64,000 nt of DNA, from positions 2,852,001 to 2,916,000 of the forward strand of contig NZ_CP048836.1 in the NCBI RefSeq assembly GCF_010983895.1, in the 5' to 3' direction. The position numbers and the translations under genes are program-made. Origin of the DNA: Nitrogeniibacter mangrovi. Its GTDB lineage: Bacteria > Pseudomonadota > Gammaproteobacteria > Burkholderiales > Rhodocyclaceae. Every line of letters begins with the position of its first letter. Within the stretch, counting starts at the first letter, position 1. Below, piece after piece: positions 1-64,000 of the stretch. Below the pieces are notes generated by a model. It ran no database searches. It was not told where the DNA came from and saw nothing but the letters and a program-made list of their open reading frames with translations.

Positions 1-423
1 GTGGTCGTCCATACCCGAACCGGCCACACCCTGCTGCTGCGCCGCCAGCCGCCCACCCGCTTCTGGCAGTCGATCACCGGCAGTCTCGAACCCGGGGAGA
101 CGCCACACGAGGCGGCGGTGCGAGAGCTGGCCGAAGAAACCGGCCTGATCGCCGCCTCCGCCGATCTGCATGACTGGCAGTTGCAGAACCGTTTTCCGAT
201 CCCCCCCAAATGGGCCGCCCGCTACGCCCCCGGCGTCCGTTTCAACACCGAGCACGCCTTCAGCCTGCAGCTGCCTGCGCCCTGCGACGTGCGCCTCGCC
301 CCGGGCGAGCACGACGCCGCCGAGTGGCTGCCGCTGCACAAGGCGATCGACCGGGCCTGGTCGTGGACCAATCGCGACCTGATGCGCCTGATCCTGGCTC
401 AGCCAGCCGATCCGATACGCTGA
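1..423 (+). CDS. nudB: Dihydroneopterin triphosphate diphosphatase, NUDIX family (5' end cut by window)
   Basis: NUDIX hydrolase that removes pyrophosphate from 7,8-dihydroneopterin triphosphate in folate synthesis. The Nudix box is visible as G-x5-E-x7-REL-x-EE-x-G, running from GSLEPGE to REXAEETG around residues 27-48. The bases just before it encode the VV-hTRxGxxLLL-RR strand and the FWQSxTGS motif typical of NudB. NudB proteins are usually about 150 residues and begin a few residues before this strand, so the GTG at base 1 is probably an internal Val codon and the true start lies left of the window. The gene is followed by a heat-shock gene on the same strand. Identification rests on the NudB-like FWQS motif; another NUDIX specificity is possible. 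Confidence 0.85.
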   Translation: MVVHTRTGHTLLLRRQPPTRFWQSITGSLEPGETPHEAAVRELAEETGLIAASADLHDWQLQNRFPIPPKWAARYAPGVRFNTEHAFSLQLPAPCDVRLAPGEHDAAEWLPLHKAIDRAWSWTNRDLMRLILAQPADPIR

Positions 424-512
424 CAGGACCGCAATCGCGCGCTCTTGAAATTCCGCCGGCCGACACTACATCCGTATCAGGCAACTCTGATACGCCAGTG
501 AAGGAGGATCTC

Positions 513-926
513 ATGAGCAACATCATTCGCCGCGATCCCTTCGAGGATCTGTTCCGTGGTTTCTTCGTTCGTCCGGTCGAGTTCGGCGGCAACGCCGAAG
601 CGCCGCAGATGCGGGTGGACGTGAAGGAGAACCCCGACAGCTATACCGTGCATGCCGAACTGCCCGGTGTCGCCAAGGATGACATCCATGTGCACATCGA
701 CGGCCCCGTGCTCTCCATCAGCGCCGAGCGCAAGGAAAGCAAGGAGCAGAAGGACGGCGAACGCGTCCTGCGCACCGAGCGCTATTACGGCAAGGTGTCG
801 CGCAGCTTCCAGCTGGGCCAGGACATCGACGAGTCGCGCTCCAGCGCCAAGTTCACCGACGGGGTGCTCGAGTTGCAACTGCCCAAGAAGGTCGAGGTGC
901 AGGCGAAACGGCTGACGATCGAGTAA
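513..926 (+). CDS. Small heat-shock protein, Hsp20/alpha-crystallin family
   Basis: ATP-independent holdase chaperone of the cytoplasm, 137 residues. The N-terminus (RRDPFEDLFRGFF) is the usual hydrophobic substrate arm. An alpha-crystallin domain follows from about residue 32 to 125, with VDVKEN, the AELPGVAKDDIHV motif and the conserved GVLELQLPK segment near the end (the canonical A-x-x-x-n-GVL motif). A strong AAGGAGG lies 5 bases before the ATG at 513. Longer in-frame readings starting upstream have no such site and are rejected. A perfect hairpin terminator follows directly. No ROSE-type RNA thermometer was recognised in the short leader. Confidence 0.95.
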   Translation: MSNIIRRDPFEDLFRGFFVRPVEFGGNAEAPQMRVDVKENPDSYTVHAELPGVAKDDIHVHIDGPVLSISAERKESKEQKDGERVLRTERYYGKVSRSFQLGQDIDESRSSAKFTDGVLELQLPKKVEVQAKRLTIE

Positions 927-948
927 GCTCGTTCCCAGCCGAACGAAG

Positions 949-976
949 GGCGACGCCTCGAGGCGTCGCCTTTTTC
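949..976 (+). terminator. Rho-independent terminator after hsp20
   Basis: A perfect 22-base palindrome (949-970) built on GGCGACGCCTC/GAGGCGTCGCC is followed by TTTTTCTTT. It lies 23 bases after the stop codon of the small heat-shock gene and would end its transcript before the next gene. Confidence 0.9.
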
Positions 977-1007
977 TTTACCCTCTCGACGCCGGAGCCG
1001 TGCACCG

Positions 1008-2141
1008 ATGCCGTTTCGCCGCCTGCTGCTCGCCTGCGCCTTGATCGCGGCGCCCGCCTGTGCGGACACGCTGCGCGTCGGCCCGAACGGCCCGATCAAG
1101 CACATCCGGGACGCCGCACGCATCGCCCGCGACGGCGACATCATCGACATCGCGCCCGGCATCTACCGGGGCGATGTGGCGGTGTGGACGCAACGCCATC
1201 TGCGCATTCGCGGTCTCGGCCCCGGTGTGGTGCTCGAGGCGGCGGGCCGGTCGGCCGAAGGCAAGGCGATCTGGGTCGTCCGCGGCGGCACGATCGTCAT
1301 TGAAAACATCGAATTTCGCGGCGCGCGCGTCCCCGACGGCAACGGTGCCGGCATCCGCTTCGAACGCGGCGACCTGCGCATTCGCCGCTGCCGCTTCCTG
1401 GACAACGAAAACGGCATCCTGACCGGCAACACCCCCACCGCCCGCCTGCGCGTGGAAGACAGCGTGTTCGGCCAGGCGCCCCATCACCCGGGCAGCCTGC
1501 ACCATCTGCTCTACGTCGGCCAGATCGGCCGCTTCGAGCTGTCCGGCAGCCACCTGAGCAACGGTTTCAACGCCCATCTGGTCAAGAGCCGGGCACGCGA
1601 GAGCCTCATCACCGACAACCTGATCGACGACGGCCCGACCGGGCGCGCCAGCTACGAACTGGAATTTCCCAACAGCGGCCGCGCCACGGTGACCGGCAAC
1701 ATCATCGGCCAGTCGGCACACACGACAAATCGCATCCTCCTGCGCTACGGGGCCGAAGGCGCCATCTGGCCGGTCAACCGGCTCACCGTGGTCCACAACA
1801 CCCTGATCAGCCGCAACGGCCTGGGGCCGGCCGTGCATGTAGACGCGCCGCCCGACGCACGCCCCCAGGTCCGCATCGAGGCCAACCTGTTCGTCGGCTC
1901 GCAGCGTCTCGAGCTCGGCCCGGATGCCATCGTCCGTGACAACGCCTTCGTTCCACAAAATGCGTTCGATGATGGGCGCCCTGCCGCGACCGCCTACTGG
2001 CTCGACGCCCCCGTGCTCGAGCCCGCGGCGGACTCCCTGCGCCCGGAGCACCAGCTCACGCCGCCGATCGGCACCCATCCCCTGCCGCCGGGCACGCCCC
2101 ACCGGGCCGGCGCGCTCCAGCACCCACCGCCCTGGCCGTGA
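1008..2141 (+). CDS. Secreted right-handed parallel beta-helix protein
   Basis: 377 residues with a clear Sec signal peptide (MPFRRLLLACALIAAPACA, cleavage before DTLRVG). The mature protein has the pattern of a parallel beta-helix of the pectate-lyase/NosD type. It opens with a phosphate-style start (IKHIRDAARIARDGDIIDIAPGIYRGD), then shows repeated short strands with N or D at turns (for example IEFRGAR, CRFLDNENGI, NLIDDG, GNIIGQS). Such proteins bind or cleave polysaccharides in the periplasm or outside the cell, but no catalytic residues can be assigned here. It sits alone between a terminator and argB, about 1 kb before the exopolysaccharide genes, so a polysaccharide link is only suggestive. 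Confidence 0.8.
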   Translation: MPFRRLLLACALIAAPACADTLRVGPNGPIKHIRDAARIARDGDIIDIAPGIYRGDVAVWTQRHLRIRGLGPGVVLEAAGRSAEGKAIWVVRGGTIVIENIEFRGARVPDGNGAGIRFERGDLRIRRCRFLDNENGILTGNTPTARLRVEDSVFGQAPHHPGSLHHLLYVGQIGRFELSGSHLSNGFNAHLVKSRARESLITDNLIDDGPTGRASYELEFPNSGRATVTGNIIGQSAHTTNRILLRYGAEGAIWPVNRLTVVHNTLISRNGLGPAVHVDAPPDARPQVRIEANLFVGSQRLELGPDAIVRDNAFVPQNAFDDGRPAATAYWLDAPVLEPAADSLRPEHQLTPPIGTHPLPPGTPHRAGALQHPPPWP

Positions 2142-2178
2142 ACGCGCCCGACTTTGCGTGACCGGCCTGGCCGGATAA

Positions 2179-3099
<921 letters not shown>

Positions 3100-3801
3100 T
3101 CACTCTTTCTTCGATTCCTGCGCCGTGGCGGTAGTGGCGTCCCGCCAGACGCCCGCGCGCTCGAGGCGGTTTCGCAGGCCGGGTAGCGGAAACCCTTCCG
3201 CATACGCCTTGTGCGCGTTTTCCAGCGCTTTCTCGTTGTCTCCGACCTCGAGGTAGGCCAGGCCCAGATTGTAATAAAGGTTCGCGTTGGCACTGCCGAG
3301 CTTCTCTGCCTCTTCAAAGCGCTGTATGGCCAATTTAGCATTTCGATGCTTTAGGTAGTACAAGCCAGCGATCAGCTTCACCATGGAATCGTCCGGCGCA
3401 AAAACCTCTGCCCTAAGGACAAAGCATTTGATTGAGTAGGGCAAATGACTCGGCTTTTCTGTTCCAGTCTGTTCGCCCAATCGAATCAACGTCATTAACG
3501 CTCGAGGATGATTGGGAAATGCCTTGAGCGTATACGCCAGCTGCCCCCCCGGGTTTTTCTCATTTGGAGAAAGACTTTCCACATCCGGCCCAAAGTGATA
3601 CTGCTCGACGATCGGCAATTTCGCTTTATCAATACGATAATCAAACGGACCATAGTGATTTGTCAGCTCGCCACAGTAGGCGGGAAGGCCGTTCGCAGCT
3701 TGCGCACTGATGACGTGCGACACTCCCGCCGCAGCCATACAGCCGGTGAACAACCAGTGAGCTAAACCACGGATAGGGTTCGTTCTTATCGCATATGCCA
3801 T
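3100..3801 (-). CDS. Exported TPR-repeat protein of unknown function
   Basis: 233 residues. A hydrophobic N-terminal segment with small residues (LFTGCMAAAGVSHVISAQA) looks like a signal peptide. It is followed by a conserved-looking block, YCGELTNHYGPFDYR, and by a second block, LAYTLKAFPNHPRALM. The C-terminal half carries TPR-like helices (IAGLYYLKHRNAKLAIQRFEEAEKL and LYYNLGLAYLEVGDNEKALENAHKAY). I recognise the NHYGPFDYR/AFPNHPRAL pattern as belonging to a widespread proteobacterial hypothetical family but know no function for it. The start is set at the ATG at 3801; a longer reading overlaps the acyl carrier protein in another frame and is spurious. It lies 4 bases downstream of the ACP gene, so it is probably the last gene of the ligase-ACP unit. 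Confidence 0.8.
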   Translation of the reverse strand: MAYAIRTNPIRGLAHWLFTGCMAAAGVSHVISAQAANGLPAYCGELTNHYGPFDYRIDKAKLPIVEQYHFGPDVESLSPNEKNPGGQLAYTLKAFPNHPRALMTLIRLGEQTGTEKPSHLPYSIKCFVLRAEVFAPDDSMVKLIAGLYYLKHRNAKLAIQRFEEAEKLGSANANLYYNLGLAYLEVGDNEKALENAHKAYAEGFPLPGLRNRLERAGVWRDATTATAQESKKE

Positions 3802-3805
3802 CAAC

Positions 3806-4054
3806 TCAACCCACCTTGGACTGAACGAAATCGACCAGCGTCCCCACGGACGCGAACGTGGCGCCGTCAATTTCATCGTCATCGACATACACCCCGAGAC
3901 GCTCTTCCATGAGATTGATGACCGCAACAACGGCCATCGAGTCGAGTTCCGGCAAGGCGCCCAGCAGCGGGGTGTCCAGGGAAAAGGTCTGTGCCCGACC
4001 ATTGAGGCCGAGCGCCTCATCCAGGATTTCCAGTACTTCGTTCTTGATATCCAA
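3806..4054 (-). CDS. Acyl carrier protein, exosortase-A locus type
   Basis: 82-residue phosphopantetheine carrier. The attachment motif is L-D-S-M-A with Ser39, followed by the usual helix VVAVINLMEERLGVYVDDDEID. I chose the TTG start at 4054 because GGAG lies 7 bases before it and the protein then begins (M)DIKNEVLEIL as ACPs do. An in-frame ATG at 4090 would add 12 residues and has no ribosome-binding site. The gene lies 74 bases after the AMP-forming ligase on the same strand, so the ligase is the natural candidate to load it. What the carrier holds (fatty acid, amino acid or other acid) cannot be read from the sequence. Confidence 0.85.
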   Translation of the reverse strand: MDIKNEVLEILDEALGLNGRAQTFSLDTPLLGALPELDSMAVVAVINLMEERLGVYVDDDEIDGATFASVGTLVDFVQSKVG

Positions 4055-4128
4055 CTCGAATCTCCATCCATCCAGCCATCGGCCGTTCATGCTCGCGATG
4101 CCGCAACGATGTCGCGGACGGGGGCATC

Positions 4129-5715
4129 CTATTTCAATTGGGATGCCTCGGCAAACAAATCCACCACGGAATCGGCCAACTGTCGCCGATCCACCTTGCC
4201 ATTGGGATTTCGCGGCAGTGGCCGATCGAAACAGATCACCTTCGCCGGCACCATGAACGCCGGTAGTTGCTGGCGGCAAGCCAGAAGCAGGCGTGATTCC
4301 AGATCGTCTTCCCCTGGCTCGACCATGACGATGAGCACCACCGCCTGCCCGAGTGTCGGATGCGGCGCACCCACGGCCACCACCTCCCGAATGCCCTCAA
4401 AGCCGTATAGCACCTCCTCCACTTCCGTCGGGCTCACCCGATAGCCCGAGGTCTTGATCATCTCGTCCTGGCGGCCGATGAAGTAAAGGAAGCCGTCGGC
4501 GTCGCGGCGCACCGTATCCCCCGAGAAAACCGCCAGCTCGGGCGTCGGAATGCCGTGAGGACGGCCAGGTGCCGGTTTGAATCTTTCAGCGGTGCGCCCC
4601 GGATCGTTCCAATAACCGAGCGACACATGCACGCCACGATGTACCAGCTCACCCGGCTCGTCCGGATCGCACAAGGTACCGTCCGGGCGGACCACCAGAA
4701 TTTCCGCGTTGGGGATCGCCTTGCCCATGGAATCGGGCCGGCGGTCGACCTCATCCGGCGGCAGATACGTGGACCGGAACGCTTCGGTGAGTCCGTACAT
4801 CAGATAGGGGCGGGCCTTCGGCAGGCGCTGGCGCAAGGCGTCGAGCGTCGTTCGGGGCATGTGTCCGCCGGAGTTGGTGAAATACCGCAGGTGGGCGTCG
4901 AGCCCCTCCGGCCACTCGAGCTGAGAGAGCTGGATCCACAGCGGCGGTACCGCCGCCAGCCCCGTGATGCGCTCCTTTTTGACGGCATTGACCACGTCCC
5001 GCGGCATCAGATAGTTGATCAGCACCGCGCAGGCACCGACGAGGAAGCTGGTGGTGATCTGATTCAGGCCGTAGTCGAAGCTCAACGGCAACACGGAAAG
5101 AATACGATCTTCACTCGTGTTCTCGAGGTACTCGGCCACGCTCCGGGCACCTTCGACGATGTTTCGATGCGACAGCACCACGCCCTTGGGTTTGCCGGTA
5201 CTCCCCGAGGTATACAGAATCGCCGCCATGTCCGCATCGACAGCGTGATTGGCACCGGGCTCGGCACCGGACCTTGCAGACCAGCGACTGACGAATGCCG
5301 CTTCCACCTCGACCGGGGCATCCCCGACGATCATGACGTCCTTAAGCGCAGGACACTGCGCCAACACGGGCGCCATCAACCCGATCCGCTCGGCGGTGGT
5401 CACCAGCAGGCGCACATCGCAATCGCGCATGATGTGCACCACCTGCTCCGGTTTGAGCAGCGGGTTGACCGGAACGAACACCGCGCCGGCAGCGTTGGCG
5501 CCAAAGAGGGCCACCACTGTCTCGATCCGTTTTTCCATCCACACGGCCACCCGCTCGCCCCGCCGGACCCCGAGCTCGCGAAACGCACCGGCCGTGTTCC
5601 GAATTTCGGTGGCCAGCTCGGCATAGGTCAGTTGCTCGGTACGATATTTCAGCGCCGGCGCATGCGGAGTGCGTGTGGCGCTATCGAAGACCAGTTCATG
5701 CAGCAAGCGGCCCAT
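4129..5715 (-). CDS. AMP-forming acyl-CoA/acyl-ACP ligase, exosortase A-associated
   Basis: ANL-superfamily adenylating enzyme of about 528 residues. The ATP-binding P-loop is ILYTSGSTGKPKGV (about 165-178). YGLTEAF follows near 300, then SGDTVRRDADGFLYFIGRQDEMIKTSGYRVSP with the hinge Asp/Lys, and the C-terminal NPNGKVDRR with the catalytic lysine. It matches the ligase family (TIGR03098) that occurs in exosortase-A genomes next to a PLP decarboxylase; that decarboxylase is found here at 12813. The ATG at 5715 is preferred because GAAGG lies 6 bases upstream. An ATG two codons earlier would abut that site. It heads the minus-strand unit with the ACP gene and faces the flippase gene across a 195-base divergent spacer. 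The substrate acid is unknown. Confidence 0.9.
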   Translation of the reverse strand: MGRLLHELVFDSATRTPHAPALKYRTEQLTYAELATEIRNTAGAFRELGVRRGERVAVWMEKRIETVVALFGANAAGAVFVPVNPLLKPEQVVHIMRDCDVRLLVTTAERIGLMAPVLAQCPALKDVMIVGDAPVEVEAAFVSRWSARSGAEPGANHAVDADMAAILYTSGSTGKPKGVVLSHRNIVEGARSVAEYLENTSEDRILSVLPLSFDYGLNQITTSFLVGACAVLINYLMPRDVVNAVKKERITGLAAVPPLWIQLSQLEWPEGLDAHLRYFTNSGGHMPRTTLDALRQRLPKARPYLMYGLTEAFRSTYLPPDEVDRRPDSMGKAIPNAEILVVRPDGTLCDPDEPGELVHRGVHVSLGYWNDPGRTAERFKPAPGRPHGIPTPELAVFSGDTVRRDADGFLYFIGRQDEMIKTSGYRVSPTEVEEVLYGFEGIREVVAVGAPHPTLGQAVVLIVMVEPGEDDLESRLLLACRQQLPAFMVPAKVICFDRPLPRNPNGKVDRRQLADSVVDLFAEASQLK

Positions 5716-5910
5716 CGTCATCCTTCGAGTTCATTCATGTTCGGGCATTGTCCCATAGCCGCGCATGTCATACGCTCCTGCTCCGGACGATGCGGCGGAT
5801 ATCCGGGGTGCAATGGTCGCCCAGTGCGCACCACGTCATCTGTGTCCGACATCACAATTGCGTATGGATAGTTGCGGTATCCTGCGCGCTCCTTACCTTG
5901 AAGCCCAGGC

Positions 5911-7398
5911 ATGCCCGCCACCCAAGCACCTGAATCCTCGCTGAAAGACAAGGTTGTTCACAGCGCCTTGTGGATGATCGCCACCCGCTGGGTCCATCGT
6001 CTGCTTGGCTTGATCAGCACCATGGTGCTGGCACGCGTCCTCATGCCGGAGGATTTCGGCGTCGTCGCGGCGGTGACTGCCGTCGTGGCCATCATGGACG
6101 GGTTCTTCGAGTTCGGCTTCGATCTGGCGCTGATACGAGAAAAGGACGCGACTCGCGACGATTTCGACACCGCGTGGACCATGCGCCTGCTCAAGGGCAT
6201 CCTCTTCGGGCTGGCCCTCATTGCGGCCTCGCCCCTCGTGGCCCACTACGCCGACGAGGGCGACATCGTCGCCATCAGCGCGCTGATTGGCGCCGGGCTC
6301 ATGATCCGGGGCGCGGAAAACGTCGGCATGGTGCAGTTCCAGAAGGAACTTCAGTTCGACCGCCTGTTCCGCATCAAGCTGTATCCGCGCATTCTTGGCG
6401 TCATCACCAGTATTGCGGTGGCCCTGTGGCTGCGTTCCTACTGGGCGATCGTGATCGGCGCGGTCATGCTCAACGTCTATCAGACCCTGTTCAGCTATCT
6501 GATGTGCCCCTTCCGCCCGCGGCTGCGGCTCGAAGGCGCCGGCAAGTTGTGGCGTTTTTCCAAATGGATCGTCATCTCCGCCATCAGCCGGCAACTGTTC
6601 GCCGCCACCGACCGGTTCGCGCTCTCCGGCTGGATTTCGAAAGAGCAACTGGGTTTCTTCAGCGTCGGCGGCAGCCTCGCCTCGATGATCACCAACGAGC
6701 TGGTCGGCGCTGTCGGCACCGCCCTGATTCCGGGCTATGCCAAGCTCCAGGACGAACAATCCCGGCTGCGTGCCGCCTTTCTCGCTTCGCAGTCGGCCTT
6801 CATCGCCCTGTTGGTCCCGGCCGCGGTGGGCGTCTTCGTGCTCTCGCGACCGCTGACCCAGGTGGTACTGGGCGCACAATGGACGGACGCGGCGCCGATC
6901 CTCGGATTGTTCGGGCTGTTCTACCTGTGCTATTCCATCGTCGAGAACCTGAACCGCTTCATGGCGATGACCGGGCTCCAGGTCATTTCGGCACGCAGTG
7001 GGATCGTGCGCAGCACGGTCTTCCTCCTGGCCATCTATCCGGCGTTCGAGATTGGGGGCATCGCCGGGCTCATCGGCACCAAGATCACCCTGTCCGCCGT
7101 CGAGATCCTGTTCCTGTCCTATCACTGCACCCGACGCATCGACACGCCGATGTCCCGCTATCTCGGCACCTACGTGCGTCCGCTGCTCGCCAGCGCGGCC
7201 ATGGCCGCAGCGACCCTGCCGCTCGTAGGCATGCTCCACACCCCGCCCGTGGTTACGCTGTTTGCCTGCGCGGGCGTCGGCGCCGTGATCTACGGCACCT
7301 GTTCCCTGGCCATCTGGCGTGTCTCCGGCCGCCCCAACGGACTGGAAGCCATCGTGATCGATCTGCTCGCCCGCAAAGGGCTGCTGCCGGGTCGCTGA
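5911..7398 (+). CDS. Lipopolysaccharide/O-antigen-type flippase (Wzx-like, MOP superfamily)
   Basis: 495-residue polytopic membrane protein. After a short cytosolic N-terminus comes the family's entry segment (ALWMIATRWVHRLLGLISTMVLARVLMPEDFG) and a regular run of hydrophobic segments up to about residue 480, compatible with 12-14 helices. It belongs to the polysaccharide-synthesis branch of MATE-like flippases, which move undecaprenyl-linked oligosaccharides across the inner membrane. It is the only flippase candidate in the window, so it is the likely partner of the Wzy-like, Wzz-like and Wza-like genes on the other strand. It is the first gene of a + strand run ending near 17124. The next gene starts 15 bases on. 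Confidence 0.9.
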   Translation: MPATQAPESSLKDKVVHSALWMIATRWVHRLLGLISTMVLARVLMPEDFGVVAAVTAVVAIMDGFFEFGFDLALIREKDATRDDFDTAWTMRLLKGILFGLALIAASPLVAHYADEGDIVAISALIGAGLMIRGAENVGMVQFQKELQFDRLFRIKLYPRILGVITSIAVALWLRSYWAIVIGAVMLNVYQTLFSYLMCPFRPRLRLEGAGKLWRFSKWIVISAISRQLFAATDRFALSGWISKEQLGFFSVGGSLASMITNELVGAVGTALIPGYAKLQDEQSRLRAAFLASQSAFIALLVPAAVGVFVLSRPLTQVVLGAQWTDAAPILGLFGLFYLCYSIVENLNRFMAMTGLQVISARSGIVRSTVFLLAIYPAFEIGGIAGLIGTKITLSAVEILFLSYHCTRRIDTPMSRYLGTYVRPLLASAAMAAATLPLVGMLHTPPVVTLFACAGVGAVIYGTCSLAIWRVSGRPNGLEAIVIDLLARKGLLPGR

Positions 7399-7413
7399 AT
7401 AGAGACTCCGGAC

Positions 7414-9168
7414 GTGGAACCAACCCTTGCACCCCTCCGCCCATCGAACTCCGTCCTCGTCCTCGACGGCGATCAGGCCTCCGCACTGTCGATCGTCCGC
7501 TCGTTGGGTCGATCCGGGTTGCACGTGGACGTTGCCAGCGCCGCCGAGCACCCCATCTGTGCCAGTTCCCGTCACACGCGCAGCTGTGCCCGCTATCCGG
7601 ACCCACTCAAGGAAGAGGCCGGATTCATCCGCTGGATCGAGACGCAGATCGAGCGCGAGGCGTACGCGCTGATCCTTCCGGTCACCGAGCGGACGCTGGT
7701 GCCGCTGCTGCACCACCGCGCCAAACTGGACGATCGTCGCATCGCCATGGCACCGAGCGAGGCACTCGAGCAGGTCCTGGACAAGGAACGCACGGTCGCC
7801 CTGGCCGAATCGCTTGGGATTGCCGTTCCGGCATCGGTCCCGGTCACTTCTCTGGACGATCTGGACCGGGCCGAGGCCGCACTGGGTTATCCCCTGGTGA
7901 TCAAGCCCTCGCGCTCGGTCGGCCATGGCAACGGCAGTGGCGTCCAGCTCACGGTCAGCTATGCCCAGGATCGCGACGAACTCGAAAAGCGGGTGAAACA
8001 CGCCCTCAACCATGGCGGCGTGATCTTGCAGGAGTACTTCCGTGGCGATGGCGTCGGCATCGAGTTGATCGCCGATCGGGGCGAGGTGCGCTTCGCCTTC
8101 CAGCATCGCCGCCTGCATGAAGTCCCGCTCACCGGCGGCGGCAGCAGCCTGCGTTGCAGCGAAGCCATCGTCCCGGCCCTGTTCGAGGCCGCCCGGGCCT
8201 TGGCCAAGGCCCTGAATTGGCACGGGGTCGCCATGGTCGAGTTCAAGTACGCACCGCAGACCGGCCAGTTCCGCCTCATGGAAATCAACGGCCGGTTCTG
8301 GGGTTCCCTGCCCCTGGCCATCGCCGCCGGCGCAGATTTCCCCTGCATGCTGTACGAGCTGCTGTGCGAAGGCCAAATCGCCGAACGCCCGCCGGCCCGA
8401 GAGGGCGTGGTGTGTCGCCAGTTGGGCCGCGATGTTGACTGGACGGAACACGTCCTGCGCCGCAACGCACCAACGTCGCTGGTCAACATTCCCGGCTGGA
8501 AAGAAGTGCTTCGGGACTGGGCGCTGGTCTTCTCGCCTCGCCACCATTTCGATGTGCAGTCCCTGCGCGACCCCCGTCCCGGTCTGGTGGACATCGGTCG
8601 GATCGTGCACAAACAGCTCCAACGGGTTACCGGGCGGCTCCATGACCGCCGGCAGCTGAAGCGGCAACTGCAACGGGCGCGGCAACGCCGAGAACCGGTG
8701 CGATCCGTCCTGTTCCTGTGCTACGGCAACATCAACCGGAGCGCCCTGGCGCATGCCTACGCCGCCCGGCGCAACGGTGAGTCGATGACACTCATGTCGG
8801 CCGGTTTCCATCCTCAGGACGGCCGCCCGGCGGATCCGGTCATGGTATCAACGGCCGCAGTCCGGCACGTCGATCTGAGCGCCTGGCGCTCGCACACGCT
8901 CGACGCCCGCATGGTGGCCTCGGCCGATCTGATCCTGGCCATGGAACAGGCCCACATCGACCGGCTGCTGGCCAGCTATCCGCAGGTGGCGGACAAGACC
9001 TTCCTGCTCGGCGCCGCTGGCGCGCATTCCCCCGATCAGGTCGAGATCCCCGACCCCTACGGTCTCGCGCCGGAAATCTACCAGGGCGTGTGCGAACAGG
9101 TGATCCGATCGGTGGACGCCTGGTTTCCCCAGGATCATCCCGCCCCGCCTTCCGGCACAGGACACTGA
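7414..9168 (+). CDS. ATP-grasp ligase fused to low-molecular-weight protein tyrosine phosphatase
   Basis: 584 residues with two domains. Residues 1-400 are an ATP-grasp carboxylate-amine ligase: N-terminal Rossmann-like half (VLVLDGDQASALSIVRSLG), then YPLVIKPSRSVGHGNGSGV, VILQEYFRGDGVGIEL, and the metal-binding MEINGRFWGSLPLA. Residues about 430-575 are a low-molecular-weight phosphotyrosine phosphatase: the P-loop reads C-Y-G-N-I-N-R-S with nucleophile Cys436 and Arg442, and the acid loop is IPDPYG with Asp547, so catalysis looks intact. A basic, helical linker (HDRRQLKRQLQRARQRR) joins them. The start is GTG at 7414. It is probably co-transcribed with the flippase and the GT2 gene (3-base gap). 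The phosphatase half could dephosphorylate the tyrosine kinase at 45144 in the manner of Wzb; the ligase substrate is unknown. Confidence 0.88.
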   Translation: MEPTLAPLRPSNSVLVLDGDQASALSIVRSLGRSGLHVDVASAAEHPICASSRHTRSCARYPDPLKEEAGFIRWIETQIEREAYALILPVTERTLVPLLHHRAKLDDRRIAMAPSEALEQVLDKERTVALAESLGIAVPASVPVTSLDDLDRAEAALGYPLVIKPSRSVGHGNGSGVQLTVSYAQDRDELEKRVKHALNHGGVILQEYFRGDGVGIELIADRGEVRFAFQHRRLHEVPLTGGGSSLRCSEAIVPALFEAARALAKALNWHGVAMVEFKYAPQTGQFRLMEINGRFWGSLPLAIAAGADFPCMLYELLCEGQIAERPPAREGVVCRQLGRDVDWTEHVLRRNAPTSLVNIPGWKEVLRDWALVFSPRHHFDVQSLRDPRPGLVDIGRIVHKQLQRVTGRLHDRRQLKRQLQRARQRREPVRSVLFLCYGNINRSALAHAYAARRNGESMTLMSAGFHPQDGRPADPVMVSTAAVRHVDLSAWRSHTLDARMVASADLILAMEQAHIDRLLASYPQVADKTFLLGAAGAHSPDQVEIPDPYGLAPEIYQGVCEQVIRSVDAWFPQDHPAPPSGTGH

Positions 9169-9171
9169 GCC

Positions 9172-10170
9172 ATGACCGACGCGAATCTTTCGCCCACCTT
9201 CAGCATCATCATCCCGACGCGGGATCGCGCAGCCCTGTTCGAACGCACGCTGCAATCCGTGTTCGAGCAGACGATCGACGATTTCGAGGTCATCATCGTC
9301 AACGATGGCTCCAGCGGCGAGCAGCTGGACGCCTATCGCACCATGGAAGCGCGTTACGATGCGCGCGTCCGATTCATCTATCTGCCGCACCGGGCCAAGG
9401 GCCACGGACCGGCCTACTCGCGCAACGTGGGCGCCGCGAGCGCCCGTGGCACCTATCTGTGCTTCCTCGACGACGACGACCTGTGGATCGATCCGGACCA
9501 TCTGCGCCGGGTGCGCGACAGCGTTGCCGCCAGCACCCGTCCCATCGATCTGTATTTCACCGATCAGCGCGCCGTGTTCCCGGACGGACAGGCGCATCCC
9601 GGCGGGCTCTGGATCTCCGGTCTGGAAGCGCGTATCGATACCTCGCCCGACGCCCTCGGCAACTACCCCGTCCGCCTCGAGCATCTCCTGCAACGCACGG
9701 GCTTTGCGCATCTGAACTGTACCGTCTACCGTCGAGCCTTCTTCGAAGCCATCGGCGGCATGGACGAATCGCTGCGCTACGAGAACGACCGGGATGTATA
9801 TCTGCGCGCCATCGATGCCGCCGAGTACATGCTCTACCATCCGGCCGTGATTGCCCAGCACCACATCCCCAATCCGAAACGGGCCGACAATGTCTCCACG
9901 GCCGTGAGCCTGATCGAGAAGAAGGTCATCCAGTTCCGAATCTGCGACAAGGCCATCGCATTCGGCAAACATGCCGCCATGCGCGCTTACGCGCGCCGGG
10001 CGAAGGGCTACGAACTCAAGAACATGGCCCACCTGCTCATGCAGGCGGGCAAACCTCGCGAAGCCTTCTTCTACATGCGCGAAGCACTGCTCGTTTCGTT
10101 CACATTCAAGTGGCTGGCCTATACGCTCGCATCGGGCGTCCGCCTGCTGCTTCGCCCCCAGGACCCCTGA
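9172..10170 (+). CDS. Glycosyltransferase family 2
   Basis: 332-residue GT-A inverting glycosyltransferase. FSIIIPTRDRAALFERTLQSV opens the nucleotide-binding half. VIIVNDGSS carries the first aspartate, and the DXD-like motif is FLDDDDLW near residue 100. The acceptor-side motif ENDRDVYLRAID lies about residue 205. No membrane segment precedes it; the C-terminal helices (FFYMREALLVSFTFKWLAYTLASGVRLLL) may lie on the membrane. It starts 3 bases after the ATP-grasp/phosphatase fusion and probably adds one sugar of the repeat unit. The donor cannot be deduced. Confidence 0.92.
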   Translation: MTDANLSPTFSIIIPTRDRAALFERTLQSVFEQTIDDFEVIIVNDGSSGEQLDAYRTMEARYDARVRFIYLPHRAKGHGPAYSRNVGAASARGTYLCFLDDDDLWIDPDHLRRVRDSVAASTRPIDLYFTDQRAVFPDGQAHPGGLWISGLEARIDTSPDALGNYPVRLEHLLQRTGFAHLNCTVYRRAFFEAIGGMDESLRYENDRDVYLRAIDAAEYMLYHPAVIAQHHIPNPKRADNVSTAVSLIEKKVIQFRICDKAIAFGKHAAMRAYARRAKGYELKNMAHLLMQAGKPREAFFYMREALLVSFTFKWLAYTLASGVRLLLRPQDP

Positions 10171-10184
10171 CAGGACATCGGTTT

Positions 10185-10949
10185 ATGTCGTTCTTTTCGG
10201 CCCTGCTGACCAATCCCGAGCTCATCCTGCACCATCGGAATATCTTCCTGCTGAGCCACATGCGCGCCAACACCAGCCTTTTCGGCCACCTGATCGGCAG
10301 CCATCCGCAGGTGGAGGGCTACTACGAAATGCACATCGGCTACTACGGGTGGAAGAGCCTGTGGCGGCAGAAGCTGCTTCATTTCAAGACCCATTCCGTG
10401 AAGCCGGGTGCGCACTGGATGTTCGACAAGGTGCTCCACGACGGCCACCATGTGGCGCCGTCGATCCTGGCCCGCCCGAACAGCCGGACCCTCGTCATGC
10501 TGCGCGCGCCGGAACAGTCCATCAAGAGCCTGGTGGCCCTTTATCGCAAGCGCAACCCCCAGTTGCCCGAAGCGACACCCGAAGGCGCCACCCGCTACTA
10601 TGTGGATCGACTCGAATCCCTCGCCCGCATGGCGCGGGAGCTCGGTCCCCGCTACTTCTACCTTGATGCCGAATGCCTGATCGAACGCACCGACACGACG
10701 CTCGCCGCCCTGTCGGAATGGCTTGGCTTCGACACCCCGATTCCCTCGGAATACGATACGTTTTCCAACACCGGCCAGGGCAACACCGGCGATCACTCCA
10801 GCCGCCTGAAATCGGGCAAGGTCAACCGCGCCAAGAGCGATTACTCGGATATCGTGCTCAGCGACGCACAGATGGACGCCGCCGAAGCCGCCTACACACA
10901 GCATCGCGGCCGCCTCATTGCCGGCAGCGCCCGAGCCTCGACGCTATGA
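10185..10949 (+). CDS. Sulfotransferase family protein (PAPS-dependent)
   Basis: 254 residues. The N-terminal segment IFLLSHMRANTSLFGHLIG (about 20-38) sits where sulfotransferases carry the 5'-phosphosulfate-binding loop (usual form SxPRSGTT). A strand-helix then holds the 3'-phosphate motif LRAPEQSIKSLVALYRKR (about 107-125). A late FDTPIPSEYDTFSNTGQGNTGD segment resembles the C-terminal loop of the family. The PSB loop is divergent (R-A-N-T for R-S-G-T), so activity is likely but not certain. The cofactor PAPS would be made by cysD/cysNC and its product PAP removed by cysQ, all encoded 6-11 kb away. The target (sugar, lipid or small molecule) is not evident. Its stop overlaps the start of the next gene (ATGA). 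Confidence 0.8.
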   Translation: MSFFSALLTNPELILHHRNIFLLSHMRANTSLFGHLIGSHPQVEGYYEMHIGYYGWKSLWRQKLLHFKTHSVKPGAHWMFDKVLHDGHHVAPSILARPNSRTLVMLRAPEQSIKSLVALYRKRNPQLPEATPEGATRYYVDRLESLARMARELGPRYFYLDAECLIERTDTTLAALSEWLGFDTPIPSEYDTFSNTGQGNTGDHSSRLKSGKVNRAKSDYSDIVLSDAQMDAAEAAYTQHRGRLIAGSARASTL

Positions 10950-11845
10950 ACGCCCCTGTACACGCCTTCGAATCGCCCGGAACCATGTCTGAGCAGAATG
11001 CCAGAGTCTCCACCGCCCGCCCGATGTTCCTCGACCTCAATGGCCGGCGCCTGTTCACACTCCAGATCGTCCCGACCGGGCCCATCACCGGCGCCCTGCT
11101 CTACCTGCCCCCGTTTGCCGAGGAGATGAATCGCTGCCGGTCTCACGTGGTCAGCCAGGCACGCGCGCTGGCTGCCCGCGGGTACCACACGCTCATCCTC
11201 GACCCGTACGGAACGGGGGAGAGCGAGGGCGAGATCACCGACGCCGACTGGGACGCCTGGCGGCTCGACGCCCTCGAAGCGGCACGCTGGCTGGTGGCCG
11301 AAACCAGCGCCCCCCTGACCCTCTGGGGGATACGCACCGGCGCCCTGCTCGCTGCCGAGCTCGTGGCGAGTGGCGACACACCACCGCTGCAGCAAGTGCT
11401 CTTCTGGCAACCCGTGCTCGACGGCAAACTGTTCCTGAACCAGCACCTGCGCCTGCGAATCGCCGCGCAGATGTTCACCGAAGGCGAGAAGGAAACCGGC
11501 GACACCCTGCGCAATCGCCTCAATGCCGGGGAAACCCTCGAAATCGCCGGCTATCCGCTCACCGGACGCCTTGCCGGGCAGCTCGGATCGCTGCGGATGG
11601 ACGCCTCTGTCGAACATCTGGCACAGGTCCCGGTCTGCTGGCTCGAGGTCGTCGCCAAGGCCGGCCAGGCCCTCGCCCTGCCGAGCCGCAAGCTCATCGA
11701 CACGCTCGGAGAAGCCGGCGGGCGGGTCCATGTCGAGTCCGTCGCCTGCCCGATGATCTGGCAACTGCATGAGCGGGCCGAGGCGCCGCAACTGGAAACC
11801 GCGACGCTCGCGCTGCTCGACACCGTCGCCGGAGCGATCCAATGA
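10946..11845 (+). CDS. Alpha/beta hydrolase, exosortase A system-associated type 2
   Basis: 299-residue alpha/beta-hydrolase-fold protein of the family that accompanies exosortase A (TIGR03101). Fold markers are GALLYLPPFAEEMN (strand and oxyanion-type loop, about 49-62), TLILDPYGTGESEG (about 82-95) and the elbow position LWGIRTGALLA (about 126-136). The elbow reads G-I-R-T-G, so the usual serine nucleophile is absent. Either the enzyme uses another residue or it is a binding or thioesterase-like relic. The start is the ATG overlapping the sulfotransferase stop; the 4-base overlaps on both sides (ATGA) indicate tight translational coupling in one operon. It is always paired with the type 1 hydrolase that follows. 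Confidence 0.85.
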   Translation: MNAPVHAFESPGTMSEQNARVSTARPMFLDLNGRRLFTLQIVPTGPITGALLYLPPFAEEMNRCRSHVVSQARALAARGYHTLILDPYGTGESEGEITDADWDAWRLDALEAARWLVAETSAPLTLWGIRTGALLAAELVASGDTPPLQQVLFWQPVLDGKLFLNQHLRLRIAAQMFTEGEKETGDTLRNRLNAGETLEIAGYPLTGRLAGQLGSLRMDASVEHLAQVPVCWLEVVAKAGQALALPSRKLIDTLGEAGGRVHVESVACPMIWQLHERAEAPQLETATLALLDTVAGAIQ

Positions 11846-12756
11846 GCGCGACCGAAACCCCGATCGTGATCGAGTGCGACGGCGCCGAGCTGATCGGCAT
11901 GATGCACGTGCCCGCAGAAATCAAGACCCGGGGCGTGGTCGCCATTGTCGCCGGCGGCCCCCAGTATCGCGGCGGCGTGGGCCGGCTGCAGGTGCAGCTG
12001 GCGCGCCAGCTGGCCGCCGCCGGCACCCCGGTGTTGCGGTTCGACTATCGCGGTCTTGGCGACAGCGAAGGCACCTTCCGCGGCTTTCAGGACGTCGAGC
12101 CCGATTTGCGCGCCGCCATCGATGCGTTTCTCTCACGGGTCCCGCAAATGAAGGAAGTGGTGCTGTGGGGGGGCTGCGACGCGGCAGCCGCCATCATGAT
12201 CAATGCCTGGAAATATCCGGCGGTGACGGGGCTCATGGTCGGCAACCCGTGGGTGCACACCGAAGAGACCGGCGACGCGGTCACCGTCAAGCATCACTAC
12301 GCCAAACGTATCCGGGACAAGGACTTCTGGCTCAAGCTGCTGCGGGGCCAGTACAACCCCTTCCCGGCGCTGCTGACCATCGGCCGCGCCCTCTGGGCCA
12401 GAGCGCGCAAGCGCCTGTCTGCTCACAAAGCCAGCGCCGGCGGACCGGCCCAGCGCGACGAGCGCCACTTGCCCTTCGTCACCCGCATGCGTCTGGGCAT
12501 GTCCCGCTTCGGAGGCGACGTGCTCCTGCTCATGAGCGGTCGCAGCCTGGTGAGCAAGGAATTCGACGAACTGGTCGGCAGCGATGCCAGCTGGCAACAG
12601 GCCATGGCGACGCCGCGCCATCTGGCCCGGCACGACATGCCCGACGCCGACCAGACCTATTCCTCCGTGGCCTCGCGGCGCGAAGTGATCGCCATCGCCC
12701 GCCAATGGCTGCACGATCCGCATGCATCGTTGAATGCGTCGCAGACTCAGGAATGA
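11842..12756 (+). CDS. Alpha/beta hydrolase, exosortase A system-associated type 1
   Basis: 304-residue alpha/beta-hydrolase-fold protein of the exosortase-A-linked family (TIGR03100). Markers are VVAIVAGGPQYRGGVGR (about 32-48), LRFDYRGLGDSEG (about 65-77) and the elbow VLWGGCDAAAA (about 107-117). The elbow reads G-G-C-D-A: a cysteine (Cys112) stands where serine hydrolases have serine, as in dienelactone hydrolases. After about residue 170 a basic insert (ARARKRLSAHKAS) and a helical cap follow. The 4-base overlap with the type 2 gene shows coupling. A thioesterase or acyl-transfer role on the ACP-bound intermediate is an inference from the neighbours. Confidence 0.87.
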   Translation: MSATETPIVIECDGAELIGMMHVPAEIKTRGVVAIVAGGPQYRGGVGRLQVQLARQLAAAGTPVLRFDYRGLGDSEGTFRGFQDVEPDLRAAIDAFLSRVPQMKEVVLWGGCDAAAAIMINAWKYPAVTGLMVGNPWVHTEETGDAVTVKHHYAKRIRDKDFWLKLLRGQYNPFPALLTIGRALWARARKRLSAHKASAGGPAQRDERHLPFVTRMRLGMSRFGGDVLLLMSGRSLVSKEFDELVGSDASWQQAMATPRHLARHDMPDADQTYSSVASRREVIAIARQWLHDPHASLNASQTQE

Positions 12757-12812
12757 CATCATGCGAACGTATCGGGCCAGACGTCCGCTCCCGGAATCGA
12801 TCAGTGAATGAC

Positions 12813-14054
12813 ATGAACTCCCCGAAAACACCGCCCGCCCACGTCCCCATGGACCAGTTCCGCGTCGAACACGGCGAGCTTCTGGTGGGCGGGATCCCGC
12901 TCACACGGCTGGCGGCACGCGTCGGCAGCACACCGTTCTACGCCTACGACCGACAGTTGCTGGACGCACGCGTTGGCGAACTGCGGGCGGCGCTGCCGAC
13001 CGCCGTCAAGCTCCACTACGCGATCAAGGCAAACCCCATGCCGGCGCTGGTCGGTCACATGGCGGGGCTGGTGGATGGTCTCGACGTGGCCTCCGCGGGC
13101 GAACTGGCAGTGGCGCTCGACACCGGCATGAGCCCGCACGACATCTCCTTCGCCGGGCCGGGCAAACGCGTCGAGGAACTGCGTCAGGCGGTCGCCGCCG
13201 GCGTCTTGATCAACGCCGAGTCGCCGTCGGAAATCGAGGCCCTGGCCGCTGTCGCCGAATCGACCGGCTGGACACCGCGGATCGCCCTGCGCGTCAACCC
13301 GGATTTCGAACTCAAGAGCTCGGGGATGCGCATGGGTGGCGGCCCCAAGCAGTTCGGCATCGACGCCGAGCAGATCCCCGCCGTGATCCAGCGCACCGAG
13401 ACGCTCGGCCTGCATATCGAGGGCTTTCACCTGTTTGCCGGCTCGCAGAACCTGCAGGCCGAGGCCATCGTCGAAGCGCAGCGCAACTGCTTCGACCTTG
13501 CACGCCGTCTGGCCGACCATGTGAGCACCCCCATCCGCATGCTGAACCTGGGCGGCGGCATCGGCATCCCCTATTTCCCGGGCAACGAGCGCGTCGATCT
13601 GGCTCCGATCGGTGCCAATCTCGCCCGCATCGCCGACGAGGCCGCGACCGTTTTCCCCCAGGCGGAACTGTGCATCGAACTGGGACGGTTTCTGGTGGGC
13701 GAAGCCGGCATCTATGTCTGCCGCGTGCTCGACCGCAAGGAATCCCGTGGCCAGGTCTTCCTGGTCACCGACGGTGGTCTGCATCATCACCTGTCGGCCT
13801 CGGGCAACTTCGGCCAGGTCATTCGCAAGAACTATCCGGTGGCCATCGGCAACCGGATGAGCGATACCGAACTGGAGCTGGCCAACGTCGTCGGCCCGCT
13901 GTGCACCCCGCTCGACATCCTGGGCGATCGCATGCTGCTGCCCAAGGCCCGGCCGGGCGACCTGGTGGTGGTCTACCAGTCGGGCGCCTACGGCGCCACC
14001 GCCAGCCCGCAACGCTTCCTCGGCCACCCGGCCGTCACCGAAGTCCTGGTCTGA
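12813..14054 (+). CDS. PLP-dependent decarboxylase, exosortase A system-associated (Orn/DAP/Arg group IV fold)
   Basis: 413 residues, fold-type III decarboxylase related to diaminopimelate decarboxylase. PLP lysine is Lys72 in HYAIKANPMPALV. The phosphate-binding glycine loop is NLGGGIGIPYF (about 248-258). E-L-G-R-F-L-V at about 291 contributes the substrate-side arginine, and the C-terminal barrel holds GPLCTPLDIL with its cysteine (about residue 365) and the YQSGAYG motif. It matches the family (TIGR03099) that occurs next to the AMP ligase TIGR03098. DAP decarboxylase itself is unlikely because of that context. BtrK of butirosin synthesis, which decarboxylates an amino acid while it is bound to a carrier protein, has the same fold and is the most useful comparison. 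The ATG at 12813 gives the family-typical N-terminus. Confidence 0.9.
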   Translation: MNSPKTPPAHVPMDQFRVEHGELLVGGIPLTRLAARVGSTPFYAYDRQLLDARVGELRAALPTAVKLHYAIKANPMPALVGHMAGLVDGLDVASAGELAVALDTGMSPHDISFAGPGKRVEELRQAVAAGVLINAESPSEIEALAAVAESTGWTPRIALRVNPDFELKSSGMRMGGGPKQFGIDAEQIPAVIQRTETLGLHIEGFHLFAGSQNLQAEAIVEAQRNCFDLARRLADHVSTPIRMLNLGGGIGIPYFPGNERVDLAPIGANLARIADEAATVFPQAELCIELGRFLVGEAGIYVCRVLDRKESRGQVFLVTDGGLHHHLSASGNFGQVIRKNYPVAIGNRMSDTELELANVVGPLCTPLDILGDRMLLPKARPGDLVVVYQSGAYGATASPQRFLGHPAVTEVLV

Positions 14055-14072
14055 ACCCCTTTTGCCTTCGAC

Positions 14073-15812
14073 ATGAACCAGATCACGCCCCCCCAGGCAC
14101 TTGCCGAACGATTTGAATGGCCGCACGCGGAAGTACGGCTCTCGCAGGCCGCTTCCGTGGCCGAATCCGATGGCCTCGTGTGCATCGCGCGCGGACGGCC
14201 CGAATTCCCGGCGGACAGCACGCGGGACGCGTTGCACACCCCGGCTGACCACTGGCTCGCACTCTTCCGCGCCCATGGTGCCCAGGCCCCCGAACGGGTC
14301 CACGGCCGCTTCGGTGTCGCCTTCATCGACACCCGCGAACGCAGCGTGTTTCTGGCCGCCGACCGCTTCGGTACCGCCCCCTGGTGCTTCGCGGTACGCC
14401 ATGACCGCCTGATCGTCGGCGACCGGGCCGATCTGGTCGCCGACACGGACAGCGCGCTGTCGCCCGACGCCGTCTACGCCTACCTGTTCCACCACATGAT
14501 TCCGTCGCCCCTGACGATCTTTGCCGACGTCACCCGGCTCGAGGGCGGACACCGGCTCGAATGGCAGGGTGACACCCCGCGCGTCGACGCCTGGTGGCGC
14601 CCGGTGTTCACCGAGCCGCGCCAGATGGATTTCGGCGAAGCCAAGGCGCGCTTCATGGACATCATCGAGGCGGCCGTACGCAAGGCCACCGATCGGGGCC
14701 ATGTGGGCGCCTTTCTGTCGGGCGGAACCGACAGCTCGACGGTCGCGGGGATGCTCACGAAGGTCCTCGGGCGCCCTGCCGAAACCTATTCGATGGGTTT
14801 CGATGCCTCCGGCTATGACGAGATGGAATATGCCCGCATCGCCTCGAAGCATTTCGGCACCAATCACCACGAATACTATGTAACGCCGCAGGACCTGCTC
14901 GAAGCCATTCCCAGGGTCGCACGCCACTATGACCAGCCCTTCGGCAACTCCTCTGCCGCGCCTGCCTGGCTGTGCGCCTCGCTGGCGCGTCGTGACGGTA
15001 TCGACACACTGCTGGCCGGCGATGGCGGCGATGAATTGTTCGGCGGCAACACCCGCTATGCCAAGCAACGCGTCTTCGGCGTTTACGACCGGGTCCCCGC
15101 TGCCTTGCGCAATGCCTTGCTCGAGCCGGCGCTGTCGCTACCAATCAGCAAGCGGCTGCCCATCGTCAAGAAGGCCGCCAGCTACGTGGACCAGGCCAAG
15201 GTGCCCCTGCCCCACCGCATTCACCAATACAACCTGCTGGTGCGGCTTGGTGCCGACCAGGTGTTCGCACCGGATTTTCTCGCACAGATCGACCAGAACG
15301 CGCCCGCCCGTGCTCACGAGGCGGTCTGGCAGCGGATCAATGCCGACTCGGACCTGAACCGCCTGCTCGCCTTCGACTGGAAATACACCCTCGAAGACAA
15401 TGACCTGCCGAAGATCCTCGGCACCACCGAGCTGGCCGGTCTGGGCGTCGAATTCCCCCTGCTCGACGATGCGCTGCTCGACTTCTCGCTCAGCCTGCCA
15501 CTGGACTACAAGCTGCGCGGCTTCAAGCTGCGCTGGTTCTTCAAGGAGGCACTGCGCGACTTCCTGCCAGACGCCATCATCACCAAGAAGAAACATGGCT
15601 TCGGCCTGCCCTTCGGCGTCTGGGCCTGCGAGCACAAGGGCCTGCACGACCTGTCTCACGACACCCTGAACGCGCTCAAGGGGCGTGGCATCGTGAACCC
15701 GCGCTTCATCGACCGCCTGCTCGGCGAGTTGCTGCCCGAGCATCCCGGCTATTACGGCGAACTGGTGTGGATTCTCACGATGATGGAGTTGTGGCTGTCC
15801 CAAACCCGCTGA
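14073..15812 (+). CDS. Asparagine-synthetase-like amide ligase lacking the glutaminase cysteine
   Basis: 579 residues. The C-terminal synthetase domain is well kept: ATP-pyrophosphatase loop FLSGGTDSSTVAGML (216-222 core), LLAGDGGDELFGGNTRY (about 318-334) and KHGFGLPFGVWA (about 508-519). The N-terminal half keeps a shortened Ntn-glutaminase fold (VHGRFGVAFIDTR, FLAADRFGTAPWCFA) but starts MNQITPP. The catalytic Cys2 and the RGPD glutamine loop of true AsnB are missing. It should therefore form an amide or acyl-adenylate using free ammonia or another amine instead of glutamine, as beta-lactam synthetases do. It follows the PLP decarboxylase by 18 bases and is likely part of the same carrier-protein pathway. 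A second, glutaminase-competent paralogue lies at 33646. Confidence 0.88.
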   Translation: MNQITPPQALAERFEWPHAEVRLSQAASVAESDGLVCIARGRPEFPADSTRDALHTPADHWLALFRAHGAQAPERVHGRFGVAFIDTRERSVFLAADRFGTAPWCFAVRHDRLIVGDRADLVADTDSALSPDAVYAYLFHHMIPSPLTIFADVTRLEGGHRLEWQGDTPRVDAWWRPVFTEPRQMDFGEAKARFMDIIEAAVRKATDRGHVGAFLSGGTDSSTVAGMLTKVLGRPAETYSMGFDASGYDEMEYARIASKHFGTNHHEYYVTPQDLLEAIPRVARHYDQPFGNSSAAPAWLCASLARRDGIDTLLAGDGGDELFGGNTRYAKQRVFGVYDRVPAALRNALLEPALSLPISKRLPIVKKAASYVDQAKVPLPHRIHQYNLLVRLGADQVFAPDFLAQIDQNAPARAHEAVWQRINADSDLNRLLAFDWKYTLEDNDLPKILGTTELAGLGVEFPLLDDALLDFSLSLPLDYKLRGFKLRWFFKEALRDFLPDAIITKKKHGFGLPFGVWACEHKGLHDLSHDTLNALKGRGIVNPRFIDRLLGELLPEHPGYYGELVWILTMMELWLSQTR

Positions 15813-16047
15813 GCGCCATTCGCCCGAAGTGAGCGTCAGCCAAGTGTTTCAGGGAATCACGCCGTCGTCCCTGTTTTCTTCAGCAACCGCCCACGCGGCA
15901 CAAGCGCCTTTCGTCATTTCGGACGTGGGAATTCCGTGGATTTGGGTTCCCTATTGCGCCATTCCTCAAGGTTACCCGGAGAAACAGCCACTTACATCAT
16001 CGTAACGAAAGCGCCCCTGAGCAAGTACGCATTCCAATACAACACAG

Positions 16048-17124
16048 GTGAAATGCACTCTATTTGCTTGGGAGAGTCACCTGTTCGGCGTCTACCGCAC
16101 CCTTCTCGCCCTCGCCGTGCTGTTCCAGCACCTGGCGGACATCCCCCTGATCGGGCACTTCGCGGTCTATGGGTTCTTCGTGCTCAGCGGCTACCTCATG
16201 ACCACGATCATGCACCAGACCTACGGCTACACGACGCGTGGCCGCTTGGCCTACTTCCTCAACCGCTTCCTGCGCCTGTTTCCCACCTACTGGATCATCT
16301 GCCTGCTCACCCTCGGGCTGATCGTACTGCAGGGAGAACCGCTCACCCGGAGCTATCACGACGCGATCTACGTGCCGACTCGCGGCGTCGATATCCTCGC
16401 CAACCTGTCGCTGATCTTCCCCGCCTTGTCACCCAAGTGGGTCGAGCCCCGTCTGGCCCCCCCGACCTGGGCCCTGACGCTGGAACTCATCCACTACGTT
16501 CTGATCGCTTTGGGCGTTTCGCGCTCGCGACGCATCACCTGGCTTTGGCTCGCCGTCGCGGCCAGCTACTTTGCGGCAACCTATGCGCTGGGCCTCGGGC
16601 ACGAGTCGCGCTATTCCTACCTGCCCGCCGCGTCGCTGCCGTTCTCGATCGGCGCGCTCCTGTTCCACTATCGGGACGCGACGCGTGAATTCGTCGCCCG
16701 GATACCCGGGCACCCGCTGGTCTGGCTCCTCGCGGTCGTCCCGCTGGCGCTCACGGCCCAACTGGACCATCGCGCCTACATCGAACCGCTGTTTTTCATG
16801 AACATGGCACTGCACGCGTTGATCATCGCCAAGCTGCGCGACTGGCCACGCGGCGGATGGCTGGGGCAATCCGACAAGCGTATCGGCGACCTGAGCTATC
16901 CCATGTATCTGGGTCATTACCTGGCCGGCCTCTCGGTGTCGCTGGTGCTGTGGGGCGCTCCGGTGCACGGTGCAACGCCGCAAGGGGTGATCTCGGCGCT
17001 CGTGGCGGCCGTGGTGGTGTCGTGCCTGGCGTATGCGATCAATGTCACCGTGGACCGGAACATCGAACGTGCGCGCCAGGCTCTGAAGAAACGCGCCCGC
17101 CCGATCGCGCCCGCGTCCGCCTGA
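16048..17124 (+). CDS. Membrane acyltransferase, acyltransferase-3 (OafA-like) family
   Basis: 358 residues with about ten hydrophobic helices. The family's first block is FGVYRTLLALAVLFQHLADIPLIGHFAVYGFFVLSGYLM, with the His of the putative catalytic site in FQHL. It is followed by the RFLRLFPTYWI arginine motif (about 74-84) and, near the end, LSYPMYLGHYLAG. Such proteins move acetyl or other acyl groups onto sugars of O-antigens, exopolysaccharides or lipids. The GTG at 16048 is the only reasonable start that keeps the first helix. The 235-base spacer from the previous gene suggests its own promoter or a looser link to the operon. The last + strand gene before the convergent cysNC. Confidence 0.85.
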   Translation: MKCTLFAWESHLFGVYRTLLALAVLFQHLADIPLIGHFAVYGFFVLSGYLMTTIMHQTYGYTTRGRLAYFLNRFLRLFPTYWIICLLTLGLIVLQGEPLTRSYHDAIYVPTRGVDILANLSLIFPALSPKWVEPRLAPPTWALTLELIHYVLIALGVSRSRRITWLWLAVAASYFAATYALGLGHESRYSYLPAASLPFSIGALLFHYRDATREFVARIPGHPLVWLLAVVPLALTAQLDHRAYIEPLFFMNMALHALIIAKLRDWPRGGWLGQSDKRIGDLSYPMYLGHYLAGLSVSLVLWGAPVHGATPQGVISALVAAVVVSCLAYAINVTVDRNIERARQALKKRARPIAPASA

Positions 17125-17172
17125 ACCCGGGTCCCGCCCGTTCGAGGCGGCCGGGGCCTCCCTCACCGCCAC

Positions 17173-19080
17173 TCAGACGTCGAGCAGCCCCCGCGCAGCC
17201 AGCACCTCGACGACCCGGTCCGCCGCCTCTTCCGGCGAGCATTCGGCGGTGCTCACGCGCACCTCCGGTTCCTCCGGCGGCTCGTAGGGCGAGTCGATGC
17301 CGGTGAAGTTCTTCAGTTCGCCGCGCCGGGCCTTCTTGTAGAGGCCTTTGGGGTCGCGCTCCTCGGCCACGGCCAGCGGGGTGTCCACGTGGATCTCGAG
17401 GAACTCGCCCTCTTCGACCAGCGCGCGCGCCATGCGGCGCTCGGAGCGGAACGGGGAGATGAAGGCGGTGATCACGATCAGGCCGGCGTCGACCATCAAC
17501 CGGGCGACCTCGGCCACGCGGCGGATGTTCTCCACCCGGTCGGCATCGGTGAAGCCCAGATCCTTGTTGAGCCCGTGGCGCACGTTGTCGCCATCGAGCA
17601 GGTAGGTGTGCCGGCCCATGGCGTGCAGTTTCTTCTCCACCAGGTTGGCGATGGTGGACTTGCCCGCACCCGACAGACCGGTGAGCCACAGCACGCAGGG
17701 CTTCTGGCCCTTGATGGCGCCGCGGGCAGCCTTGTCCACGTCCACATGCTGCATGTGGATGTTGTGGGCACGGCGCAGGGCGAAGTGGATGAGGCCGGCG
17801 CCGACGGTGTTGTTGGTGAGCCGGTCGATGAGGATGAAGCCGCCGGTGTCGGGATTGTCCTTGTAGGCATCGAAGGCGATCTGGCGGTCCAGGCTCAGGT
17901 TGCACACGCCGATGCCGTTCAGTTCCAGTTTCTTGGCCGCCATGTGGTCGAGGTTGTTCACGTTCACCTGGTACTTGATCTCGGTGACCGTGGCCATGAC
18001 CGTCTTGGCGCCGATCTTGAGCAGGTAGGGGCGGCCCGGGAACATGGGCTCGTCGTGCATCCACACCACCGTGACCTCGAACTGGTCGGCCGAACTGCAC
18101 GGCGCCTCGATGGTGGAGATGACGTCGCCGCGGGAGATGTCGATCTCGTCGTTGAGCGTGAGCGTGACCGACTGGCCGGCGATGGCCTGGGGCAGGTCGC
18201 CGTCGCGGGTGACGATGCGCGCCACCGAGCTTTCCTTGCCGGAGGGCTGCACGCGGATACGGTCGCCCACCTTGACGACGCCGGAGGCCAGCGTGCCGGC
18301 AAAGCCACGGAAATCGAGGTTCGGCCGGTTGACCCACTGCACCGGCAGGCGGAAGGGCTGGGCCTGCAGACGGGTCTCATCGACTTCCACCGTCTCCAGG
18401 TAGGCCATGAGCGTGGCGCCGTGGTACCAGGGCATGCGGTCGCTCGGCTCGATGATGTTGTCGCCCTTGAACGCCGACATGGGGATGAAGGTGACCGACG
18501 CCAGGCCGATCTGCGTAGCGAAGTCGCGGAAATCCTCGACGATCTTGCGGAAGGTGTTTTCGCTGTAGTCGACCAGATCCATCTTGTTGACGGCCACCAC
18601 GATGTGGCGGATGCCGATCAGCGACACCAGGTAGCTGTGGCGCCGGGTCTGGGTGAGCACGCCCTTGCGCGCATCGACCATGAGCACCGCCACGTCGGCG
18701 GTGGAGGCACCGGTGACCATGTTGCGGGTGTATTGCTCGTGCCCCGGGGTGTCGGCCACGATGAATTTGCGCCGGTCGGTGGAGAAGAAGCGGTAGGCCA
18801 CGTCGATGGTGATGCCCTGCTCGCGCTCGGCGGCGAGGCCGTCGACCAGCAGCGCAAAGTCCAGCTGCTCGCCCTGGGTGCCCCACTTGCGCGAGTCGGC
18901 TTCCACCGCCGCGAGCTGGTCTTCGAACAGCATCTTGGATTCGTACAGCAGACGGCCGATGAGTGTGCTCTTGCCGTCGTCCACGCTGCCGCAGGTGATG
19001 AAACGCAGCAGACTCTTGTGCTCGTGGGCCTTGAGGTACTGCTCGATGTCGGTGGCGATGAGATCGGAGATATGGGCCAT
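17173..19080 (-). CDS. cysNC: Bifunctional sulfate adenylyltransferase large subunit / adenylylsulfate kinase
   Basis: 635 residues. Residues 1-440 are CysN, the GTPase subunit of ATP sulfurylase: G1 GSVDDGKST (31-39), G3 DTPGHEQ and G4 NKMD. Residues 468-635 are APS kinase (CysC): P-loop GLSGAGKST (468-476), [17 protein letters not shown], and the lid-region [22 protein letters not shown]. The protein therefore takes sulfate through APS to PAPS, together with CysD. The fused form is common in betaproteobacteria. It is probably transcribed from the cysD side through a 150-base spacer that carries an inverted repeat element. PAPS serves sulfate assimilation in many bacteria, but here a sulfotransferase lies 6 kb away. 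Confidence 0.97.
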
Positions 19081-19130
19081 GGTGGAATGTCTCGGGTCAG
19101 TGTTCGTGGGCTGCTAGCTGCGTGCTTCTG

Positions 19131-19201
19131 CGTAGGTCGGACTTCAGTCCGACAAATCCCCTCTGGAAAACGGTCGCCGTCGGACTGAAGTCCGACCTAC
19201 G
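19131..19201. repeat. REP/BIME-like inverted repeat between cysD and cysNC
   Basis: Two perfect 23-base inverted arms (19131-19153 and 19179-19201) flank a 25-base centre. Each arm contains its own near-palindrome, GTCGGACT-TC-AGTCCGAC, so either arm can fold alone into an 8-bp hairpin. The CGTAGGTCGG end and paired opposite orientation match the layout of bacterial interspersed mosaic elements made of REP sequences. It sits in the 150-base spacer of a two-gene operon, a usual REP site, and could stabilise or attenuate the cysD-cysNC message. Confidence 0.8.
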
Positions 19202-19230
19202 GGAGAGCGGCCGTGCCGGCGTGGGTGCCA

Positions 19231-20130
19231 TCAGAAGTACCCTTCCTGTTTTTTCTTTTCCATCGACGCGGCGGAATCGTGGTCGATGACCCGGCCCTGG
19301 CGCTCGGAGGTCTTGGTCAGGAGCATCTCCTGGATGATGGCGGGCAGCGTGTCCGCCGCGGACTCGACCGCGCCGGTGAGCGGATAGCAGCCCAGGGTGC
19401 GGAAGCGCACCATCTTCATCATCGGCACCTCGCCCGGTTTGAGCGGCATGCGCTCGTCGTCCACCATGATCAGGGTGCCGTCGCGCTCCACCACCGGGCG
19501 CTCGGCCGCGTAGTACAGCGGCACGATGGGGATGTTCTCCAGGTAGATGTATTGCCAGATGTCCAGTTCGGTCCAGTTGGAGAGCGGGAACACGCGCATG
19601 GATTCACCCTTGTGCTTGCGCGCGTTGTAGAGCTTCCACAGCTCCGGGCGCTGGTTCTTCGGGTCCCAGCGGTGCTGCGCGGTGCGGAACGAGAAGATGC
19701 GTTCCTTGGCGCGCGATTTCTCCTCGTCGCGACGCGCGCCGCCGAAGGCGGCATCGAAGCCGTACTTGTCGAGCGCCTGCTTGAGCCCCTCGGTCTTCAT
19801 GATGTCGGTATGGATGGCCGATCCGTGGGTGAACGGGTTGATACCCTTCTCCGCCCCTTCCGGATTGATGTGCACCAGCAGGTCCACCCCCAGATCCTTG
19901 ACGATCCGGTCGCGGAAGGCATACATCTCCCGGAACTTCCACTGCGTATCCACATGCAGCAGCGGAAACGGCGGCTTGGCCGGGTGGAAGGCCTTCATGG
20001 CCAGGTGCAGCATCACGGCGCTGTCCTTGCCGATGGAGTACAGCATGACGGGGTTGTCGGCTTCGGCGACGACCTCGCGCATGATGTGGATGCTTTCGGC
20101 TTCGAGCCGCTGCAGATGGGTGAGCGTCAT
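19231..20130 (-). CDS. cysD: Sulfate adenylyltransferase subunit 2
   Basis: 299 residues, the normal CysD length. PP-loop ATP-pyrophosphatase of ATP sulfurylase: [20 protein letters not shown] carries the SxGKDS loop (about 30-36), followed by [36 protein letters not shown] and [15 protein letters not shown]. The C-terminal [23 protein letters not shown] is the usual CysN-contact tail. The start at 20130 is preferred because GAGG lies 7 bases before the ATG and the protein then begins [13 protein letters not shown] like other CysD. The reading frame nevertheless stays open upstream to 20982 with no stop, joining it to a transposase-like extension (separate entry). Forms the heterodimer with CysNC. 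Confidence 0.95.
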
Positions 20131-20973
20131 GGGAGTCCTCGTGACGGTTTCGCTGTTCGTCGAACCCGCGGCCGCGGGCGCGTTGAGATGGCCCGGCGCC
20201 TGCCAGCGGGCCGGTAGCGGATGGATGTCGATGCGCCCGGCCATGCGCTGGAGCCACGGGCCGATATCGGCGATGGTATCGAGACGGGGCCCGTGCCACA
20301 GCAGGTGGATCTTGCGCCCGGCCGCCCCGATCAATCGCGTCATGAATTCTTTAATGTCGTCGCTGCGCAAGGGCGCTGGCCGCAGTATCCAGCGCAGCTT
20401 GCCACGCCGGTCATGGGCGTAGAGCATGACATGTGTCCGCTCGACCGCGACAATCGACGCCCACAGCAGCTCCGCCCCTTCCTGCTTCGCCCGGGCCACG
20501 AGCGGTGCGAACACGGTCTCGCCCCATGCCCGCGCGGACTCGCCCTGCGCCTGACGCCAGTTGTCCTGAAGATCGGGCGCGCTCAGCCCCCAGCGCGCGG
20601 CATGACGGGCCGCCGTACGGGGCGTCAGCGCGATACCGAACGTCGCCTCCAGCCAGCGGCACAGGGCCGGATAGTCCCACAGCCCGGCGCCCCCGTCGAC
20701 GGGCGCATCGCCCGCGGCAAACAGGGCATCCCGGATGTTCACGTCCCGCTGCGCGGGGATGCGCGTGCCCGAGCCCGCGCGGCGACCCCGACGACCCACG
20801 TCCACCGCTGCCCAGCCGCCGGCATCGAAGGCCTTGCAGGCGGCAATGATGGTCGGCGCCGACAAGCCGGTCGCCCGCGCCACATCGGCGAGCGTGCGCC
20901 CCTGTCGACGCAGCTCCACCGCGCGTCGGCGGGTGGCATTGAGTGCAGCAAGGGATCGTGGACTGGCGTTCAT
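20131..20973 (-). CDS. Transposase-derived HTH protein, in frame with cysD (no stop between)
   Basis: About 281 codons read without interruption into cysD. The first 60 residues are a helix-turn-helix ([35 protein letters not shown]...), then a winged-helix segment ([36 protein letters not shown]) as in the IS630 family N-terminus. The last part ([29 protein letters not shown], then [34 protein letters not shown]) follows the IS630 DDE_3 pattern. The second acidic residue, normally in a LDNAxxH strand, is replaced (LLWHGPR). It therefore looks like a domesticated, inactive transposase, perhaps a regulator of the cys genes. The ATG at 20973 or a TTG at 20982 could start it; neither has a clear ribosome-binding site. 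Whether a fused 580-residue protein or two products are made is open. Confidence 0.65.
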
Positions 20974-20982
20974 GTCACGCAA

Positions 20983-21072
20983 TACGTTGGCATGGTGATA
21001 TATTAAACAAACAAACCAGCCAATGTGCTGTTAAATATTTATTAGCATGATACATATCGATGGAGTTTCACC
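20983..21072. promoter_or_regulatory. AT-rich divergent promoter region between the cysD unit and cysQ
   Basis: Ninety bases separate the divergent HTH-cysD and cysQ reading frames. They are markedly A/T rich against the surroundings (runs such as ATATTAAACAAACAAACC and TTAAATATTTATTAGC). Both units need a promoter here. No confident -35/-10 pair or CysB site can be assigned by eye. Confidence 0.4.
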
Positions 21073-21834
<762 letters not shown>

Positions 21835-21857
21835 GCGAATCCGTTCCGACATTCACG

Positions 21858-23588
21858 ATGGATCCTGCCCACGCCGTCCTGATTTCGCTCGGGACCTTGC
21901 TCGCCCTGCTCGTGCATGGCCGGTTTCCCCCCATGCTGCTGTTCTCCGTCTGGGCGGGCGGCTTCCATGTGCTGGGGCTCATCGACCAGGAGACCTTGCT
22001 CACCAGCTATGCCAACCCCGGCCTCGCGGTGCTGGTTTTGCTGATGATCGTCTCCCTGGTGCTCGAGCGCGCGCCCATCCTCGAGATTGCCTTTCGCAAG
22101 CTCATCAACGGCCGTACCGGTCCCGCCGTCTTCAAGCTGTCGGCCGTCACCGCGCTGGCCTCCGCCTTCCTCAACAACACTGCGGTCGTCAGCGCCTTGC
22201 TGGGCACGGTCAGCAACCAGCGCACCCACCCACCGTCGAAGCTGCTCCTGCCGCTCTCCTACGCTGCGGTGCTGGGCGGCATCACCACGCTGGTGGGCAC
22301 GTCCACCAACCTGGTGGTCAACTCCTTCGCGGTGCGTGCCGGGCTCGAGCCAATCGGCATGTTCCAGATGGCGTGGGTCGGCGTCCCCGTAGCGGTGGCC
22401 TGCATCCTGCTGCTCGGCGTCCTGGCCCGATGGCTGCCGGACCGGGGGCAACGCAACCACCACGGCCGCCAGGACTACTTTCTCGAGGCCCGGGTCGGCA
22501 CCACGTCGCCGCTCATCGGCAAGAGCATCGAACAGAACGCGCTGCGCAACCTCGAAGGCCTGTTCCTGGTCGAGATCATGCGCGACGGACGCCTGATCTC
22601 TCCGGTCACGCCGGAAGAGGTGCTCGAAGCCGACGACACCCTGATCTTTACCGGCGAAGTAGACAAGATGCACGTCATCGAGCGCTTTCCCGGGCTGCAG
22701 GTGTTCGGCACCCGCGCCGACGCGCTGTTGCGCTCCAATCTGGTCGAAGTGGTGATCTCGAACGAATCGGAGCTGGCCAACCGCACCTTGCGCGAGGTGG
22801 ATTTCCGCACCATGTTCGACGCCGGTGTGGTCGGCATCCGCCGCGGGGAAAAACGCCTGACCGGCCAGCTCGGCCGCATCCCGCTGCGGGTCGGCGACGC
22901 CCTGTTGCTGGCGGTGGGCAAGGATTTCGCGCAGCACCGCAACCTCACGCGCAACTTCCATGTGGTCGGCGGCGCCCCGCTGCATCCCAAACTGTCGAAC
23001 ATCCAGACCGCCTGGTCCCTGGGCGGCTTCGCCCTGGTGATCGCGCTGGCCACCGCCGGCATCCTTCCCTTGTTCGCCGGCCTGCTCCTGATGCTCGGCG
23101 CCCTGATCGCCACACGCACCCTGACGATGGGCGAGATCCGCCGCCGCTTTCCCTTCGAACTCGTCCTCGTCGTGGGCGGCGCACTGGCCATCGCCCGTTC
23201 GCTCGAATCCTCCGGCGGCGCCGACCTGATCACCGACGCGGTCAAAGCGGTGTTCCACGGCCACGGCGTGTGGGGCGCCTTTGTCGGTATCTACCTGATG
23301 ACGGTGATTCTCACCGAATGCGTCACCAACAACGCCGCCGCCGCCCTCGCCTTCCCCATCGCGCTGAGCACCGCCCGCGCCTTCGGCGCCGACCCGACGC
23401 CCTTCGTGATGGTCGTCGCCTACGGCGCGAGCGCGGCCTTCATGATGCCCTCGGGCTACCAGACCCACCTGATGGTGTATTCGCCGGGGCGCTATCGGAC
23501 ACTCGATTTCGTGCGTTCGGGGCTGCCCATGAGCCTGCTCTACGCCGCACTTGTTATAACTCTTACCCCAATGCGATTCCCATTCTAG
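21858..23588 (+). CDS. SLC13-family permease with two TrkA_C domains (likely sulfate/anion transporter)
   Basis: 576-residue inner-membrane transporter. An N-terminal set of helices carries the SNT motif ALASAFLNNTAVVSALLG and VGTSTNLVVNSFAV. Residues about 205-370 hold two RCK_C/TrkA_C domains (for example YFLEARVGTTSPLIGKSIEQ and LVEVVISNESELANRTLREV). The C-terminal half repeats the transport motif (LTECVTNNAAAALAFPIAL, YGASAAFMMPSGYQTH). This layout matches the SLC13-like sodium/sulfate carriers often linked to cys genes, so sulfate is the inferred substrate. The last 13 codons or so are AT-rich, unlike the rest of the gene, and mark the edge of the low-G+C insert. The stop overlaps by 4 bases the stop of the convergent gene. 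Confidence 0.88.
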   Translation: MDPAHAVLISLGTLLALLVHGRFPPMLLFSVWAGGFHVLGLIDQETLLTSYANPGLAVLVLLMIVSLVLERAPILEIAFRKLINGRTGPAVFKLSAVTALASAFLNNTAVVSALLGTVSNQRTHPPSKLLLPLSYAAVLGGITTLVGTSTNLVVNSFAVRAGLEPIGMFQMAWVGVPVAVACILLLGVLARWLPDRGQRNHHGRQDYFLEARVGTTSPLIGKSIEQNALRNLEGLFLVEIMRDGRLISPVTPEEVLEADDTLIFTGEVDKMHVIERFPGLQVFGTRADALLRSNLVEVVISNESELANRTLREVDFRTMFDAGVVGIRRGEKRLTGQLGRIPLRVGDALLLAVGKDFAQHRNLTRNFHVVGGAPLHPKLSNIQTAWSLGGFALVIALATAGILPLFAGLLLMLGALIATRTLTMGEIRRRFPFELVLVVGGALAIARSLESSGGADLITDAVKAVFHGHGVWGAFVGIYLMTVILTECVTNNAAAALAFPIALSTARAFGADPTPFVMVVAYGASAAFMMPSGYQTHLMVYSPGRYRTLDFVRSGLPMSLLYAALVITLTPMRFPF

Positions 23589-25130
23589 ATGTCATTTCGA
23601 AAGCCATAAGAATCAGGAGAAGAAAAACATACCCCTCGCGGCTTCTTCGCGAACCGAAGAATACTAAGCCTCGGCCAAATAAGCACATACACTTTCGGCT
23701 CATACTTATTCTCTTCAAACAACCTTCTTCGAGTTTTCGAGCTCGAAATGGCATCGGAAGACCCACCTTCCGTGGAATAATAGAAACTCTCAGCACCCCA
23801 ACTGACTGGAAAATCTCGAATATATGAAAGATGAGGGCAAATTTTCGAAATTACCGGATCAACAAACCAACTTCCACGAAAAACGCCCCTCAAAAAAGAA
23901 TTCATAGAAAGGATATCCGCGACTTTATAGTACGCGTCTTTCCATCCTAGTTCGTTGAACTCTTGAACATTTTCCAGGTGAGTATGAATTTCCAAATAGG
24001 GAAAATTTCTTCTTGCTCTTAGAAAATAGAATTTAGCAAATTTGAAGAATTGTCTTATACCTCCCGACCACAAGAGTCGCCGCGGAAAGCCACCCACCTC
24101 TACCAGCCCGGGCCCAATTGGAATTAGCCGTCCGCCAGCAATAGCAAGATCTTTCACAAAGCGATCATTGCCCAACGAGAAAGAAAACCCAGAACCGGGA
24201 TTCATATTTTTCTTCATCCTGGAAAACTCCCTCTCATAAACATCTTTAAAATATCCAGGAAGATCTAAATTTGTATTTTTGAAATCAAACTTATCAATAA
24301 AATACCCGAGAGCTAATCTACAAAATTCCTCTCCATTAAATAGGGCTGCAATTTCGCCAAGGCTTTTGAGTTCATTTCCGAAATTCGCATAACCTCCTTC
24401 GCGCCGGCCACTAATGTAAAACTTCCAGAATTCGGCCAATTTAAGTTCAACACAAGCAGAAGATACACCAATTTCTTCCTGAGAATATAGAGAATTATCG
24501 TGACGCTTACCCATGAAAATTCAACCAAAATGAATTGAAATACTTTTCGAAATCAAGATCAACAGGATCTAAGACCCACCCCTAACAACAAGAGACTTAA
24601 TAAATCTATAGAATTGAATTAAATACAACATTCTATCGCCCGGAAAAAGGAGATCAGATCGAACGCGAAAATCAAAAAAGAGCAAAAACCATTCCGCGAC
24701 GCTTTTTGCTTTTTGTAAAAATGGCAGCCTTTTGTCTCTAATTCGCGAAACAACGTAGCCAACATCAAAAGGGAATGTGTACCTCACGAAAACTGGCCTA
24801 ACCTGAGGCGATGACACTGAAACGGTAGCGCCCCTTGCGCTGTCCACGAGGAGAACTGGAAAGTTAATTCCGCTGTACAGCGCCACATGCAAAGATGCCC
24901 AAAATCTCGGGTTCAGTTCGACAAACCAAAACTTGCCACTAAATTTGTCCCATCGATATTCAAGCATCGAAACGCCCTCCCATCCAAGACAAAGAACCTT
25001 GGCTCTAGCGTCTCGCATTATTTCATCGTTCCACCAAGCTCCACGTAGAGAACAATACCCACCGGTATGGGGAACTTCGTGAATACATCGAGTCATAAAC
25101 TCTTGCTTAATGGCGCCATTTTTGACAAAA
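23548..25130. other. Low-G+C insert with edges inside two genes
   Basis: About 1.6 kb is far poorer in G+C than everything around it: the 60 bases at 24241-24300 hold 13 G/C, whereas 22861-22920 hold 47. The left edge falls in the last codons of the SLC13 permease. The right edge falls at about 25130, in the middle of the ATP-grasp gene, whose 5' half is G+C-rich and 3' half A+T-rich. It contains one whole unknown gene. No insertion-sequence ends, integrase or direct repeats were seen at the edges. Recent transfer by recombination is the likeliest reading. Confidence 0.8.
23585..24514 (-). CDS. Hypothetical protein encoded on AT-rich DNA
   Basis: 309 residues, no signal peptide and no clear membrane helix. 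I do not recognise the family. It is rich in aromatic and basic residues, with segments such as FYFLRARRNFPYLEIHTHLENVQEFNELGWKDAYY and FRGSWFVDPVISKICPHLSYIRDFPVSWG. The C-terminal SSSKTRRRLFEENKYEPKVYVLIWPR resembles a nucleotide- or sugar-binding enzyme tail only in a general way. Codon use is strongly A/T biased, unlike the flanking genes. It is the last gene of the polysaccharide operon direction and lies 54 bases after the ATP-grasp gene, so an accessory role in polymer tailoring is possible. The ATG at 24514 has no strong ribosome-binding site. Confidence 0.7.
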   Translation of the reverse strand: MGKRHDNSLYSQEEIGVSSACVELKLAEFWKFYISGRREGGYANFGNELKSLGEIAALFNGEEFCRLALGYFIDKFDFKNTNLDLPGYFKDVYEREFSRMKKNMNPGSGFSFSLGNDRFVKDLAIAGGRLIPIGPGLVEVGGFPRRLLWSGGIRQFFKFAKFYFLRARRNFPYLEIHTHLENVQEFNELGWKDAYYKVADILSMNSFLRGVFRGSWFVDPVISKICPHLSYIRDFPVSWGAESFYYSTEGGSSDAISSSKTRRRLFEENKYEPKVYVLIWPRLSILRFAKKPRGVCFSSPDSYGFRNDI

Positions 25131-25771
25131 AAATGCGCGCCCACACCCACTCCTGGAACAAAGGCCTGGACGAGGATGCGCCGAAAGTCCACAAGACGTT
25201 CCCGGACCAGACGACATGCCTCACCAGCGGACTGCACGGCGCAGACGAAACCGCCGCGCTCTTCCCTGGCGTCTGCCGCATCGCCCTTGACGAAGAGAGG
25301 GAACGACAACGTCGCCAGTTCCGCCTCGGTCGGAAGTTCCTGTTCCGCCTGGATCAGATAGGTCGTGGGCAGATGCGCCGTTTGCTGCGCTTCGATGAAT
25401 TTGCCGATCACGGCGGTCTTGCTCAGGCAGTCATAGACCAGAGACGCCCGCGACGGTGTCGGCATCAGGTGCGAAAATTCGTCGTAATGGGCACGAACGG
25501 CGACGAGGAAACCTTCGCTCGGAATAATGGCGCGAATGCCGTGATCCACGATCACGTCTCGCAGCCATTCGATGAAGTCGTGACGTCCATATGGCGGGCA
25601 AACCAGTGCCTGCCTGACGAAGTTCGATGAAAAGCCGAGCGCGTCCTCTTCGGCGTCACATGCGATGACAGGATACCCCGCACCACCGAGCGCCCTGACC
25701 ACACCAATCATCCCGATGGCATGCACATCGGTGACGAGCACGGGGAACGCCGACCTGCTGACAATGTTCAT
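24569..25771 (-). CDS. ATP-grasp carboxylate-amine ligase-like protein (mosaic gene)
   Basis: 400 residues. The N-terminal lobe begins FPVLVTDVHAIGMIGVVRALGGAG. FPLFVKGDAADAREERGG gives the ATP-binding lysine strand, RILVQAFVPGVGVGAHFFV the second, and FWFVELNPRFWASLHVALYSG the Mg-binding E-x-N-x-R motif (about residue 295). It is of the same general type as the ligase half of the gene at 7414 (VEFK...MEINGRFWGSLPLAI). ATP-grasp enzymes join a carboxylate to an amine or thiol; in surface-polymer loci they often add amino acids. Base composition changes abruptly at about 25130, so the 5' half (residues 1 to about 210) matches the host and the 3' half is foreign, yet the frame is intact. Confidence 0.85.
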   Translation of the reverse strand: MNIVSRSAFPVLVTDVHAIGMIGVVRALGGAGYPVIACDAEEDALGFSSNFVRQALVCPPYGRHDFIEWLRDVIVDHGIRAIIPSEGFLVAVRAHYDEFSHLMPTPSRASLVYDCLSKTAVIGKFIEAQQTAHLPTTYLIQAEQELPTEAELATLSFPLFVKGDAADAREERGGFVCAVQSAGEACRLVRERLVDFRRILVQAFVPGVGVGAHFFVKNGAIKQEFMTRCIHEVPHTGGYCSLRGAWWNDEIMRDARAKVLCLGWEGVSMLEYRWDKFSGKFWFVELNPRFWASLHVALYSGINFPVLLVDSARGATVSVSSPQVRPVFVRYTFPFDVGYVVSRIRDKRLPFLQKAKSVAEWFLLFFDFRVRSDLLFPGDRMLYLIQFYRFIKSLVVRGGS

Positions 25772-25812
25772 GAATTTCTAGCTCTTTTTGGCTTGTTATC
25801 GGGACGCCGGTC

Positions 25813-26415
25813 CTAGCATGAGAGGCGCGACAGCGTCACACGCCCGAAGCGCATCCGGCGCCGCAATCGATCGACACATCGAAACCCCACGGCACGAAGG
25901 GCATTTTCAGAGACCACATTGCCATTCTCCACCGCCGCGAAAACGTGCTGGGCCCCCGTCACGTCGCGAGCATCCGCGCAGATCGTCTCGAGAACCTTTC
26001 GGTACAGTCCCTTACCTCGCGCCGCAGGATGCGTGTAGGCGTTGTACAAAACCGTCGAGCGCGGCGGAAAATCATAACGCTGACTGACAAACGGGAACCA
26101 GGCGCTGTCCTGGCACGGATTGACCCAACAATAGTGTTCCAAACGCCCCCCGTTCGCACAGCTATAGCACCAGACGCCCTGATCGATCCGGTGACGCGCC
26201 TCCTGAAGGAACGCGGCGCGAGTCAGCCAGCGCTCGGTCTGCTCGAACTGGTCGAGGTCTCGCTCGACATTCCGGTGAACATCCGGATGCGGCGCACATT
26301 CGGCGGCTCGACAATCAAGCGAAAAAATACCGAGGACATGATCCGAGTACACCCACTGGATCGGGCGCGATTTCAACACACGACGGAGCACCCGCAGCAA
26401 CATACCGCCCACCAT
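25813..26415 (-). CDS. GNAT-family N-acetyltransferase
   Basis: 200 residues. The C-terminal half carries the acetyl-CoA-binding motif A of GNAT enzymes: VLYNAYTHPAARGKGLYRKVL with the R/Q-x-x-G-x-G/A loop as R-G-K-G-L-Y (about 133-138), then HVFAAVENGNVVSENALRAVGF, the usual motif B. The N-terminal 100 residues form a substrate region with several Trp, His and Cys. The gene lies 3 bases after the upstream deacetylase stop. ATG 26415 directly abuts AGGAG, and an ATG four codons later is an alternative. Pairing with a deacetylase suggests acyl exchange on an amino sugar, which is inference. Confidence 0.8.
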   Translation of the reverse strand: MVGGMLLRVLRRVLKSRPIQWVYSDHVLGIFSLDCRAAECAPHPDVHRNVERDLDQFEQTERWLTRAAFLQEARHRIDQGVWCYSCANGGRLEHYCWVNPCQDSAWFPFVSQRYDFPPRSTVLYNAYTHPAARGKGLYRKVLETICADARDVTGAQHVFAAVENGNVVSENALRAVGFRCVDRLRRRMRFGRVTLSRLSC

Positions 26416-26418
26416 CTC

Positions 26419-27435
26419 CTAGGCTCTCGGCCTGAACAGTGCCCTCGCCTTTTGGGCAATCGACATGAACCCGGACAAATGTGCCTCGAGTTCGATCTCG
26501 GACATGGACTCGCAATCCAGGATGCGTTTCAGGGCATAGGGATGGGCTCCCGGAGGATTGATGCCGACCTCGGTGGTCGTTGCCGAACGCACGTTCAGTT
26601 CCCTCAGCACGGGAAATACCGCTTCGGAGTACACACCACTGGGGTAGCAGAAGTGGCGAAGGCGGGCTTCCGGCGTGCTCAACATGTCGGCGAGCACCTG
26701 CCGGTTTGTGGCAATCTCCCGACGAACCGGCGCGGCGGTCTGATCGTGCAGGGAATGCGTGTGGGTATGGAGTTGAACGTCGATGCCGTGCTCGCTTGCC
26801 GCCCTGACGTCTCCAGACGTCATCAGGCGGAAGGCGTTGCACAGATCCACCACCGACACGTTCACGCCCAGCTCTTCGACGATTCGGGAGAGCTCTCGCG
26901 CCCTGGCCGGCCATGCCTTGTCTCTTCGGAGCCGGCCGAGCAGCTCGGTGATTCGTCTTTCTTCTTCAGCCGCCCCGCCCGTCCCTGGCTGTGGCTGTTC
27001 GCGCGACCATCGCTCGACGAGATATCGAACCAGCACATTCAGGACGGGCTGCTCGTTTGCCACATAGTAGGTCGTTACATACAAGGTGGCGGGCATCTTG
27101 CGCCGGACGAACTCGGGCAGCATGACCTCGCCTGTCCCCCGCCACCCGTCGTCAATGGTGACCGCAACTTCGTCGGGCTGGATGGTACCGGCTCGGTGGC
27201 GATCGATGGCTTCGTCCAGGGGAAGCACCCGGTATCCCGCGCGCTCGAGAAAATCGAGTCGCTCATGGAATGTCTTCTCGCTCATGAAAAGACAGTCTCC
27301 AAAATGTGGGCGCGGTCCGAGCCATATGCCGTGATAACAAAGAATCCTGAGGTGCTTTCGCGTCAGGCGCCTGGCAATCTCGAAAAGCCCCAAGAGCTTT
27401 CCTACGCGGAGGACAGCTTGCTTCACGCGACTCAT
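26419..27435 (-). CDS. Polysaccharide deacetylase family protein (NodB fold)
   Basis: 338 residues. NodB motifs: LCYHGIW (entry), VAVTIDDGWRGTG with the Asp pair (about 90-102), and the metal-binding H-T-H-T-H-S near residue 225. FCYPSG comes near 265 with the following catalytic-side strand. A long insertion of about 65 residues (ERWSREQPQPGTGGAAEEERR...) lies between motifs 1 and 2. Enzymes of this fold remove N- or O-acetyl groups from polysaccharides. There is no signal peptide, so it may act on lipid-linked units at the membrane or be exported with help. Next gene upstream is another deacetylase 13 bases away. Confidence 0.88.
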   Translation of the reverse strand: MSRVKQAVLRVGKLLGLFEIARRLTRKHLRILCYHGIWLGPRPHFGDCLFMSEKTFHERLDFLERAGYRVLPLDEAIDRHRAGTIQPDEVAVTIDDGWRGTGEVMLPEFVRRKMPATLYVTTYYVANEQPVLNVLVRYLVERWSREQPQPGTGGAAEEERRITELLGRLRRDKAWPARARELSRIVEELGVNVSVVDLCNAFRLMTSGDVRAASEHGIDVQLHTHTHSLHDQTAAPVRREIATNRQVLADMLSTPEARLRHFCYPSGVYSEAVFPVLRELNVRSATTTEVGINPPGAHPYALKRILDCESMSEIELEAHLSGFMSIAQKARALFRPRA

Positions 27436-27448
27436 GTTAAGGCCTTTT

Positions 27449-28396
27449 TCACTCAGAAGAGCGCAACATATTCTGTGCTAGCTGAGCGCCGAACTTCAAT
27501 TTACCGGTCGCCCAGGGCGTAAATCGCGGCAACTGAAAAAGATCAGACTCAATCGATGCTACGCCAGGTGTGGTACTGACAGCTCCGAAAAAACCAATTT
27601 CCCTAGCCATTTGGACATGCTCATCCAAATAGTCTTTCCCGGGTCGACCGTTCGGATAGGCGAACAGGTCGACGGGCTTGCCAAGCACGCGTTCGAGCGC
27701 CACCTTGCCATCCCGGATTTCCGACAAAGCCTGCTCGCTCGATAACTTGGCCAGAATCGGATGGGTGACGGTATGAGCGCCGATCTCCATCACCTCCGCC
27801 AGCTTGCGCAATTGATCCGAACTCATCATCAGCGACGATGGAAGCGAAACACCACAACGCGTTGCAAGGTTCGACACATACTCCGCCCGCGCGTCGTACG
27901 CCATGTATTTGGCCGCCTTGTTGATCTTGCCGACAACGCCGATCCGGTCCGCGCGCGTTGCCAAGGCACACGATCCGAGCCCGACATCGGACAGATCGAT
28001 CGACTCGAGCGCCGTATCGAAGATCGAATGGGACACCACGTCATTCCACATGATTCCGCCGTCCAGATACCCCGAGGTCACGAAGAAGGTGGCATGCATG
28101 CCATGCTTTTCCAGCACCGGCAGCGCATTCAGATAATTGTCGGCATATCCGTCGTCGAAGGTGATGCACGCCGCCCTCCGGGGCAGACGCCCCTCGCCCA
28201 ACATGCGCATCGCACTGGACAGGGGGATGACGTCGAACCAGGCCCCGATCCAGCCCAGCATGCGATCGAACTCGTCGACGGAAGGCACGAGGTACCGATT
28301 CAAGTCCTTCTGGCCGAGCACACGATGGAATATGAAGATCGACACGCGCCCGTTGGGGCCATTCGGGGACAATCTGGAGAAAAGATGTTTGAACAT
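27449..28396 (-). CDS. Polysaccharide deacetylase family protein (exosortase-locus type)
   Basis: 315 residues when started at the ATG at 28396, which gives MFKHLFSRLSPNG-, the N-terminus usual for this branch. A TTG 19 codons earlier is unlikely. NodB motifs: SIFIFHRVL, ACITFDDGYADNYLNALPVL (Asp pair about 83-84), MEIGAHTVTHPIL (His pair about 215-219) and LFAYPNGRPGKDY. The H-x3-H pattern needed for metal binding is complete. It is a different branch from the deacetylase 13 bases downstream and from the frameshifted one at 40557, so three deacetylase genes serve this locus. Confidence 0.88.
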   Translation of the reverse strand: MFKHLFSRLSPNGPNGRVSIFIFHRVLGQKDLNRYLVPSVDEFDRMLGWIGAWFDVIPLSSAMRMLGEGRLPRRAACITFDDGYADNYLNALPVLEKHGMHATFFVTSGYLDGGIMWNDVVSHSIFDTALESIDLSDVGLGSCALATRADRIGVVGKINKAAKYMAYDARAEYVSNLATRCGVSLPSSLMMSSDQLRKLAEVMEIGAHTVTHPILAKLSSEQALSEIRDGKVALERVLGKPVDLFAYPNGRPGKDYLDEHVQMAREIGFFGAVSTTPGVASIESDLFQLPRFTPWATGKLKFGAQLAQNMLRSSE

Positions 28397-28597
28397 ATTC
28401 GAATTTCGGCAATATGCCTGTGACCATCGAGGATCAAGCGCGGCGTAGGTCAATCAACGCAACCGGAGGCATGGTCAAGGCAGCACATGCCGGGTAAATC
28501 CTATTCGCAGCCTGTCCGCAGTAAACGCATCCTAGCGAGCCCCGCACGCTTTTCGTTCGGTGCAGGCGCAGACGTCCGGCAATCACGCCGGGAGGCA

Positions 28598-29950
28598 CTA
28601 CCCATGTTCGGGGGCTCTTTGATGCCCCACGGCAAATTGCCCATTGGCTTCACGCTCATTGGATTCCGCAAGCACAGGACGTGCGATGACGCTTTTGGCG
28701 TACCGCTCGGTGACCAGCAGGATCACCATGATGTAGTAGGGCATGTCCCAATACGCCAGCGAGAGGAAAGCCCCGCCCACGGCGAAACCGGCAATGCTGA
28801 CAGTGGCCATGCTCCCCAATGTATGCACCCAGGCCAGTTCCTCATGTTGCGCACCGATCTTCCGCAATCGAATGGCCGCCCGGTAGGTCAGCCACCAAAA
28901 GAGCAAGTAGAGCGAAAGGCCAATGTATCCGTGATCGCCCAGTATTTGAAAATAGATACTGTGGGCGACGAGCGTCTCCTTGGCTTCCGGTGCATACAAG
29001 GAATAAACGACAGGATTCGCCGTGGCAAACCCAGCGCCCGTCACACGATCGTTCGCGATATTGATGGCCATGTGCCACGCGGCGAGCCGCCCCAGCGCCG
29101 AGCTGTCCTGCTGGTAGGTCTCGATCGTCTGCATGCGATCCAGCCACTCCTGAGGCATGAAGAAGAACAGCGCCGGAGCAACCACGATCAGTGCGACGCC
29201 GAGACTCAACTTCGACTTGCTTCGCCACCACAGCAGCGCCCCCATGGCGACGATTGCGAGAAACGCCCCCCGGGACTGGCTGCCGATCGCAGCAACGGTA
29301 CATAGAACAATGCTTGCATAAACAAGCATTTTCATCGTGGATGAGCTGATCTTTCTGAGTAACGGGATTTCGCGGAGGAGATGGACCTCCTTGGCGAGGA
29401 AATACATGAACGGAATCGTGATGACCAAGGCCAAGGCCAGTTCGTTGTTTCCGTTCACCAGGCTGTTGGGCGGTCCCCAAACGCGAAAGGCCCCACCGGT
29501 AAGGATCGTGAAAATGCCCCCTTTGACGCCAAAGAACGCGATCGATCCGGTGACCACGATGATAAAGGCAATGATCTGCTTCCGGGTGATGACGAGAGAT
29601 CCAACCAAGAGCGTCATCACCAATACCTTCAGGACATCAACGAACTTGTCGAGGCTCGCCTCCACCAGGATTGCCGACGCGGTCGTCACACACATCCATA
29701 GCAACAGCAGGATGAGCACCCGGACCGGACCGCCCCCCAGCCACTTGAAATCCTTCGAATGGAAGAAGATCCCCAGGAATGTCACCGCAGCCGCCACAAG
29801 TGCAAACGGCAGATCATAGGCAAACCCCCAACCCAATCGATGGGGGTTCATCAAGCCGATCCAGACCCACAGCAAGGCGCCGATGAAGGGCCGCTTGAGT
29901 GCCGCGAAGGCACCCACGAGAAACAGCAGGGTTACGAGGATATCTCTCAC
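28598..29950 (-). CDS. Wzy-like polymerase / O-glycosylation ligase, exosortase A system-associated
   Basis: 450 residues with about 11-12 hydrophobic helices. It belongs to the Wzy/WaaL superfamily: the large periplasmic loop about residues 245-330 contains LGRLAAWHMAINIANDRVTGAGF and VAHSIYFQILGDHGYIGL, with the conserved arginine and the H-S-x-Y/F-x-x-x-L-G-E/D-x-G motif. The family annotated with exosortase A (TIGR03097) was named a putative O-glycosylation ligase; polymerising the exopolysaccharide is an equally good reading because no other Wzy is seen in the window. It lies 24 bases after the CapK-like gene. Confidence 0.88.
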   Translation of the reverse strand: MRDILVTLLFLVGAFAALKRPFIGALLWVWIGLMNPHRLGWGFAYDLPFALVAAAVTFLGIFFHSKDFKWLGGGPVRVLILLLLWMCVTTASAILVEASLDKFVDVLKVLVMTLLVGSLVITRKQIIAFIIVVTGSIAFFGVKGGIFTILTGGAFRVWGPPNSLVNGNNELALALVITIPFMYFLAKEVHLLREIPLLRKISSSTMKMLVYASIVLCTVAAIGSQSRGAFLAIVAMGALLWWRSKSKLSLGVALIVVAPALFFFMPQEWLDRMQTIETYQQDSSALGRLAAWHMAINIANDRVTGAGFATANPVVYSLYAPEAKETLVAHSIYFQILGDHGYIGLSLYLLFWWLTYRAAIRLRKIGAQHEELAWVHTLGSMATVSIAGFAVGGAFLSLAYWDMPYYIMVILLVTERYAKSVIARPVLAESNEREANGQFAVGHQRAPEHG

Positions 29951-29974
29951 TTGCTCGGTCTCAATCTACCCACA

Positions 29975-31330
29975 TCACGCCGCGATCTTGCTGACCACGT
30001 ATCTGAACTTTCCCGACTTCTCCGCCGGGATCGCGTCGACCACGCGCACATCGATCTGAACCCCGGCACCCAACCGCGCCTGGAGCCCCTCCCGGATCCG
30101 ATGCTGCTCGCTGGATCCAAAACCGGCGCCCGGCCGAACGAAGACCTGAGTCAGCTCACGAGACTCCTGGACGATCTTGAATTCGGCCACGGTGGGGATG
30201 TCTCGCAAGATATAGATGAGCGACAGGCCATGCATGACCGTGCCGTCCTGCGCGATCACGAAATCGGTGCTTCGCCCCTGGATTTCCTTGAGCACCGGCA
30301 ACCCGCGCCCGCATGCACAGGGCCGGTCGTCGAGCACCCCGACATCGCCGGTACGATACCGAATGAAGGGGAAATCCCGGGTGGCCATGTGGGTCACCAC
30401 GATTTCACCGGACTCCCCCGCCGGAAGCACCCGCCCATCCGGGGACACGATCTCGACGATGATGTCCTCGGCGGTGATATGCATGCTACCGGACGGGCAC
30501 TGATGGGCGATGAAACCCGCATCGCGCCCGCCATATCCGTTCGCCACCGGACAACCGAACGCCGATTCGATGAGCTCGCGCTGATGCTCATACAAGCGCT
30601 CCGAGGTGACGAACACCACCTTCAACCCCAGATCGTTCAAGGCAGTGCCCCGTCGCTGGGCGTGCTTCGCGATATGGCTGATGGCCGACGGATAGCCGAA
30701 AAGCATCTTCGGCCGCCGCTCACGGATGCGCGCAACAAACTGATCCAGCTTGGCGTCGGACATTTCGAACGCGGGCAGCAGTTCGGTCCGCATCAAAGTA
30801 TCCCGGATCAGGCGCACCCGATCCTGAGCCCCCAGCTCGATCGGGGAACCCCAGACGACAATCTCGCGATCGCCGATGTCCACGTCCCACCATCGGGTCG
30901 CCCGCCATTTGGCCGCGACATCATGGGTGACGCGTTCCTTGCCGATATAGAAAATCAGCGGTTCGCCGCTGGAGCCCCCGGTGTTGAAGCGCGCCAGATC
31001 GCGTGCGTCGTCCGCCCGGAGCTCGTCGGTATGCGCGCGGATATCGGCCTTGGTCAGGAACGGCAGGCACTGAAGCGCTTCGATGGTGTCGAGCGTCTGC
31101 GGGACGAGTCCGGACGCGGCGAAACGGCGCGCATGGAATGGTGAGTGCCCGGCCACATCGGAAAGGAAGCGGCGCAGACGCTCGAGTCGGTAGGCCGCGA
31201 GGCGCTCTGGCGACCACCACTGCGAGGATTCCATCTGGTGCCGCACCCTGACCGTATCATGTGCTTTCGCCCGCTCCTGGAGCGGAAACAGCACACTGGA
31301 AACAAACTTCGTGTAGAGCCCCACGGTCAC
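29975..31330 (-). CDS. Phenylacetate-CoA ligase-like adenylating protein (CapK/PaaK family)
   Basis: 451 residues. ANL-superfamily, PaaK branch: the ATP loop is ARFNTGGSSGEPLIFY (about 108-123). YGGRDAGFIAHQC comes near 260, and RDFPFIRYRTGDVGVL with DDRPCACGRGLPVLKEIQGRS near 318-350; the two Cys of the CACG motif are typical. The C-terminal lysine is in AEKSGKFRYV. CapK-type proteins are frequent in capsule loci and their substrates are mostly unknown. The start is GTG 31330, overlapping the stop of the upstream glycosyltransferase (GTGA), with AAGG 5 bases before it; GTG 31324 is an alternative. Longer upstream readings overlap the other gene and are rejected. Confidence 0.87.
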   Translation of the reverse strand: MTVGLYTKFVSSVLFPLQERAKAHDTVRVRHQMESSQWWSPERLAAYRLERLRRFLSDVAGHSPFHARRFAASGLVPQTLDTIEALQCLPFLTKADIRAHTDELRADDARDLARFNTGGSSGEPLIFYIGKERVTHDVAAKWRATRWWDVDIGDREIVVWGSPIELGAQDRVRLIRDTLMRTELLPAFEMSDAKLDQFVARIRERRPKMLFGYPSAISHIAKHAQRRGTALNDLGLKVVFVTSERLYEHQRELIESAFGCPVANGYGGRDAGFIAHQCPSGSMHITAEDIIVEIVSPDGRVLPAGESGEIVVTHMATRDFPFIRYRTGDVGVLDDRPCACGRGLPVLKEIQGRSTDFVIAQDGTVMHGLSLIYILRDIPTVAEFKIVQESRELTQVFVRPGAGFGSSEQHRIREGLQARLGAGVQIDVRVVDAIPAEKSGKFRYVVSKIAA

Positions 31331-32445
31331 TTCCCCCTTGCGCCGGAAACGGCCACCGGCGCCGCCTCCTTGCACACACTCCGGTAAACGGACAGCCACT
31401 GCGCGCGTACCTGTGGCCATTCGTAGCGCCGCACTTCGTCGATGCCTGCCACTGACAGGCTCTGGTGCAACGCCGGGTCGGTCAGCACATCGACGATCGC
31501 GTTCGCCATCGCCTCGTCGTCGCCTGGTGGTACCAACAGCCCGGTTCGGCCATCCTCGACGATGAACGGCACGCCGCCGACACGGGTGGATACGACCGGC
31601 ACCCCGCAGGCCATCGACTCGAGAACGGAGTTGGGCATGTTATCCACATGGCTGGGATTGAGGGAGACATCGGCGCTCCGATAGAGCGCCGCCATCTCGT
31701 CTCGATCGAGTCGCCCCGTGAAACGGACGACGTCCGCCAACGCCAGCGCGTTGGTCAGATCCCGCAATGCGTCCGCCTGCGGACCGGACCCGGCGATGGA
31801 CAACCAGGCCTCGGGCACGCGCCCACGCACACGGGCGAAGGCGCGCAGCGCCACATCGATCCCGTAGATGCTCTCCAGATTGCGCGCGATCACGATGTGG
31901 TGGCCACGCACCCGAGCGGCATCCGCGGGCCGGAAACGCGCCGCGTCGATGATGTTGGGAACGATCCGGCTTGTCATGCCGAAACGGTCGAAAATGCCCG
32001 CCAGAAATCCGGACGGCACGACCAGCGCGTCCGCTCTTGCCATGGTTCTCGACACGGCGTTGGCCGAACGCTCGAGAAACGATTCGGCCTCGCCACCGCG
32101 GTAGTTGACCACCACGGGCACGCCACGCAGACGGGCGACCCAGATCGCCGGCGCGGCGAACAAATGCCACGACCAGCCGGAATTGGCCATCACGTGGGCG
32201 ACGTCCGCGCGTCCGAACGATGTCCACAGGCGAACCAGATAGGGAACGAGCCGGAACAGCGCCCGCAGACCACGCATCCGCCCGGCCCAGGCCGGACGAT
32301 ACGGTGCGTTGGTCTGCACCAGTTCGACCCGGGCGCCCTCGCTCGAGAGCAACTCGGCCAGCTGACGGGTTTGATTCGCCATGCCACCGGCTGGCGGCGG
32401 CAGCGGACCGACCAGAGCGATGCGCAAGCCGTCAAACCCCATCAT
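31327..32445 (-). CDS. Glycosyltransferase family 4
   Basis: 372-residue GT-B retaining glycosyltransferase. Acceptor half: ALVGPLPPPAGGMANQTRQLAELL with the glycine-rich loop. Donor half: LSIAGSGPQADALRD, VRFTGRLDRDEMAALYRSADVSLNPSHVDNMPNSVLESMACGVPVVSTRVGG (about 255-305). This holds the E-x7-E nucleotide-sugar motif in modified form (N-S-V-L-E-S-M-A-C-G). It is coupled to both neighbours by 4-base overlaps. The sugar added is unknown. Confidence 0.92.
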   Translation of the reverse strand: MMGFDGLRIALVGPLPPPAGGMANQTRQLAELLSSEGARVELVQTNAPYRPAWAGRMRGLRALFRLVPYLVRLWTSFGRADVAHVMANSGWSWHLFAAPAIWVARLRGVPVVVNYRGGEAESFLERSANAVSRTMARADALVVPSGFLAGIFDRFGMTSRIVPNIIDAARFRPADAARVRGHHIVIARNLESIYGIDVALRAFARVRGRVPEAWLSIAGSGPQADALRDLTNALALADVVRFTGRLDRDEMAALYRSADVSLNPSHVDNMPNSVLESMACGVPVVSTRVGGVPFIVEDGRTGLLVPPGDDEAMANAIVDVLTDPALHQSLSVAGIDEVRRYEWPQVRAQWLSVYRSVCKEAAPVAVSGARGK

Positions 32446-33644
32446 CCGCTCCGCCCCGTCAACGCCTGATAGACCGGAACGTACTGGGCCACGCTGTTGG
32501 TCCAGTTACGGACATCTTCGACAAAACGGCGCCCTGCCTGGCGCATGTCATCCCATGCGCTCCGACGGGCGAACAACTCGTCGATGGACCCCGCCAAGGC
32601 CTCGGCGTTGCCCGCCGGAAACAGCACGCCCGTCTCGCCGTCGCGAATCAGCTCCTTGTGCCCGCCAACGTCGGAGGCAATGAAAATACGTCCCTGGGCC
32701 ATGGCCTCGAGTGGCTTGAGCGGTGTGACCAGTTCGGTCAAGCGCATCGAGTGGCGCGGATAAGCGAGCACATCGACGAGATCGTAGTATCGCTGAACCT
32801 CGGCGTGCGGCACGCGACCGGTGAATACGACCCGGTCCGCAATCCCCAGTGCATTCGCCTGTTGTTTGAGCTTGTCTTCCTGAGGGCCGCCTCCCACAAG
32901 CAGCATCCGAGCGGAAGGTCGCCGTGCCGAAAGCCGCGAGAAGGCCTCGAGCAGCAAATCCAGTCCTTCGTATGCGTAGAACGATCCGATGAAGCCGATC
33001 ACTTCGCAGCCGGCCAGACCCAACGACGACTTGAGCGCCTCGTCGGCCACGCCGCCCATCTGGAAACTGTCGACGTTGACCGCGTTGGGAATCACCGTGA
33101 CCTTGGCGCCGGGAATACCCCGGCCGAGCATGTCGTTTCTGAGGCCCTCGCAGATGGTGAACACATGATCGGCCCGTTTCAGCGCCCGCGTCTCAAGCGC
33201 GCGGGTAAGCCGATAACGAAGACTGTTCTCCCGTGTCGTCCCATGATCGACCGCCGCATCTTCCCAGAACGCCCGGACTTCATACACCACCGGAATCCCT
33301 GCACGGCGACCGACCTTCAACGCCGGCAGCGCATTGAGCACGGGAGAGTGCGCATGAATCACGTCCGGCCGAAGCTGCGCCACCAGTGCGTCCAGACGCG
33401 ATTCGATCGCGCGCATCATCGCCAGCTCGCCAAGCACGGGCAGCGAAACACCCGGCACCGGAGTGCGATGAAAGGTCAGCCCGTCGACCTCCTCGACCAA
33501 GGCATCGGTCATGCCCTGCTTGGGGGAGGTGAGATGAAAGGTCTCCCAACCCAGGGCACGCTGCCCCTTGAGCAGGTTGGCGGTCCGGAACGTATATCCA
33601 CTGTGCAAGGGGATGGAATGATCGAGAACGTGGACAACCCGCAT
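32442..33644 (-). CDS. Glycosyltransferase, exosortase A system-associated (GT4)
   Basis: 400 residues. It begins MRVVHVLDHSIPLHSGYTFRTANLL, the N-terminus typical of the exosortase-A glycosyltransferase family TIGR04063. The donor half has VIGFIGSFYAYEGLDLLLEAF, LLVGGGPQEDKLK and LTELVTPLKPLEAMAQGRIFIASDVGGHKELI, with the E-A-M-A motif. The ATG at 33644 is preceded by GGGAG at 9 bases and overlaps the end of the amidotransferase gene region; an upstream ATG (33683) lies inside that gene and is rejected. The 4-base overlap with the next gene shows coupling. Confidence 0.92.
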   Translation of the reverse strand: MRVVHVLDHSIPLHSGYTFRTANLLKGQRALGWETFHLTSPKQGMTDALVEEVDGLTFHRTPVPGVSLPVLGELAMMRAIESRLDALVAQLRPDVIHAHSPVLNALPALKVGRRAGIPVVYEVRAFWEDAAVDHGTTRENSLRYRLTRALETRALKRADHVFTICEGLRNDMLGRGIPGAKVTVIPNAVNVDSFQMGGVADEALKSSLGLAGCEVIGFIGSFYAYEGLDLLLEAFSRLSARRPSARMLLVGGGPQEDKLKQQANALGIADRVVFTGRVPHAEVQRYYDLVDVLAYPRHSMRLTELVTPLKPLEAMAQGRIFIASDVGGHKELIRDGETGVLFPAGNAEALAGSIDELFARRSAWDDMRQAGRRFVEDVRNWTNSVAQYVPVYQALTGRSG

Positions 33645-33645
33645 G

Positions 33646-35565
33646 TCAGCGCTCTCCCGCCGGGTTGGCTGGGGCATCGACACCCCGCTGCAGGAAACGC
33701 TCGAACATCATCAAGGTCCACAGCGGCGCGCTGTAGTCGCGCCGCCCCGACTGGTGATCGGCCACCAGTCGGGCGAGCACGTCCATGTCGAAGATTCCTG
33801 CGTCCGCCATCACCTCGCTGGACAGCGCCGTCTTGACCCGCTCCTTGAGCGGGCCGCGGAACCAGCGGGCCAGCGGCACCGCGAAGCCCATCTTGGGACG
33901 GTAGAGCACGTCGGACGGCAGGCGGGGTTCGAGGCTCTTCTTGAACAGGTACTTGCCTTCCTGTCCGCGAATCTTCATGCCGTTGGGCAGCGAGGCCAGC
34001 CATTCGACCAGCGGGTGATCCATGAGCGGTTCGCGCACCTCCAGCGAATGGGCCATGCTCGCCCGGTCCACCTTGGTGTTGATGTCGCCCACCAGATAGG
34101 TCTTGAGATCGAGGTACTGGATCTGCGCGAGCGGATCCTCGGTGCCGGCGTTGGCCGCGTGACGGCGGAACACTTCGAGCCCGTTGTAACCGGCCAGTTC
34201 GCGCTGGAACGCGGGCGAAAACAGGCGTCGGCGCATGTCGTCGCGGATGATGGACACCGAATGGAAGTAGGCCTCGACGGAATCGCGGGCGAGCGCCTGG
34301 AAGGTCGTCTTGGCGCGGAACACGCGCGGCGCCCAGTCCGCCTTGGGGTACAGGCGCCCCAGCAGGCCGAAGACCGGCCGCCGCACCCCGTAAGGCAGCG
34401 CGTCGCGCATGCGCTGCTCCATCAGGTGCAGGCGATAGCGACGGTAGCCGCCGAAGCTCTCGTCGCCGCCGTCGCCCGACAGGGACACGGTGACATGCTT
34501 GCGCGCCAGCTCGCACACCCGGTAGGTGGGGATCGCCGAGCTGTCCGCATAGGGCTCGTCATACAGGGACGAGAGCGTGTCGATGAGGTCGAAGTCGTCC
34601 GACTTCACCGTCTCGACATGATGATTGGTGTGGTACCGCCCCGCCACCATCTCGGCAAAGGCCGATTCGTTGAAGGCGGGATCGTCGAAGGCAATCGAGC
34701 AGGTATTGACGGGCGCGGTGGACAGATCCGCCATGGTGGCGACCACCGCGCTCGAATCGACCCCGCCCGACAGGAAGGCGCCCAGCGGCACTTCAGAGAT
34801 CATGCGCAGTCGGATCGACTCGTGAAGCCGCGCGTCCAGTTCGGCCATCGCATCTTCGAACGAGATCGGGTTGTCGAGGGTGAAGCGCACGTCCCAGTAG
34901 GGCTTGCTCGCCGGCACCGGCTGACCGCGACGCAAGGTCAGCGTGTGGCCCGGATCGAGCTTGGCCGCGCCCTTGAAGATGGTGCGCGGCTCGGCCGCGT
35001 AGCCGAGCGCGAAATACTCTTCGACCGCCAAGGGATCGATCCGTCGGTCCAGCGCCGGATGGGCCATGAGCACTTTCAACTCGGAGCCGAAGGCGAAGCT
35101 GCCGTCGCCGAGCTGGGCGTAGAACAGCGGCTTGACGCCCAGGCGGTCGCGCGCAAGAAACAGCATGTCGCGATTGCGGTCCCACAAGGCGAAGGCGAAC
35201 ATGCCGCGGAAGCGCTCGACGCAGGCCTCGCCCCAGGCCTCCCAGGCATGGACGATTACCTCGGTGTCGCTGTGGGTATGGAACACGTGGCCCAGGGCCT
35301 GGAGCTCGGGCACCAGCTCCTGGAAATTGTAGATCTCGCCGTTGAAGACCACGCACACCGAGCCGTCTTCGTTGAACAGCGGCTGTTGGCCGGTGGCCAG
35401 ATCGATGATCGACAGGCGTCGATGCGCCAGCGCGACGCCCGGCTCGAAGTGATAGCCGCCTTCGTCGGGGCCGCGATGGAACTGGACGTCACTCATGCGC
35501 GTGACCAGTTCCCGCGAAAATTCGCGCTTCCCCTGCAGGTCGAACAAGCCGGCGATGCCACACAT
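33646..35565 (-). CDS. Glutamine-hydrolysing amidotransferase, XrtA/PEP-CTERM system (asparagine-synthase family)
   Basis: 639 residues. The N-terminus MCGIAGLFD supplies the catalytic Cys2 of a class II glutaminase, with RGPDEGG (about 31-37) and VFNGEIYNF (about 73-81) for glutamine binding. The synthetase domain has FLSGGVDSSAVVATM (about 265-279) and LSGDGGDESFGGYRRY (about 358-373). So, unlike the paralogue at 14073, ammonia channelling should work. The family (TIGR03108) is regularly found in exosortase-A loci and probably amidates a sugar acid of the repeat unit or a related carboxylate; the true target is unproven. It lies in the middle of the glycosyltransferase run, 21 bases after the preceding gene. 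Confidence 0.93.
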   Translation of the reverse strand: MCGIAGLFDLQGKREFSRELVTRMSDVQFHRGPDEGGYHFEPGVALAHRRLSIIDLATGQQPLFNEDGSVCVVFNGEIYNFQELVPELQALGHVFHTHSDTEVIVHAWEAWGEACVERFRGMFAFALWDRNRDMLFLARDRLGVKPLFYAQLGDGSFAFGSELKVLMAHPALDRRIDPLAVEEYFALGYAAEPRTIFKGAAKLDPGHTLTLRRGQPVPASKPYWDVRFTLDNPISFEDAMAELDARLHESIRLRMISEVPLGAFLSGGVDSSAVVATMADLSTAPVNTCSIAFDDPAFNESAFAEMVAGRYHTNHHVETVKSDDFDLIDTLSSLYDEPYADSSAIPTYRVCELARKHVTVSLSGDGGDESFGGYRRYRLHLMEQRMRDALPYGVRRPVFGLLGRLYPKADWAPRVFRAKTTFQALARDSVEAYFHSVSIIRDDMRRRLFSPAFQRELAGYNGLEVFRRHAANAGTEDPLAQIQYLDLKTYLVGDINTKVDRASMAHSLEVREPLMDHPLVEWLASLPNGMKIRGQEGKYLFKKSLEPRLPSDVLYRPKMGFAVPLARWFRGPLKERVKTALSSEVMADAGIFDMDVLARLVADHQSGRRDYSAPLWTLMMFERFLQRGVDAPANPAGER

Positions 35566-35586
35566 AGATCGTTTCTCTGTTGCTGG

Positions 35587-36768
35587 TTATCGCCCTGGCG
35601 CGGTCACACCGGCACGCACCAGAGCATTGTCATACACGTTCATGTAGCGGTCCACCATCGCCTCCAGGCTGAAGGTGGACACCGCCCGCACTCTGGCGGC
35701 CGTCGACATGCGCGCGCGCATGTCGGCATTCTCGGCCATCGCAGCCATCGCGGTCGCCAGGGCCGCGGGGTCGTTCGGCGGCACGAGCACGCCGGTTTCG
35801 CCGTCCGCGACCAGTTCGCCGTTGCCGCCGACCCGCGTCGCAATCACCGGCCGCGCACAGGCCATGGCCTCGAGCAGGGTATTGGAAATCCCTTCTGCCT
35901 TCGAAGGCAGCACGAAGCAATCCATCCCGGCCATCAAGGCCGGCACGTCGTCGCGCGCCCCCGCCAGCCAGACCGCATTGTCCAAGCCCGATGTGACGAT
36001 CTGCGCTTCGATCTTCGCCCGCAGGGGGCCGTCACCGACCAGCACCAACCGTGCGCGGTCAGCCAGCGACGAGCCCGACGCACGCCAGTGCGCAAAGGCG
36101 CGCACCAGCGTGAGCTGATCCTTGACCGCCTGCAGGCGTCCCACGGCACCGAACACGATCGCGTTGTCGGGGACGAATCCTGCGGGCGCCCCCGGCAGCA
36201 TCGACCGCAGCGAACCGGCCTCGAAACGCGCCACGTCCACCCCGTTGCAGATCCGGCAGACCCGTTCGGACGGGATGCCGACGGCACCGGTCAAATATGA
36301 CGAAAGATGCTCGGACAAGGCGATGTACTGTGTCACGAACGGCGCATGCAAACGGCGCAAGAGCCGATATTTTCGTGACTGTCCATCCGGATCGGAACTG
36401 TCCCAGCCATGTTCGCCGTGGATGCGCACCGGCACCCGGGCCGCCCAGGCCGGAATCGTCATCTCGAGCGCGGCCAGATTGCGCGTGTGCACGATTGCCG
36501 GGCGCAGGCGCCGCAGCAACGCATACAGCCGGGGAAACAGCTTGACCCCATGCCCCGGCGACTTGTGCAGGGCGATGCACTGCACGTCGGGTCGGACGAT
36601 CCGCCGGGCGAAGGTCTCGTCGCAGTCGCTCAGGGCGATGACGACATGCCGGAACCGCTCCGCTGGCATGCGATTGATCAGATTGACGACCCCGTTTTCA
36701 AGGCCGCCGATCCGGAAACTGAACAGGACGTGCGCCACGAGCGGCGGCAGTGCCCCCTGTTCGGTCAA
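35587..36768 (-). CDS. Glycosyltransferase, TIGR03088 family PEP-CTERM/XrtA system
   Basis: 393-residue GT-B enzyme (GT4). The first block VAHVLFSFRIGGLENGVVNLINRMP and HGEHGWDSSDPDGQSRKYRLLRRL are typical of the exosortase-A sugar transferase 2 family. The donor side has FGAVGRLQAVKDQLTLVRAF, LVLVGDGPLRAKIE and SKAEGISNTLLEAMACARPVIATRVGGNGELV with the E-G-x-x-x-x-x-L-E motif (about 290-300). Start is a TTG at 36768 overlapping the stop of xrtA (TTGA), which fits the coupling seen in the rest of the operon. Confidence 0.92.
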   Translation of the reverse strand: MTEQGALPPLVAHVLFSFRIGGLENGVVNLINRMPAERFRHVVIALSDCDETFARRIVRPDVQCIALHKSPGHGVKLFPRLYALLRRLRPAIVHTRNLAALEMTIPAWAARVPVRIHGEHGWDSSDPDGQSRKYRLLRRLHAPFVTQYIALSEHLSSYLTGAVGIPSERVCRICNGVDVARFEAGSLRSMLPGAPAGFVPDNAIVFGAVGRLQAVKDQLTLVRAFAHWRASGSSLADRARLVLVGDGPLRAKIEAQIVTSGLDNAVWLAGARDDVPALMAGMDCFVLPSKAEGISNTLLEAMACARPVIATRVGGNGELVADGETGVLVPPNDPAALATAMAAMAENADMRARMSTAARVRAVSTFSLEAMVDRYMNVYDNALVRAGVTAPGR

Positions 36769-38300
36769 TGTGCCTGCTCCGTGGCGTGTTCGATGGCTCG
36801 GGTGATCGCGCCGTGATGCGCAGCGATGAACCGGGTAGCGCTAGCCCGCGCCGCGGCGTCATCTTCACCTGCGACCGCAATCACCACATGCGCCCCTCGG
36901 TCGGTTCCACGCCACAGACGCCTCCACACCACCCTGAATCCGGCAACGTAGTCACTCGCTTCAACCGCGTCGCCCACCACATACCAATGCCAGACATTGA
37001 CCGGGCCATCCGGACCGGTCATGCGAACATGATTGACACGACCTGCCGCGACCAGCTCGGTATTCTGAGCAACGATGCGCCAGGTCTTCTTGTCCGGGAC
37101 CAACTGATTGAACCAGGCAACGAGTTCGTGCCCCGGCGCCTGGTCGGCATACAGTGCCGTGTAGAGGCTGACGACGGCGCCGTCGCGCCGGTACACGCCC
37201 TTCATCTCGCCACGGAAACCCTGAAACCCCGGCGCGAAGGGCGTGGCGTCCTCGTCGAGTACCCACCCCTGTTCCGCCGGCGGCAAATCGGCCTTCAACG
37301 CGAAAGGCCGATCGACTGGCCTGACAGCGTGGGTCGCCAACGCGGCCAGACCGAGCAAGATGACAGCGACCGGGACACCCCCGTACCAACGGCCACGGCG
37401 AGTCGACAGCGGCATGATCCGCACGTCCGACATCGCTTCACCAGATGGATCGGCCCAGCGATTGCCAATCCAGAACATCAGCAGGACGACGAAACCGAAG
37501 AAGACCCAGCCATAGATCAGATGATCCACGCCCACCGCCAGGGTGTTTCCGCTCAGGTAGCCGAGCAGCACGATCAGATAGGCGCGCACCCAGTTGGCGA
37601 CGATCGGGACGAGCAATGCCACCAGCACGAACAGGAGTCGTTTTTTCAGACTGCGATAATTCAGATACGCATAGAGCACACCAACCATCAGCGATGCGAT
37701 CAGGTAGCGGATCCCGCTACAGGCCGAGACCACCGACCAGCTCCCGTTGGGTACGACGAAATGCGTCCCCTCCTGGTAGACCGGGATTCCGCTCAGGCGC
37801 AAGGCCTCCACGGTGAACTGGGCCGTTTGCTGCATCATGACGGGGATCAGGAAATCACCCACCGGCGCCATGAACAACAGGAAGCCCATGGGAAAGGCAA
37901 TCACTCGGAAAAACTCATGGCCGGCGCATAACCAGACCATCGTGATCAACACCAGCACACCGGCAAAATGCTCGACCCCCGCAACGCTGAAGGCCACGCC
38001 TGCCGACCAGGCCGTCAAGGCGAGCAGGAACGGCGCGAGCATGATCCAGGCGGGTTGTGGCATCACTCCGACCAGTTGCTGGCGTCGCGACCACACCAGA
38101 TAGGCGGCAATCGGCATGACCACCAGCCCGTGGGCAAAAGTCTCGGAGCGAAGCCACAGCTGGATCATGTCATTGAGTGTCGGCCAAAGCAGCAGCGACC
38201 ACACCGCGACCAGCATCAGCAGAAACAGCAGATTCCGGCCGACCTGACCGCCGAACAGGACCGACGCCCGGCTGCGGCTCTGTGCCAACTCCGCGCTCAC
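36765..38300 (-). CDS. xrtA: Exosortase A fused to EpsI domain
   Basis: 511 residues. Residues 1-285 are the polytopic transpeptidase exosortase A (EpsH). The catalytic triad is visible as Cys194 in VVSACSGIRYLIASLM, Arg239 in ANWVRAYLIVLLGYLSG and His260 in VDHLIYGW. Residues about 300-510 are an EpsI domain: one membrane helix (GVPVAVILLGLAALATHAV), then a periplasmic part with W-V-L-D-E, YRRDGAVVSLYTALYADQ and a late HWYVVG. Exosortase A recognises PEP-CTERM signals and transfers the cleaved protein to an unknown acceptor. GTG 38300 is chosen because it overlaps the stop of the upstream glycosyltransferase (GTGA). No PEP-CTERM protein is encoded in the window. Confidence 0.96.
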   Translation of the reverse strand: MSAELAQSRSRASVLFGGQVGRNLLFLLMLVAVWSLLLWPTLNDMIQLWLRSETFAHGLVVMPIAAYLVWSRRQQLVGVMPQPAWIMLAPFLLALTAWSAGVAFSVAGVEHFAGVLVLITMVWLCAGHEFFRVIAFPMGFLLFMAPVGDFLIPVMMQQTAQFTVEALRLSGIPVYQEGTHFVVPNGSWSVVSACSGIRYLIASLMVGVLYAYLNYRSLKKRLLFVLVALLVPIVANWVRAYLIVLLGYLSGNTLAVGVDHLIYGWVFFGFVVLLMFWIGNRWADPSGEAMSDVRIMPLSTRRGRWYGGVPVAVILLGLAALATHAVRPVDRPFALKADLPPAEQGWVLDEDATPFAPGFQGFRGEMKGVYRRDGAVVSLYTALYADQAPGHELVAWFNQLVPDKKTWRIVAQNTELVAAGRVNHVRMTGPDGPVNVWHWYVVGDAVEASDYVAGFRVVWRRLWRGTDRGAHVVIAVAGEDDAAARASATRFIAAHHGAITRAIEHATEQAH

Positions 38301-39505
38301 GCCGACACCTCTGTCAGCAGGCACTGCGTCACAAGCCCCAGATGAGCGGGCCAGGCATAGGCCTGCAACACCGCTTCGCGAGCCCGCCGCCCCATGCTCG
38401 CTCCACCCTCACCCAAACACCGATCAACGGCCGCCACATACTCGTCCACGCTCGTCGCCTCCTCATGCGTAAGCCCCGGCGTACCGCGCAAACCACGGGC
38501 GCAGGCGCTGGATGCGACCACCGGGCGTCCCATGGCCATCGCCTCGAGCACCTTGTTCTGAATCCCGCGCGCCACGCGCAACGGCGCCACCACCACATCG
38601 GCATGATGGATGTACGGCCGCACGTCCGGCACGGTGCCGGTCACATGAACCCCGTCGCGCTTCGCCAAGGCGAGCACCGACGGCGCCGGATTCATCCCGA
38701 CCACGTGAAACTGCGCCCCCGGATGGCGGCGACGCAGCTGCGGCAGCACCTCGTCGGCAAACCAGCACGCCGCATCCACGTTGGGCCAGTAATCCATCGC
38801 ACCGGAAAACACCAGATGGGGCCCATCGCCCTCGAAGGGCGACGCCCCGCCGTTGGCCGGAGAGAAGAACTCGGCATCCACCCCGTTTTCGACCACGACC
38901 GTCTTGTCGCGCAGCGTAGGCGCCGCCGTCAGGAACAGTTCGGTCTCGGCGCGGGTGACGAAGCTGGTGTGATCCGCCCGCTTCGCCCATTGGCGCTCGA
39001 ACTGGCCGAGCAGACGCCCTTCGCGGCGATACAGCCACGACAGCGGCCACGGGCGCGACTGCCCGTAGGTGCTCCATTTGGCCGAATCCACGTCACAGAA
39101 ATCGATGAACGTCTGGGTCACGGGCAGATCTTCGAGGTATTGCGCCATGGCCCCGCTGAACACCACCACCCGGTCGATACCGCACGCCCGCTGGGTCTGC
39201 CGGACCCATTCAGCCAGTCCGCGATCACGATAGAACGGCAGCGTCAGCGCCTCCCCCGTGAGCAATCCCGTCAGGCTGCGCAGGCGCCCCAGACGCGGGG
39301 ACAGCGCGGCGACACGCACCGACGCGCACCATCGATCGAGCGCCGGAACATGCTGCCAATCGTCCGGATGATCCACGAAGGTGCCCAGATGCACCTCGAA
39401 ACGCTCCGCCAGGTGCTTGAGCAGGTGAAAGGAGCGCACCTTGTCGCCCTTGTTGGGCGGATAGGGAATCCGGTGCACCAGATACAGCAGCGGCGGCTTG
39501 CTCAT
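38297..39505 (-). CDS. Glycosyltransferase, TIGR03087 family PEP-CTERM/XrtA system
   Basis: 402 residues. It begins MSKPPLLYLVHRIPYPPNKGDKVRSFHLLKHL, the signature N-terminus of the exosortase-A sugar transferase 1 family. The donor half holds VFSGAMDYWPNVDAACWFADEVLPQL, FHVVGMNPAPSVL and the VAPLRVARGIQNKVLEAMAMGRPVVAS motif (about 322-350) with G-x-x-x-K-x-x-E-A-M-A. An upstream ATG at 39778 gives a frame inside the FemAB gene and is rejected. The gene lies 2 bases after the FemAB gene and overlaps xrtA by 4 bases. Confidence 0.93.
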   Translation of the reverse strand: MSKPPLLYLVHRIPYPPNKGDKVRSFHLLKHLAERFEVHLGTFVDHPDDWQHVPALDRWCASVRVAALSPRLGRLRSLTGLLTGEALTLPFYRDRGLAEWVRQTQRACGIDRVVVFSGAMAQYLEDLPVTQTFIDFCDVDSAKWSTYGQSRPWPLSWLYRREGRLLGQFERQWAKRADHTSFVTRAETELFLTAAPTLRDKTVVVENGVDAEFFSPANGGASPFEGDGPHLVFSGAMDYWPNVDAACWFADEVLPQLRRRHPGAQFHVVGMNPAPSVLALAKRDGVHVTGTVPDVRPYIHHADVVVAPLRVARGIQNKVLEAMAMGRPVVASSACARGLRGTPGLTHEEATSVDEYVAAVDRCLGEGGASMGRRAREAVLQAYAWPAHLGLVTQCLLTEVSA

Positions 39506-39507
39506 GC

Positions 39508-40545
39508 CTAGCCCAGATTGCGCACGATGTGCGGCCCGAGCGCATTGGCGACCGACAAGGGCAGGCGGCGCCACAAGGCGATGAAGGCGCGATACTTCGG
39601 ATTCATGGGATTGTTCTGGGGCACGCTGTCGCGTTTGTAGAGCCGGTATTCGTAGGACAGCGGCTGCGGCTCGAACCCCCAGTTCTTCTTGAAGCTGTAG
39701 GGCCCGGTGCCCACCTTGCTGCGGCCGTAATCGAACACCCGGCAGCCGCGTTCGCAGGCACGACGCATCAGTTCCCAATATTTGAAATCGTTGGCCGCCA
39801 GGGCGCGGGCGGCGACGTCGTCGCCGGCGTAGTACGGCAGGACCTCGTCACGGAAGTAGAAGCTGAGCACGCTGGACAGGGGCTTGCCTGCCGGATCGGT
39901 CACGGTCATCACTTCGCAGTCGTCACCGAAGGTGCGCATGAGTGTTTCGAAGAACCGCTTGGGCAGCGCCGGCGTCCCGTGCCGGAGGACATTGTCCGAG
40001 TAGAGGGCGAAGAAGCGATCGGCGTTGTCGTCGATCTGGCTGAGCAGACCGTTCTTGATGCCCTTGCGCACCATGGCGCGCTGCTTGCGCGGAATGGCCT
40101 GCATGTTGGCCTCGACGTCCGGATCGATCGCCTTGCGGAAGGTGACGTAGAGATCCTGCCGCGGCCAGTCGGCGTGACGCACCTCGAGATTGCGATACTC
40201 CAGATGCGCCGCGCCGCGCGACACGGCGATACGCTCGGCTTCCGCCTCGAGTGCGGCCACGCCTTCGGCCTCGCCGACCGCGCCGCCATACACACAGAAC
40301 GGCAGCGAGGTGAGCGAATGGCCGAACAGGCGGCTCTTGACCTCCGCAAGCGGCAGCACCGCGACCATCTGGCCGTCGCGCTCCGCCAGCAGAAACCAGC
40401 TCCGATGGCCGAAAACCTGTTCGATGATGCCCTGCCAGGCGGCCTGATGAAAGAAGGTGGCTTGCGGGCAGGCACGGACGAACGCATCCCAGCGATCGTG
40501 ATCGGCGGCCGTCAGGCTTCGAACGGTGACTTGGGTAAGTGACAT
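39508..40545 (-). CDS. FemAB-family protein, XrtA/PEP-CTERM system-associated
   Basis: 345 residues, double GNAT fold as in FemA/FemB peptidyltransferases. Markers are HDRWDAFVRACPQATFFHQAAWQGIIEQVFGH at the start, VLPLAEVKSRLFGHSLTSLPFCVYGG (about 61-86), MVRKGIKNGLL and YWELMRRACERGCRVFDYGRSKVGTGPYSFKKNWGF (about 270-305). The family (TIGR03019) is tied to exosortase A. FemAB proteins use aminoacyl-tRNA to add amino acids to cell-wall peptides, so aminoacylation of the polymer or its lipid carrier is an inference. Twelve bases separate it from the deacetylase reading frame end. Confidence 0.92.
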   Translation of the reverse strand: MSLTQVTVRSLTAADHDRWDAFVRACPQATFFHQAAWQGIIEQVFGHRSWFLLAERDGQMVAVLPLAEVKSRLFGHSLTSLPFCVYGGAVGEAEGVAALEAEAERIAVSRGAAHLEYRNLEVRHADWPRQDLYVTFRKAIDPDVEANMQAIPRKQRAMVRKGIKNGLLSQIDDNADRFFALYSDNVLRHGTPALPKRFFETLMRTFGDDCEVMTVTDPAGKPLSSVLSFYFRDEVLPYYAGDDVAARALAANDFKYWELMRRACERGCRVFDYGRSKVGTGPYSFKKNWGFEPQPLSYEYRLYKRDSVPQNNPMNPKYRAFIALWRRLPLSVANALGPHIVRNLG

Positions 40546-40556
40546 GGCAAAGGGTG

Positions 40557-41389
40557 TCAGGAGGAGGCGAGAAACACGTCGTCCATCCGCCCCCAGGAGA
40601 AATCATGCATGAGCCGACGCAGGCGCTCTTCGGTCCGGGACAGGTTCACGTAGTGGCGGAACCGCGCCTTGGGTGCGGCATCACTCACCCGGGGCTGCTC
40701 CGGATCGATTTCCCACGGATGGAAGTAGAACATCGCCGGGCGTTTGTCCTCAGTATTGACCTTGCGGATCAGCCAGCGTGAGGCGGCATAGGGCAGGAGA
40801 CGGAAATAACCGCCGCCCCCGCCGGCAGGTTGCGCCCCAGGTAGCGCACCGTGGTGATCGGCATCTCCATCAGACCGTTATCGAGCCGATAGGGAAAACG
40901 CGGCGCGTCCGGCACCCCGTAGTGATCGTGCTTGACGGGATAGACGCTGGAGCTGTAGCGGTAGCCCGCCTCGGCGATGCAGTCGTGCGCCCACGGGTTC
41001 GAAGTACCGATGGAAAAACTCGGCGCCCGGTAACCATGCACCGCCACGCCGGCGATGTCCTCCAGCACGGATTTGGCCAGGCGGATATCGGCGAGGAAGG
41101 CCTCCGGCGTCTGATCGCTGGCGCGCTGATGGCTGTAGCCATGGCTGGCCACTTCATGGCCCTCCAAGGCGATGAGGCGTACCAGGTTGGGATAGCGCTC
41201 GGCGATCCAGCCCAGCGTGAAGAACGTGGCCTTGGCGCCATGTTCGTGCAAGAGCGCAAGGATCACGTCCATGTTGCGCTCGACCCGGCATGGCACCGAT
41301 TCCCACTCCCGGCGCGGGAAGTGCGGCGCCAGCGCGGACACCTGGAAATAGTCTTCGACGTCGATGGTGAGCGCATTGACGATGCTCAT
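40557..41389 (-). pseudogene. XrtA system polysaccharide deacetylase, interrupted by a one-base deletion
   Basis: NodB-fold deacetylase of the exosortase-A family (TIGR03006). From the ATG at 41389 the frame is normal through ALTIDVEDYFQVSALAPHF, FFTLGWIAERYP, EVASHGYSHQ and YRAPSFSIGTSNPW up to GRNLPAG, then runs out at 40769. The remaining family sequence (GYFRLLPYAASRWLIRKV, FYFHPWEIDP, to the stop at 40557-40559) continues in another frame. One extra G in the run complementary to 40816-40820 (five C; six needed) restores a 277-residue protein of normal length. Start overlaps wecB (ATGA). It is either a real lesion, a slippage-controlled site or a sequence error. If intact it would be the third NodB enzyme of the locus. 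Confidence 0.9.
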
Positions 41390-42537
41390 GGGGCCACCAC
41401 CTCATCCTGCTCGCGGGCGGTCAGCCAGCGATGGAGGTGCGCGGCGATGCGCTCCGCCGCACGGCCGTCCCACAGTTCCGGCACTCGCCCGCCCTTGCCG
41501 CCTCCGGTGAGGATGGCATCGACCCCATCGAGAATCGCCCGGGCATCCACGCCCACCATGGTGTTGGTGCCCTGCTCGACGGTGATCGGCCGCTCGGTGT
41601 TCTCGCGCATGGTCAGGCAGGGCACGCCCAGCGCGGTCGTCTCCTCCTGCATGCCACCCGAATCGGTCAGGACCACGCGCGCGCCCGCCATCAATCCCAT
41701 CATTTCGAGATAGCCCTGGGGCGGCAGCACGAGAAACCCCGGCGAGTCGAGCAGATGCGCCAGGCCGTGGGTCTCGATGTTCTTGCGCGTGCGCGGATGC
41801 ATGGCGAAGATCAGCGGCAAACGGCGGCTGACCTCATGCAGGGTTTCGATCAGACGCGTCAACACCGCCGGATGGTCCACGTTGGACGGGCGATGCAGCG
41901 TGACCACCCCATAACCGCTTTCGATGCGTGCCGGATCGAGACCCGCCTCGGCCAGCAGACGGTCCGCCGGCACGGCCTTCTTGCGGTTCGCCAACAGCGT
42001 ATCGATCATGACGTTGCCGACGAACTCGACACGGGAGGCTGCGATCCCCTCGCGGACGATGTTGTCCAGCGCCGATCGCTCGGTGGTGTACAGCACGTCG
42101 GAGACCTGATCGGTCAGCACCCGGTTGATCTCCTCGGGCATGCGCCGGTCGCCGCTGCGCAGGCCGGATTCGACATGAACCACAGGCACATGGCGTTTGC
42201 TGGCCACCAGGGCGCAGGCGAGCGTGGAGTTCACATCACCCACCACCAGCACCGCGCGTGCGCCATGGGTGTCGATGATCGGCTCGAAGCGCTTCATCAC
42301 CTCCGCGGTCTGCACCGCATGCGAAGCAGAGCCGACCTCGAGGTTGACGTCCGGTTGCGGCAGTTCGAGATCCGCGAACAGACGGTCGTTCATGGCCGTG
42401 TCGTAGTGCTGTCCGGTATGCACCAGCAGGGTTGGAATCGGCGGATCGTGCCGCGCGAACGCCCGCAGGATGGGCGCCATCTTCATGTAGTTCGGCCGGG
42501 CGCCGACCACGCAGATCACGGGGCGATCGGCGCTCAT
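41386..42537 (-). CDS. wecB: UDP-N-acetylglucosamine 2-epimerase (non-hydrolysing)
   Basis: 383 residues, GT-B-like epimerase making UDP-ManNAc from UDP-GlcNAc. It begins VICVVGARPNYMKMAPILRAF; LLVHTGQHYDTAMNDRLFADL follows (about 36-56). VVHVESGLRSGDRRMPEEINRVLTDQVSD (about 120-148) holds the catalytic Asp/Glu positions, and VLTDSGGMQEETTALGVPCLTMRENTERP (about 286-314) the UDP site. The product supplies an N-acetylmannosamine-type building block for the exopolysaccharide. It overlaps both neighbours by 4 bases (ATPase upstream, deacetylase downstream). Confidence 0.95.
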   Translation of the reverse strand: MSADRPVICVVGARPNYMKMAPILRAFARHDPPIPTLLVHTGQHYDTAMNDRLFADLELPQPDVNLEVGSASHAVQTAEVMKRFEPIIDTHGARAVLVVGDVNSTLACALVASKRHVPVVHVESGLRSGDRRMPEEINRVLTDQVSDVLYTTERSALDNIVREGIAASRVEFVGNVMIDTLLANRKKAVPADRLLAEAGLDPARIESGYGVVTLHRPSNVDHPAVLTRLIETLHEVSRRLPLIFAMHPRTRKNIETHGLAHLLDSPGFLVLPPQGYLEMMGLMAGARVVLTDSGGMQEETTALGVPCLTMRENTERPITVEQGTNTMVGVDARAILDGVDAILTGGGKGGRVPELWDGRAAERIAAHLHRWLTAREQDEVVAP

Positions 42538-43622
42538 TTCACCGCCTTGTCCTGATCCGGCCCGTCTTCGGAGGAGAGGATCTGGTTCATGAGTTGCAAC
42601 ACGGTGGATACGGTCTGCTCGAGATGACCGAGACGGGCCTCGATGCGCGCCGCGTCGAAACCCTCGGCGAGGCGCGCGAACTGCGCCGCCACGGCCGGAT
42701 CACCGATGCCATCGAGCGGATCGAGACCGACACCCGTCGCCGCGGGCGCCACGTTTTCGGTCGTCTTGGCGGCGACGAGGCGCGCGGTGCTCGCCCGGCG
42801 CCCGCTGCGCTGTTCCTCTTTCATCTCGGCGGCCACTTCGTCCACTTCCCGGGCGGTGAGCGCGAGCTTCTCGCCGAGGAAACCGGCGAGCAACAGGCGG
42901 TCGCACAAGGTGTTGATCCGACGCGGTATGCCGCCGGAAGCGCGGTAGATGGCCTCGAAGGCATCGGCGGAGAAGCTCGGCGAATCGGGATGCCAGCCCA
43001 CGTGCTTGAGGCGGTGCTCGATGTAGCTCTTGGTCTCCTCGACGTCGAGCGGCCCGAGGTGATACGAGGCAATCACGCGCTGGCGCAACTGCTGCATCTC
43101 CGGGCTTTGCATGATGTCGCGAAACTCCGGCTGGCCGATGAGGAAACTTTGCAGCAGCGCATGATCCTCGAGCTGGAAGTTCGACAGCATGCGCAGCTCC
43201 TCGACCGCCCGGGGCGTCAGGTTCTGCGCTTCGTCGACCACCAGCAGCGCACGCTTGCCGGACGCGGTCGCGGAGACGAGAAAGGTCTCCAGCGCCAGCA
43301 ACAGGTCGGCCTTGTCGAGATTCTTGCTCGGCACGCCGAAGGCCGCCGCCACCAGCCTGAGGATGTCGTCGGCGTCGATCTGGGTACTGACCAGCTGTGC
43401 CGCAACCACCTTGGCCGGATCGAGCTTCTGCAGGAGGCTGCGCACCAGGGTCGTCTTGCCGGCACCGATTTCGCCGGTAATGACGATGAAGCCCTCGTTC
43501 TGATGCAGCCCGTATTCCAGATAGGCCATGGCCCGCTTGTGGCCACGACTGCCGAAGAAGAAGGCCGGATCAGGGTTGAGCTGGAACGGCTTTCCGCTCA
43601 GTTTGTAGTAGCTTTCGTACAT
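42534..43622 (-). CDS. XrtA/PEP-CTERM system-associated AAA ATPase (ExeA-like)
   Basis: 362 residues. It begins MYESYYKLSGKPFQLNPDPAFFFGS, as in ExeA/GspA-type ATPases of the family TIGR03015. Walker A is GEIGAGKTTL (about 50-59), Walker B ALLVVDEAQNL (about 124-134), and sensor region QSFLIGQPEFRD follows. The ARM LIKE lid segment SGGIPRRINTLCDRLLLAGFLG lies about 229-250. The last 60 residues are a variable tail. It is presumed to power or regulate assembly of the export machinery across the envelope. Four-base overlap with wecB; two bases after the outer-membrane protein gene. Confidence 0.93.
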   Translation of the reverse strand: MYESYYKLSGKPFQLNPDPAFFFGSRGHKRAMAYLEYGLHQNEGFIVITGEIGAGKTTLVRSLLQKLDPAKVVAAQLVSTQIDADDILRLVAAAFGVPSKNLDKADLLLALETFLVSATASGKRALLVVDEAQNLTPRAVEELRMLSNFQLEDHALLQSFLIGQPEFRDIMQSPEMQQLRQRVIASYHLGPLDVEETKSYIEHRLKHVGWHPDSPSFSADAFEAIYRASGGIPRRINTLCDRLLLAGFLGEKLALTAREVDEVAAEMKEEQRSGRRASTARLVAAKTTENVAPAATGVGLDPLDGIGDPAVAAQFARLAEGFDAARIEARLGHLEQTVSTVLQLMNQILSSEDGPDQDKAVK

Positions 43623-43624
43623 GC

Positions 43625-45142
43625 CTAGAACCTGAGGCCGAGCGTGGCGGTGATGGCGTTTTCGGTGAAGGCGGTATCGCCCGTCTGACGCTGGTGCCTG
43701 TAGGTCAATGATCCGTTCGAACGAGCCCCCAGCTGCCGGCTGACACCCAGCGAGAACGTGGTTCTGCGCTGGTTCCGGGAGATCAGGCCCTCACCCTTGG
43801 TTTGCGTCTGGCCGAGCATCGCATTCGCCGACGCCAACTGCGACAGCCGGTGCGAAAGCGCGAGGCTCAAACCGCGCGTCCGGATCAGGTTGTAGCTGGC
43901 AAAGTCGTCCCGACCGGAGACGATGAGGTCCGGCGAAATGCGCTCGGCTTCGGTCCTGAACACCGACACGGTGACGGTATTGCGGACCCCGGTGAAAGAG
44001 AGGTCCGCGCGCAGGTTGCGCCGCAGCGTCTGGGTGTTGGAGACGAACGCACTCTGGACACTGACACCGGCCAGACCGAGCTGGTCGACCAGGTATCGTG
44101 CTGCCGCCTCACGCTGAAGCGGATCCGAGATCGTCCCGAGACTGTCGTAGATCAGCTGATAGAAGTAGTCGTCGATCGATGTCCGGATCAGTTGGTCCGA
44201 TGAGCTGTAGTCACGGGTGTAGGACAGCTGCAGCGCGCTTCGCTTGGAGCGGTGCGAGAACGCCAGGTCATAGCTGCGCCCGAACAGGCGCTGCTCGGTG
44301 GTCGCGGACAGCGAGGTCCGCGGCCCGGGGATCCAGTCGAAGCCATAGCCGTAGGTCGTCTTGCTCTGTCGGCCGGACAGGCTGAAATCGTTGGATTCCC
44401 GGCCCACCGAGGCACGCAGGACGACCTGCCGCGTCAGCCGATAACTCACACCGGCACGCCCCAGTTCGTCGGTCAGATCACGTGGACTGCCGTCGTATTG
44501 GGTCGTGTTATGCGAATAGTTCACATACCAACCCAGCGGACCATAGGCTTCGGCATCTTTCAGGTTCAACGTCCAGGTGTCGGTCTGACGGCTGTTCGTG
44601 ATCGAACTGCCGTTGTTCCAGGCCGCCTGATAGCGCAAGGTCCCCTGGGCCGAAGGCCCCAGGCGGAACTGCAGACGCGGCGCCAGGGAGAAGTACCGGG
44701 TTTCGTTGTTCGCGTTCGTGTTCAGCGGATCCGACGAGCTCCGCGAACCGAAGGCCGAACGGTCGTTGCGACTGACCGAACCGACTGCCTCGATAAACAG
44801 CAGATCCTTGACCGCTTCGAACTCGCCGTTGCCGCGAAACGAGATGAATGACGTACTACGGTCGTTCTGGTTGGTGTACAAGACGTTCCGGAGCGATCCG
44901 TCGAACGAGCCGGTCAGTCGTCCGGCGCGACGACTCAGACGAATCGATGGCGTGACCTCCATGATGAAATCACTGTCGCCCTTGGCAGACGTGTTCACGT
45001 TGTCTGTGAACGTCGCTCGCGTCTTTACCCCCGGTTCGATCACGACATTCGACTCGGCCTGCGCCCCGAGCGGTACGAGACCCAACCCCGCGGCCAGGCA
45101 CAGGCAGCGTGCCAGATGATGCGGATCATTCGAGCGGATCAT
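43625..45142 (-). CDS. Outer-membrane beta-barrel protein, TIGR03016 family XrtA/PEP-CTERM system
   Basis: 505 residues from the ATG at 45142; longer readings overlap the kinase gene. A signal peptide (LARCLCLAAGLGLVPLGAQA) is followed by the family start VIEPGVKTRATFTDNVN. Many alternating aromatic/polar strands follow (SIRLSRRAGRLTGSFDGSL, SLAPRLQFRLGPSAQGTLRYQAAW, TYGYGFDWIPGPRTSLSATTEQRLFG) and the C-terminus ends ITATLGLRF with the terminal Phe recognised by the Bam complex. Likely the outer-membrane secretion channel or its partner for the polymer. It lies between the tyrosine kinase and the ATPase in the operon, with a one-base gap to the kinase stop. Confidence 0.93.
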   Translation of the reverse strand: MIRSNDPHHLARCLCLAAGLGLVPLGAQAESNVVIEPGVKTRATFTDNVNTSAKGDSDFIMEVTPSIRLSRRAGRLTGSFDGSLRNVLYTNQNDRSTSFISFRGNGEFEAVKDLLFIEAVGSVSRNDRSAFGSRSSSDPLNTNANNETRYFSLAPRLQFRLGPSAQGTLRYQAAWNNGSSITNSRQTDTWTLNLKDAEAYGPLGWYVNYSHNTTQYDGSPRDLTDELGRAGVSYRLTRQVVLRASVGRESNDFSLSGRQSKTTYGYGFDWIPGPRTSLSATTEQRLFGRSYDLAFSHRSKRSALQLSYTRDYSSSDQLIRTSIDDYFYQLIYDSLGTISDPLQREAAARYLVDQLGLAGVSVQSAFVSNTQTLRRNLRADLSFTGVRNTVTVSVFRTEAERISPDLIVSGRDDFASYNLIRTRGLSLALSHRLSQLASANAMLGQTQTKGEGLISRNQRRTTFSLGVSRQLGARSNGSLTYRHQRQTGDTAFTENAITATLGLRF

Positions 45143-45143
45143 G

Positions 45144-46088
45144 TCAGGCCGCCTGTTCCCCGGCACCCGAATCCTCGTAACCATACCCATAGCCGTAGCC
45201 ATAACCGTAGTAGCCTCCGGGCCCCTGCATCGTCGACTTGTTGAGCAGCATCATCTTGATCGGACATGCATCAATGGTGGCCAACGCCTGCTTGACCGCC
45301 GAATGCGTGGTGCGCTCGGCCTCGACGACCATCACGATCTGCCCCATGTGCGTGGCCAATGCCCTGGCCTCGGTGGTGACGAGCAGCGGCGGGGAATCGA
45401 AGATGATGATTCGGTCGGCGTAGCGACGCGACATCTCGTCCAGCAACCGGTTCATCCCCTCACTGGCCAGCAATTCGGTGGCCCGCTGATTGGTGTTGCC
45501 GGCGGGAAGAATCGCCAACTTCTCGATGTTGGTTCGCAACAGCACATCCGGCAGGCGAATGTCTTCGTTCGTCAGCACGTCCATGAGGCCACGCTCCGGC
45601 GGAAGCCCCAGGGTCTTGAGCACCGAAGGCTTGGAGACATCCGCGTCGACCAGCAACACCGTGTGATCGAGCTCCATTGCCATACTGATGGCCAGGTTGA
45701 GCGCCGTGAAGCTCTTGCCCTCACCCGGCAACGCGCTCGTCACCATGATCAGGTTGCCATCCTCCACACGCGCTGCGCTGTTCATGGAGGCGTTCTTGAG
45801 CAACGGCCGTTTGACCACACGGTATTCCTCGGCAATCGCCGACCGGGGGTTGTCAGGCGTGACCAGGCCCATGCCATTGAGCCGGGACAAATCGATGCTC
45901 ACCGAGCGACTGACCACATCGCCCTGCGCCGGCGTCGCAGCCGACATCTCCGCGACCGCGACAGGCTCGATCTTGACGGGTTCGCCAAGGTCCCGCGGCA
46001 CGGAGATGCCCGCCGCTTCGGCGCCGGGCACCTGATCCGCGCGCTTGAGCTGGTCCAGCCGCTCGACCGCTTTTTCGATCAAACTCAT
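45144..46088 (-). CDS. XrtA-associated tyrosine autokinase (BY-kinase)
   Basis: 314-residue cytoplasmic bacterial tyrosine kinase of the family TIGR03018. EEYRVVKRPLLKNA precedes the nucleotide site. Walker A is ALPGEGKSFTALNLA (about 119-133), Walker A' LLVDADVSKPS (about 145-155) and Walker B IIIFDSPPLL (about 225-234). The C-terminus is a tyrosine cluster, seven Tyr between residues 293 and 304 in YYGYGYGYGYGY, the autophosphorylation tail. It has no transmembrane part of its own, so it acts on the Wzz-like protein encoded 9 bases upstream. A cognate phosphatase could be the LMW-PTP domain at 7414. Confidence 0.95.
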   Translation of the reverse strand: MSLIEKAVERLDQLKRADQVPGAEAAGISVPRDLGEPVKIEPVAVAEMSAATPAQGDVVSRSVSIDLSRLNGMGLVTPDNPRSAIAEEYRVVKRPLLKNASMNSAARVEDGNLIMVTSALPGEGKSFTALNLAISMAMELDHTVLLVDADVSKPSVLKTLGLPPERGLMDVLTNEDIRLPDVLLRTNIEKLAILPAGNTNQRATELLASEGMNRLLDEMSRRYADRIIIFDSPPLLVTTEARALATHMGQIVMVVEAERTTHSAVKQALATIDACPIKMMLLNKSTMQGPGGYYGYGYGYGYGYEDSGAGEQAA

Positions 46089-46097
46089 TGCAGTTCC

Positions 46098-47642
46098 TTA
46101 ATGATTACCGAGTACCGCAAGCGCGACAGTCATGAGGCCAAAGATCCCGACCAAGCCACCGAGGCCACCCATGAACGCCAGGTTCATGCGCCGCCGCCGC
46201 CGCTTGCGTCGCGGATCGGGCGCGGAGCTGACCGTCCCGAGTACCGGCAAACCGGTCACTTCACGCAGGTCCCGCCCATCGAGGAAACTGGGCCGAAGCT
46301 GACTGATGACGAAGGTCACCGCAAGCCCGCACAGCAGGGCCGCGATACCGGCCAGTGGCATCAACAGGAGCCGGTTCGGAGCCGACGGCTTGATCGGCAC
46401 GCTGGGCGGGTCGATCAGACGAAATTCCGCCATCCCGGACGAGGACTCCATCTCCACGGACATGTTGGCCGACTCGCGGCGCGCCACGAGGGTTTCGTAG
46501 TTGTGCTTGTTGATTTCGTAGTCCCGGTTCAGCTGGGCGAGCTCCGCCTCCATCTGCGGCAGCAGTTTCGCCGATTCCTGCAACTGCTTCTTGCGTGCCG
46601 CATACTCGGACACCCGCGCCTTGAGCGACGCAACGTTCGCCTCGGATTCGGCCAGCGCGAGCTTCATCTGCTGATAGACCGGATTCGAATTGACGTCGCC
46701 GAAGCCACCCGGCGTGTTCTTGCGCGCCTCGATCTCCTTCTTCTTCTGCGCTTGCAGCTGTTCGATCACCCGCCGCGTGCCGATGACGTCGGGGTGCTGA
46801 TCGGTGTAGCGCTGGAGCAGGCCATCCAGATTCTTTTGCAGCGCGTCAATCCGCCCATCGATTTCAGGAATCGACACCTTGGTTTGCGTCGGGGTCTCCG
46901 GCAACAGCACCGGATCCTCGCCGACGAGCTGGCGCCGCAATGCGTCGCGGGAGTTCTCGGCCTCCCGCAAGGCCAGTTCCGCCTGAGCCAGTTGCCCCGA
47001 AACCTCGGCGACCTGCGACACGTAGTCCTTGCCACTGCTGCCCATCAGAGGCAGATTCTTGATCCGGAAGTCCTTCAGTCGGTTCTCGGCTTCTTCGAGC
47101 CGCTGCTCGTAGGTCTTGATCTGCTCCTCGATGAACCGCCGCGCCGTATCGGTGTCCTTGCGCTTGTCGCCCAAGCCCGATTCGACAAAGATCGACACCA
47201 GAGACTGCACGACACGCTTGGCCCGCTCCGGCTGGGTATCCTCGTAGGAGAGCGTGAACAGGTTGTCACGTCCGGTGCCACGAATCTTGAGGGTTTGCGA
47301 CAGCTCGTTGATCAGATCCTCACGCTCCTTCTTCCCCTTGACCGCCAGATCGAGGTCGGCCATGCGAATCAGCTTTTCGATATTCGGCCGGCTGATCAAG
47401 GTGCGCGACAGGATGGTGATCTGCTGGTCCACGTTGGGCTGAATCGCCAGGCCCGACATGAGTGGCTTGAGCACCGACTGGGTATCGACGAAGATCCGTG
47501 CGGACGACTCATAGCGATCCGGGATCAGGTAAATGACGCCGGCCGCGGCGCAGCCGAACAGCCACGCGGCGAGAAGGCCCCACCAGCGGTACAGCCACAT
47601 GCCGCGCAGGTAGCCGATGATTTGTCTAAGGATGTCTTCCAT
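46098..47642 (-). CDS. XrtA system polysaccharide chain-length determinant (Wzz-like)
   Basis: 514 residues. The first membrane helix is in RWWGLLAAWLFGCAAAGVIYL (about 20-40) and the second near LLLMPLAGIAALLCGLAVTFVI (about 427-448). Between them lies a long periplasmic coiled coil rich in Glu/Leu/Lys (about 160-385, for example RFIEEQIKTYEQRLEEAENRLKDF). A third hydrophobic stretch ends the protein (LGGLVGIFGLMTVALAVLG). It is a polysaccharide copolymerase controlling chain length, and is paired with the tyrosine kinase at 45144. The proline-rich P-S-x-P-x-x-P motif before the second helix (IDPPSVPIKPSAPN) is the Wzz signature. A 56-base gap separates it from the export lipoprotein gene. 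Confidence 0.94.
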   Translation of the reverse strand: MEDILRQIIGYLRGMWLYRWWGLLAAWLFGCAAAGVIYLIPDRYESSARIFVDTQSVLKPLMSGLAIQPNVDQQITILSRTLISRPNIEKLIRMADLDLAVKGKKEREDLINELSQTLKIRGTGRDNLFTLSYEDTQPERAKRVVQSLVSIFVESGLGDKRKDTDTARRFIEEQIKTYEQRLEEAENRLKDFRIKNLPLMGSSGKDYVSQVAEVSGQLAQAELALREAENSRDALRRQLVGEDPVLLPETPTQTKVSIPEIDGRIDALQKNLDGLLQRYTDQHPDVIGTRRVIEQLQAQKKKEIEARKNTPGGFGDVNSNPVYQQMKLALAESEANVASLKARVSEYAARKKQLQESAKLLPQMEAELAQLNRDYEINKHNYETLVARRESANMSVEMESSSGMAEFRLIDPPSVPIKPSAPNRLLLMPLAGIAALLCGLAVTFVISQLRPSFLDGRDLREVTGLPVLGTVSSAPDPRRKRRRRRMNLAFMGGLGGLVGIFGLMTVALAVLGNH

Positions 47643-47698
47643 GGATCACTTCGAGATGCGTCGGGCCCGAAGGCCCGAATGATGGACAGTCCGGTCGG

Positions 47699-48319
47699 TC
47701 AGAACCAGCTTTGCGGGATGATCAGCACGTCACCCGGCCGCACTTCGGCATTCGCCGAGACGTCACCATCCTTGAGCAAATCGTCGAGGCGAACGCTGTA
47801 CTGCTTGTTCCCTTCGGCGGTCCGCAGGATCGTCGCGTGGTTACCGTCAGCGAACTCGGTCAGCCCACCGACCGCGATCATCACGTCAAGCAAGGTCATC
47901 TTCTGGCGATACGGCAGGACCTTGGGCTCGGCCGCTTCCCCGACCACCCGGATCTGCTGGCTGTAAGGCCCGACGAAGCTGGTCACGATCACCGTCACGA
48001 CCGGCTCACGAATATACTTTTCGAGCGCCTTCTCGATGTCACGCGCCAGCGTGGTCGCATCCTTGCCGATGGCCGGCAGATCCTCGACGAGCGGCGTGGT
48101 GATCTTGCCGTCCGGGCGTACTGGCACGGACATGGACAATTCAGGGTTGCGCCAGACGACGATATTGACCGTATCGCCCGGCCCGATCACATAGTTGTAA
48201 TCCGCATCTGCTGCCATCGCCGGCGCAGGCGGAAAACTATTGGTCGCGCAACCGGCGAGCAGAAGAAGCACCGCCAAGAACGCAGACATCATTCCAAACA
48301 GTGATTGCTTGGCCTTCAT
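47699..48319 (-). CDS. XrtA/PEP-CTERM system exopolysaccharide export lipoprotein (Wza-like)
   Basis: 206 residues. A lipoprotein signal peptide ends LLLLAGC (lipobox L-A-G-C, Cys about residue 24). NYVIGPGDTVNIVVWRNPELSMSVPVRPDGKITTPLVEDLPAIGK (about 43-86) is the polysaccharide export (Poly_export) domain, followed by a SLBB-like segment IRVVGEAAEPKVLPYRQKMTLLDVMIAVGGLTEFA. It ends VRPGDVLIIPQSWF, the usual finish. The ATG at 48319 has GGAGGGG 6 bases before it; a TTG upstream is rejected. It is the first gene of the 24-kb minus-strand operon, so the promoter must lie in 48320-48605. Confidence 0.95.
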   Translation of the reverse strand: MKAKQSLFGMMSAFLAVLLLLAGCATNSFPPAPAMAADADYNYVIGPGDTVNIVVWRNPELSMSVPVRPDGKITTPLVEDLPAIGKDATTLARDIEKALEKYIREPVVTVIVTSFVGPYSQQIRVVGEAAEPKVLPYRQKMTLLDVMIAVGGLTEFADGNHATILRTAEGNKQYSVRLDDLLKDGDVSANAEVRPGDVLIIPQSWF

Positions 48320-48605
48320 TTCCAACCCCTCCAAGAAGTGTAGCCCCGGCCATGCAGCCAGACATTCCAGTGGAATCCTAATGATCGCATCCCATCGACC
48401 AAAAGGAACAATTACACAAAATTACAGCCATTGCGCGTTCGAGACGCTAGAGTCTTGCGTGAATTGCAGGCCCGCTTTGCGCACAAAGATTTCGCAGCGG
48501 TCGCTTGCGCCGAACCTTCTCGACTGATCAGGCAGCCATGGATGCGCGACACGACCGTTCTGCAGTGCGCATGGCACTCGATTCAGCCCTGACGAGCCAT
48601 TTGAG
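48320..48605. promoter_or_regulatory. Divergent spacer, leader and promoter region of the main eps operon
   Basis: 286 bases without a gene between the export lipoprotein (minus) and the FeeM-like acyltransferase (plus). On the minus strand, bases complementary to 48387-48400 give a GG-N10-GC spacing within TTGGTCGATGGGATGCGAT. This agrees with the sigma-54 -24/-12 spacing but only partly with its wider consensus (TGGCAC, TTGC). No other promoter is clear. Exosortase-A loci are known to be run by the PrsK/PrsR-RpoN system, which makes the match worth recording at low confidence. Confidence 0.3.
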
Positions 48606-49376
48606 ATGAACGGAGCTTATCACGCCACGCCGGCATCAAACGTGACAACCGCCCCACCGATCATGCAATCGCTTGGCATTGCGCCGACGGACGCGAAGGC
48701 GAGCCGAGAGTTCGTACTCTCACGCAGTGATTTCCAGATCCGCCTCGGAACGACGGCCGATGGCCAGCGCAGTCGTGTCAGCATGCTGATCCAGCGCATG
48801 TACGCCTGGCGCGGCCTGCTGACCCACGCACCGTCGCGCCTCGATGACCGCCCCAATCAGTTGACGCTCATCGCATCCCGCGGGACCACCATGTTCGGCA
48901 CGCTGACCTTGAGCCTGGATTCTCCTGAGGGACTGTGCGCGGACGAGCTCTATGCCGATGAGATCGCCGCAGCCCGGCAGCGCGGCGCCCGCGTCTGCGA
49001 ACTGACGCGCCTGGCCATCGACCCGGCCTTCAACTCCAAGGAGGTCTTGGGCTCGATCTTCCATCTGGCCTACATCTTCGGGCGCCTGGTCCACGGCATG
49101 TCGGACCTGTTCATCGAGGTCAATCCACGCCATGTCGGTTTCTACACCCGGATGCTCGGCTTTCGGGTGGCCGGGGAAGAACGGATCTGTCCCCGCGTCG
49201 AAGCTCCGGCCGTGTTGCTGCACCTGCCGCTCGACTACGTCGACGAGCAGATCTCGCACCATGCCAGCCTAACCGGGTCCGGAGAAAGAAACCTGTACAC
49301 CTACTTTTTCAGCGCCGCCGAACAACAGGGTCTGCTGCGCCGGCTTCAGTCGGATCCGGCCGTTCTCGAAATCTGA
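48606..49376 (+). CDS. PEP-CTERM/exosortase-associated N-acyltransferase, FeeM-like
   Basis: 256 residues, GNAT-like fold of the FeeM/TIGR03694 type. The core is SRSDFQIRLGTTADGQRSRVSMLIQRMY (entry), LTLIASRGTTMFGTLTLSLDS, then ELTRLAIDPAFNSKEVLGSIFHLAYIFG with the E-x-x-R-x-A motif (about 140-165) and FIEVNPRHVGFYTRMLGFRVAGEE (about 176-200). FeeM makes N-acyl amino acids using acyl-ACP, and related LuxI-type enzymes use the same fold. In this locus an ACP and its AMP ligase are present at 3806-5715, so acyl-ACP is a plausible donor (inference). It is transcribed divergently from the eps operon and is not coupled to its right-hand neighbour. Confidence 0.88.
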   Translation: MNGAYHATPASNVTTAPPIMQSLGIAPTDAKASREFVLSRSDFQIRLGTTADGQRSRVSMLIQRMYAWRGLLTHAPSRLDDRPNQLTLIASRGTTMFGTLTLSLDSPEGLCADELYADEIAAARQRGARVCELTRLAIDPAFNSKEVLGSIFHLAYIFGRLVHGMSDLFIEVNPRHVGFYTRMLGFRVAGEERICPRVEAPAVLLHLPLDYVDEQISHHASLTGSGERNLYTYFFSAAEQQGLLRRLQSDPAVLEI

Positions 49377-49441
49377 GCCAACCGGATCGGACGCGCACGC
49401 GCCTCCTGATCAGCCGCCAGCGGAGAAGGCCCGGGTCGCTG

Positions 49442-50746
49442 TCAGAAATCCCGTCTGACCTCGAGATAGGCGCGGTCCTTGTCATCGTAGCGGCCGAACA
49501 CGCCATAGGTGTCTCCGCCAAAGATGTCGAACCCGGCAATCCCCCGCCACACCGGCGTCATCTGCCACACCACCTTCGGCCGGATCATGTAATCCTCACG
49601 ATTCAAGGCCGACACCATCAGCACTTCGGCCTCCAGCGCGTCGGTAAAGGCGTGGTTGACCAGCAGGGTCCAGCCCTGCTCGTTCCGGTCCCAATCCATC
49701 CAGTCGTTGTGACCGTAGTAGGTCCGGCCGTAATACTGCGCGTTCACGCGCCAGTCGGCACCGATCGGCACATCGACCCCGACCACATAGTCGAGCGTAT
49801 CCGACGCCTCGAGGCCATAGGGCGCAGCCGGGTTGTTCGTGTTGAATTTGCGCCCGTGGGTGTGCACCGCCTCGCCCTTGAGCACGAAGCTGCCCAGATC
49901 CTTGGAGAAGGTCGCGCCCACCTGCCGGATCCGGTCATGACGTGGGGTAAAGACGAGCGGCGCGTCCGAGGTCCGGTAGAAGGTCTGGGTGATGTCGGTG
50001 CTACGGTAGTAAAACGCCGAAAGATCCCAGCCATCGATCAACCTGGACGCCCTCAGACCCCAGTTCATGTTGCCCGGACGGTTGCCGGGCTTGTCTTCAT
50101 GCGCGATGCGCGCGCCCGCCGGCGCCAGAAACGGGTAGAACTCCCCGCCCGGCTTGCCGATGTCGTCATAGCTCGGCACCGGAATCCACAGCGCCTCCAG
50201 ATGCCAGTCGTCGCCGAAATGCTCGGCCCGGACCGCCCATTGCGGGGTGCGCATCTGATCGAACTCGGGCAGGTAGAACTCGCGCAAATCCCGCGCCGAC
50301 ACCACATCGGCGAAGAACAGCCCGACCATTTCCCCCCACACCACATGCTGGCGCCCCACGCGGTAGTCCAGACCGCCGGCAGCGAAATCCACGTAGGCCT
50401 CGCGCACCATGAACTCGTCGCGCAGATCCCGCTCCACCGCCGTGGGGTAGATATCGCTCTCCACGGCGGGCGCCATGTCCGCATCCAGACGACCACTGAT
50501 CTTCCACTTCGCCGCGTCCCCCAACCTGCCGGTCATGCCGAGCACGCCGCGCGCGCGCAGCTTCGACCAGTGCGACGGCGACTCATAGGCGCGCGCGGCC
50601 GAGAATTCGACGAATCCGAAATACGGAGACCGCTCGGCCGCGACGGGCTGCGCCACATCCAGCAGACTGTCCAGATCATCCATGGCCCCGGCCGACACGG
50701 CCGCAGCGCCCAACATCAACCCGAGGCAAATCTGCCTGAATCGCAT
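49442..50746 (-). CDS. DUF1302-like outer-membrane protein
   Basis: 434 residues. The ATG at 50746 is chosen since GAGGAG lies 6 bases before it, giving a signal peptide MRFRQICLGLMLGAAAVSAGA. An ATG two codons earlier abuts that site. The mature protein is beta-strand rich with repeated aromatic girdles, including YFGFVEFSAARAYESPSHWSKLRARGVLG, FMVREAYVDFAAGGLDYRVGRQHVVWGEMVG (about 118-148) and a C-terminal AYLEVRRDF. The RxG-x-Q-x-V-x-W-G block is typical of DUF1302/alginate-export-like barrels. The gene lies 10 bases after an ABC ATPase, and a lipoprotein-sorting gene is divergent from that, the usual company of these proteins in lipid or hydrophobic-compound export sets. Confidence 0.85.
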   Translation of the reverse strand: MRFRQICLGLMLGAAAVSAGAMDDLDSLLDVAQPVAAERSPYFGFVEFSAARAYESPSHWSKLRARGVLGMTGRLGDAAKWKISGRLDADMAPAVESDIYPTAVERDLRDEFMVREAYVDFAAGGLDYRVGRQHVVWGEMVGLFFADVVSARDLREFYLPEFDQMRTPQWAVRAEHFGDDWHLEALWIPVPSYDDIGKPGGEFYPFLAPAGARIAHEDKPGNRPGNMNWGLRASRLIDGWDLSAFYYRSTDITQTFYRTSDAPLVFTPRHDRIRQVGATFSKDLGSFVLKGEAVHTHGRKFNTNNPAAPYGLEASDTLDYVVGVDVPIGADWRVNAQYYGRTYYGHNDWMDWDRNEQGWTLLVNHAFTDALEAEVLMVSALNREDYMIRPKVVWQMTPVWRGIAGFDIFGGDTYGVFGRYDDKDRAYLEVRRDF

Positions 50747-50756
50747 CCTCATCTCC

Positions 50757-51506
50757 TCAAATCTCGGGGTCTTCTTCGGTTTCGTCGCGCCGGTCCTGGA
50801 CGAACACCCAGCCATCGTCCTTACGCATGCCCAGCGCCTTGATCTCGCCGTCCTCGATGCGCACGAGGCGATCGGCCATGTTCATCACGCGACGATCGTG
50901 GGTCGAGAAGACGAAGGTCGTTCCCGATTCACGGTTGATCATCTTCATGAGGCGCAGAATGTTCTCGCCGGTCTTTCGGTCCAGGTTCGCCGTCGGCTCA
51001 TCCGCGAGCACGATCTTGGAATGCGTCGCCAGCGCCCGCGCAATGGCCACCCGTTGCCGCTGTCCCCCGGACAGCTGGTTGGGGCGATGAGTGGCATACT
51101 TGCGCAGACCGACCATCGACAGGTAATGCTTGACGCGCTTCTGGCGCTCGGCCTTGGACAGTTCGGGCAACTGCAGCAGGGGATACTCGACGTTCTCTTC
51201 GGCCGACAGCACCGGCAGCAGGTTGAAAGTCTGGAAGATGAAGCCGATGGTACGCGCGCGCAGGTCCGCCAGCTCATCCGGCGTCTGGCCCGACACGTCG
51301 TGCCCGTTGATCAGCACCCGACCGGCCGACGGCGTATCGATACACCCGATGATATTGAGCAGAGTGGACTTGCCGCTGCCCGACGGCCCGGCGATCGCCA
51401 GAAACACCCCGGGCTCGATCGACAGGGTCACGTCGCTGAGCGCCGTGACCTCCTGCTCCCCGAGCCGGTAGCGTTTGTATACATTTTCGACCTGAACTAT
51501 CGCCAT
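50757..51506 (-). CDS. ABC transporter ATP-binding protein (LolD/MacB-type)
   Basis: 249 residues. Walker A GPSGSGKST (40-48), Q-loop FIFQTFNLLP, signature LSGGQ (145-149), Walker B KIVLADEPTANLD and the H-loop FVFSTHD. The LNIIGCIDTPSAGRVLINGHDV stretch and length match LolD/MacB ATPases that power FtsX-type permeases. No FtsX-like permease gene is seen nearby: the downstream neighbour is a DUF1302 barrel and the upstream one a divergent lipoprotein-sorting gene. The ATPase must therefore work with a permease encoded elsewhere. ATG 51506 is used; the 14 codons before it lack a ribosome-binding site. Confidence 0.93.
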   Translation of the reverse strand: MAIVQVENVYKRYRLGEQEVTALSDVTLSIEPGVFLAIAGPSGSGKSTLLNIIGCIDTPSAGRVLINGHDVSGQTPDELADLRARTIGFIFQTFNLLPVLSAEENVEYPLLQLPELSKAERQKRVKHYLSMVGLRKYATHRPNQLSGGQRQRVAIARALATHSKIVLADEPTANLDRKTGENILRLMKMINRESGTTFVFSTHDRRVMNMADRLVRIEDGEIKALGMRKDDGWVFVQDRRDETEEDPEI

Positions 51507-51550
51507 TGCGGTGCCGATATCACAATCAGAACCATGCAAGGATAGCATTC

Positions 51551-52321
51551 ATGACACAGCCATTTCGCATCGGCAAGCGCCTATTTACCGCTTCAATTCT
51601 CGCTTTTGCGGTCTCCGCCGCCTTCGCCGCAGACACCGGCCCGGCGCCCGATCCGCAAGCGCTGGTCGCGGCCGCCGACGCGGTGCGCTTCCCTCGTGAC
51701 AGCTTCCAGGTGGACATCGACATCCTCAGCCGCAGCGCCGACGACCCGGAAGGCGAATCACGCCGCTACCGGGTGCTCTCCAAGGGCAACGACGACACCG
51801 TGATCCTGACCATGGAGCCGGCCAGCGAGCGCGGCCAGATCCTGCTCATGAGCGGGCGCAACCTGTGGGTGTTCATGCCCTCGGTCTCGCAGCCCGTCCG
51901 CCTCTCCCTGGCCCAGCGCCTGACCGGCCAGGTCGCCAACGGCGATCTGGCGCGCGCCAACTTCGCGGGCGATTACACGCCGACGTATGTCGGCGAAGAC
52001 ACCATCGACGGCGAACCGGCGCATGTGCTCGAGCTGACCGCCGTGGACGGCAGCGTGACCTACGCCAAGGTCAAGTACTGGATCGGCCGAGACGACAACC
52101 ACCCGCTCAAGGCCGAGTTCTACGCCGTGTCCGGACGGCTGCTCAAGACCTGCCGCTATGAGGATTTCAAGAAAATGGCCGGCACGCTCCGCCCCACCCG
52201 GCTGGTCATGACCGACGCCCTCAAGTCGGGCGACGTCTCCACCCTCACCTATCGCGCCATGACGCCGCGTCCGCTGCCGAACAAGCTGTTCACCAAGGAT
52301 TATCTGAAGAAGCTCAACTGA
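51551..52321 (+). CDS. Outer-membrane lipoprotein-sorting protein (LolA-like fold)
   Basis: 256 residues with a signal peptide (LFTASILAFAVSAAFA, cut before ADTGPAP). The mature part follows the LolA/LolB-like pattern: FQVDIDILSRSADDPEGESRRYRVLSKG, then DTVILTMEPASERGQILLMSGRNLWVFMPSVSQPVRLSLAQRLTGQVANGDLARANFAGDYTP. The R-x-S-L-A-Q-R-L-x-G-x-x-x-x-G-D-x-x-x-x-x-F block marks the family annotated 'outer membrane lipoprotein-sorting protein'. These act in the periplasm with a LolCDE-like ABC system, so the divergent ATPase at 50757 is its likely partner. ATG 51551 has AAGGA 8 bases before it. Confidence 0.9.
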   Translation: MTQPFRIGKRLFTASILAFAVSAAFAADTGPAPDPQALVAAADAVRFPRDSFQVDIDILSRSADDPEGESRRYRVLSKGNDDTVILTMEPASERGQILLMSGRNLWVFMPSVSQPVRLSLAQRLTGQVANGDLARANFAGDYTPTYVGEDTIDGEPAHVLELTAVDGSVTYAKVKYWIGRDDNHPLKAEFYAVSGRLLKTCRYEDFKKMAGTLRPTRLVMTDALKSGDVSTLTYRAMTPRPLPNKLFTKDYLKKLN

Positions 52322-52353
52322 GCCTTTCCGCGGTGCCGGACGGCCCACGGCAG

Positions 52354-52410
52354 GGCCGGCTTCCGCCGGCCAGCGATCGGCGGCAAGGGACTGGCGGGTT
52401 GAAGCCCGCC
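52354..52410. repeat. Paired hairpins, REP-like
   Basis: Two hairpins stand directly after the lipoprotein-sorting gene: a perfect 7-bp stem GGCCGGC/GCCGGCC around TTCC (52354-52371) and a 6-bp stem GGCGGG/CCCGCC around TTGAAG (52393-52410). The second resembles the GGCGGGTT-GAA-CCCGCC REP type, and a similar sequence follows dadA at 61916. No T-run follows, so neither is a strong terminator alone. Confidence 0.5.
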
Positions 52411-52491
52411 CGACGCACCCCACGCCATCGACCACACAACGAAACCCGGTGGCGGCAAGTCGCCCGAAACACAACGCGACCGGGCGTACAC

Positions 52492-52520
52492 AAAAAAACG
52501 GCCACCCGAAGGTGGCCGTT
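52492..52520 (-). terminator. Rho-independent terminator of the porin gene
   Basis: A 10-bp stem (52497-52506 with 52511-52520, loop CGAA) made of AACGGCCACC/GGTGGCCGTT precedes a seven-base T run on the minus strand (A run at 52492-52498). It lies 26 bases after the porin stop codon. Confidence 0.9.
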
Positions 52521-52545
52521 TTCAGTTCGGATCGTCGGGAGACGA

Positions 52546-53706
52546 TTAGAACTTGTGGGCGATACCGAGATCGAAACCGCGGGTACCGTAGCCTTTGCCG
52601 GTAGCACCGTAGGCGTTGGCAGCCGGGCTGATGGTCACAGCCGCGTTGTCGTCGTTGCGGATGGTGCCGTAGTCGACGTAGAAGTTGGTGCGCTTGGACA
52701 GCAGGTAGTCAGCACCAATACCGAACTTCTTGGTTTTGGACTTGTTAACTTCGCGGTCTTTGGTCTGACCATAGACGGCCTTCAGCACAACATTGCTGCC
52801 AATCGGCGCCTTCGCACCGAGGAACCAAGAACGATAGTCGGCGACGGTGCCAGCACCAGTGGCTTTGACTTTGTTGATGTCATACAGGGCAGACACTTTC
52901 ACCACGCCGAAGTCGTAGGCACCAGCGATCGTGGTCACAACTTCCTTGTCAAAGTAGATGGGAGCCGCAACAGTATTCAGATTGACGGTCTTGCCACCCT
53001 GAGCATACACACGCTCCCAGTCGAGGTTCGCGCTGATCGGGCCGTTGGCGTAGGTCAGCATGATGGTGTTCAGGCGCAGGTCACCGCGGTTACCATCGTG
53101 CTCCTGACCCTGAGCCAGACCAGCGAAGCCGAGACCGTTGCTCGCACCAATGTTCGAGCTATACGCAGCGACCACCGAGAAGCCACCGAACGACGGGGAA
53201 ATGTAAGCAACCGCGTTGTCAGCACGATCGACCTGACCGGTGACTTGCGTGAAGTTACCCATGCCGCCGCCCGCGAACGGATCGTACTTGTTGAAGACGC
53301 CATAACGCACGCCGTCCAGACGACCACCGACCACGGTACCGAAGCCGCCGGTCAGGCCGACGTAGGCGTGACGCGAGCCGTTCAGGCCGCCGTTGGTGTC
53401 GTTGGCGATCGAACCGAATTCGAGTTCGAAGATGGCCTTGAGGCCGTTGCCAAGATCCTCAGCACCCTTGAAGCCCAGACGGCTGCCGCCTTCCATACCG
53501 GAAGCGAATTCAGTTTTGCCATCAGTCGCAGCGGGGTTGTAGCTGGCACTGGCCGGATCCGTCAGAGCGTTCTTGACGCCACCACTGGTGCCGGTACGGG
53601 ACATGAAACCGTAGTCAATCCGACCGTAGATGGTCACGTTGGACTGAGCAAAAGCCGGAGCGGCCATCAGGCCGGCGACGGCCAGAGCAATCAGTTTCTT
53701 CTGCAT
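52546..53706 (-). CDS. Gram-negative porin, betaproteobacterial OmpC-like
   Basis: 386 residues. Signal peptide MQKKLIALAVAGLMAAPAFA is cut before QSNVTIYGRIDYGF, the classical start of betaproteobacterial trimeric porins. Further landmarks are SRLGFKGAEDLGNGLKAIFELEFGS (about 75-99), RHAYVGLTGGFGTVVGGRLDGVRY with loop 3 (about 115-138) and a C-terminal GTRGFDLGIAHKF ending in Phe. The ATG at 53706 has AGGAG 6 bases before it, and codon use is that of a highly expressed gene. A longer frame to 53784 has no start support. General diffusion of small solutes through the outer membrane. Confidence 0.97.
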   Translation of the reverse strand: MQKKLIALAVAGLMAAPAFAQSNVTIYGRIDYGFMSRTGTSGGVKNALTDPASASYNPAATDGKTEFASGMEGGSRLGFKGAEDLGNGLKAIFELEFGSIANDTNGGLNGSRHAYVGLTGGFGTVVGGRLDGVRYGVFNKYDPFAGGGMGNFTQVTGQVDRADNAVAYISPSFGGFSVVAAYSSNIGASNGLGFAGLAQGQEHDGNRGDLRLNTIMLTYANGPISANLDWERVYAQGGKTVNLNTVAAPIYFDKEVVTTIAGAYDFGVVKVSALYDINKVKATGAGTVADYRSWFLGAKAPIGSNVVLKAVYGQTKDREVNKSKTKKFGIGADYLLSKRTNFYVDYGTIRNDDNAAVTISPAANAYGATGKGYGTRGFDLGIAHKF

Positions 53707-53883
53707 GGATTTCTCCTGTGTTTTAGAAGTAGGGACTCGCTTCTCTGAGCCCGACTGACCTCTCAAGTCGAGAAGTTGTTGCAATCATGCAAAGCGCAAG
53801 GGGTGGCTAGCAAGCGAAAGGGCCGTTTATTGGGGGTGTGCCGCGGCGCGGTGTTGCTTTTGCGCAACAACGCCGGAGTTCGG

Positions 53884-55611
53884 TCAGAACGCGATCGCGA
53901 TGGAGAAATGCAGGCGGACCCGGCGGTCGGCCTCACCGTACGCCAGATCGGCGGCCAGGGGGCCGGCAGGACTGCGCCAGCGGGCACCGACGCCGTAGCC
54001 GCGCTTGAGGCTCAGGCGGGCGCGCTCGTCGGCCGCGTCGCCAGCGTCCACGAAGGCGGCCACGCCCCAGTCGTTGGCCCACCAATGGGTGTATTCGGCG
54101 CCCAGCACCGCCAGGTAGCGGCCGCCGACGACAGCATCGCCCTCGCGCACGCCGAGGCTGTTGTACTGGTAGCCACGCACGCTCTGGGCGCCGCCGGTGC
54201 GGAACAGGAAGTCCTGGGGAATGCCGTCCCGGCCGGGCGCACGGGTCATGCCGCCTTCGGCCCGCAGCAACACCACGTCCCGTTCGCCCACCGGGTGGTA
54301 CCAGGCCACGCGACCGGACAGGCGCAGGAAGTTCTGATCGGAGAAGGCGGCCTTGGCGCCGCCGCCGATCTGGCCGGAGATCACGTAGCCGTCGCGGGGG
54401 TTGAACAGGTCGTCCACCTGTCGCAGGGTCCACGTCCAGTTGAGCGTCAGGGCCTTGTTGCGGGTGCGCTCGGCGCCATCGGGCGAATAGATTTCGCGCT
54501 GGAGCTTGAGCGCCAGGTGGGTTTCGATGTTGCCGCGCTGGTGACGCCGCGCCGCACCGATGGCCAGGGTCTGTGTGGTCAGCCCCTGGGCTCGGGTGCG
54601 CTCCGACTGGGCTCCAAAGCTGTCCTGTCCGCCGCCGCGCGCCGGCGGCAGGAAGACGTCGGCGAACAGCAGCTGGTGGCGCTGCTCCAACCGCAGTCCG
54701 GTGTCGAGTTGCCAACCGCGATCGAACAGGTTGGCGTCGCGGTAGCTCGTCTCGGCCCGGTAGCCGTTGTTGCTGCTGTAGCCGGCACCGAACTCGATGC
54801 GGCGGGGCTTGGCCTCCACCAGCGCCACGTCGATCGGCACCTGCTCGGTCGCGCCATCGGTGGGCAGGCTCACCCTCACCGAGGCGAAATAGGGCGTGGC
54901 CTGGAGGGCCCGCTGCAGATCGAGCAACGCGTCGCGATCATAGGGCGCGCCCGGCGCGATCGGGTTGTAGCGGCGCACCAGTTGCGCGTCGTATTCGGAC
55001 AGGCCGTCGATATGCAGCTCGCCCATGGTGTAGGCGGGGCCGGAATCGACCACCAGTTGCAGCCGGGCCGCCTGTGCCGCCGGGTCGATGGTGGCCTCGG
55101 TCTCGGTGAACCGGGCGGCGGGGAAATCGCGCACCGACACTTCATCGAGCAGCCAGCCCTTGGCGGCATCCCAGTCGGCCTGGCGGAACGGCAGCCCCGG
55201 CTTGAGGGGCCAGGCCTGCTCGATCCGCGCGCGCCGCTCGGCATCGGCAGCGCGTTCGATCTGACCGGCGAAGCGGATGTCGACGGTGTCGATGTGGGTG
55301 CGCGGCCCGGCGTCGATGCGCAGACGCACCGGCATGCCTTCGCCTTCACGGCGGATGGTGGGCGAGAAATACCCTTCGGTGGCGAGCAACCCGGTGATCT
55401 CGCTACGCGCGCGGCGCACCAGGGCCTGCTGCTCACGTGGCCCGGGGTCGGCGCCAATGGCATCCTCGCGCAGCACCGTCAGATGCTTGTCCAGCAGCGG
55501 GCGCAGCGGCGCGGCCACGTCCAGCGTGACCGGCGCCTCGGCCCGGGCCACCGGGGCAGCGCAGCACAACATCAGCACGAACAGGCGCACGGCCCGGCTT
55601 GAGACACTCAT
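53884..55611 (-). CDS. tamA: Outer-membrane translocation/assembly protein TamA
   Basis: 575 residues, Omp85 family. Signal peptide RLFVLMLCCAAPVARA, then three POTRA-type domains (about 25-245; for example TLDVAAPLRPLLDKHL, HIDTVDIRFAGQIE, TMGELHIDGLSEYDAQLVRRYNPIAPG). The 16-strand barrel follows with the lid-lock motif VRGYQYNSLGVREGD (about 473-487) and the terminal strand VRLHFSIAIAF ending in Phe. It inserts autotransporters and other outer-membrane proteins together with TamB, but tamB is not in the adjacent positions: the next gene downstream is the porin and upstream is putA. The ATG at 55611 gives a good signal peptide; a longer reading from 55653 would bury it. Confidence 0.9.
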   Translation of the reverse strand: MSVSSRAVRLFVLMLCCAAPVARAEAPVTLDVAAPLRPLLDKHLTVLREDAIGADPGPREQQALVRRARSEITGLLATEGYFSPTIRREGEGMPVRLRIDAGPRTHIDTVDIRFAGQIERAADAERRARIEQAWPLKPGLPFRQADWDAAKGWLLDEVSVRDFPAARFTETEATIDPAAQAARLQLVVDSGPAYTMGELHIDGLSEYDAQLVRRYNPIAPGAPYDRDALLDLQRALQATPYFASVRVSLPTDGATEQVPIDVALVEAKPRRIEFGAGYSSNNGYRAETSYRDANLFDRGWQLDTGLRLEQRHQLLFADVFLPPARGGGQDSFGAQSERTRAQGLTTQTLAIGAARRHQRGNIETHLALKLQREIYSPDGAERTRNKALTLNWTWTLRQVDDLFNPRDGYVISGQIGGGAKAAFSDQNFLRLSGRVAWYHPVGERDVVLLRAEGGMTRAPGRDGIPQDFLFRTGGAQSVRGYQYNSLGVREGDAVVGGRYLAVLGAEYTHWWANDWGVAAFVDAGDAADERARLSLKRGYGVGARWRSPAGPLAADLAYGEADRRVRLHFSIAIAF

Positions 55612-55654
55612 GCCCGCGATTGTAGGGCGTCCGCGCCGGGCGCGTGATGCCACG

Positions 55655-58600
55655 TCAGGCCGGCAGGGCCATGAGACCGGCGTTGCCGCCCGCGGCGGCG
55701 GTGTTGACGCTGACGCTCCGTTCCACGATCAGGCGCGTCAGATCGTAGCGGGGCGACGGCGTGAGCAGGCCGATCAGGGCGCCGGTCCCGGCGGCGAGGC
55801 GCTGGCGCAGGGCCTCGGCATCGGCACGGGCGCCATCGAACAGCACCACGTCCGGCGCGGCGGCGAGCACGTCCGGGACCCAGTCGATGCAGGCGGCCAC
55901 CGCTGCCGGCAAGGCGTCCAGGCGGGTGCGCAGCACCGGTTCGTCGGCGATCAGGATGCGGTTGTCGGTGGCCAGCGCGGCGGCCAGCTGATGGAGCAGC
56001 GCCCGCAGATCGGTCGTCAGCGCGCCGGCACGCCCGCGCGGGCGGAAATGCAAGCGGTTTTCCTCGCCCGTCGGCCCCGGCAGCAGGCAGCTGCGGTTCG
56101 CGAGCGAGGCTTCGCCGTAGCCGGCGACCAGGCCGATGAGCGCGTTGATCTCGCCCTCACTGAGCAGCCCGGCGGAATCGGCCACCAGCCAGGCCTCGAA
56201 GGCGTCGAGCTGGGGGTGGAGCGCCGGCGACAGCCGCGGGATGGCCGGTGGCGCCGGCTGGCGTACGAGGCGTTGCAGATACAAGGGGCCACCCGCCTTG
56301 GGCCCGGTGCCGGAGCGCCCTTCCCCACCGAAGGGCTGCACCCCGACGACGGCACCGATCATGTCGCGATTGACGTAGATGTTGCCGGCACGGGCCTGGG
56401 TCACCACGGCGTCGATGCGCTCGTCCACGCGCGAATGGATGCCCAGGGTCAGGCCGTAGCCGGTGGCGTTGATGGTCTCGATCAGTTGCGGCAGCGCGTC
56501 GGCACGATAGCGCAGCACATGCAGCACCGGGCCGAACACCTCGTCCTCCAGGCGCGCGAGGCGATCGAGCTCGATCAGGGTCGGCGGCATGAAGTGGCCC
56601 GGGGTGTCGGGCGTCAGCGCCACACTGTCGCAGGCCATGCCGGCCGCCGTCATCGCCGCCACATGGTCACGCAGGCGATCGAGTGCGGTGGCGTCGATCA
56701 CCGGACCGATGTCGGTGCGCACATCGGCCGGATCGCCGACGCGCAGTTCGCGCATGGCGGCACGGATCATCGCCAGCAGCCGGTCGGCGACCTCCTCCTG
56801 CAGGCACAGCACCCGCAGCGCCGAGCAGCGCTGGCCGGCTGAATCGAAGGCGGAGGTGAGCACGTCGGCCACCACTTGTTCGGGCAACGCCGAGGAATCG
56901 ACGATGAGGGCGTTCTGACCGCCGGTCTGGGCAATCAGCGGAATGTCGCCGCGCTGCGCGAGCACCCGGGCGATGTGCCGCGCGGTGTGGGTCGAGCCGG
57001 TGAACATGACACCCCGGGTGCGCGCATCGGCCACCAGCGCCTCGCCCACCCCCGCGCCGGCTCCAGGCAGGCACTGCAACACCGCCGCAGGCACGCCCAC
57101 CGCGTGGAACAGGCCCACCGCGCGGGTGGCCATCAGCGGCGTCCGCGCGGCCGGTTTGGCCACCACCGGGTTGCCCGCCACCAGCGCCGCCGCCACCTGG
57201 CCGACGAAGATCGCCAGCGGGAAATTCCACGGGCTGAGGCACACCACCGGCCCGAGCGGCACCGTCGCCTCACCCCACGGCATCTGCCGCGCCTGCTGGG
57301 CGTAGTAGCGGCAGAAGTCGACCGCCTCGCGCACCTCGGCCAACGCGTTGCGCCAGGATTTTCCGGCTTCCCGGATGGCCAGCGCCATGAGGCCGAGACA
57401 CTCGCGCTCCATGGCGTCCGCGGCGCGTTCGAGCAACAGGGCCCGGTCCGCCACCGGTGTGCGTGCCCAGCCCTCGGCGGCCTGCGCCGCCATCTCCAGC
57501 GCGAGGGCCGCATCGGCGGCGTCGGCCGCGCACACGGTGCCGACGACATCCGCCGGATCGGCCGGATTGCACACCGGCGCCGGCGCCGCGCGATCGCCGG
57601 TGGCGGCCGCGATCATCGGCACCGCCTCGGGGCGGACCTCGCGGCTCGCCGCAATGGCCTCGACGATGGACTGGCGCACCGGCTCGCTGGCCAGATCGAG
57701 CCCACGTGCCGCGCGGCGCCCCGGACCGACCACATCCACCGGTAAGGGGATCGCCGGATGCGGCGCACCAGCGGTGACCGCCGCGGCCACCACCGGATCG
57801 GCCACCAGGGCGTCGACAGGCACCTCCTCGTCCACGATGCGGTTCACGAAGCTCGAGTTGGCGCCGTTTTCGAGCAGGCGCCGCACCAGGTAGGCCAACA
57901 GGGTCTCGTGGGCGCCCACCGGCGCATAGATGCGCACCTGACGGCCGAGGCCGTCGGGCGTGACCACCTGGTCGTACAGGGTCTCGCCCATGCCATGCAG
58001 GCACTGGAACTCGTAGTCGCCCGGATGGTAGTCGCCGCCGATCAGGTGACACACCGCCGCCAGCGTGTGGGCGTTGTGGGTGGCGAACTGCGGATAGACC
58101 AGATCGCACGCATCCAGCAGCGTGCGCGCGCAGGCCAGGTAGGCCACGTCGGTGTGCACCTTGCGGGTGAACACCGGGTAGTCGGCGAGGCCGTCCACTT
58201 GCGCCCGCTTGATTTCGGTGTCCCAGTAGGCCCCCTTGACGAGCCGCAGCATGAGCCGGTGACCGCTGCGGCGCGCCAGCGCAATCAACGCGTCGATCAC
58301 GCGCGGCGCGCGCTTCTGGTAGGCCTGAACCACAAAGCCGAGCCCGTGCCAGCCGTCGAAGGCCGGATCCATGGCCAGGGCCTCGAACACGTCGAGGGAC
58401 AGTTCCAGCCGATCGGCCTCCTCGGCGTCAAGACTGACCCCGATGTCGTACTCGCGCGCGAGCAGAAACAACTCACGCACCCGGGGCAGCAACTCGCCCA
58501 TCACCCGGTCGCGCTGCGACCAGCGGTAGCGCGGATGCAGCGCCGAGAGCTTGATCGCCATGCCGTTGCCATCGATGACGCCGCGGCGTGCGTTACCCTG

Positions 58601-59317
58601 GCCGATCGCATGGATGGCCTCGGCGTAGCGCGCGAAATAGCGTTCGGCATCGGCCGCAGTGACGGCCGCCTCGCCGAACAGGTCGAAGGCGTAACGATAG
58701 CCGCGTGCTTCGCCGAAGCGCGCGGTTTCGAGTGCGGATGGGATGTCCTGGCCGATGACGAACTGCTCGCCCAGCACCCGCATGGCCAGATCCATGCCCT
58801 TGCGCACCAGGGGCTCACCGCCCCGGTGGGCCAGCCGGCCCAGGGCCGCGCGCAGGCCACGGGTTTCGGTGCCGCCGACGAGACGCCCGGTGATGAGCAA
58901 CCCCCAGGCCGCGGCATTGACGAACATGGAGGGGCTGTGGCCGATGTGCGCCTGCCAGTCACCGGCGGCCAGTTTGTCGCGGATGAGCCGGTCCGCGGTG
59001 TCCGCGTCCGGCACCCGCAGCAGTGCCTCGGCCAGACACATGAGCGCCACGCCCTCATGGGTGGACAGGGAGAATTCGCGCATGAGCGCGTCGACGCCCG
59101 AGCGGTGCACCCGGGCCGCCCGCACCCCCGCCACCAGCGAGCGGGCCAGCGCACGTACCTGCCCGGCCTGGGCTTCGGTCAGCCGGGCGGCGAGGATGAG
59201 CGGTTCAAGGCATTCGGCCTCCGGCGCACGGCAGGCGGCGTCGATGGCCTGGCGCAGGGGGCCACGCGGCGACGCGGGCAGCGCGGCGGCCTCCCTGGAT
59301 AGCGGGGTCGGTGTCAT
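55655..59317 (-). CDS. putA: Bifunctional proline dehydrogenase / L-glutamate gamma-semialdehyde dehydrogenase
   Basis: 1220 residues. Residues about 70-470 are the FAD-dependent proline dehydrogenase barrel (IKLSALHPRYRWSQRDRV, LRLVKGAYWDTEIKRAQVDG, LYDQVVTPDGLGRQVRIYAPVGAHETLLAYLVRRLLENG). Residues about 540-1010 are the aldehyde dehydrogenase (PWNFPLAIFVGQVAAALVAGN, TGSTHTARHIARVLA, SAGQRCSALRVL with the catalytic Cys, and VQPFGGEGRSGTGPKAGGPLYL). A C-terminal flap domain of about 200 residues completes the long form. The N-terminus lacks the ribbon-helix-helix DNA-binding domain of E. coli PutA, so it should not repress its own gene. Converts proline to glutamate at the inner membrane. 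Confidence 0.96.
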   Translation of the reverse strand: MTPTPLSREAAALPASPRGPLRQAIDAACRAPEAECLEPLILAARLTEAQAGQVRALARSLVAGVRAARVHRSGVDALMREFSLSTHEGVALMCLAEALLRVPDADTADRLIRDKLAAGDWQAHIGHSPSMFVNAAAWGLLITGRLVGGTETRGLRAALGRLAHRGGEPLVRKGMDLAMRVLGEQFVIGQDIPSALETARFGEARGYRYAFDLFGEAAVTAADAERYFARYAEAIHAIGQGNARRGVIDGNGMAIKLSALHPRYRWSQRDRVMGELLPRVRELFLLAREYDIGVSLDAEEADRLELSLDVFEALAMDPAFDGWHGLGFVVQAYQKRAPRVIDALIALARRSGHRLMLRLVKGAYWDTEIKRAQVDGLADYPVFTRKVHTDVAYLACARTLLDACDLVYPQFATHNAHTLAAVCHLIGGDYHPGDYEFQCLHGMGETLYDQVVTPDGLGRQVRIYAPVGAHETLLAYLVRRLLENGANSSFVNRIVDEEVPVDALVADPVVAAAVTAGAPHPAIPLPVDVVGPGRRAARGLDLASEPVRQSIVEAIAASREVRPEAVPMIAAATGDRAAPAPVCNPADPADVVGTVCAADAADAALALEMAAQAAEGWARTPVADRALLLERAADAMERECLGLMALAIREAGKSWRNALAEVREAVDFCRYYAQQARQMPWGEATVPLGPVVCLSPWNFPLAIFVGQVAAALVAGNPVVAKPAARTPLMATRAVGLFHAVGVPAAVLQCLPGAGAGVGEALVADARTRGVMFTGSTHTARHIARVLAQRGDIPLIAQTGGQNALIVDSSALPEQVVADVLTSAFDSAGQRCSALRVLCLQEEVADRLLAMIRAAMRELRVGDPADVRTDIGPVIDATALDRLRDHVAAMTAAGMACDSVALTPDTPGHFMPPTLIELDRLARLEDEVFGPVLHVLRYRADALPQLIETINATGYGLTLGIHSRVDERIDAVVTQARAGNIYVNRDMIGAVVGVQPFGGEGRSGTGPKAGGPLYLQRLVRQPAPPAIPRLSPALHPQLDAFEAWLVADSAGLLSEGEINALIGLVAGYGEASLANRSCLLPGPTGEENRLHFRPRGRAGALTTDLRALLHQLAAALATDNRILIADEPVLRTRLDALPAAVAACIDWVPDVLAAAPDVVLFDGARADAEALRQRLAAGTGALIGLLTPSPRYDLTRLIVERSVSVNTAAAGGNAGLMALPA

Positions 59318-59459
59318 GAGCGACTCCTTGCGTCGGTCGGCGCGACGCTTGTGGCGTCACCGACCCTGTGAGGGGATTGTCTTCTCTCATTCAAGCCGCT
59401 GAGGCCCGACAATCAACTTCCGTTGCTGTGACCAGCGGCAAGTACCGACGTTCGGGCAC

Positions 59460-59482
59460 AAAAAAACCGCCCCGGAGGGCGG
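59460..59482 (-). terminator. Rho-independent terminator of fbp
   Basis: A 6-bp G+C stem CCGCCC/GGGCGG (59467-59472 and 59477-59482, loop CGGA) is followed on the minus strand by seven T (A run 59460-59466). It lies 26 bases after the fbp stop codon. Confidence 0.88.
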
Positions 59483-59508
59483 CGTTTGCCAGATGAGCCA
59501 CGCACGGA

Positions 59509-60509
59509 TCAGGCGTCGAGGTGATAGCGGGTGACCCGCTCGACCTCGTTGCGCGAACCGAGGATCACCGGCACGCGCTGGTGCAGCCGCTCCGGCTGGA
59601 GGGAGAGGATGCGCTCGCGCCCGGTCGTGGCCGCGCCGCCGGCCTGCTCCACGAGCATCGCCATGGGGTTGGCCTCGTACATGAGCCGCAGCTTGCCGCC
59701 CTTGTCCTTGCATTTGGCGTCGAGCGGGTACATGAACACGCCCCCCGGGTGAGGATGCGATGCACGTCGGCCACCATCGAGGCCACCCAGCGCATGTTGA
59801 AATCCTTGCCGCGCGGGCCGGTCTTGCCGGCCTGCAGCTCCGCCACGTAACGCTGCACCGGCGCTTCCCAATGGCGCGCATTGGACGCGTTGATGGCGTA
59901 TTCGCCGGTGTCTTCGGGGATGGTCATGTTCGGATGGGTGTAGATGAAGCTGCCCATCTCGCGATCGAGCGTGAACGCATGCACCCCATGGCCGACGGTC
60001 AGCACCAGCTGAGTCGAGGGGCCATACACCGAGTACCCGGCCGCCACCTGGGTCTCGCCGGCCTGCAGAAAGTCCGCCTCGGTCGGATCGGTGCAGTTGC
60101 CGGGGCAGCGCAGCACCGAAAAGATGGTGCCGACGGACACGTTCACGTCAATGTTGGAGGAGCCGTCGAGCGGATCGAACAGGAGCAGGTAACCGCCCTT
60201 GGGATAGTCGCGGGGGATGGCCTGGACGGTCTCGACCTCTTCGGAGGCCATGGCCGCCAGATGGCCGCCCCACTCGTTCGCCTGGATCAGGATGTCGTTG
60301 GCGATCACGTCGAGCTTCTTCTGTGCCTCGCCCTGCACGTTGTCGGACCCGGCCTCGCCCAGCACCCCGGCCAGCGCCCCCTTGGAGACATTGACGCTGA
60401 TCGCCTTCACCGCCCGGGCCACCACTTCGATGAGCAGACGCAGGTCGGCCGTCATGTGGCCTGCGCGCTGCTGCTCGATGAGGAACTGGGTAAGGGTGAC
60501 ACGCTGCAT
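59509..60509 (-). pseudogene. fbp: Fructose-1,6-bisphosphatase class 1, interrupted by a one-base deletion
   Basis: Gluconeogenic and Calvin-cycle phosphatase. From the ATG at 60509 (GGAG 8 bases before it) the frame is normal: [53 protein letters not shown] (about 109-134) and [23 protein letters not shown], up to [11 protein letters not shown]. It then shifts into a nonsense tail ending at 59565. The expected rest ([52 protein letters not shown], stop 59509-59511) continues in another frame. One more G in the run complementary to 59741-59746 (six C; seven needed) restores 333 residues, the family length. All metal and substrate motifs are otherwise perfect, so a sequence error is at least as likely as a true pseudogene. 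Confidence 0.92.
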
Positions 60510-60632
60510 GGGGAGCACTCCGGAATGGCAATGAACGGGGTCAGGCGGATTATCCCGTTTTCCGGTGCCGACTGCACGTTGGCGGTATCATCGGCTCTCC
60601 CGATCACGAACCACCCGCCCCTGCCACCGTTC

Positions 60633-61901
60633 ATGCACGTCCTCGTCCTCGGCGCCGGCCTCGCCGGCGTGACCTCCGCCTGGTATCTCAAGCGCGCCGG
60701 CTTCGACGTCACCGTCGTCGACCGCCAGGACGCGCCGGCCATGGAGACGAGCTTTGCCAACGGCGGGCAGATTTCGGTCAGTCACCCGGAGCCGTGGGCC
60801 AACCCGTCCGCGCCCATGACGGTACTGCGCTGGTTGGGCAAGGACGACGCACCGCTCAAGTTCAGCCCGCATGCCGATTGGCGCCAATGGGCCTGGGCCG
60901 CGCGTTTCCTGCGCGAATGCCTGCCCTGGCGTACCGAGCGCAACACGCGCGCCATCGCCGCCCTGGCCCGCTACAGCCGGCGCTGCCTGGCCCAGTTGCG
61001 CGACGAGGCCGGCCTCGACTACCCGCACACCGAGCGCGGCATCCTGCATCTGTTCTTCGAAGCCGACGACGTTCGCGCGATTCCCGCGCGGGTCGCCGTG
61101 CTGGCGCAACACCAGATCCGCGCCGAGGCGTGTGACGCGGCTCGCTGCGTGGAGATCGAACCGGCGCTGGCGCACATGGCGCAGCCACCGCTGGGGGGCA
61201 TCTACGCGCCGGACGACGAATCGGGCGACGCCCACGCCTTCATCGACGCGCTCGCCGCACGCCTGCAGGCCGACGGGGTCCGTTTTCGCTTCGGCACCCG
61301 CATCGAGGGCATCGACCACCAGGGCGATCTGGTCGAAGGCGTGCGCGTGGTCGCTGCCGACGGCAGGCCCGAGCGGATCGAAGCGAACAGCTATGTGGTC
61401 TGCCTGGGCAGCTACAGCCCGATGCTCGTCGCGCCCCTGGGCGAACGGCTGCCCATCTATCCGGTGAAGGGCTATTCGATCAGTGTTCCGGTCGTCGATG
61501 CCGCGCGCGTCCCCGAGGTCAGCCTCACGGACGAGGCCCGGCGCATCGTCTGCTCGCGCTTCGGCGACACCCTGCGGGTGGCGGGCACGGCCGAACTCAA
61601 TGGCTACGACCTGACCCTGGACCCGCGCCGCAGCCGCGGCCTGATCGAATGGGTGGCCTCCCGGTTCCCGGGCGGCACCGATCTGGATGCCGCCCAGACC
61701 TGGTGCGGCCTGCGCCCGACCACTCCGGGCAACACGCCGCTGATCGGCAAGAGTGGTCTGCTCAATCTCTACTACAACACCGGCCACGGCACCCTGGGCT
61801 GGACCCAGGCCTGTGGCTCGGCCGCCGCCCTGGCCGACCTCATGTCGGGCACGCCCCCGATCCCGGATTTTCCGTTCCTGGGCACGCGCTTCGACGGTTG
61901 A
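60633..61901 (+). CDS. dadA: D-amino acid dehydrogenase, small subunit
   Basis: 422 residues, FAD oxidoreductase of the DAO family. The dinucleotide motif is VLVLGAGLAGVTSAWYL (about 3-19), followed by VDRQDAPAMETSFANGGQISVSHPEPWANPS, the segment typical of DadA. The late FAD/active-site block is TWCGLRPTTPGNTPLIGKSGLLNLYYNTGHGTLGWTQACGS (about 353-393). DadA oxidises D-amino acids, mainly D-alanine, at the inner membrane and passes electrons to the respiratory chain. It is divergent from fbp across a 123-base spacer. The ATG at 60633 begins the Rossmann strand directly. Confidence 0.94.
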   Translation: MHVLVLGAGLAGVTSAWYLKRAGFDVTVVDRQDAPAMETSFANGGQISVSHPEPWANPSAPMTVLRWLGKDDAPLKFSPHADWRQWAWAARFLRECLPWRTERNTRAIAALARYSRRCLAQLRDEAGLDYPHTERGILHLFFEADDVRAIPARVAVLAQHQIRAEACDAARCVEIEPALAHMAQPPLGGIYAPDDESGDAHAFIDALAARLQADGVRFRFGTRIEGIDHQGDLVEGVRVVAADGRPERIEANSYVVCLGSYSPMLVAPLGERLPIYPVKGYSISVPVVDAARVPEVSLTDEARRIVCSRFGDTLRVAGTAELNGYDLTLDPRRSRGLIEWVASRFPGGTDLDAAQTWCGLRPTTPGNTPLIGKSGLLNLYYNTGHGTLGWTQACGSAAALADLMSGTPPIPDFPFLGTRFDG

Positions 61902-61915
61902 GCGTCAGCCTCGTC

Positions 61916-61935
61916 GGGCAGGTTGAAACCCGCCC
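61916..61935. repeat. REP-like hairpin after dadA
   Basis: Arms GGGCAGG and CCCGCCC around TTGAAA form a stem with one mismatch 15 bases after the dadA stop. It resembles the hairpin at 52393-52410 (GGCGGG-TTGAAG-CCCGCC), suggesting one dispersed REP family placed behind genes. Confidence 0.45.
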
Positions 61936-61959
61936 ACCGTCCGGCACCCACGGTGTCCT

Positions 61960-62424
61960 TCAGCCGCAGGCGCTGCCTTCCGCGGTCGAGCAGCTGACCC
62001 CCGAGAGTTTCTCCGGATGGGCGATGTCACCGCTGCCGGTATCGAAACCGATGGTCTCGAGATGGAAGGCCAGGGCCGCATCCATGCCCGAGGCATGGTT
62101 TTCGAACCACGGCGGCAACTCCTCCACCAGACGGCGCCCCAGCGCCATGTCGCCGGCCGCGGCGAGCCGGCGCACATCGCGCAGCACGGTGAGCACCCGG
62201 TCGTGTTCCGCCTTGTGGCAGCCCGGGAAGTTCACCGCCGCCATCCAGCGGTTTTCCTGCTCGAAGTGCTCGACCGTGTGTGCGATGAAGGCGTCCAGAC
62301 AGTCGATGAAATCGGCCTCCGGCGCCTCCGCCAGGGCGTTGTAGCACTCCACGAACTCCCGGTGGGTGGCATCCATCGGCGCCAGCCCCAGTTCCAGGGT
62401 GTCGTTCCATTCCATGCGTTTCAT
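61960..62424 (-). CDS. Bacteriohemerythrin (hemerythrin-like di-iron protein)
   Basis: 154 residues. Iron ligands of the hemerythrin fold are visible: His in DATHREFVECYN (about 21), His and Glu in DAFIAHTVEHFEQENRWM (H..H.EQE, about 48-58), His in CHKAEHDRVL (about 69-73) and His/Asp in the late helix (FENHASGMDAAL, about 108-114). The domain starts MEWNDTLELGLAPMDATH as in bacterial O2-binding hemerythrins. It binds oxygen reversibly for sensing or delivery. ATG 62424 has GAGG 8 bases before it. A Cys-containing C-terminal tail (VSCSTAEGSACG) is unusual. Confidence 0.92.
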   Translation of the reverse strand: MKRMEWNDTLELGLAPMDATHREFVECYNALAEAPEADFIDCLDAFIAHTVEHFEQENRWMAAVNFPGCHKAEHDRVLTVLRDVRRLAAAGDMALGRRLVEELPPWFENHASGMDAALAFHLETIGFDTGSGDIAHPEKLSGVSCSTAEGSACG

Positions 62425-62573
62425 TGCTGATTCCTCGTGCTCGATTCGGCCTCGACGCTACGCCAAAGGCAAGATGTACGCGGTGATGCAGGTCAACTTC
62501 CCTGAATCGCCTGCAAACAAACCGTCATGCACCTCCACTAGATTGGCGCTTCCCGAGCGAGGAGCCGCCCTTC

Positions 62574-63770
62574 ATGAATGTGTTGATGCTGTCAGATGTG
62601 TATTTTCCCCGAATCAATGGCGTCAGCACCTCGATCGAAACCTTCCGCCACGCCCTCGCGCCCCACGGGGTGAGCACCACCCTGGTGGCGCCGGCCTATC
62701 CGGCCCAGCGCGACGACGACGGGAGCATCATCCGGATTCCCTCGCGCTACCTGCCCATCGACCCGGAAGACCGCATCATGCGCCGCGCGGCGATCCGCAA
62801 CACGGTGGCACGGCTGCGCGAACTGGCACCGCGGATCGTGCATGTGCAAACCCCTTTCGTCGCCCACTATGCGGGCATCGAAATCGCCCAGCAGCTCGGG
62901 GTGCCTTGCGTGTGCACTTATCACACCTTTTTCGAGGAATACCTCTACCACTACGTGCCCTTCGCCCCGCGCACCTGGCTGAAGGCCGCGGCACGGCGCT
63001 TCTCGCGCACCCAGTGCAACGCGCTGGACGCGATCATCGTGCCCTCCTCGGCCATGCGCGACACCCTGGCCGCCTACGGCGTCACCCGGCCGATGCATGT
63101 GCTCCCCACGGGCATCCCGATGAACGGGTTCCATGGCGGCGACGGCGCCTATTTCCGCGAACGCTACGACATCGACCCGGACGCCCGCATGCTGCTGTTC
63201 GTCGGCCGGGTCGCGCATGAGAAGAACATCGGCCTGCTGATCGACATGGTCGACCGCCTGCGCCGGGCCCAACCGAAGGCGGTCCTCGTCGTCACCGGCG
63301 AAGGCCCCGCCCTGGCCAGCCTGCGTGCCCACAGCGAACGCCTCGGACTCGACGCCCATGTGCGCTTCCTCGGCTACCTCGACCGGCATCACGAGCTCCA
63401 TGACTGCTACCGCGCCGCCGACCTGTTCGTGTTCGCCTCGCGCACCGAAACCCAGGGCCTGGTCCTGCTCGAAGCGATGGCGCTGGGCACACCGGTGGTT
63501 GCCGTGGCCGAAATGGGCACCCGCGACATCCTCGGGCCGCAACGCGGCTGCCGCATCGCGCCGGCCGAGGCCGACGGTTTCGCCAGCACCGTCGACACCC
63601 TGCTGCGCGATGATCCGCTGCGCCGACAGCTGGCCCACGACGCCCACGAATATGCCCGCACCTGGAGCGCCGACGTCATGGCCGGGCGCCTCGCCGCCTT
63701 GTATCGCGACATCGTCGGCGAGGCGTCGTCGCCTGCCGCATCCTCGCCCCGTGCGCGCAACGCCGCCTGA
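62574..63770 (+). CDS. Glycosyltransferase family 4 (lipid-glycosylating type)
   Basis: 398-residue GT-B enzyme. It begins MNVLMLSDVYFPRINGVSTSIETF with the glycine loop. HVQTPFVAHYAGIEIAQQLGVPCVCTYHTFFEEYLYHY (about 88-125) is the pattern of the diacylglycerol/mannosyl-lipid glucosyltransferase branch. The donor site is LLFVGRVAHEKNIGLLIDMV, TGEGPALASLRAH and FVFASRTETQGLVLLEAMALGTPVVAVAEMG with the E-x7-E motif T-E-T-Q-G-L-V-L-L-E-A. That branch often makes glycolipids in place of exopolysaccharide. It stands alone, with GAGGAG before its ATG, and is not coupled to the eps genes. Confidence 0.9.
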   Translation: MNVLMLSDVYFPRINGVSTSIETFRHALAPHGVSTTLVAPAYPAQRDDDGSIIRIPSRYLPIDPEDRIMRRAAIRNTVARLRELAPRIVHVQTPFVAHYAGIEIAQQLGVPCVCTYHTFFEEYLYHYVPFAPRTWLKAAARRFSRTQCNALDAIIVPSSAMRDTLAAYGVTRPMHVLPTGIPMNGFHGGDGAYFRERYDIDPDARMLLFVGRVAHEKNIGLLIDMVDRLRRAQPKAVLVVTGEGPALASLRAHSERLGLDAHVRFLGYLDRHHELHDCYRAADLFVFASRTETQGLVLLEAMALGTPVVAVAEMGTRDILGPQRGCRIAPAEADGFASTVDTLLRDDPLRRQLAHDAHEYARTWSADVMAGRLAALYRDIVGEASSPAASSPRARNAA

Positions 63771-63772
63771 AC

Positions 63773-63795
63773 AAAAAACCCCGCCTTCGGCGGGG
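63773..63795 (-). terminator. Rho-independent terminator of sspB
   Basis: Stem CCCCGCC/GGCGGGG (63779-63785 and 63789-63795, loop TTC) with an A run at 63773-63778, giving T on the minus strand. It stands between the convergent glycosyltransferase and sspB and is strongest for sspB. Confidence 0.85.
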
Positions 63796-63808
63796 TTGTC
63801 AGGTCGAT

Positions 63809-64000
63809 CTACTTGACCACCTTCAGGTGGCCACGTCCTCCCCCGCCGGGCGCGCCGTCGTCCGGCGGCTCGGGGGCATCGACCGACTCGATCTCCGGAT
63901 CCGCTTCGACGTCCGACGGCACCTCGTCCTCGACGGCGGTCACTTCGAAGGCCATGCCCTGACCATTCTCACGCGCGTAGATGGCGATCACGTTGGCCAC
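63809..64000 (-). CDS. sspB: ClpXP protease specificity-enhancing factor SspB (C-terminal part, cut by window)
   Basis: Last 63 residues only; the 5' end lies right of the window, so the GTG at 64000 is probably internal. NVIAIYARENGQGMAF is the end of the SspB substrate-binding domain, which grips ssrA-tagged peptides. Next comes an acidic, proline-rich flexible linker (about 30 residues with many D, E and P). The last residues, GRGHLKVVK, are the ClpX-binding tail that tethers SspB to the ClpX zinc-binding domain (the E. coli protein ends LRVVK). The adaptor delivers tagged proteins to ClpXP. Confidence 0.9.
   Translation of the reverse strand: MANVIAIYARENGQGMAFEVTAVEDEVPSDVEADPEIESVDAPEPPDDGAPGGGGRGHLKVVK

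Follow-up and report, generated by a model that had tools for sequence, protein, structure and literature searches.

What does the gene cluster at positions 3806–15812 of the window (the whole 64-kb stretch of DNA that was analysed) produce, and does it depend on the exosortase-A locus located in the same window (exosortase A itself at 36765–38324, minus strand)? A sequence-only reading had listed here an acyl carrier protein (ACP), an AMP-forming ligase, a PLP decarboxylase, an ATP-grasp enzyme, an amide synthetase and two hydrolases, all of which are indeed present, and had proposed that they build a decarboxylated aminoacyl or acyl thioester on the ACP; as a whole, this interpretation is partly supported by our analyses. 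The span also contains genes for a Wzx/MOP-type polysaccharide flippase (5911–7398, plus strand), a GT2 glycosyltransferase (9172–10170, plus strand) and a sulfotransferase (10185–10949, plus strand; PF13469, 33 bits), which were absent from that list. The ligase and flippase genes diverge from an intergenic region (5722–5910) previously read as a divergent promoter; neither a sigma-70 nor a sigma-54 consensus site is found in it. A sigma-54 promoter was rejected, as the nine matches in the window are fewer than the 12.8 expected and none falls in this region, and the three sigma-70 matches in the window (1.9 expected) likewise all lie elsewhere.

The stand-alone ACP (3806–4054, minus strand; 82 amino acids, TTG start, Ser39 in the motif ELDSMAVV), the ligase (4129–5721, minus strand) and the decarboxylase (12813–14054, plus strand) are associated beyond chance, since ligase (E ≤ 1e-150) and decarboxylase (above the curated cut-off) are common to the same 25 of the 61 relative genomes surveyed, and a model of the ACP (threshold 25 bits or more) matched 47 of 57 long decarboxylase loci and none of 12 control loci (52.7 kb). 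The same model has one match in the 64-kb window, where the ACP scores 23.4 bits against Pfam PP-binding (cut-off 20.8), and the ACP family also adjoins the ligase or hydrolase 2 in relatives. Of the 25 cassette genomes, 23 have the ACP within the stretches retrieved, and none was found in those of G016 and G027; in G051, ligase and decarboxylase are separated by about 1.9 Mb.

The ligase, which exceeds the curated cut-off of TIGR03098 (779 versus 592 bits), provides the most specific clue to the substrate. VinN is its nearest relative among free-standing enzymes of known structure, and a search with its segment 195–345 against 177,635 PDB sequences (E ≤ 1e-6) matched three sequences: a pair of VinN constructs scoring 66 and 65 bits, and a 4-coumarate ligase at 34 bits. 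Papers citing the VinN structure assign to a pocket Asp the binding of the substrate alpha-amino group and to an Arg that of the alpha-carboxylate. These residues, Asp230 and Arg331 in VinN and Asp216 and Arg316 in the window ligase, are kept in all 100 family rows inspected (28/28 with the window included, plus 72/72 further), and both are absent from the seven AMP ligases that score next in this genome (0/7 paralogues). The Ser299 column holds Ser or Thr. VinN, VinL and VinO of vicenistatin biosynthesis (PMC11284099) carry out the same three functions as the cassette ligase, ACP and decarboxylase; their substrate, however, is 3-methyl-Asp, their product a polyketide starter, and the cassette ligase has Phe where VinN has Lys330.

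Experimental precedent comes from AFC-BC11 biosynthesis in the Burkholderia cepacia complex, where AfcQ is reported (PMC12186527) to adenylate L-Asp and AfcP to decarboxylate Asp on the carrier AfcK, yielding a beta-alanyl carrier in vitro, and AfcQ Arg311 (equivalent to VinN Arg331) was modelled to orient L-Asp. Like the cassette, this system consists of a free-standing VinN-type ligase, a stand-alone carrier and a PLP decarboxylase. A Burkholderia cenocepacia ligase (locus L185) that is, judging from its sequence, probably afcQ shares the pocket motifs of the window ligase (54% identity over 368 amino acids), and a second one (L182) exceeds the TIGR03098 cut-off with 700 bits. A VinN-like ligase, an ACP and a BtrK-like decarboxylase (BolO, BolC and BolN) have also been proposed to supply a beta-alanyl thioester for the bolagladins, although in that case the product feeds an NRPS (PMC7756342). 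The proposal that the ACP carries an aminoacyl thioester that has been decarboxylated finds support in the VinN-type ligase, the BtrK-like decarboxylase and the assayed Afc homologues, and the substrate, which the sequence-only reading had left undefined, is now indicated to be L-Asp. The VinN-type ligase likely loads the ACP, and its predicted pocket disfavours ordinary fatty acids, the load that the earlier reading had named as contrary to its view.

Given the VinN-like pocket, the BtrK-like decarboxylase and the assayed activities of AfcQ, AfcK and AfcP, beta-alanyl-ACP is the most likely product of the unit. The ligase would activate L-aspartate at its beta-carboxyl group, with Asp216 holding the alpha-amino group and Arg316 the alpha-carboxylate, and would then load the aspartyl residue onto the pantetheine of the ACP; the decarboxylase would strip the alpha-carboxyl group from the bound residue to give beta-alanyl-S-ACP. 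Where exosortase A is encoded, two dedicated hydrolases whose genes accompany that of the ACP may then handle this thioester, and a locus-specific acyltransferase would transfer the beta-alanyl group to a sugar of the exopolysaccharide or of its lipid-linked repeat, prior to or in the course of export. Gene content and residues are observed directly; we infer the loading of Asp and its decarboxylation from assayed homologues, and the role of the hydrolases and the acceptor only from the gene neighbourhood. Decoration of the cell's outer slime is the most likely use of the beta-alanyl group. To the reading as a whole, generation of beta-alanyl-ACP for decorating the exopolysaccharide, we assign a probability of roughly 0.6. 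In the D-alanylation of teichoic acids, DltA and DltC, an AMP ligase and a carrier, likewise supply an amino acid for the decoration of a polymer, with transfer through DltB. DltA is among the PDB matches of the window ligase, but the Dlt system lacks a decarboxylase and belongs to other families. A possible acceptor-side enzyme is the membrane acyltransferase (Acyl_transf_3) at 16048–17124 (plus strand), and the FeeM-family N-acyltransferase at 48606–49376 (plus strand; PF21926, 183 bits) is another candidate user of acyl-ACP. No acceptor enzyme is constant across loci: GNAT families, an aminotransferase, the amide synthetase and the hydrolases each occur in some of them only.

The models TIGR03098 and TIGR03099 are labelled 'hypothetical equivalog' with no stated substrate, and the restriction to exosortase-A genomes that their names imply does not hold. 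XrtA has no match in 3 of the 25 relatives carrying the ligase–decarboxylase pair; at class level, 8 of the 21 genomes that encode the decarboxylase likewise have none (3 of these 8 are less than 90% complete). Nor does XrtA require the cassette, as the decarboxylase is absent, at the threshold used, from 21 of 34 class-level XrtA genomes. Furthermore, the trio of ACP, ligase and decarboxylase occurs in polysaccharide loci on plasmids of Sinorhizobium, Aureimonas and Shinella, and XrtA was not found in the plasmid records themselves (pSymB and the two others). A dependence of the unit on exosortase is contradicted by these occurrences, and a dependence on the XrtA product, one of the targets suggested earlier, is not supported; the earlier suggestion of some link to polysaccharide is. 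A module known from antibiotic starter units is thereby seen in polysaccharide loci and separated from the exosortase, although its current name implies a need for one. The assignment of L-Asp to beta-alanyl-ACP also predicts a beta-alanyl amine in exopolysaccharides of the floc-forming kind; floc formation in Zoogloea resiniphila requires exopolysaccharide and PEP-CTERM proteins (PMC9012009). Among the papers listed by literature searches, none makes the beta-alanyl-ACP assignment in its title or abstract opening, the terms searched for on this question do not occur in Haft 2006 (PMC1569441), and the word 'decarboxylase' is absent from the consulted parts of the floc papers PMC9012009 and PMC9850573.

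A polysaccharide is not the necessary target of the unit, since the ligases of this family in Burkholderia are actual or probable enzymes of lipopeptide synthesis, and it is conceivable, if unlikely, that the cassette instead feeds a diffusible or lipid-linked beta-alanine metabolite, its adjacency to exopolysaccharide genes being a regulatory convenience. The Burkholderia family members adjoin either a putative acyl-CoA dehydrogenase gene (as read from an open frame) or, at L185, genes for an AMP-binding protein and an AurF-like oxygenase, an arrangement that recalls the afc lipopeptide cluster described in the literature; the FeeM-family enzyme within the window would also fit. Minimal cassettes in genomes without XrtA (L089, L093 and L094) have no glycosyltransferase recognised among the ten neighbours scanned, which comprise argB-like, housekeeping and regulator genes and, in L089, also a GNAT and a phosphohexomutase. 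The Afc pathway differs in ending in a lipopeptide, which FAAL and KAS III-like enzymes complete (PMC12186527); the cassette here has a flippase, a glycosyltransferase and degenerate hydrolases as neighbours, together with an exosortase locus. Against the metabolite, the scan of window proteins (up to 54 kb) recognised no NRPS, FAAL or KAS gene, although it did show a PaaK-type AMP ligase (29975–31420). The metabolite is further disfavoured by the presence of XrtA in all 22 relatives (of 61) with hydrolases 1 and 2 above cut-off, and by glycosyltransferase-rich surroundings recurring around the trio on the three alphaproteobacterial plasmids.

A somewhat less probable alternative concerns the amino acid: the ligase might load L-Glu through its gamma-carboxyl group and the decarboxylase produce 4-aminobutyryl-ACP, as in butirosin biosynthesis, where the loader BtrJ is an ATP-grasp enzyme and the substrate is Glu. 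The decarboxylase exceeds the curated cut-off of TIGR03099 (621 versus 478 bits) and its best PDB match is BtrK (290 bits, the runner-up reaching 168), named there L-glutamyl-[BtrI acyl-carrier protein] decarboxylase, i.e. an enzyme acting on an ACP-bound glutamyl residue. In addition, Phe occupies the VinN Lys330 column in all 100 ligase rows, so that the pocket is not identical to that of VinN and may accommodate Glu or a substituted Asp. Against Glu, the likely loader resembles the Asp enzymes VinN and AfcQ rather than BtrJ, and the same pocket motifs occur in the L185 ligase, the probable afcQ.

Hydrolase 1 (11842–12756, plus strand; TIGR03100, 273 bits, cut-off 168) has Cys instead of the usual Ser at the nucleophile elbow (WGGCDA; 22/22 and 45/45 rows, the window in each set), and the window protein has Gln in the usual His column; its fold search returned ordinary feruloyl and cinnamoyl esterases, with no functional hint. 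Hydrolase 2 (10946–11845, plus strand; TIGR03101, 236 bits, cut-off 203) has Arg at this position (WGIRTG; 23/23 and 44/44 rows, again with the window) and is thus likely not a Ser hydrolase. In Shinella, where the two seem to be fused, the Cys is in the second domain. A quite unlikely elaboration would have the ligase add further Asp units to beta-alanyl-ACP, as AfcQ does, building a short poly-beta-alanine that the Cys-dependent hydrolase 1/hydrolase 2 pair grafts onto the exopolysaccharide; this natural polyamide would equip the matrix of the flocs with cationic amine side chains.

The LysA-family sequence of the decarboxylase might suggest a paralogue of diaminopimelate decarboxylase with free meso-DAP or lysine-like amino acids as substrates. 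This reading is very improbable and was rejected, given that the enzyme's score against TIGR01048 (about 253–256 bits) is below the 298-bit curated cut-off, a separate 500-bit lysA is located elsewhere in the genome, CTPLD/ELGR replace the CESGD/EPGR motifs of five lysA sequences, its clade and LysA stand apart at 100/100, and the enzyme is tied to an ACP and a ligase. The comparison with BtrK made by the sequence-only reading, by contrast, is upheld by the 290-bit match and by CTPxD in place of CESGD, and free meso-DAP, the substrate that it had named as refuting its view, is disfavoured.

The remaining neighbours are less constant. The ATP-grasp enzyme, fused to a low-molecular-weight phosphotyrosine phosphatase (7414–9168, plus strand), was rejected as a BtrJ analogue, its family occurring in 10 of 110 clustered loci (window counted), eight of them within its own genus; this mostly genus-level neighbour stands outside the core, and its earlier casting as the loader yields to the likelier VinN-type ligase. 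The FemAB-family XrtA-associated protein (39508–40545, minus strand) was rejected as the cassette's own transferase, a homologue being present on the contig of G015, a genome with XrtA and no cassette. A GNAT-like neighbour family ('gn') barely passes Pfam Acetyltransf_1 (20.8 versus 20.7 bits), has a poor AlphaFold model (pLDDT 57) and gave no hhalign match to two PF13480 families. The asparagine-synthetase-like amide synthetase (14073–15812, plus strand; SGGTDS loop) scores 234 bits against TIGR03108 (cut-off 817), the true member of which is encoded at 33646–35565; its family has no N-terminal MCG-type Cys motif in 15/15 rows or in 20 further ones, and is co-located in a minority of loci. 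This synthetase, the Wzx flippase and the sulfotransferase may be unrelated to the beta-alanyl unit.

The genes that the sequence-only reading had named as a carrier-protein tailoring pathway, making a decarboxylated amino-acyl or acyl thioester on an acyl carrier protein (ACP), are indeed all present at 3.8–15.8 kb of the window, which spans positions 2,852,001–2,916,000 of a genome assembled as a single contig of 4.24 Mb; the exosortase-A (XrtA) polysaccharide locus lies at ~30–48 kb. The AMP ligase (4129–5721, minus strand; TIGR03098), the PLP decarboxylase (12813–14054, plus; TIGR03099), hydrolase 1 (11842–12756, plus; TIGR03100) and hydrolase 2 (10946–11845, plus; TIGR03101) each score above their curated cut-offs. 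The synthetase (14073–15812) is related to TIGR03108, scoring far under the cut-off of that family, and lacks the glutaminase Cys. In the ATP-grasp protein, the ATP-grasp part is fused to a tyrosine-phosphatase domain. We consider it very likely that the core unit, i.e. the stand-alone ACP (3806–4054, minus), the ligase and the decarboxylase, generates beta-alanyl-ACP, and the fuller statement, that this generator serves polysaccharide decoration, has in our estimate a probability of about 0.6. The cassette would then represent a known module in a new use rather than new chemistry; searches of open-licence papers turned up no earlier statement of the beta-alanyl-ACP assignment.

The three core genes are usually linked. 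Among 61 genomes (the source genome and 60 relatives), the decarboxylase (over its cut-off) and the ligase (E≤1e-150, two being under the curated cut-off) co-occur in the identical 25, a further draft genome (G004) carrying only a piece of the decarboxylase at a contig end. The stretches fetched around the ligase and decarboxylase include a same-family ACP in 23 of these 25 genomes, with none detected in G016 or G027; in G051 the ligase and decarboxylase themselves lie ~1.9 Mb apart. In a class-wide sample of 185 genomes, the ligase (E≤1e-140) and the decarboxylase (E≤1e-100, two under the cut-off) occur in 21 genomes each and together in 19, against ~2.4 expected under independence. A further set comprised the best 80 of 586 confirmed decarboxylase loci, chosen by decarboxylase sequence and sharing some genomes with the 61 (e.g. 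L110 and G003). Of the 57 loci of at least 17 kb, 55 have the ligase, 47 the ACP, 38 hydrolase 2, 37 hydrolase 1 and 18 the amide synthetase. Measured on stop-to-stop frames, 64 same-strand ligase–decarboxylase pairs are at most 300 bp apart (both genes occur in 73 of the 80 loci), 57/62 ACP frames have the ligase no more than 500 bp away or hydrolase 2 no more than 200 bp away, all 39 close pairs of ACP and hydrolase 2 share a strand, and the hydrolases adjoin in 43 of the 44 loci having both. As background, the 64-kb window gives a single ACP match, and 12 control loci (52.7 kb in total) give no match.

The substrate is suggested by the ligase. By sequence, its nearest structurally characterised relative among free-standing enzymes is VinN of vicenistatin synthesis, at 241 bits, exceeded only by multidomain LgrA constructs; its pocket segment matches, among solved structures, only VinN (two constructs) and, more weakly, one CoA ligase. 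The bolagladin paper names Asp230 and Ser299/Arg331 as the VinN residues proposed to recognise methyl-aspartate by its amino and carboxyl groups (PMC7756342). The Asp230 and Arg331 columns are invariant in the family of the window ligase (28/28 rows including the window, and 72/72 in an alignment that leaves out fragments below about 480 residues). At the Ser299 column, 18 of 100 rows have Ser and 82 have Thr. Neither the Asp nor the Arg occurs in the seven AMP ligases of this genome that rank next, ahead of further, weaker matches. A real difference concerns Lys330, which lines the VinN pocket together with Arg331 (PMC9484153) but is replaced by Phe in all 100 rows. As described in a 2025 study of a Burkholderia lipopeptide, AfcQ adenylates L-Asp, not beta-alanine, and loads it onto the carrier AfcK, via the side-chain carboxyl as its authors conclude, whereupon AfcP decarboxylates the AfcK-bound Asp (PMC12186527). 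A Burkholderia cenocepacia locus with a decarboxylase–ligase order, an AMP-binding gene and an AurF-like oxygenase probably represents afcP–afcQ. Its ligase has the same pocket motifs as the window ligase, with 54% identity over 368 residues, and reaches 523 bits against TIGR03098 over model positions 158–516, short of the cut-off. As in AfcQ (311, 503), its Arg and Lys are 192 residues apart, a weak match since 9/100 family rows share this spacing. Another Burkholderia ligase clears the TIGR03098 cut-off at 700 bits and adjoins a decarboxylase and a frame read as acyl-CoA dehydrogenase.

The decarboxylase is closest to BtrK of butirosin synthesis (290 bits; next solved relative 168). Cassette decarboxylases have GPLC[TA]P and ELGR, whereas five lysA proteins have CESGD and EPGR, and a 500-bit lysA lies elsewhere in the genome. 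In a tree of 23 decarboxylases, LysA is separate (100/100) and the cassette proteins group with those of Sinorhizobium, Aureimonas, Sphingomonas and Burkholderia (100/99); 10 of its 20 inner branches are open, and a Streptomyces protein (M54) and that of locus L092 form long branches. A Streptomyces decoyicus plasmid (L179) carries a pre-ATP-grasp protein, a PLP decarboxylase and an ACP in a row within an NRPS cluster, resembling BtrJ–BtrK–BtrI.

The 22 of 61 genomes in which hydrolase 1 clears its cut-off are also those in which hydrolase 2 does, and all 22 have XrtA; G045 has weak below-cut-off hydrolase matches and no XrtA. The nucleophile elbow holds Cys in hydrolase 1 (22/22 and 45/45 rows) and Arg in hydrolase 2 (23/23 and 44/44; the window is in every set), so that a Ser hydrolase seems unlikely for both. 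The usual His column of hydrolase 1 has Gln in the window copy and two others among 45 rows. Four genomes of the window's own genus (L075, L080, L085, L086) have two ACP–hydrolase sets each; the second ACP bears EFNSLTVV and is grouped with a hydrolase 1 that carries Gln in place of His; the window combines a second-type hydrolase pair alone with a first-type ACP. A 602-residue Shinella protein (L181:5334–7142), neighboured by a flippase, a GNAT-like protein (gn), ACP, ligase and decarboxylase, resembles a fusion of the two: its first half is a weak match to hydrolase 2 (27 bits), with Gly at the elbow, and its second half a match to hydrolase 1 (70 bits), with Cys there. This hints that the hydrolases act together and, as no XrtA was found on this record with its trio-containing polysaccharide locus, indicates that the tie between the pair and XrtA is not strict.

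The ligase–decarboxylase pair occurs without hydrolases in G014, which has XrtA, and in G020, G024 and G037, without an XrtA match; XrtA occurs without the pair in G015, G050, G052 and the draft G004, and 21/34 class-level XrtA genomes gave no decarboxylase match. Beyond exosortase genomes, the trio lies in glycosyltransferase-bearing clusters of Sinorhizobium meliloti pSymB, Aureimonas pAU20a and Shinella, plasmid records on which no XrtA was found. Recurrent neighbours in 110 clustered loci, each family named from one representative, are two PF13480 acyltransferase families (19 and 16 loci), a DegT aminotransferase family (23), a TPR protein family (40) and flippases. No transferase is constant across loci, and no glycosyltransferase was recognised among ten scanned neighbours of three minimal cassettes. 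A polysaccharide is our best inference for the acceptor. The gn family, possibly of acyltransferases, lies beside or near the cassette or an ACP–hydrolase set in seven alpha- and betaproteobacterial loci (L101, L126, L140, L162, L177, L178, L181).

The XrtA-locus polysaccharide deacetylase (TIGR03006; 40556–41389, minus) reads as truncated, a single ORF covering only model positions 1–189 of 272; the remainder seems to lie in another frame, through gene decay or sequencing error. A second AMP-ligase-like protein of the PaaK type (29975–31420, minus), under every curated cut-off listed, is encoded inside the same locus. FeeM enzymes use acyl-ACP as donor, and the FeeM-family N-acyltransferase adjoining the polysaccharide export genes (48606–49376, plus; PF21926, 183 bits) is thus a candidate partner of the ACP. 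Finally, a sulfotransferase (10185–10949) and a bifunctional CysN/CysC for sulfate activation (17173–19080) lie near the cassette, and the S. meliloti trio likewise has a sulfotransferase nearby, so the associated polymer may also be sulfated.
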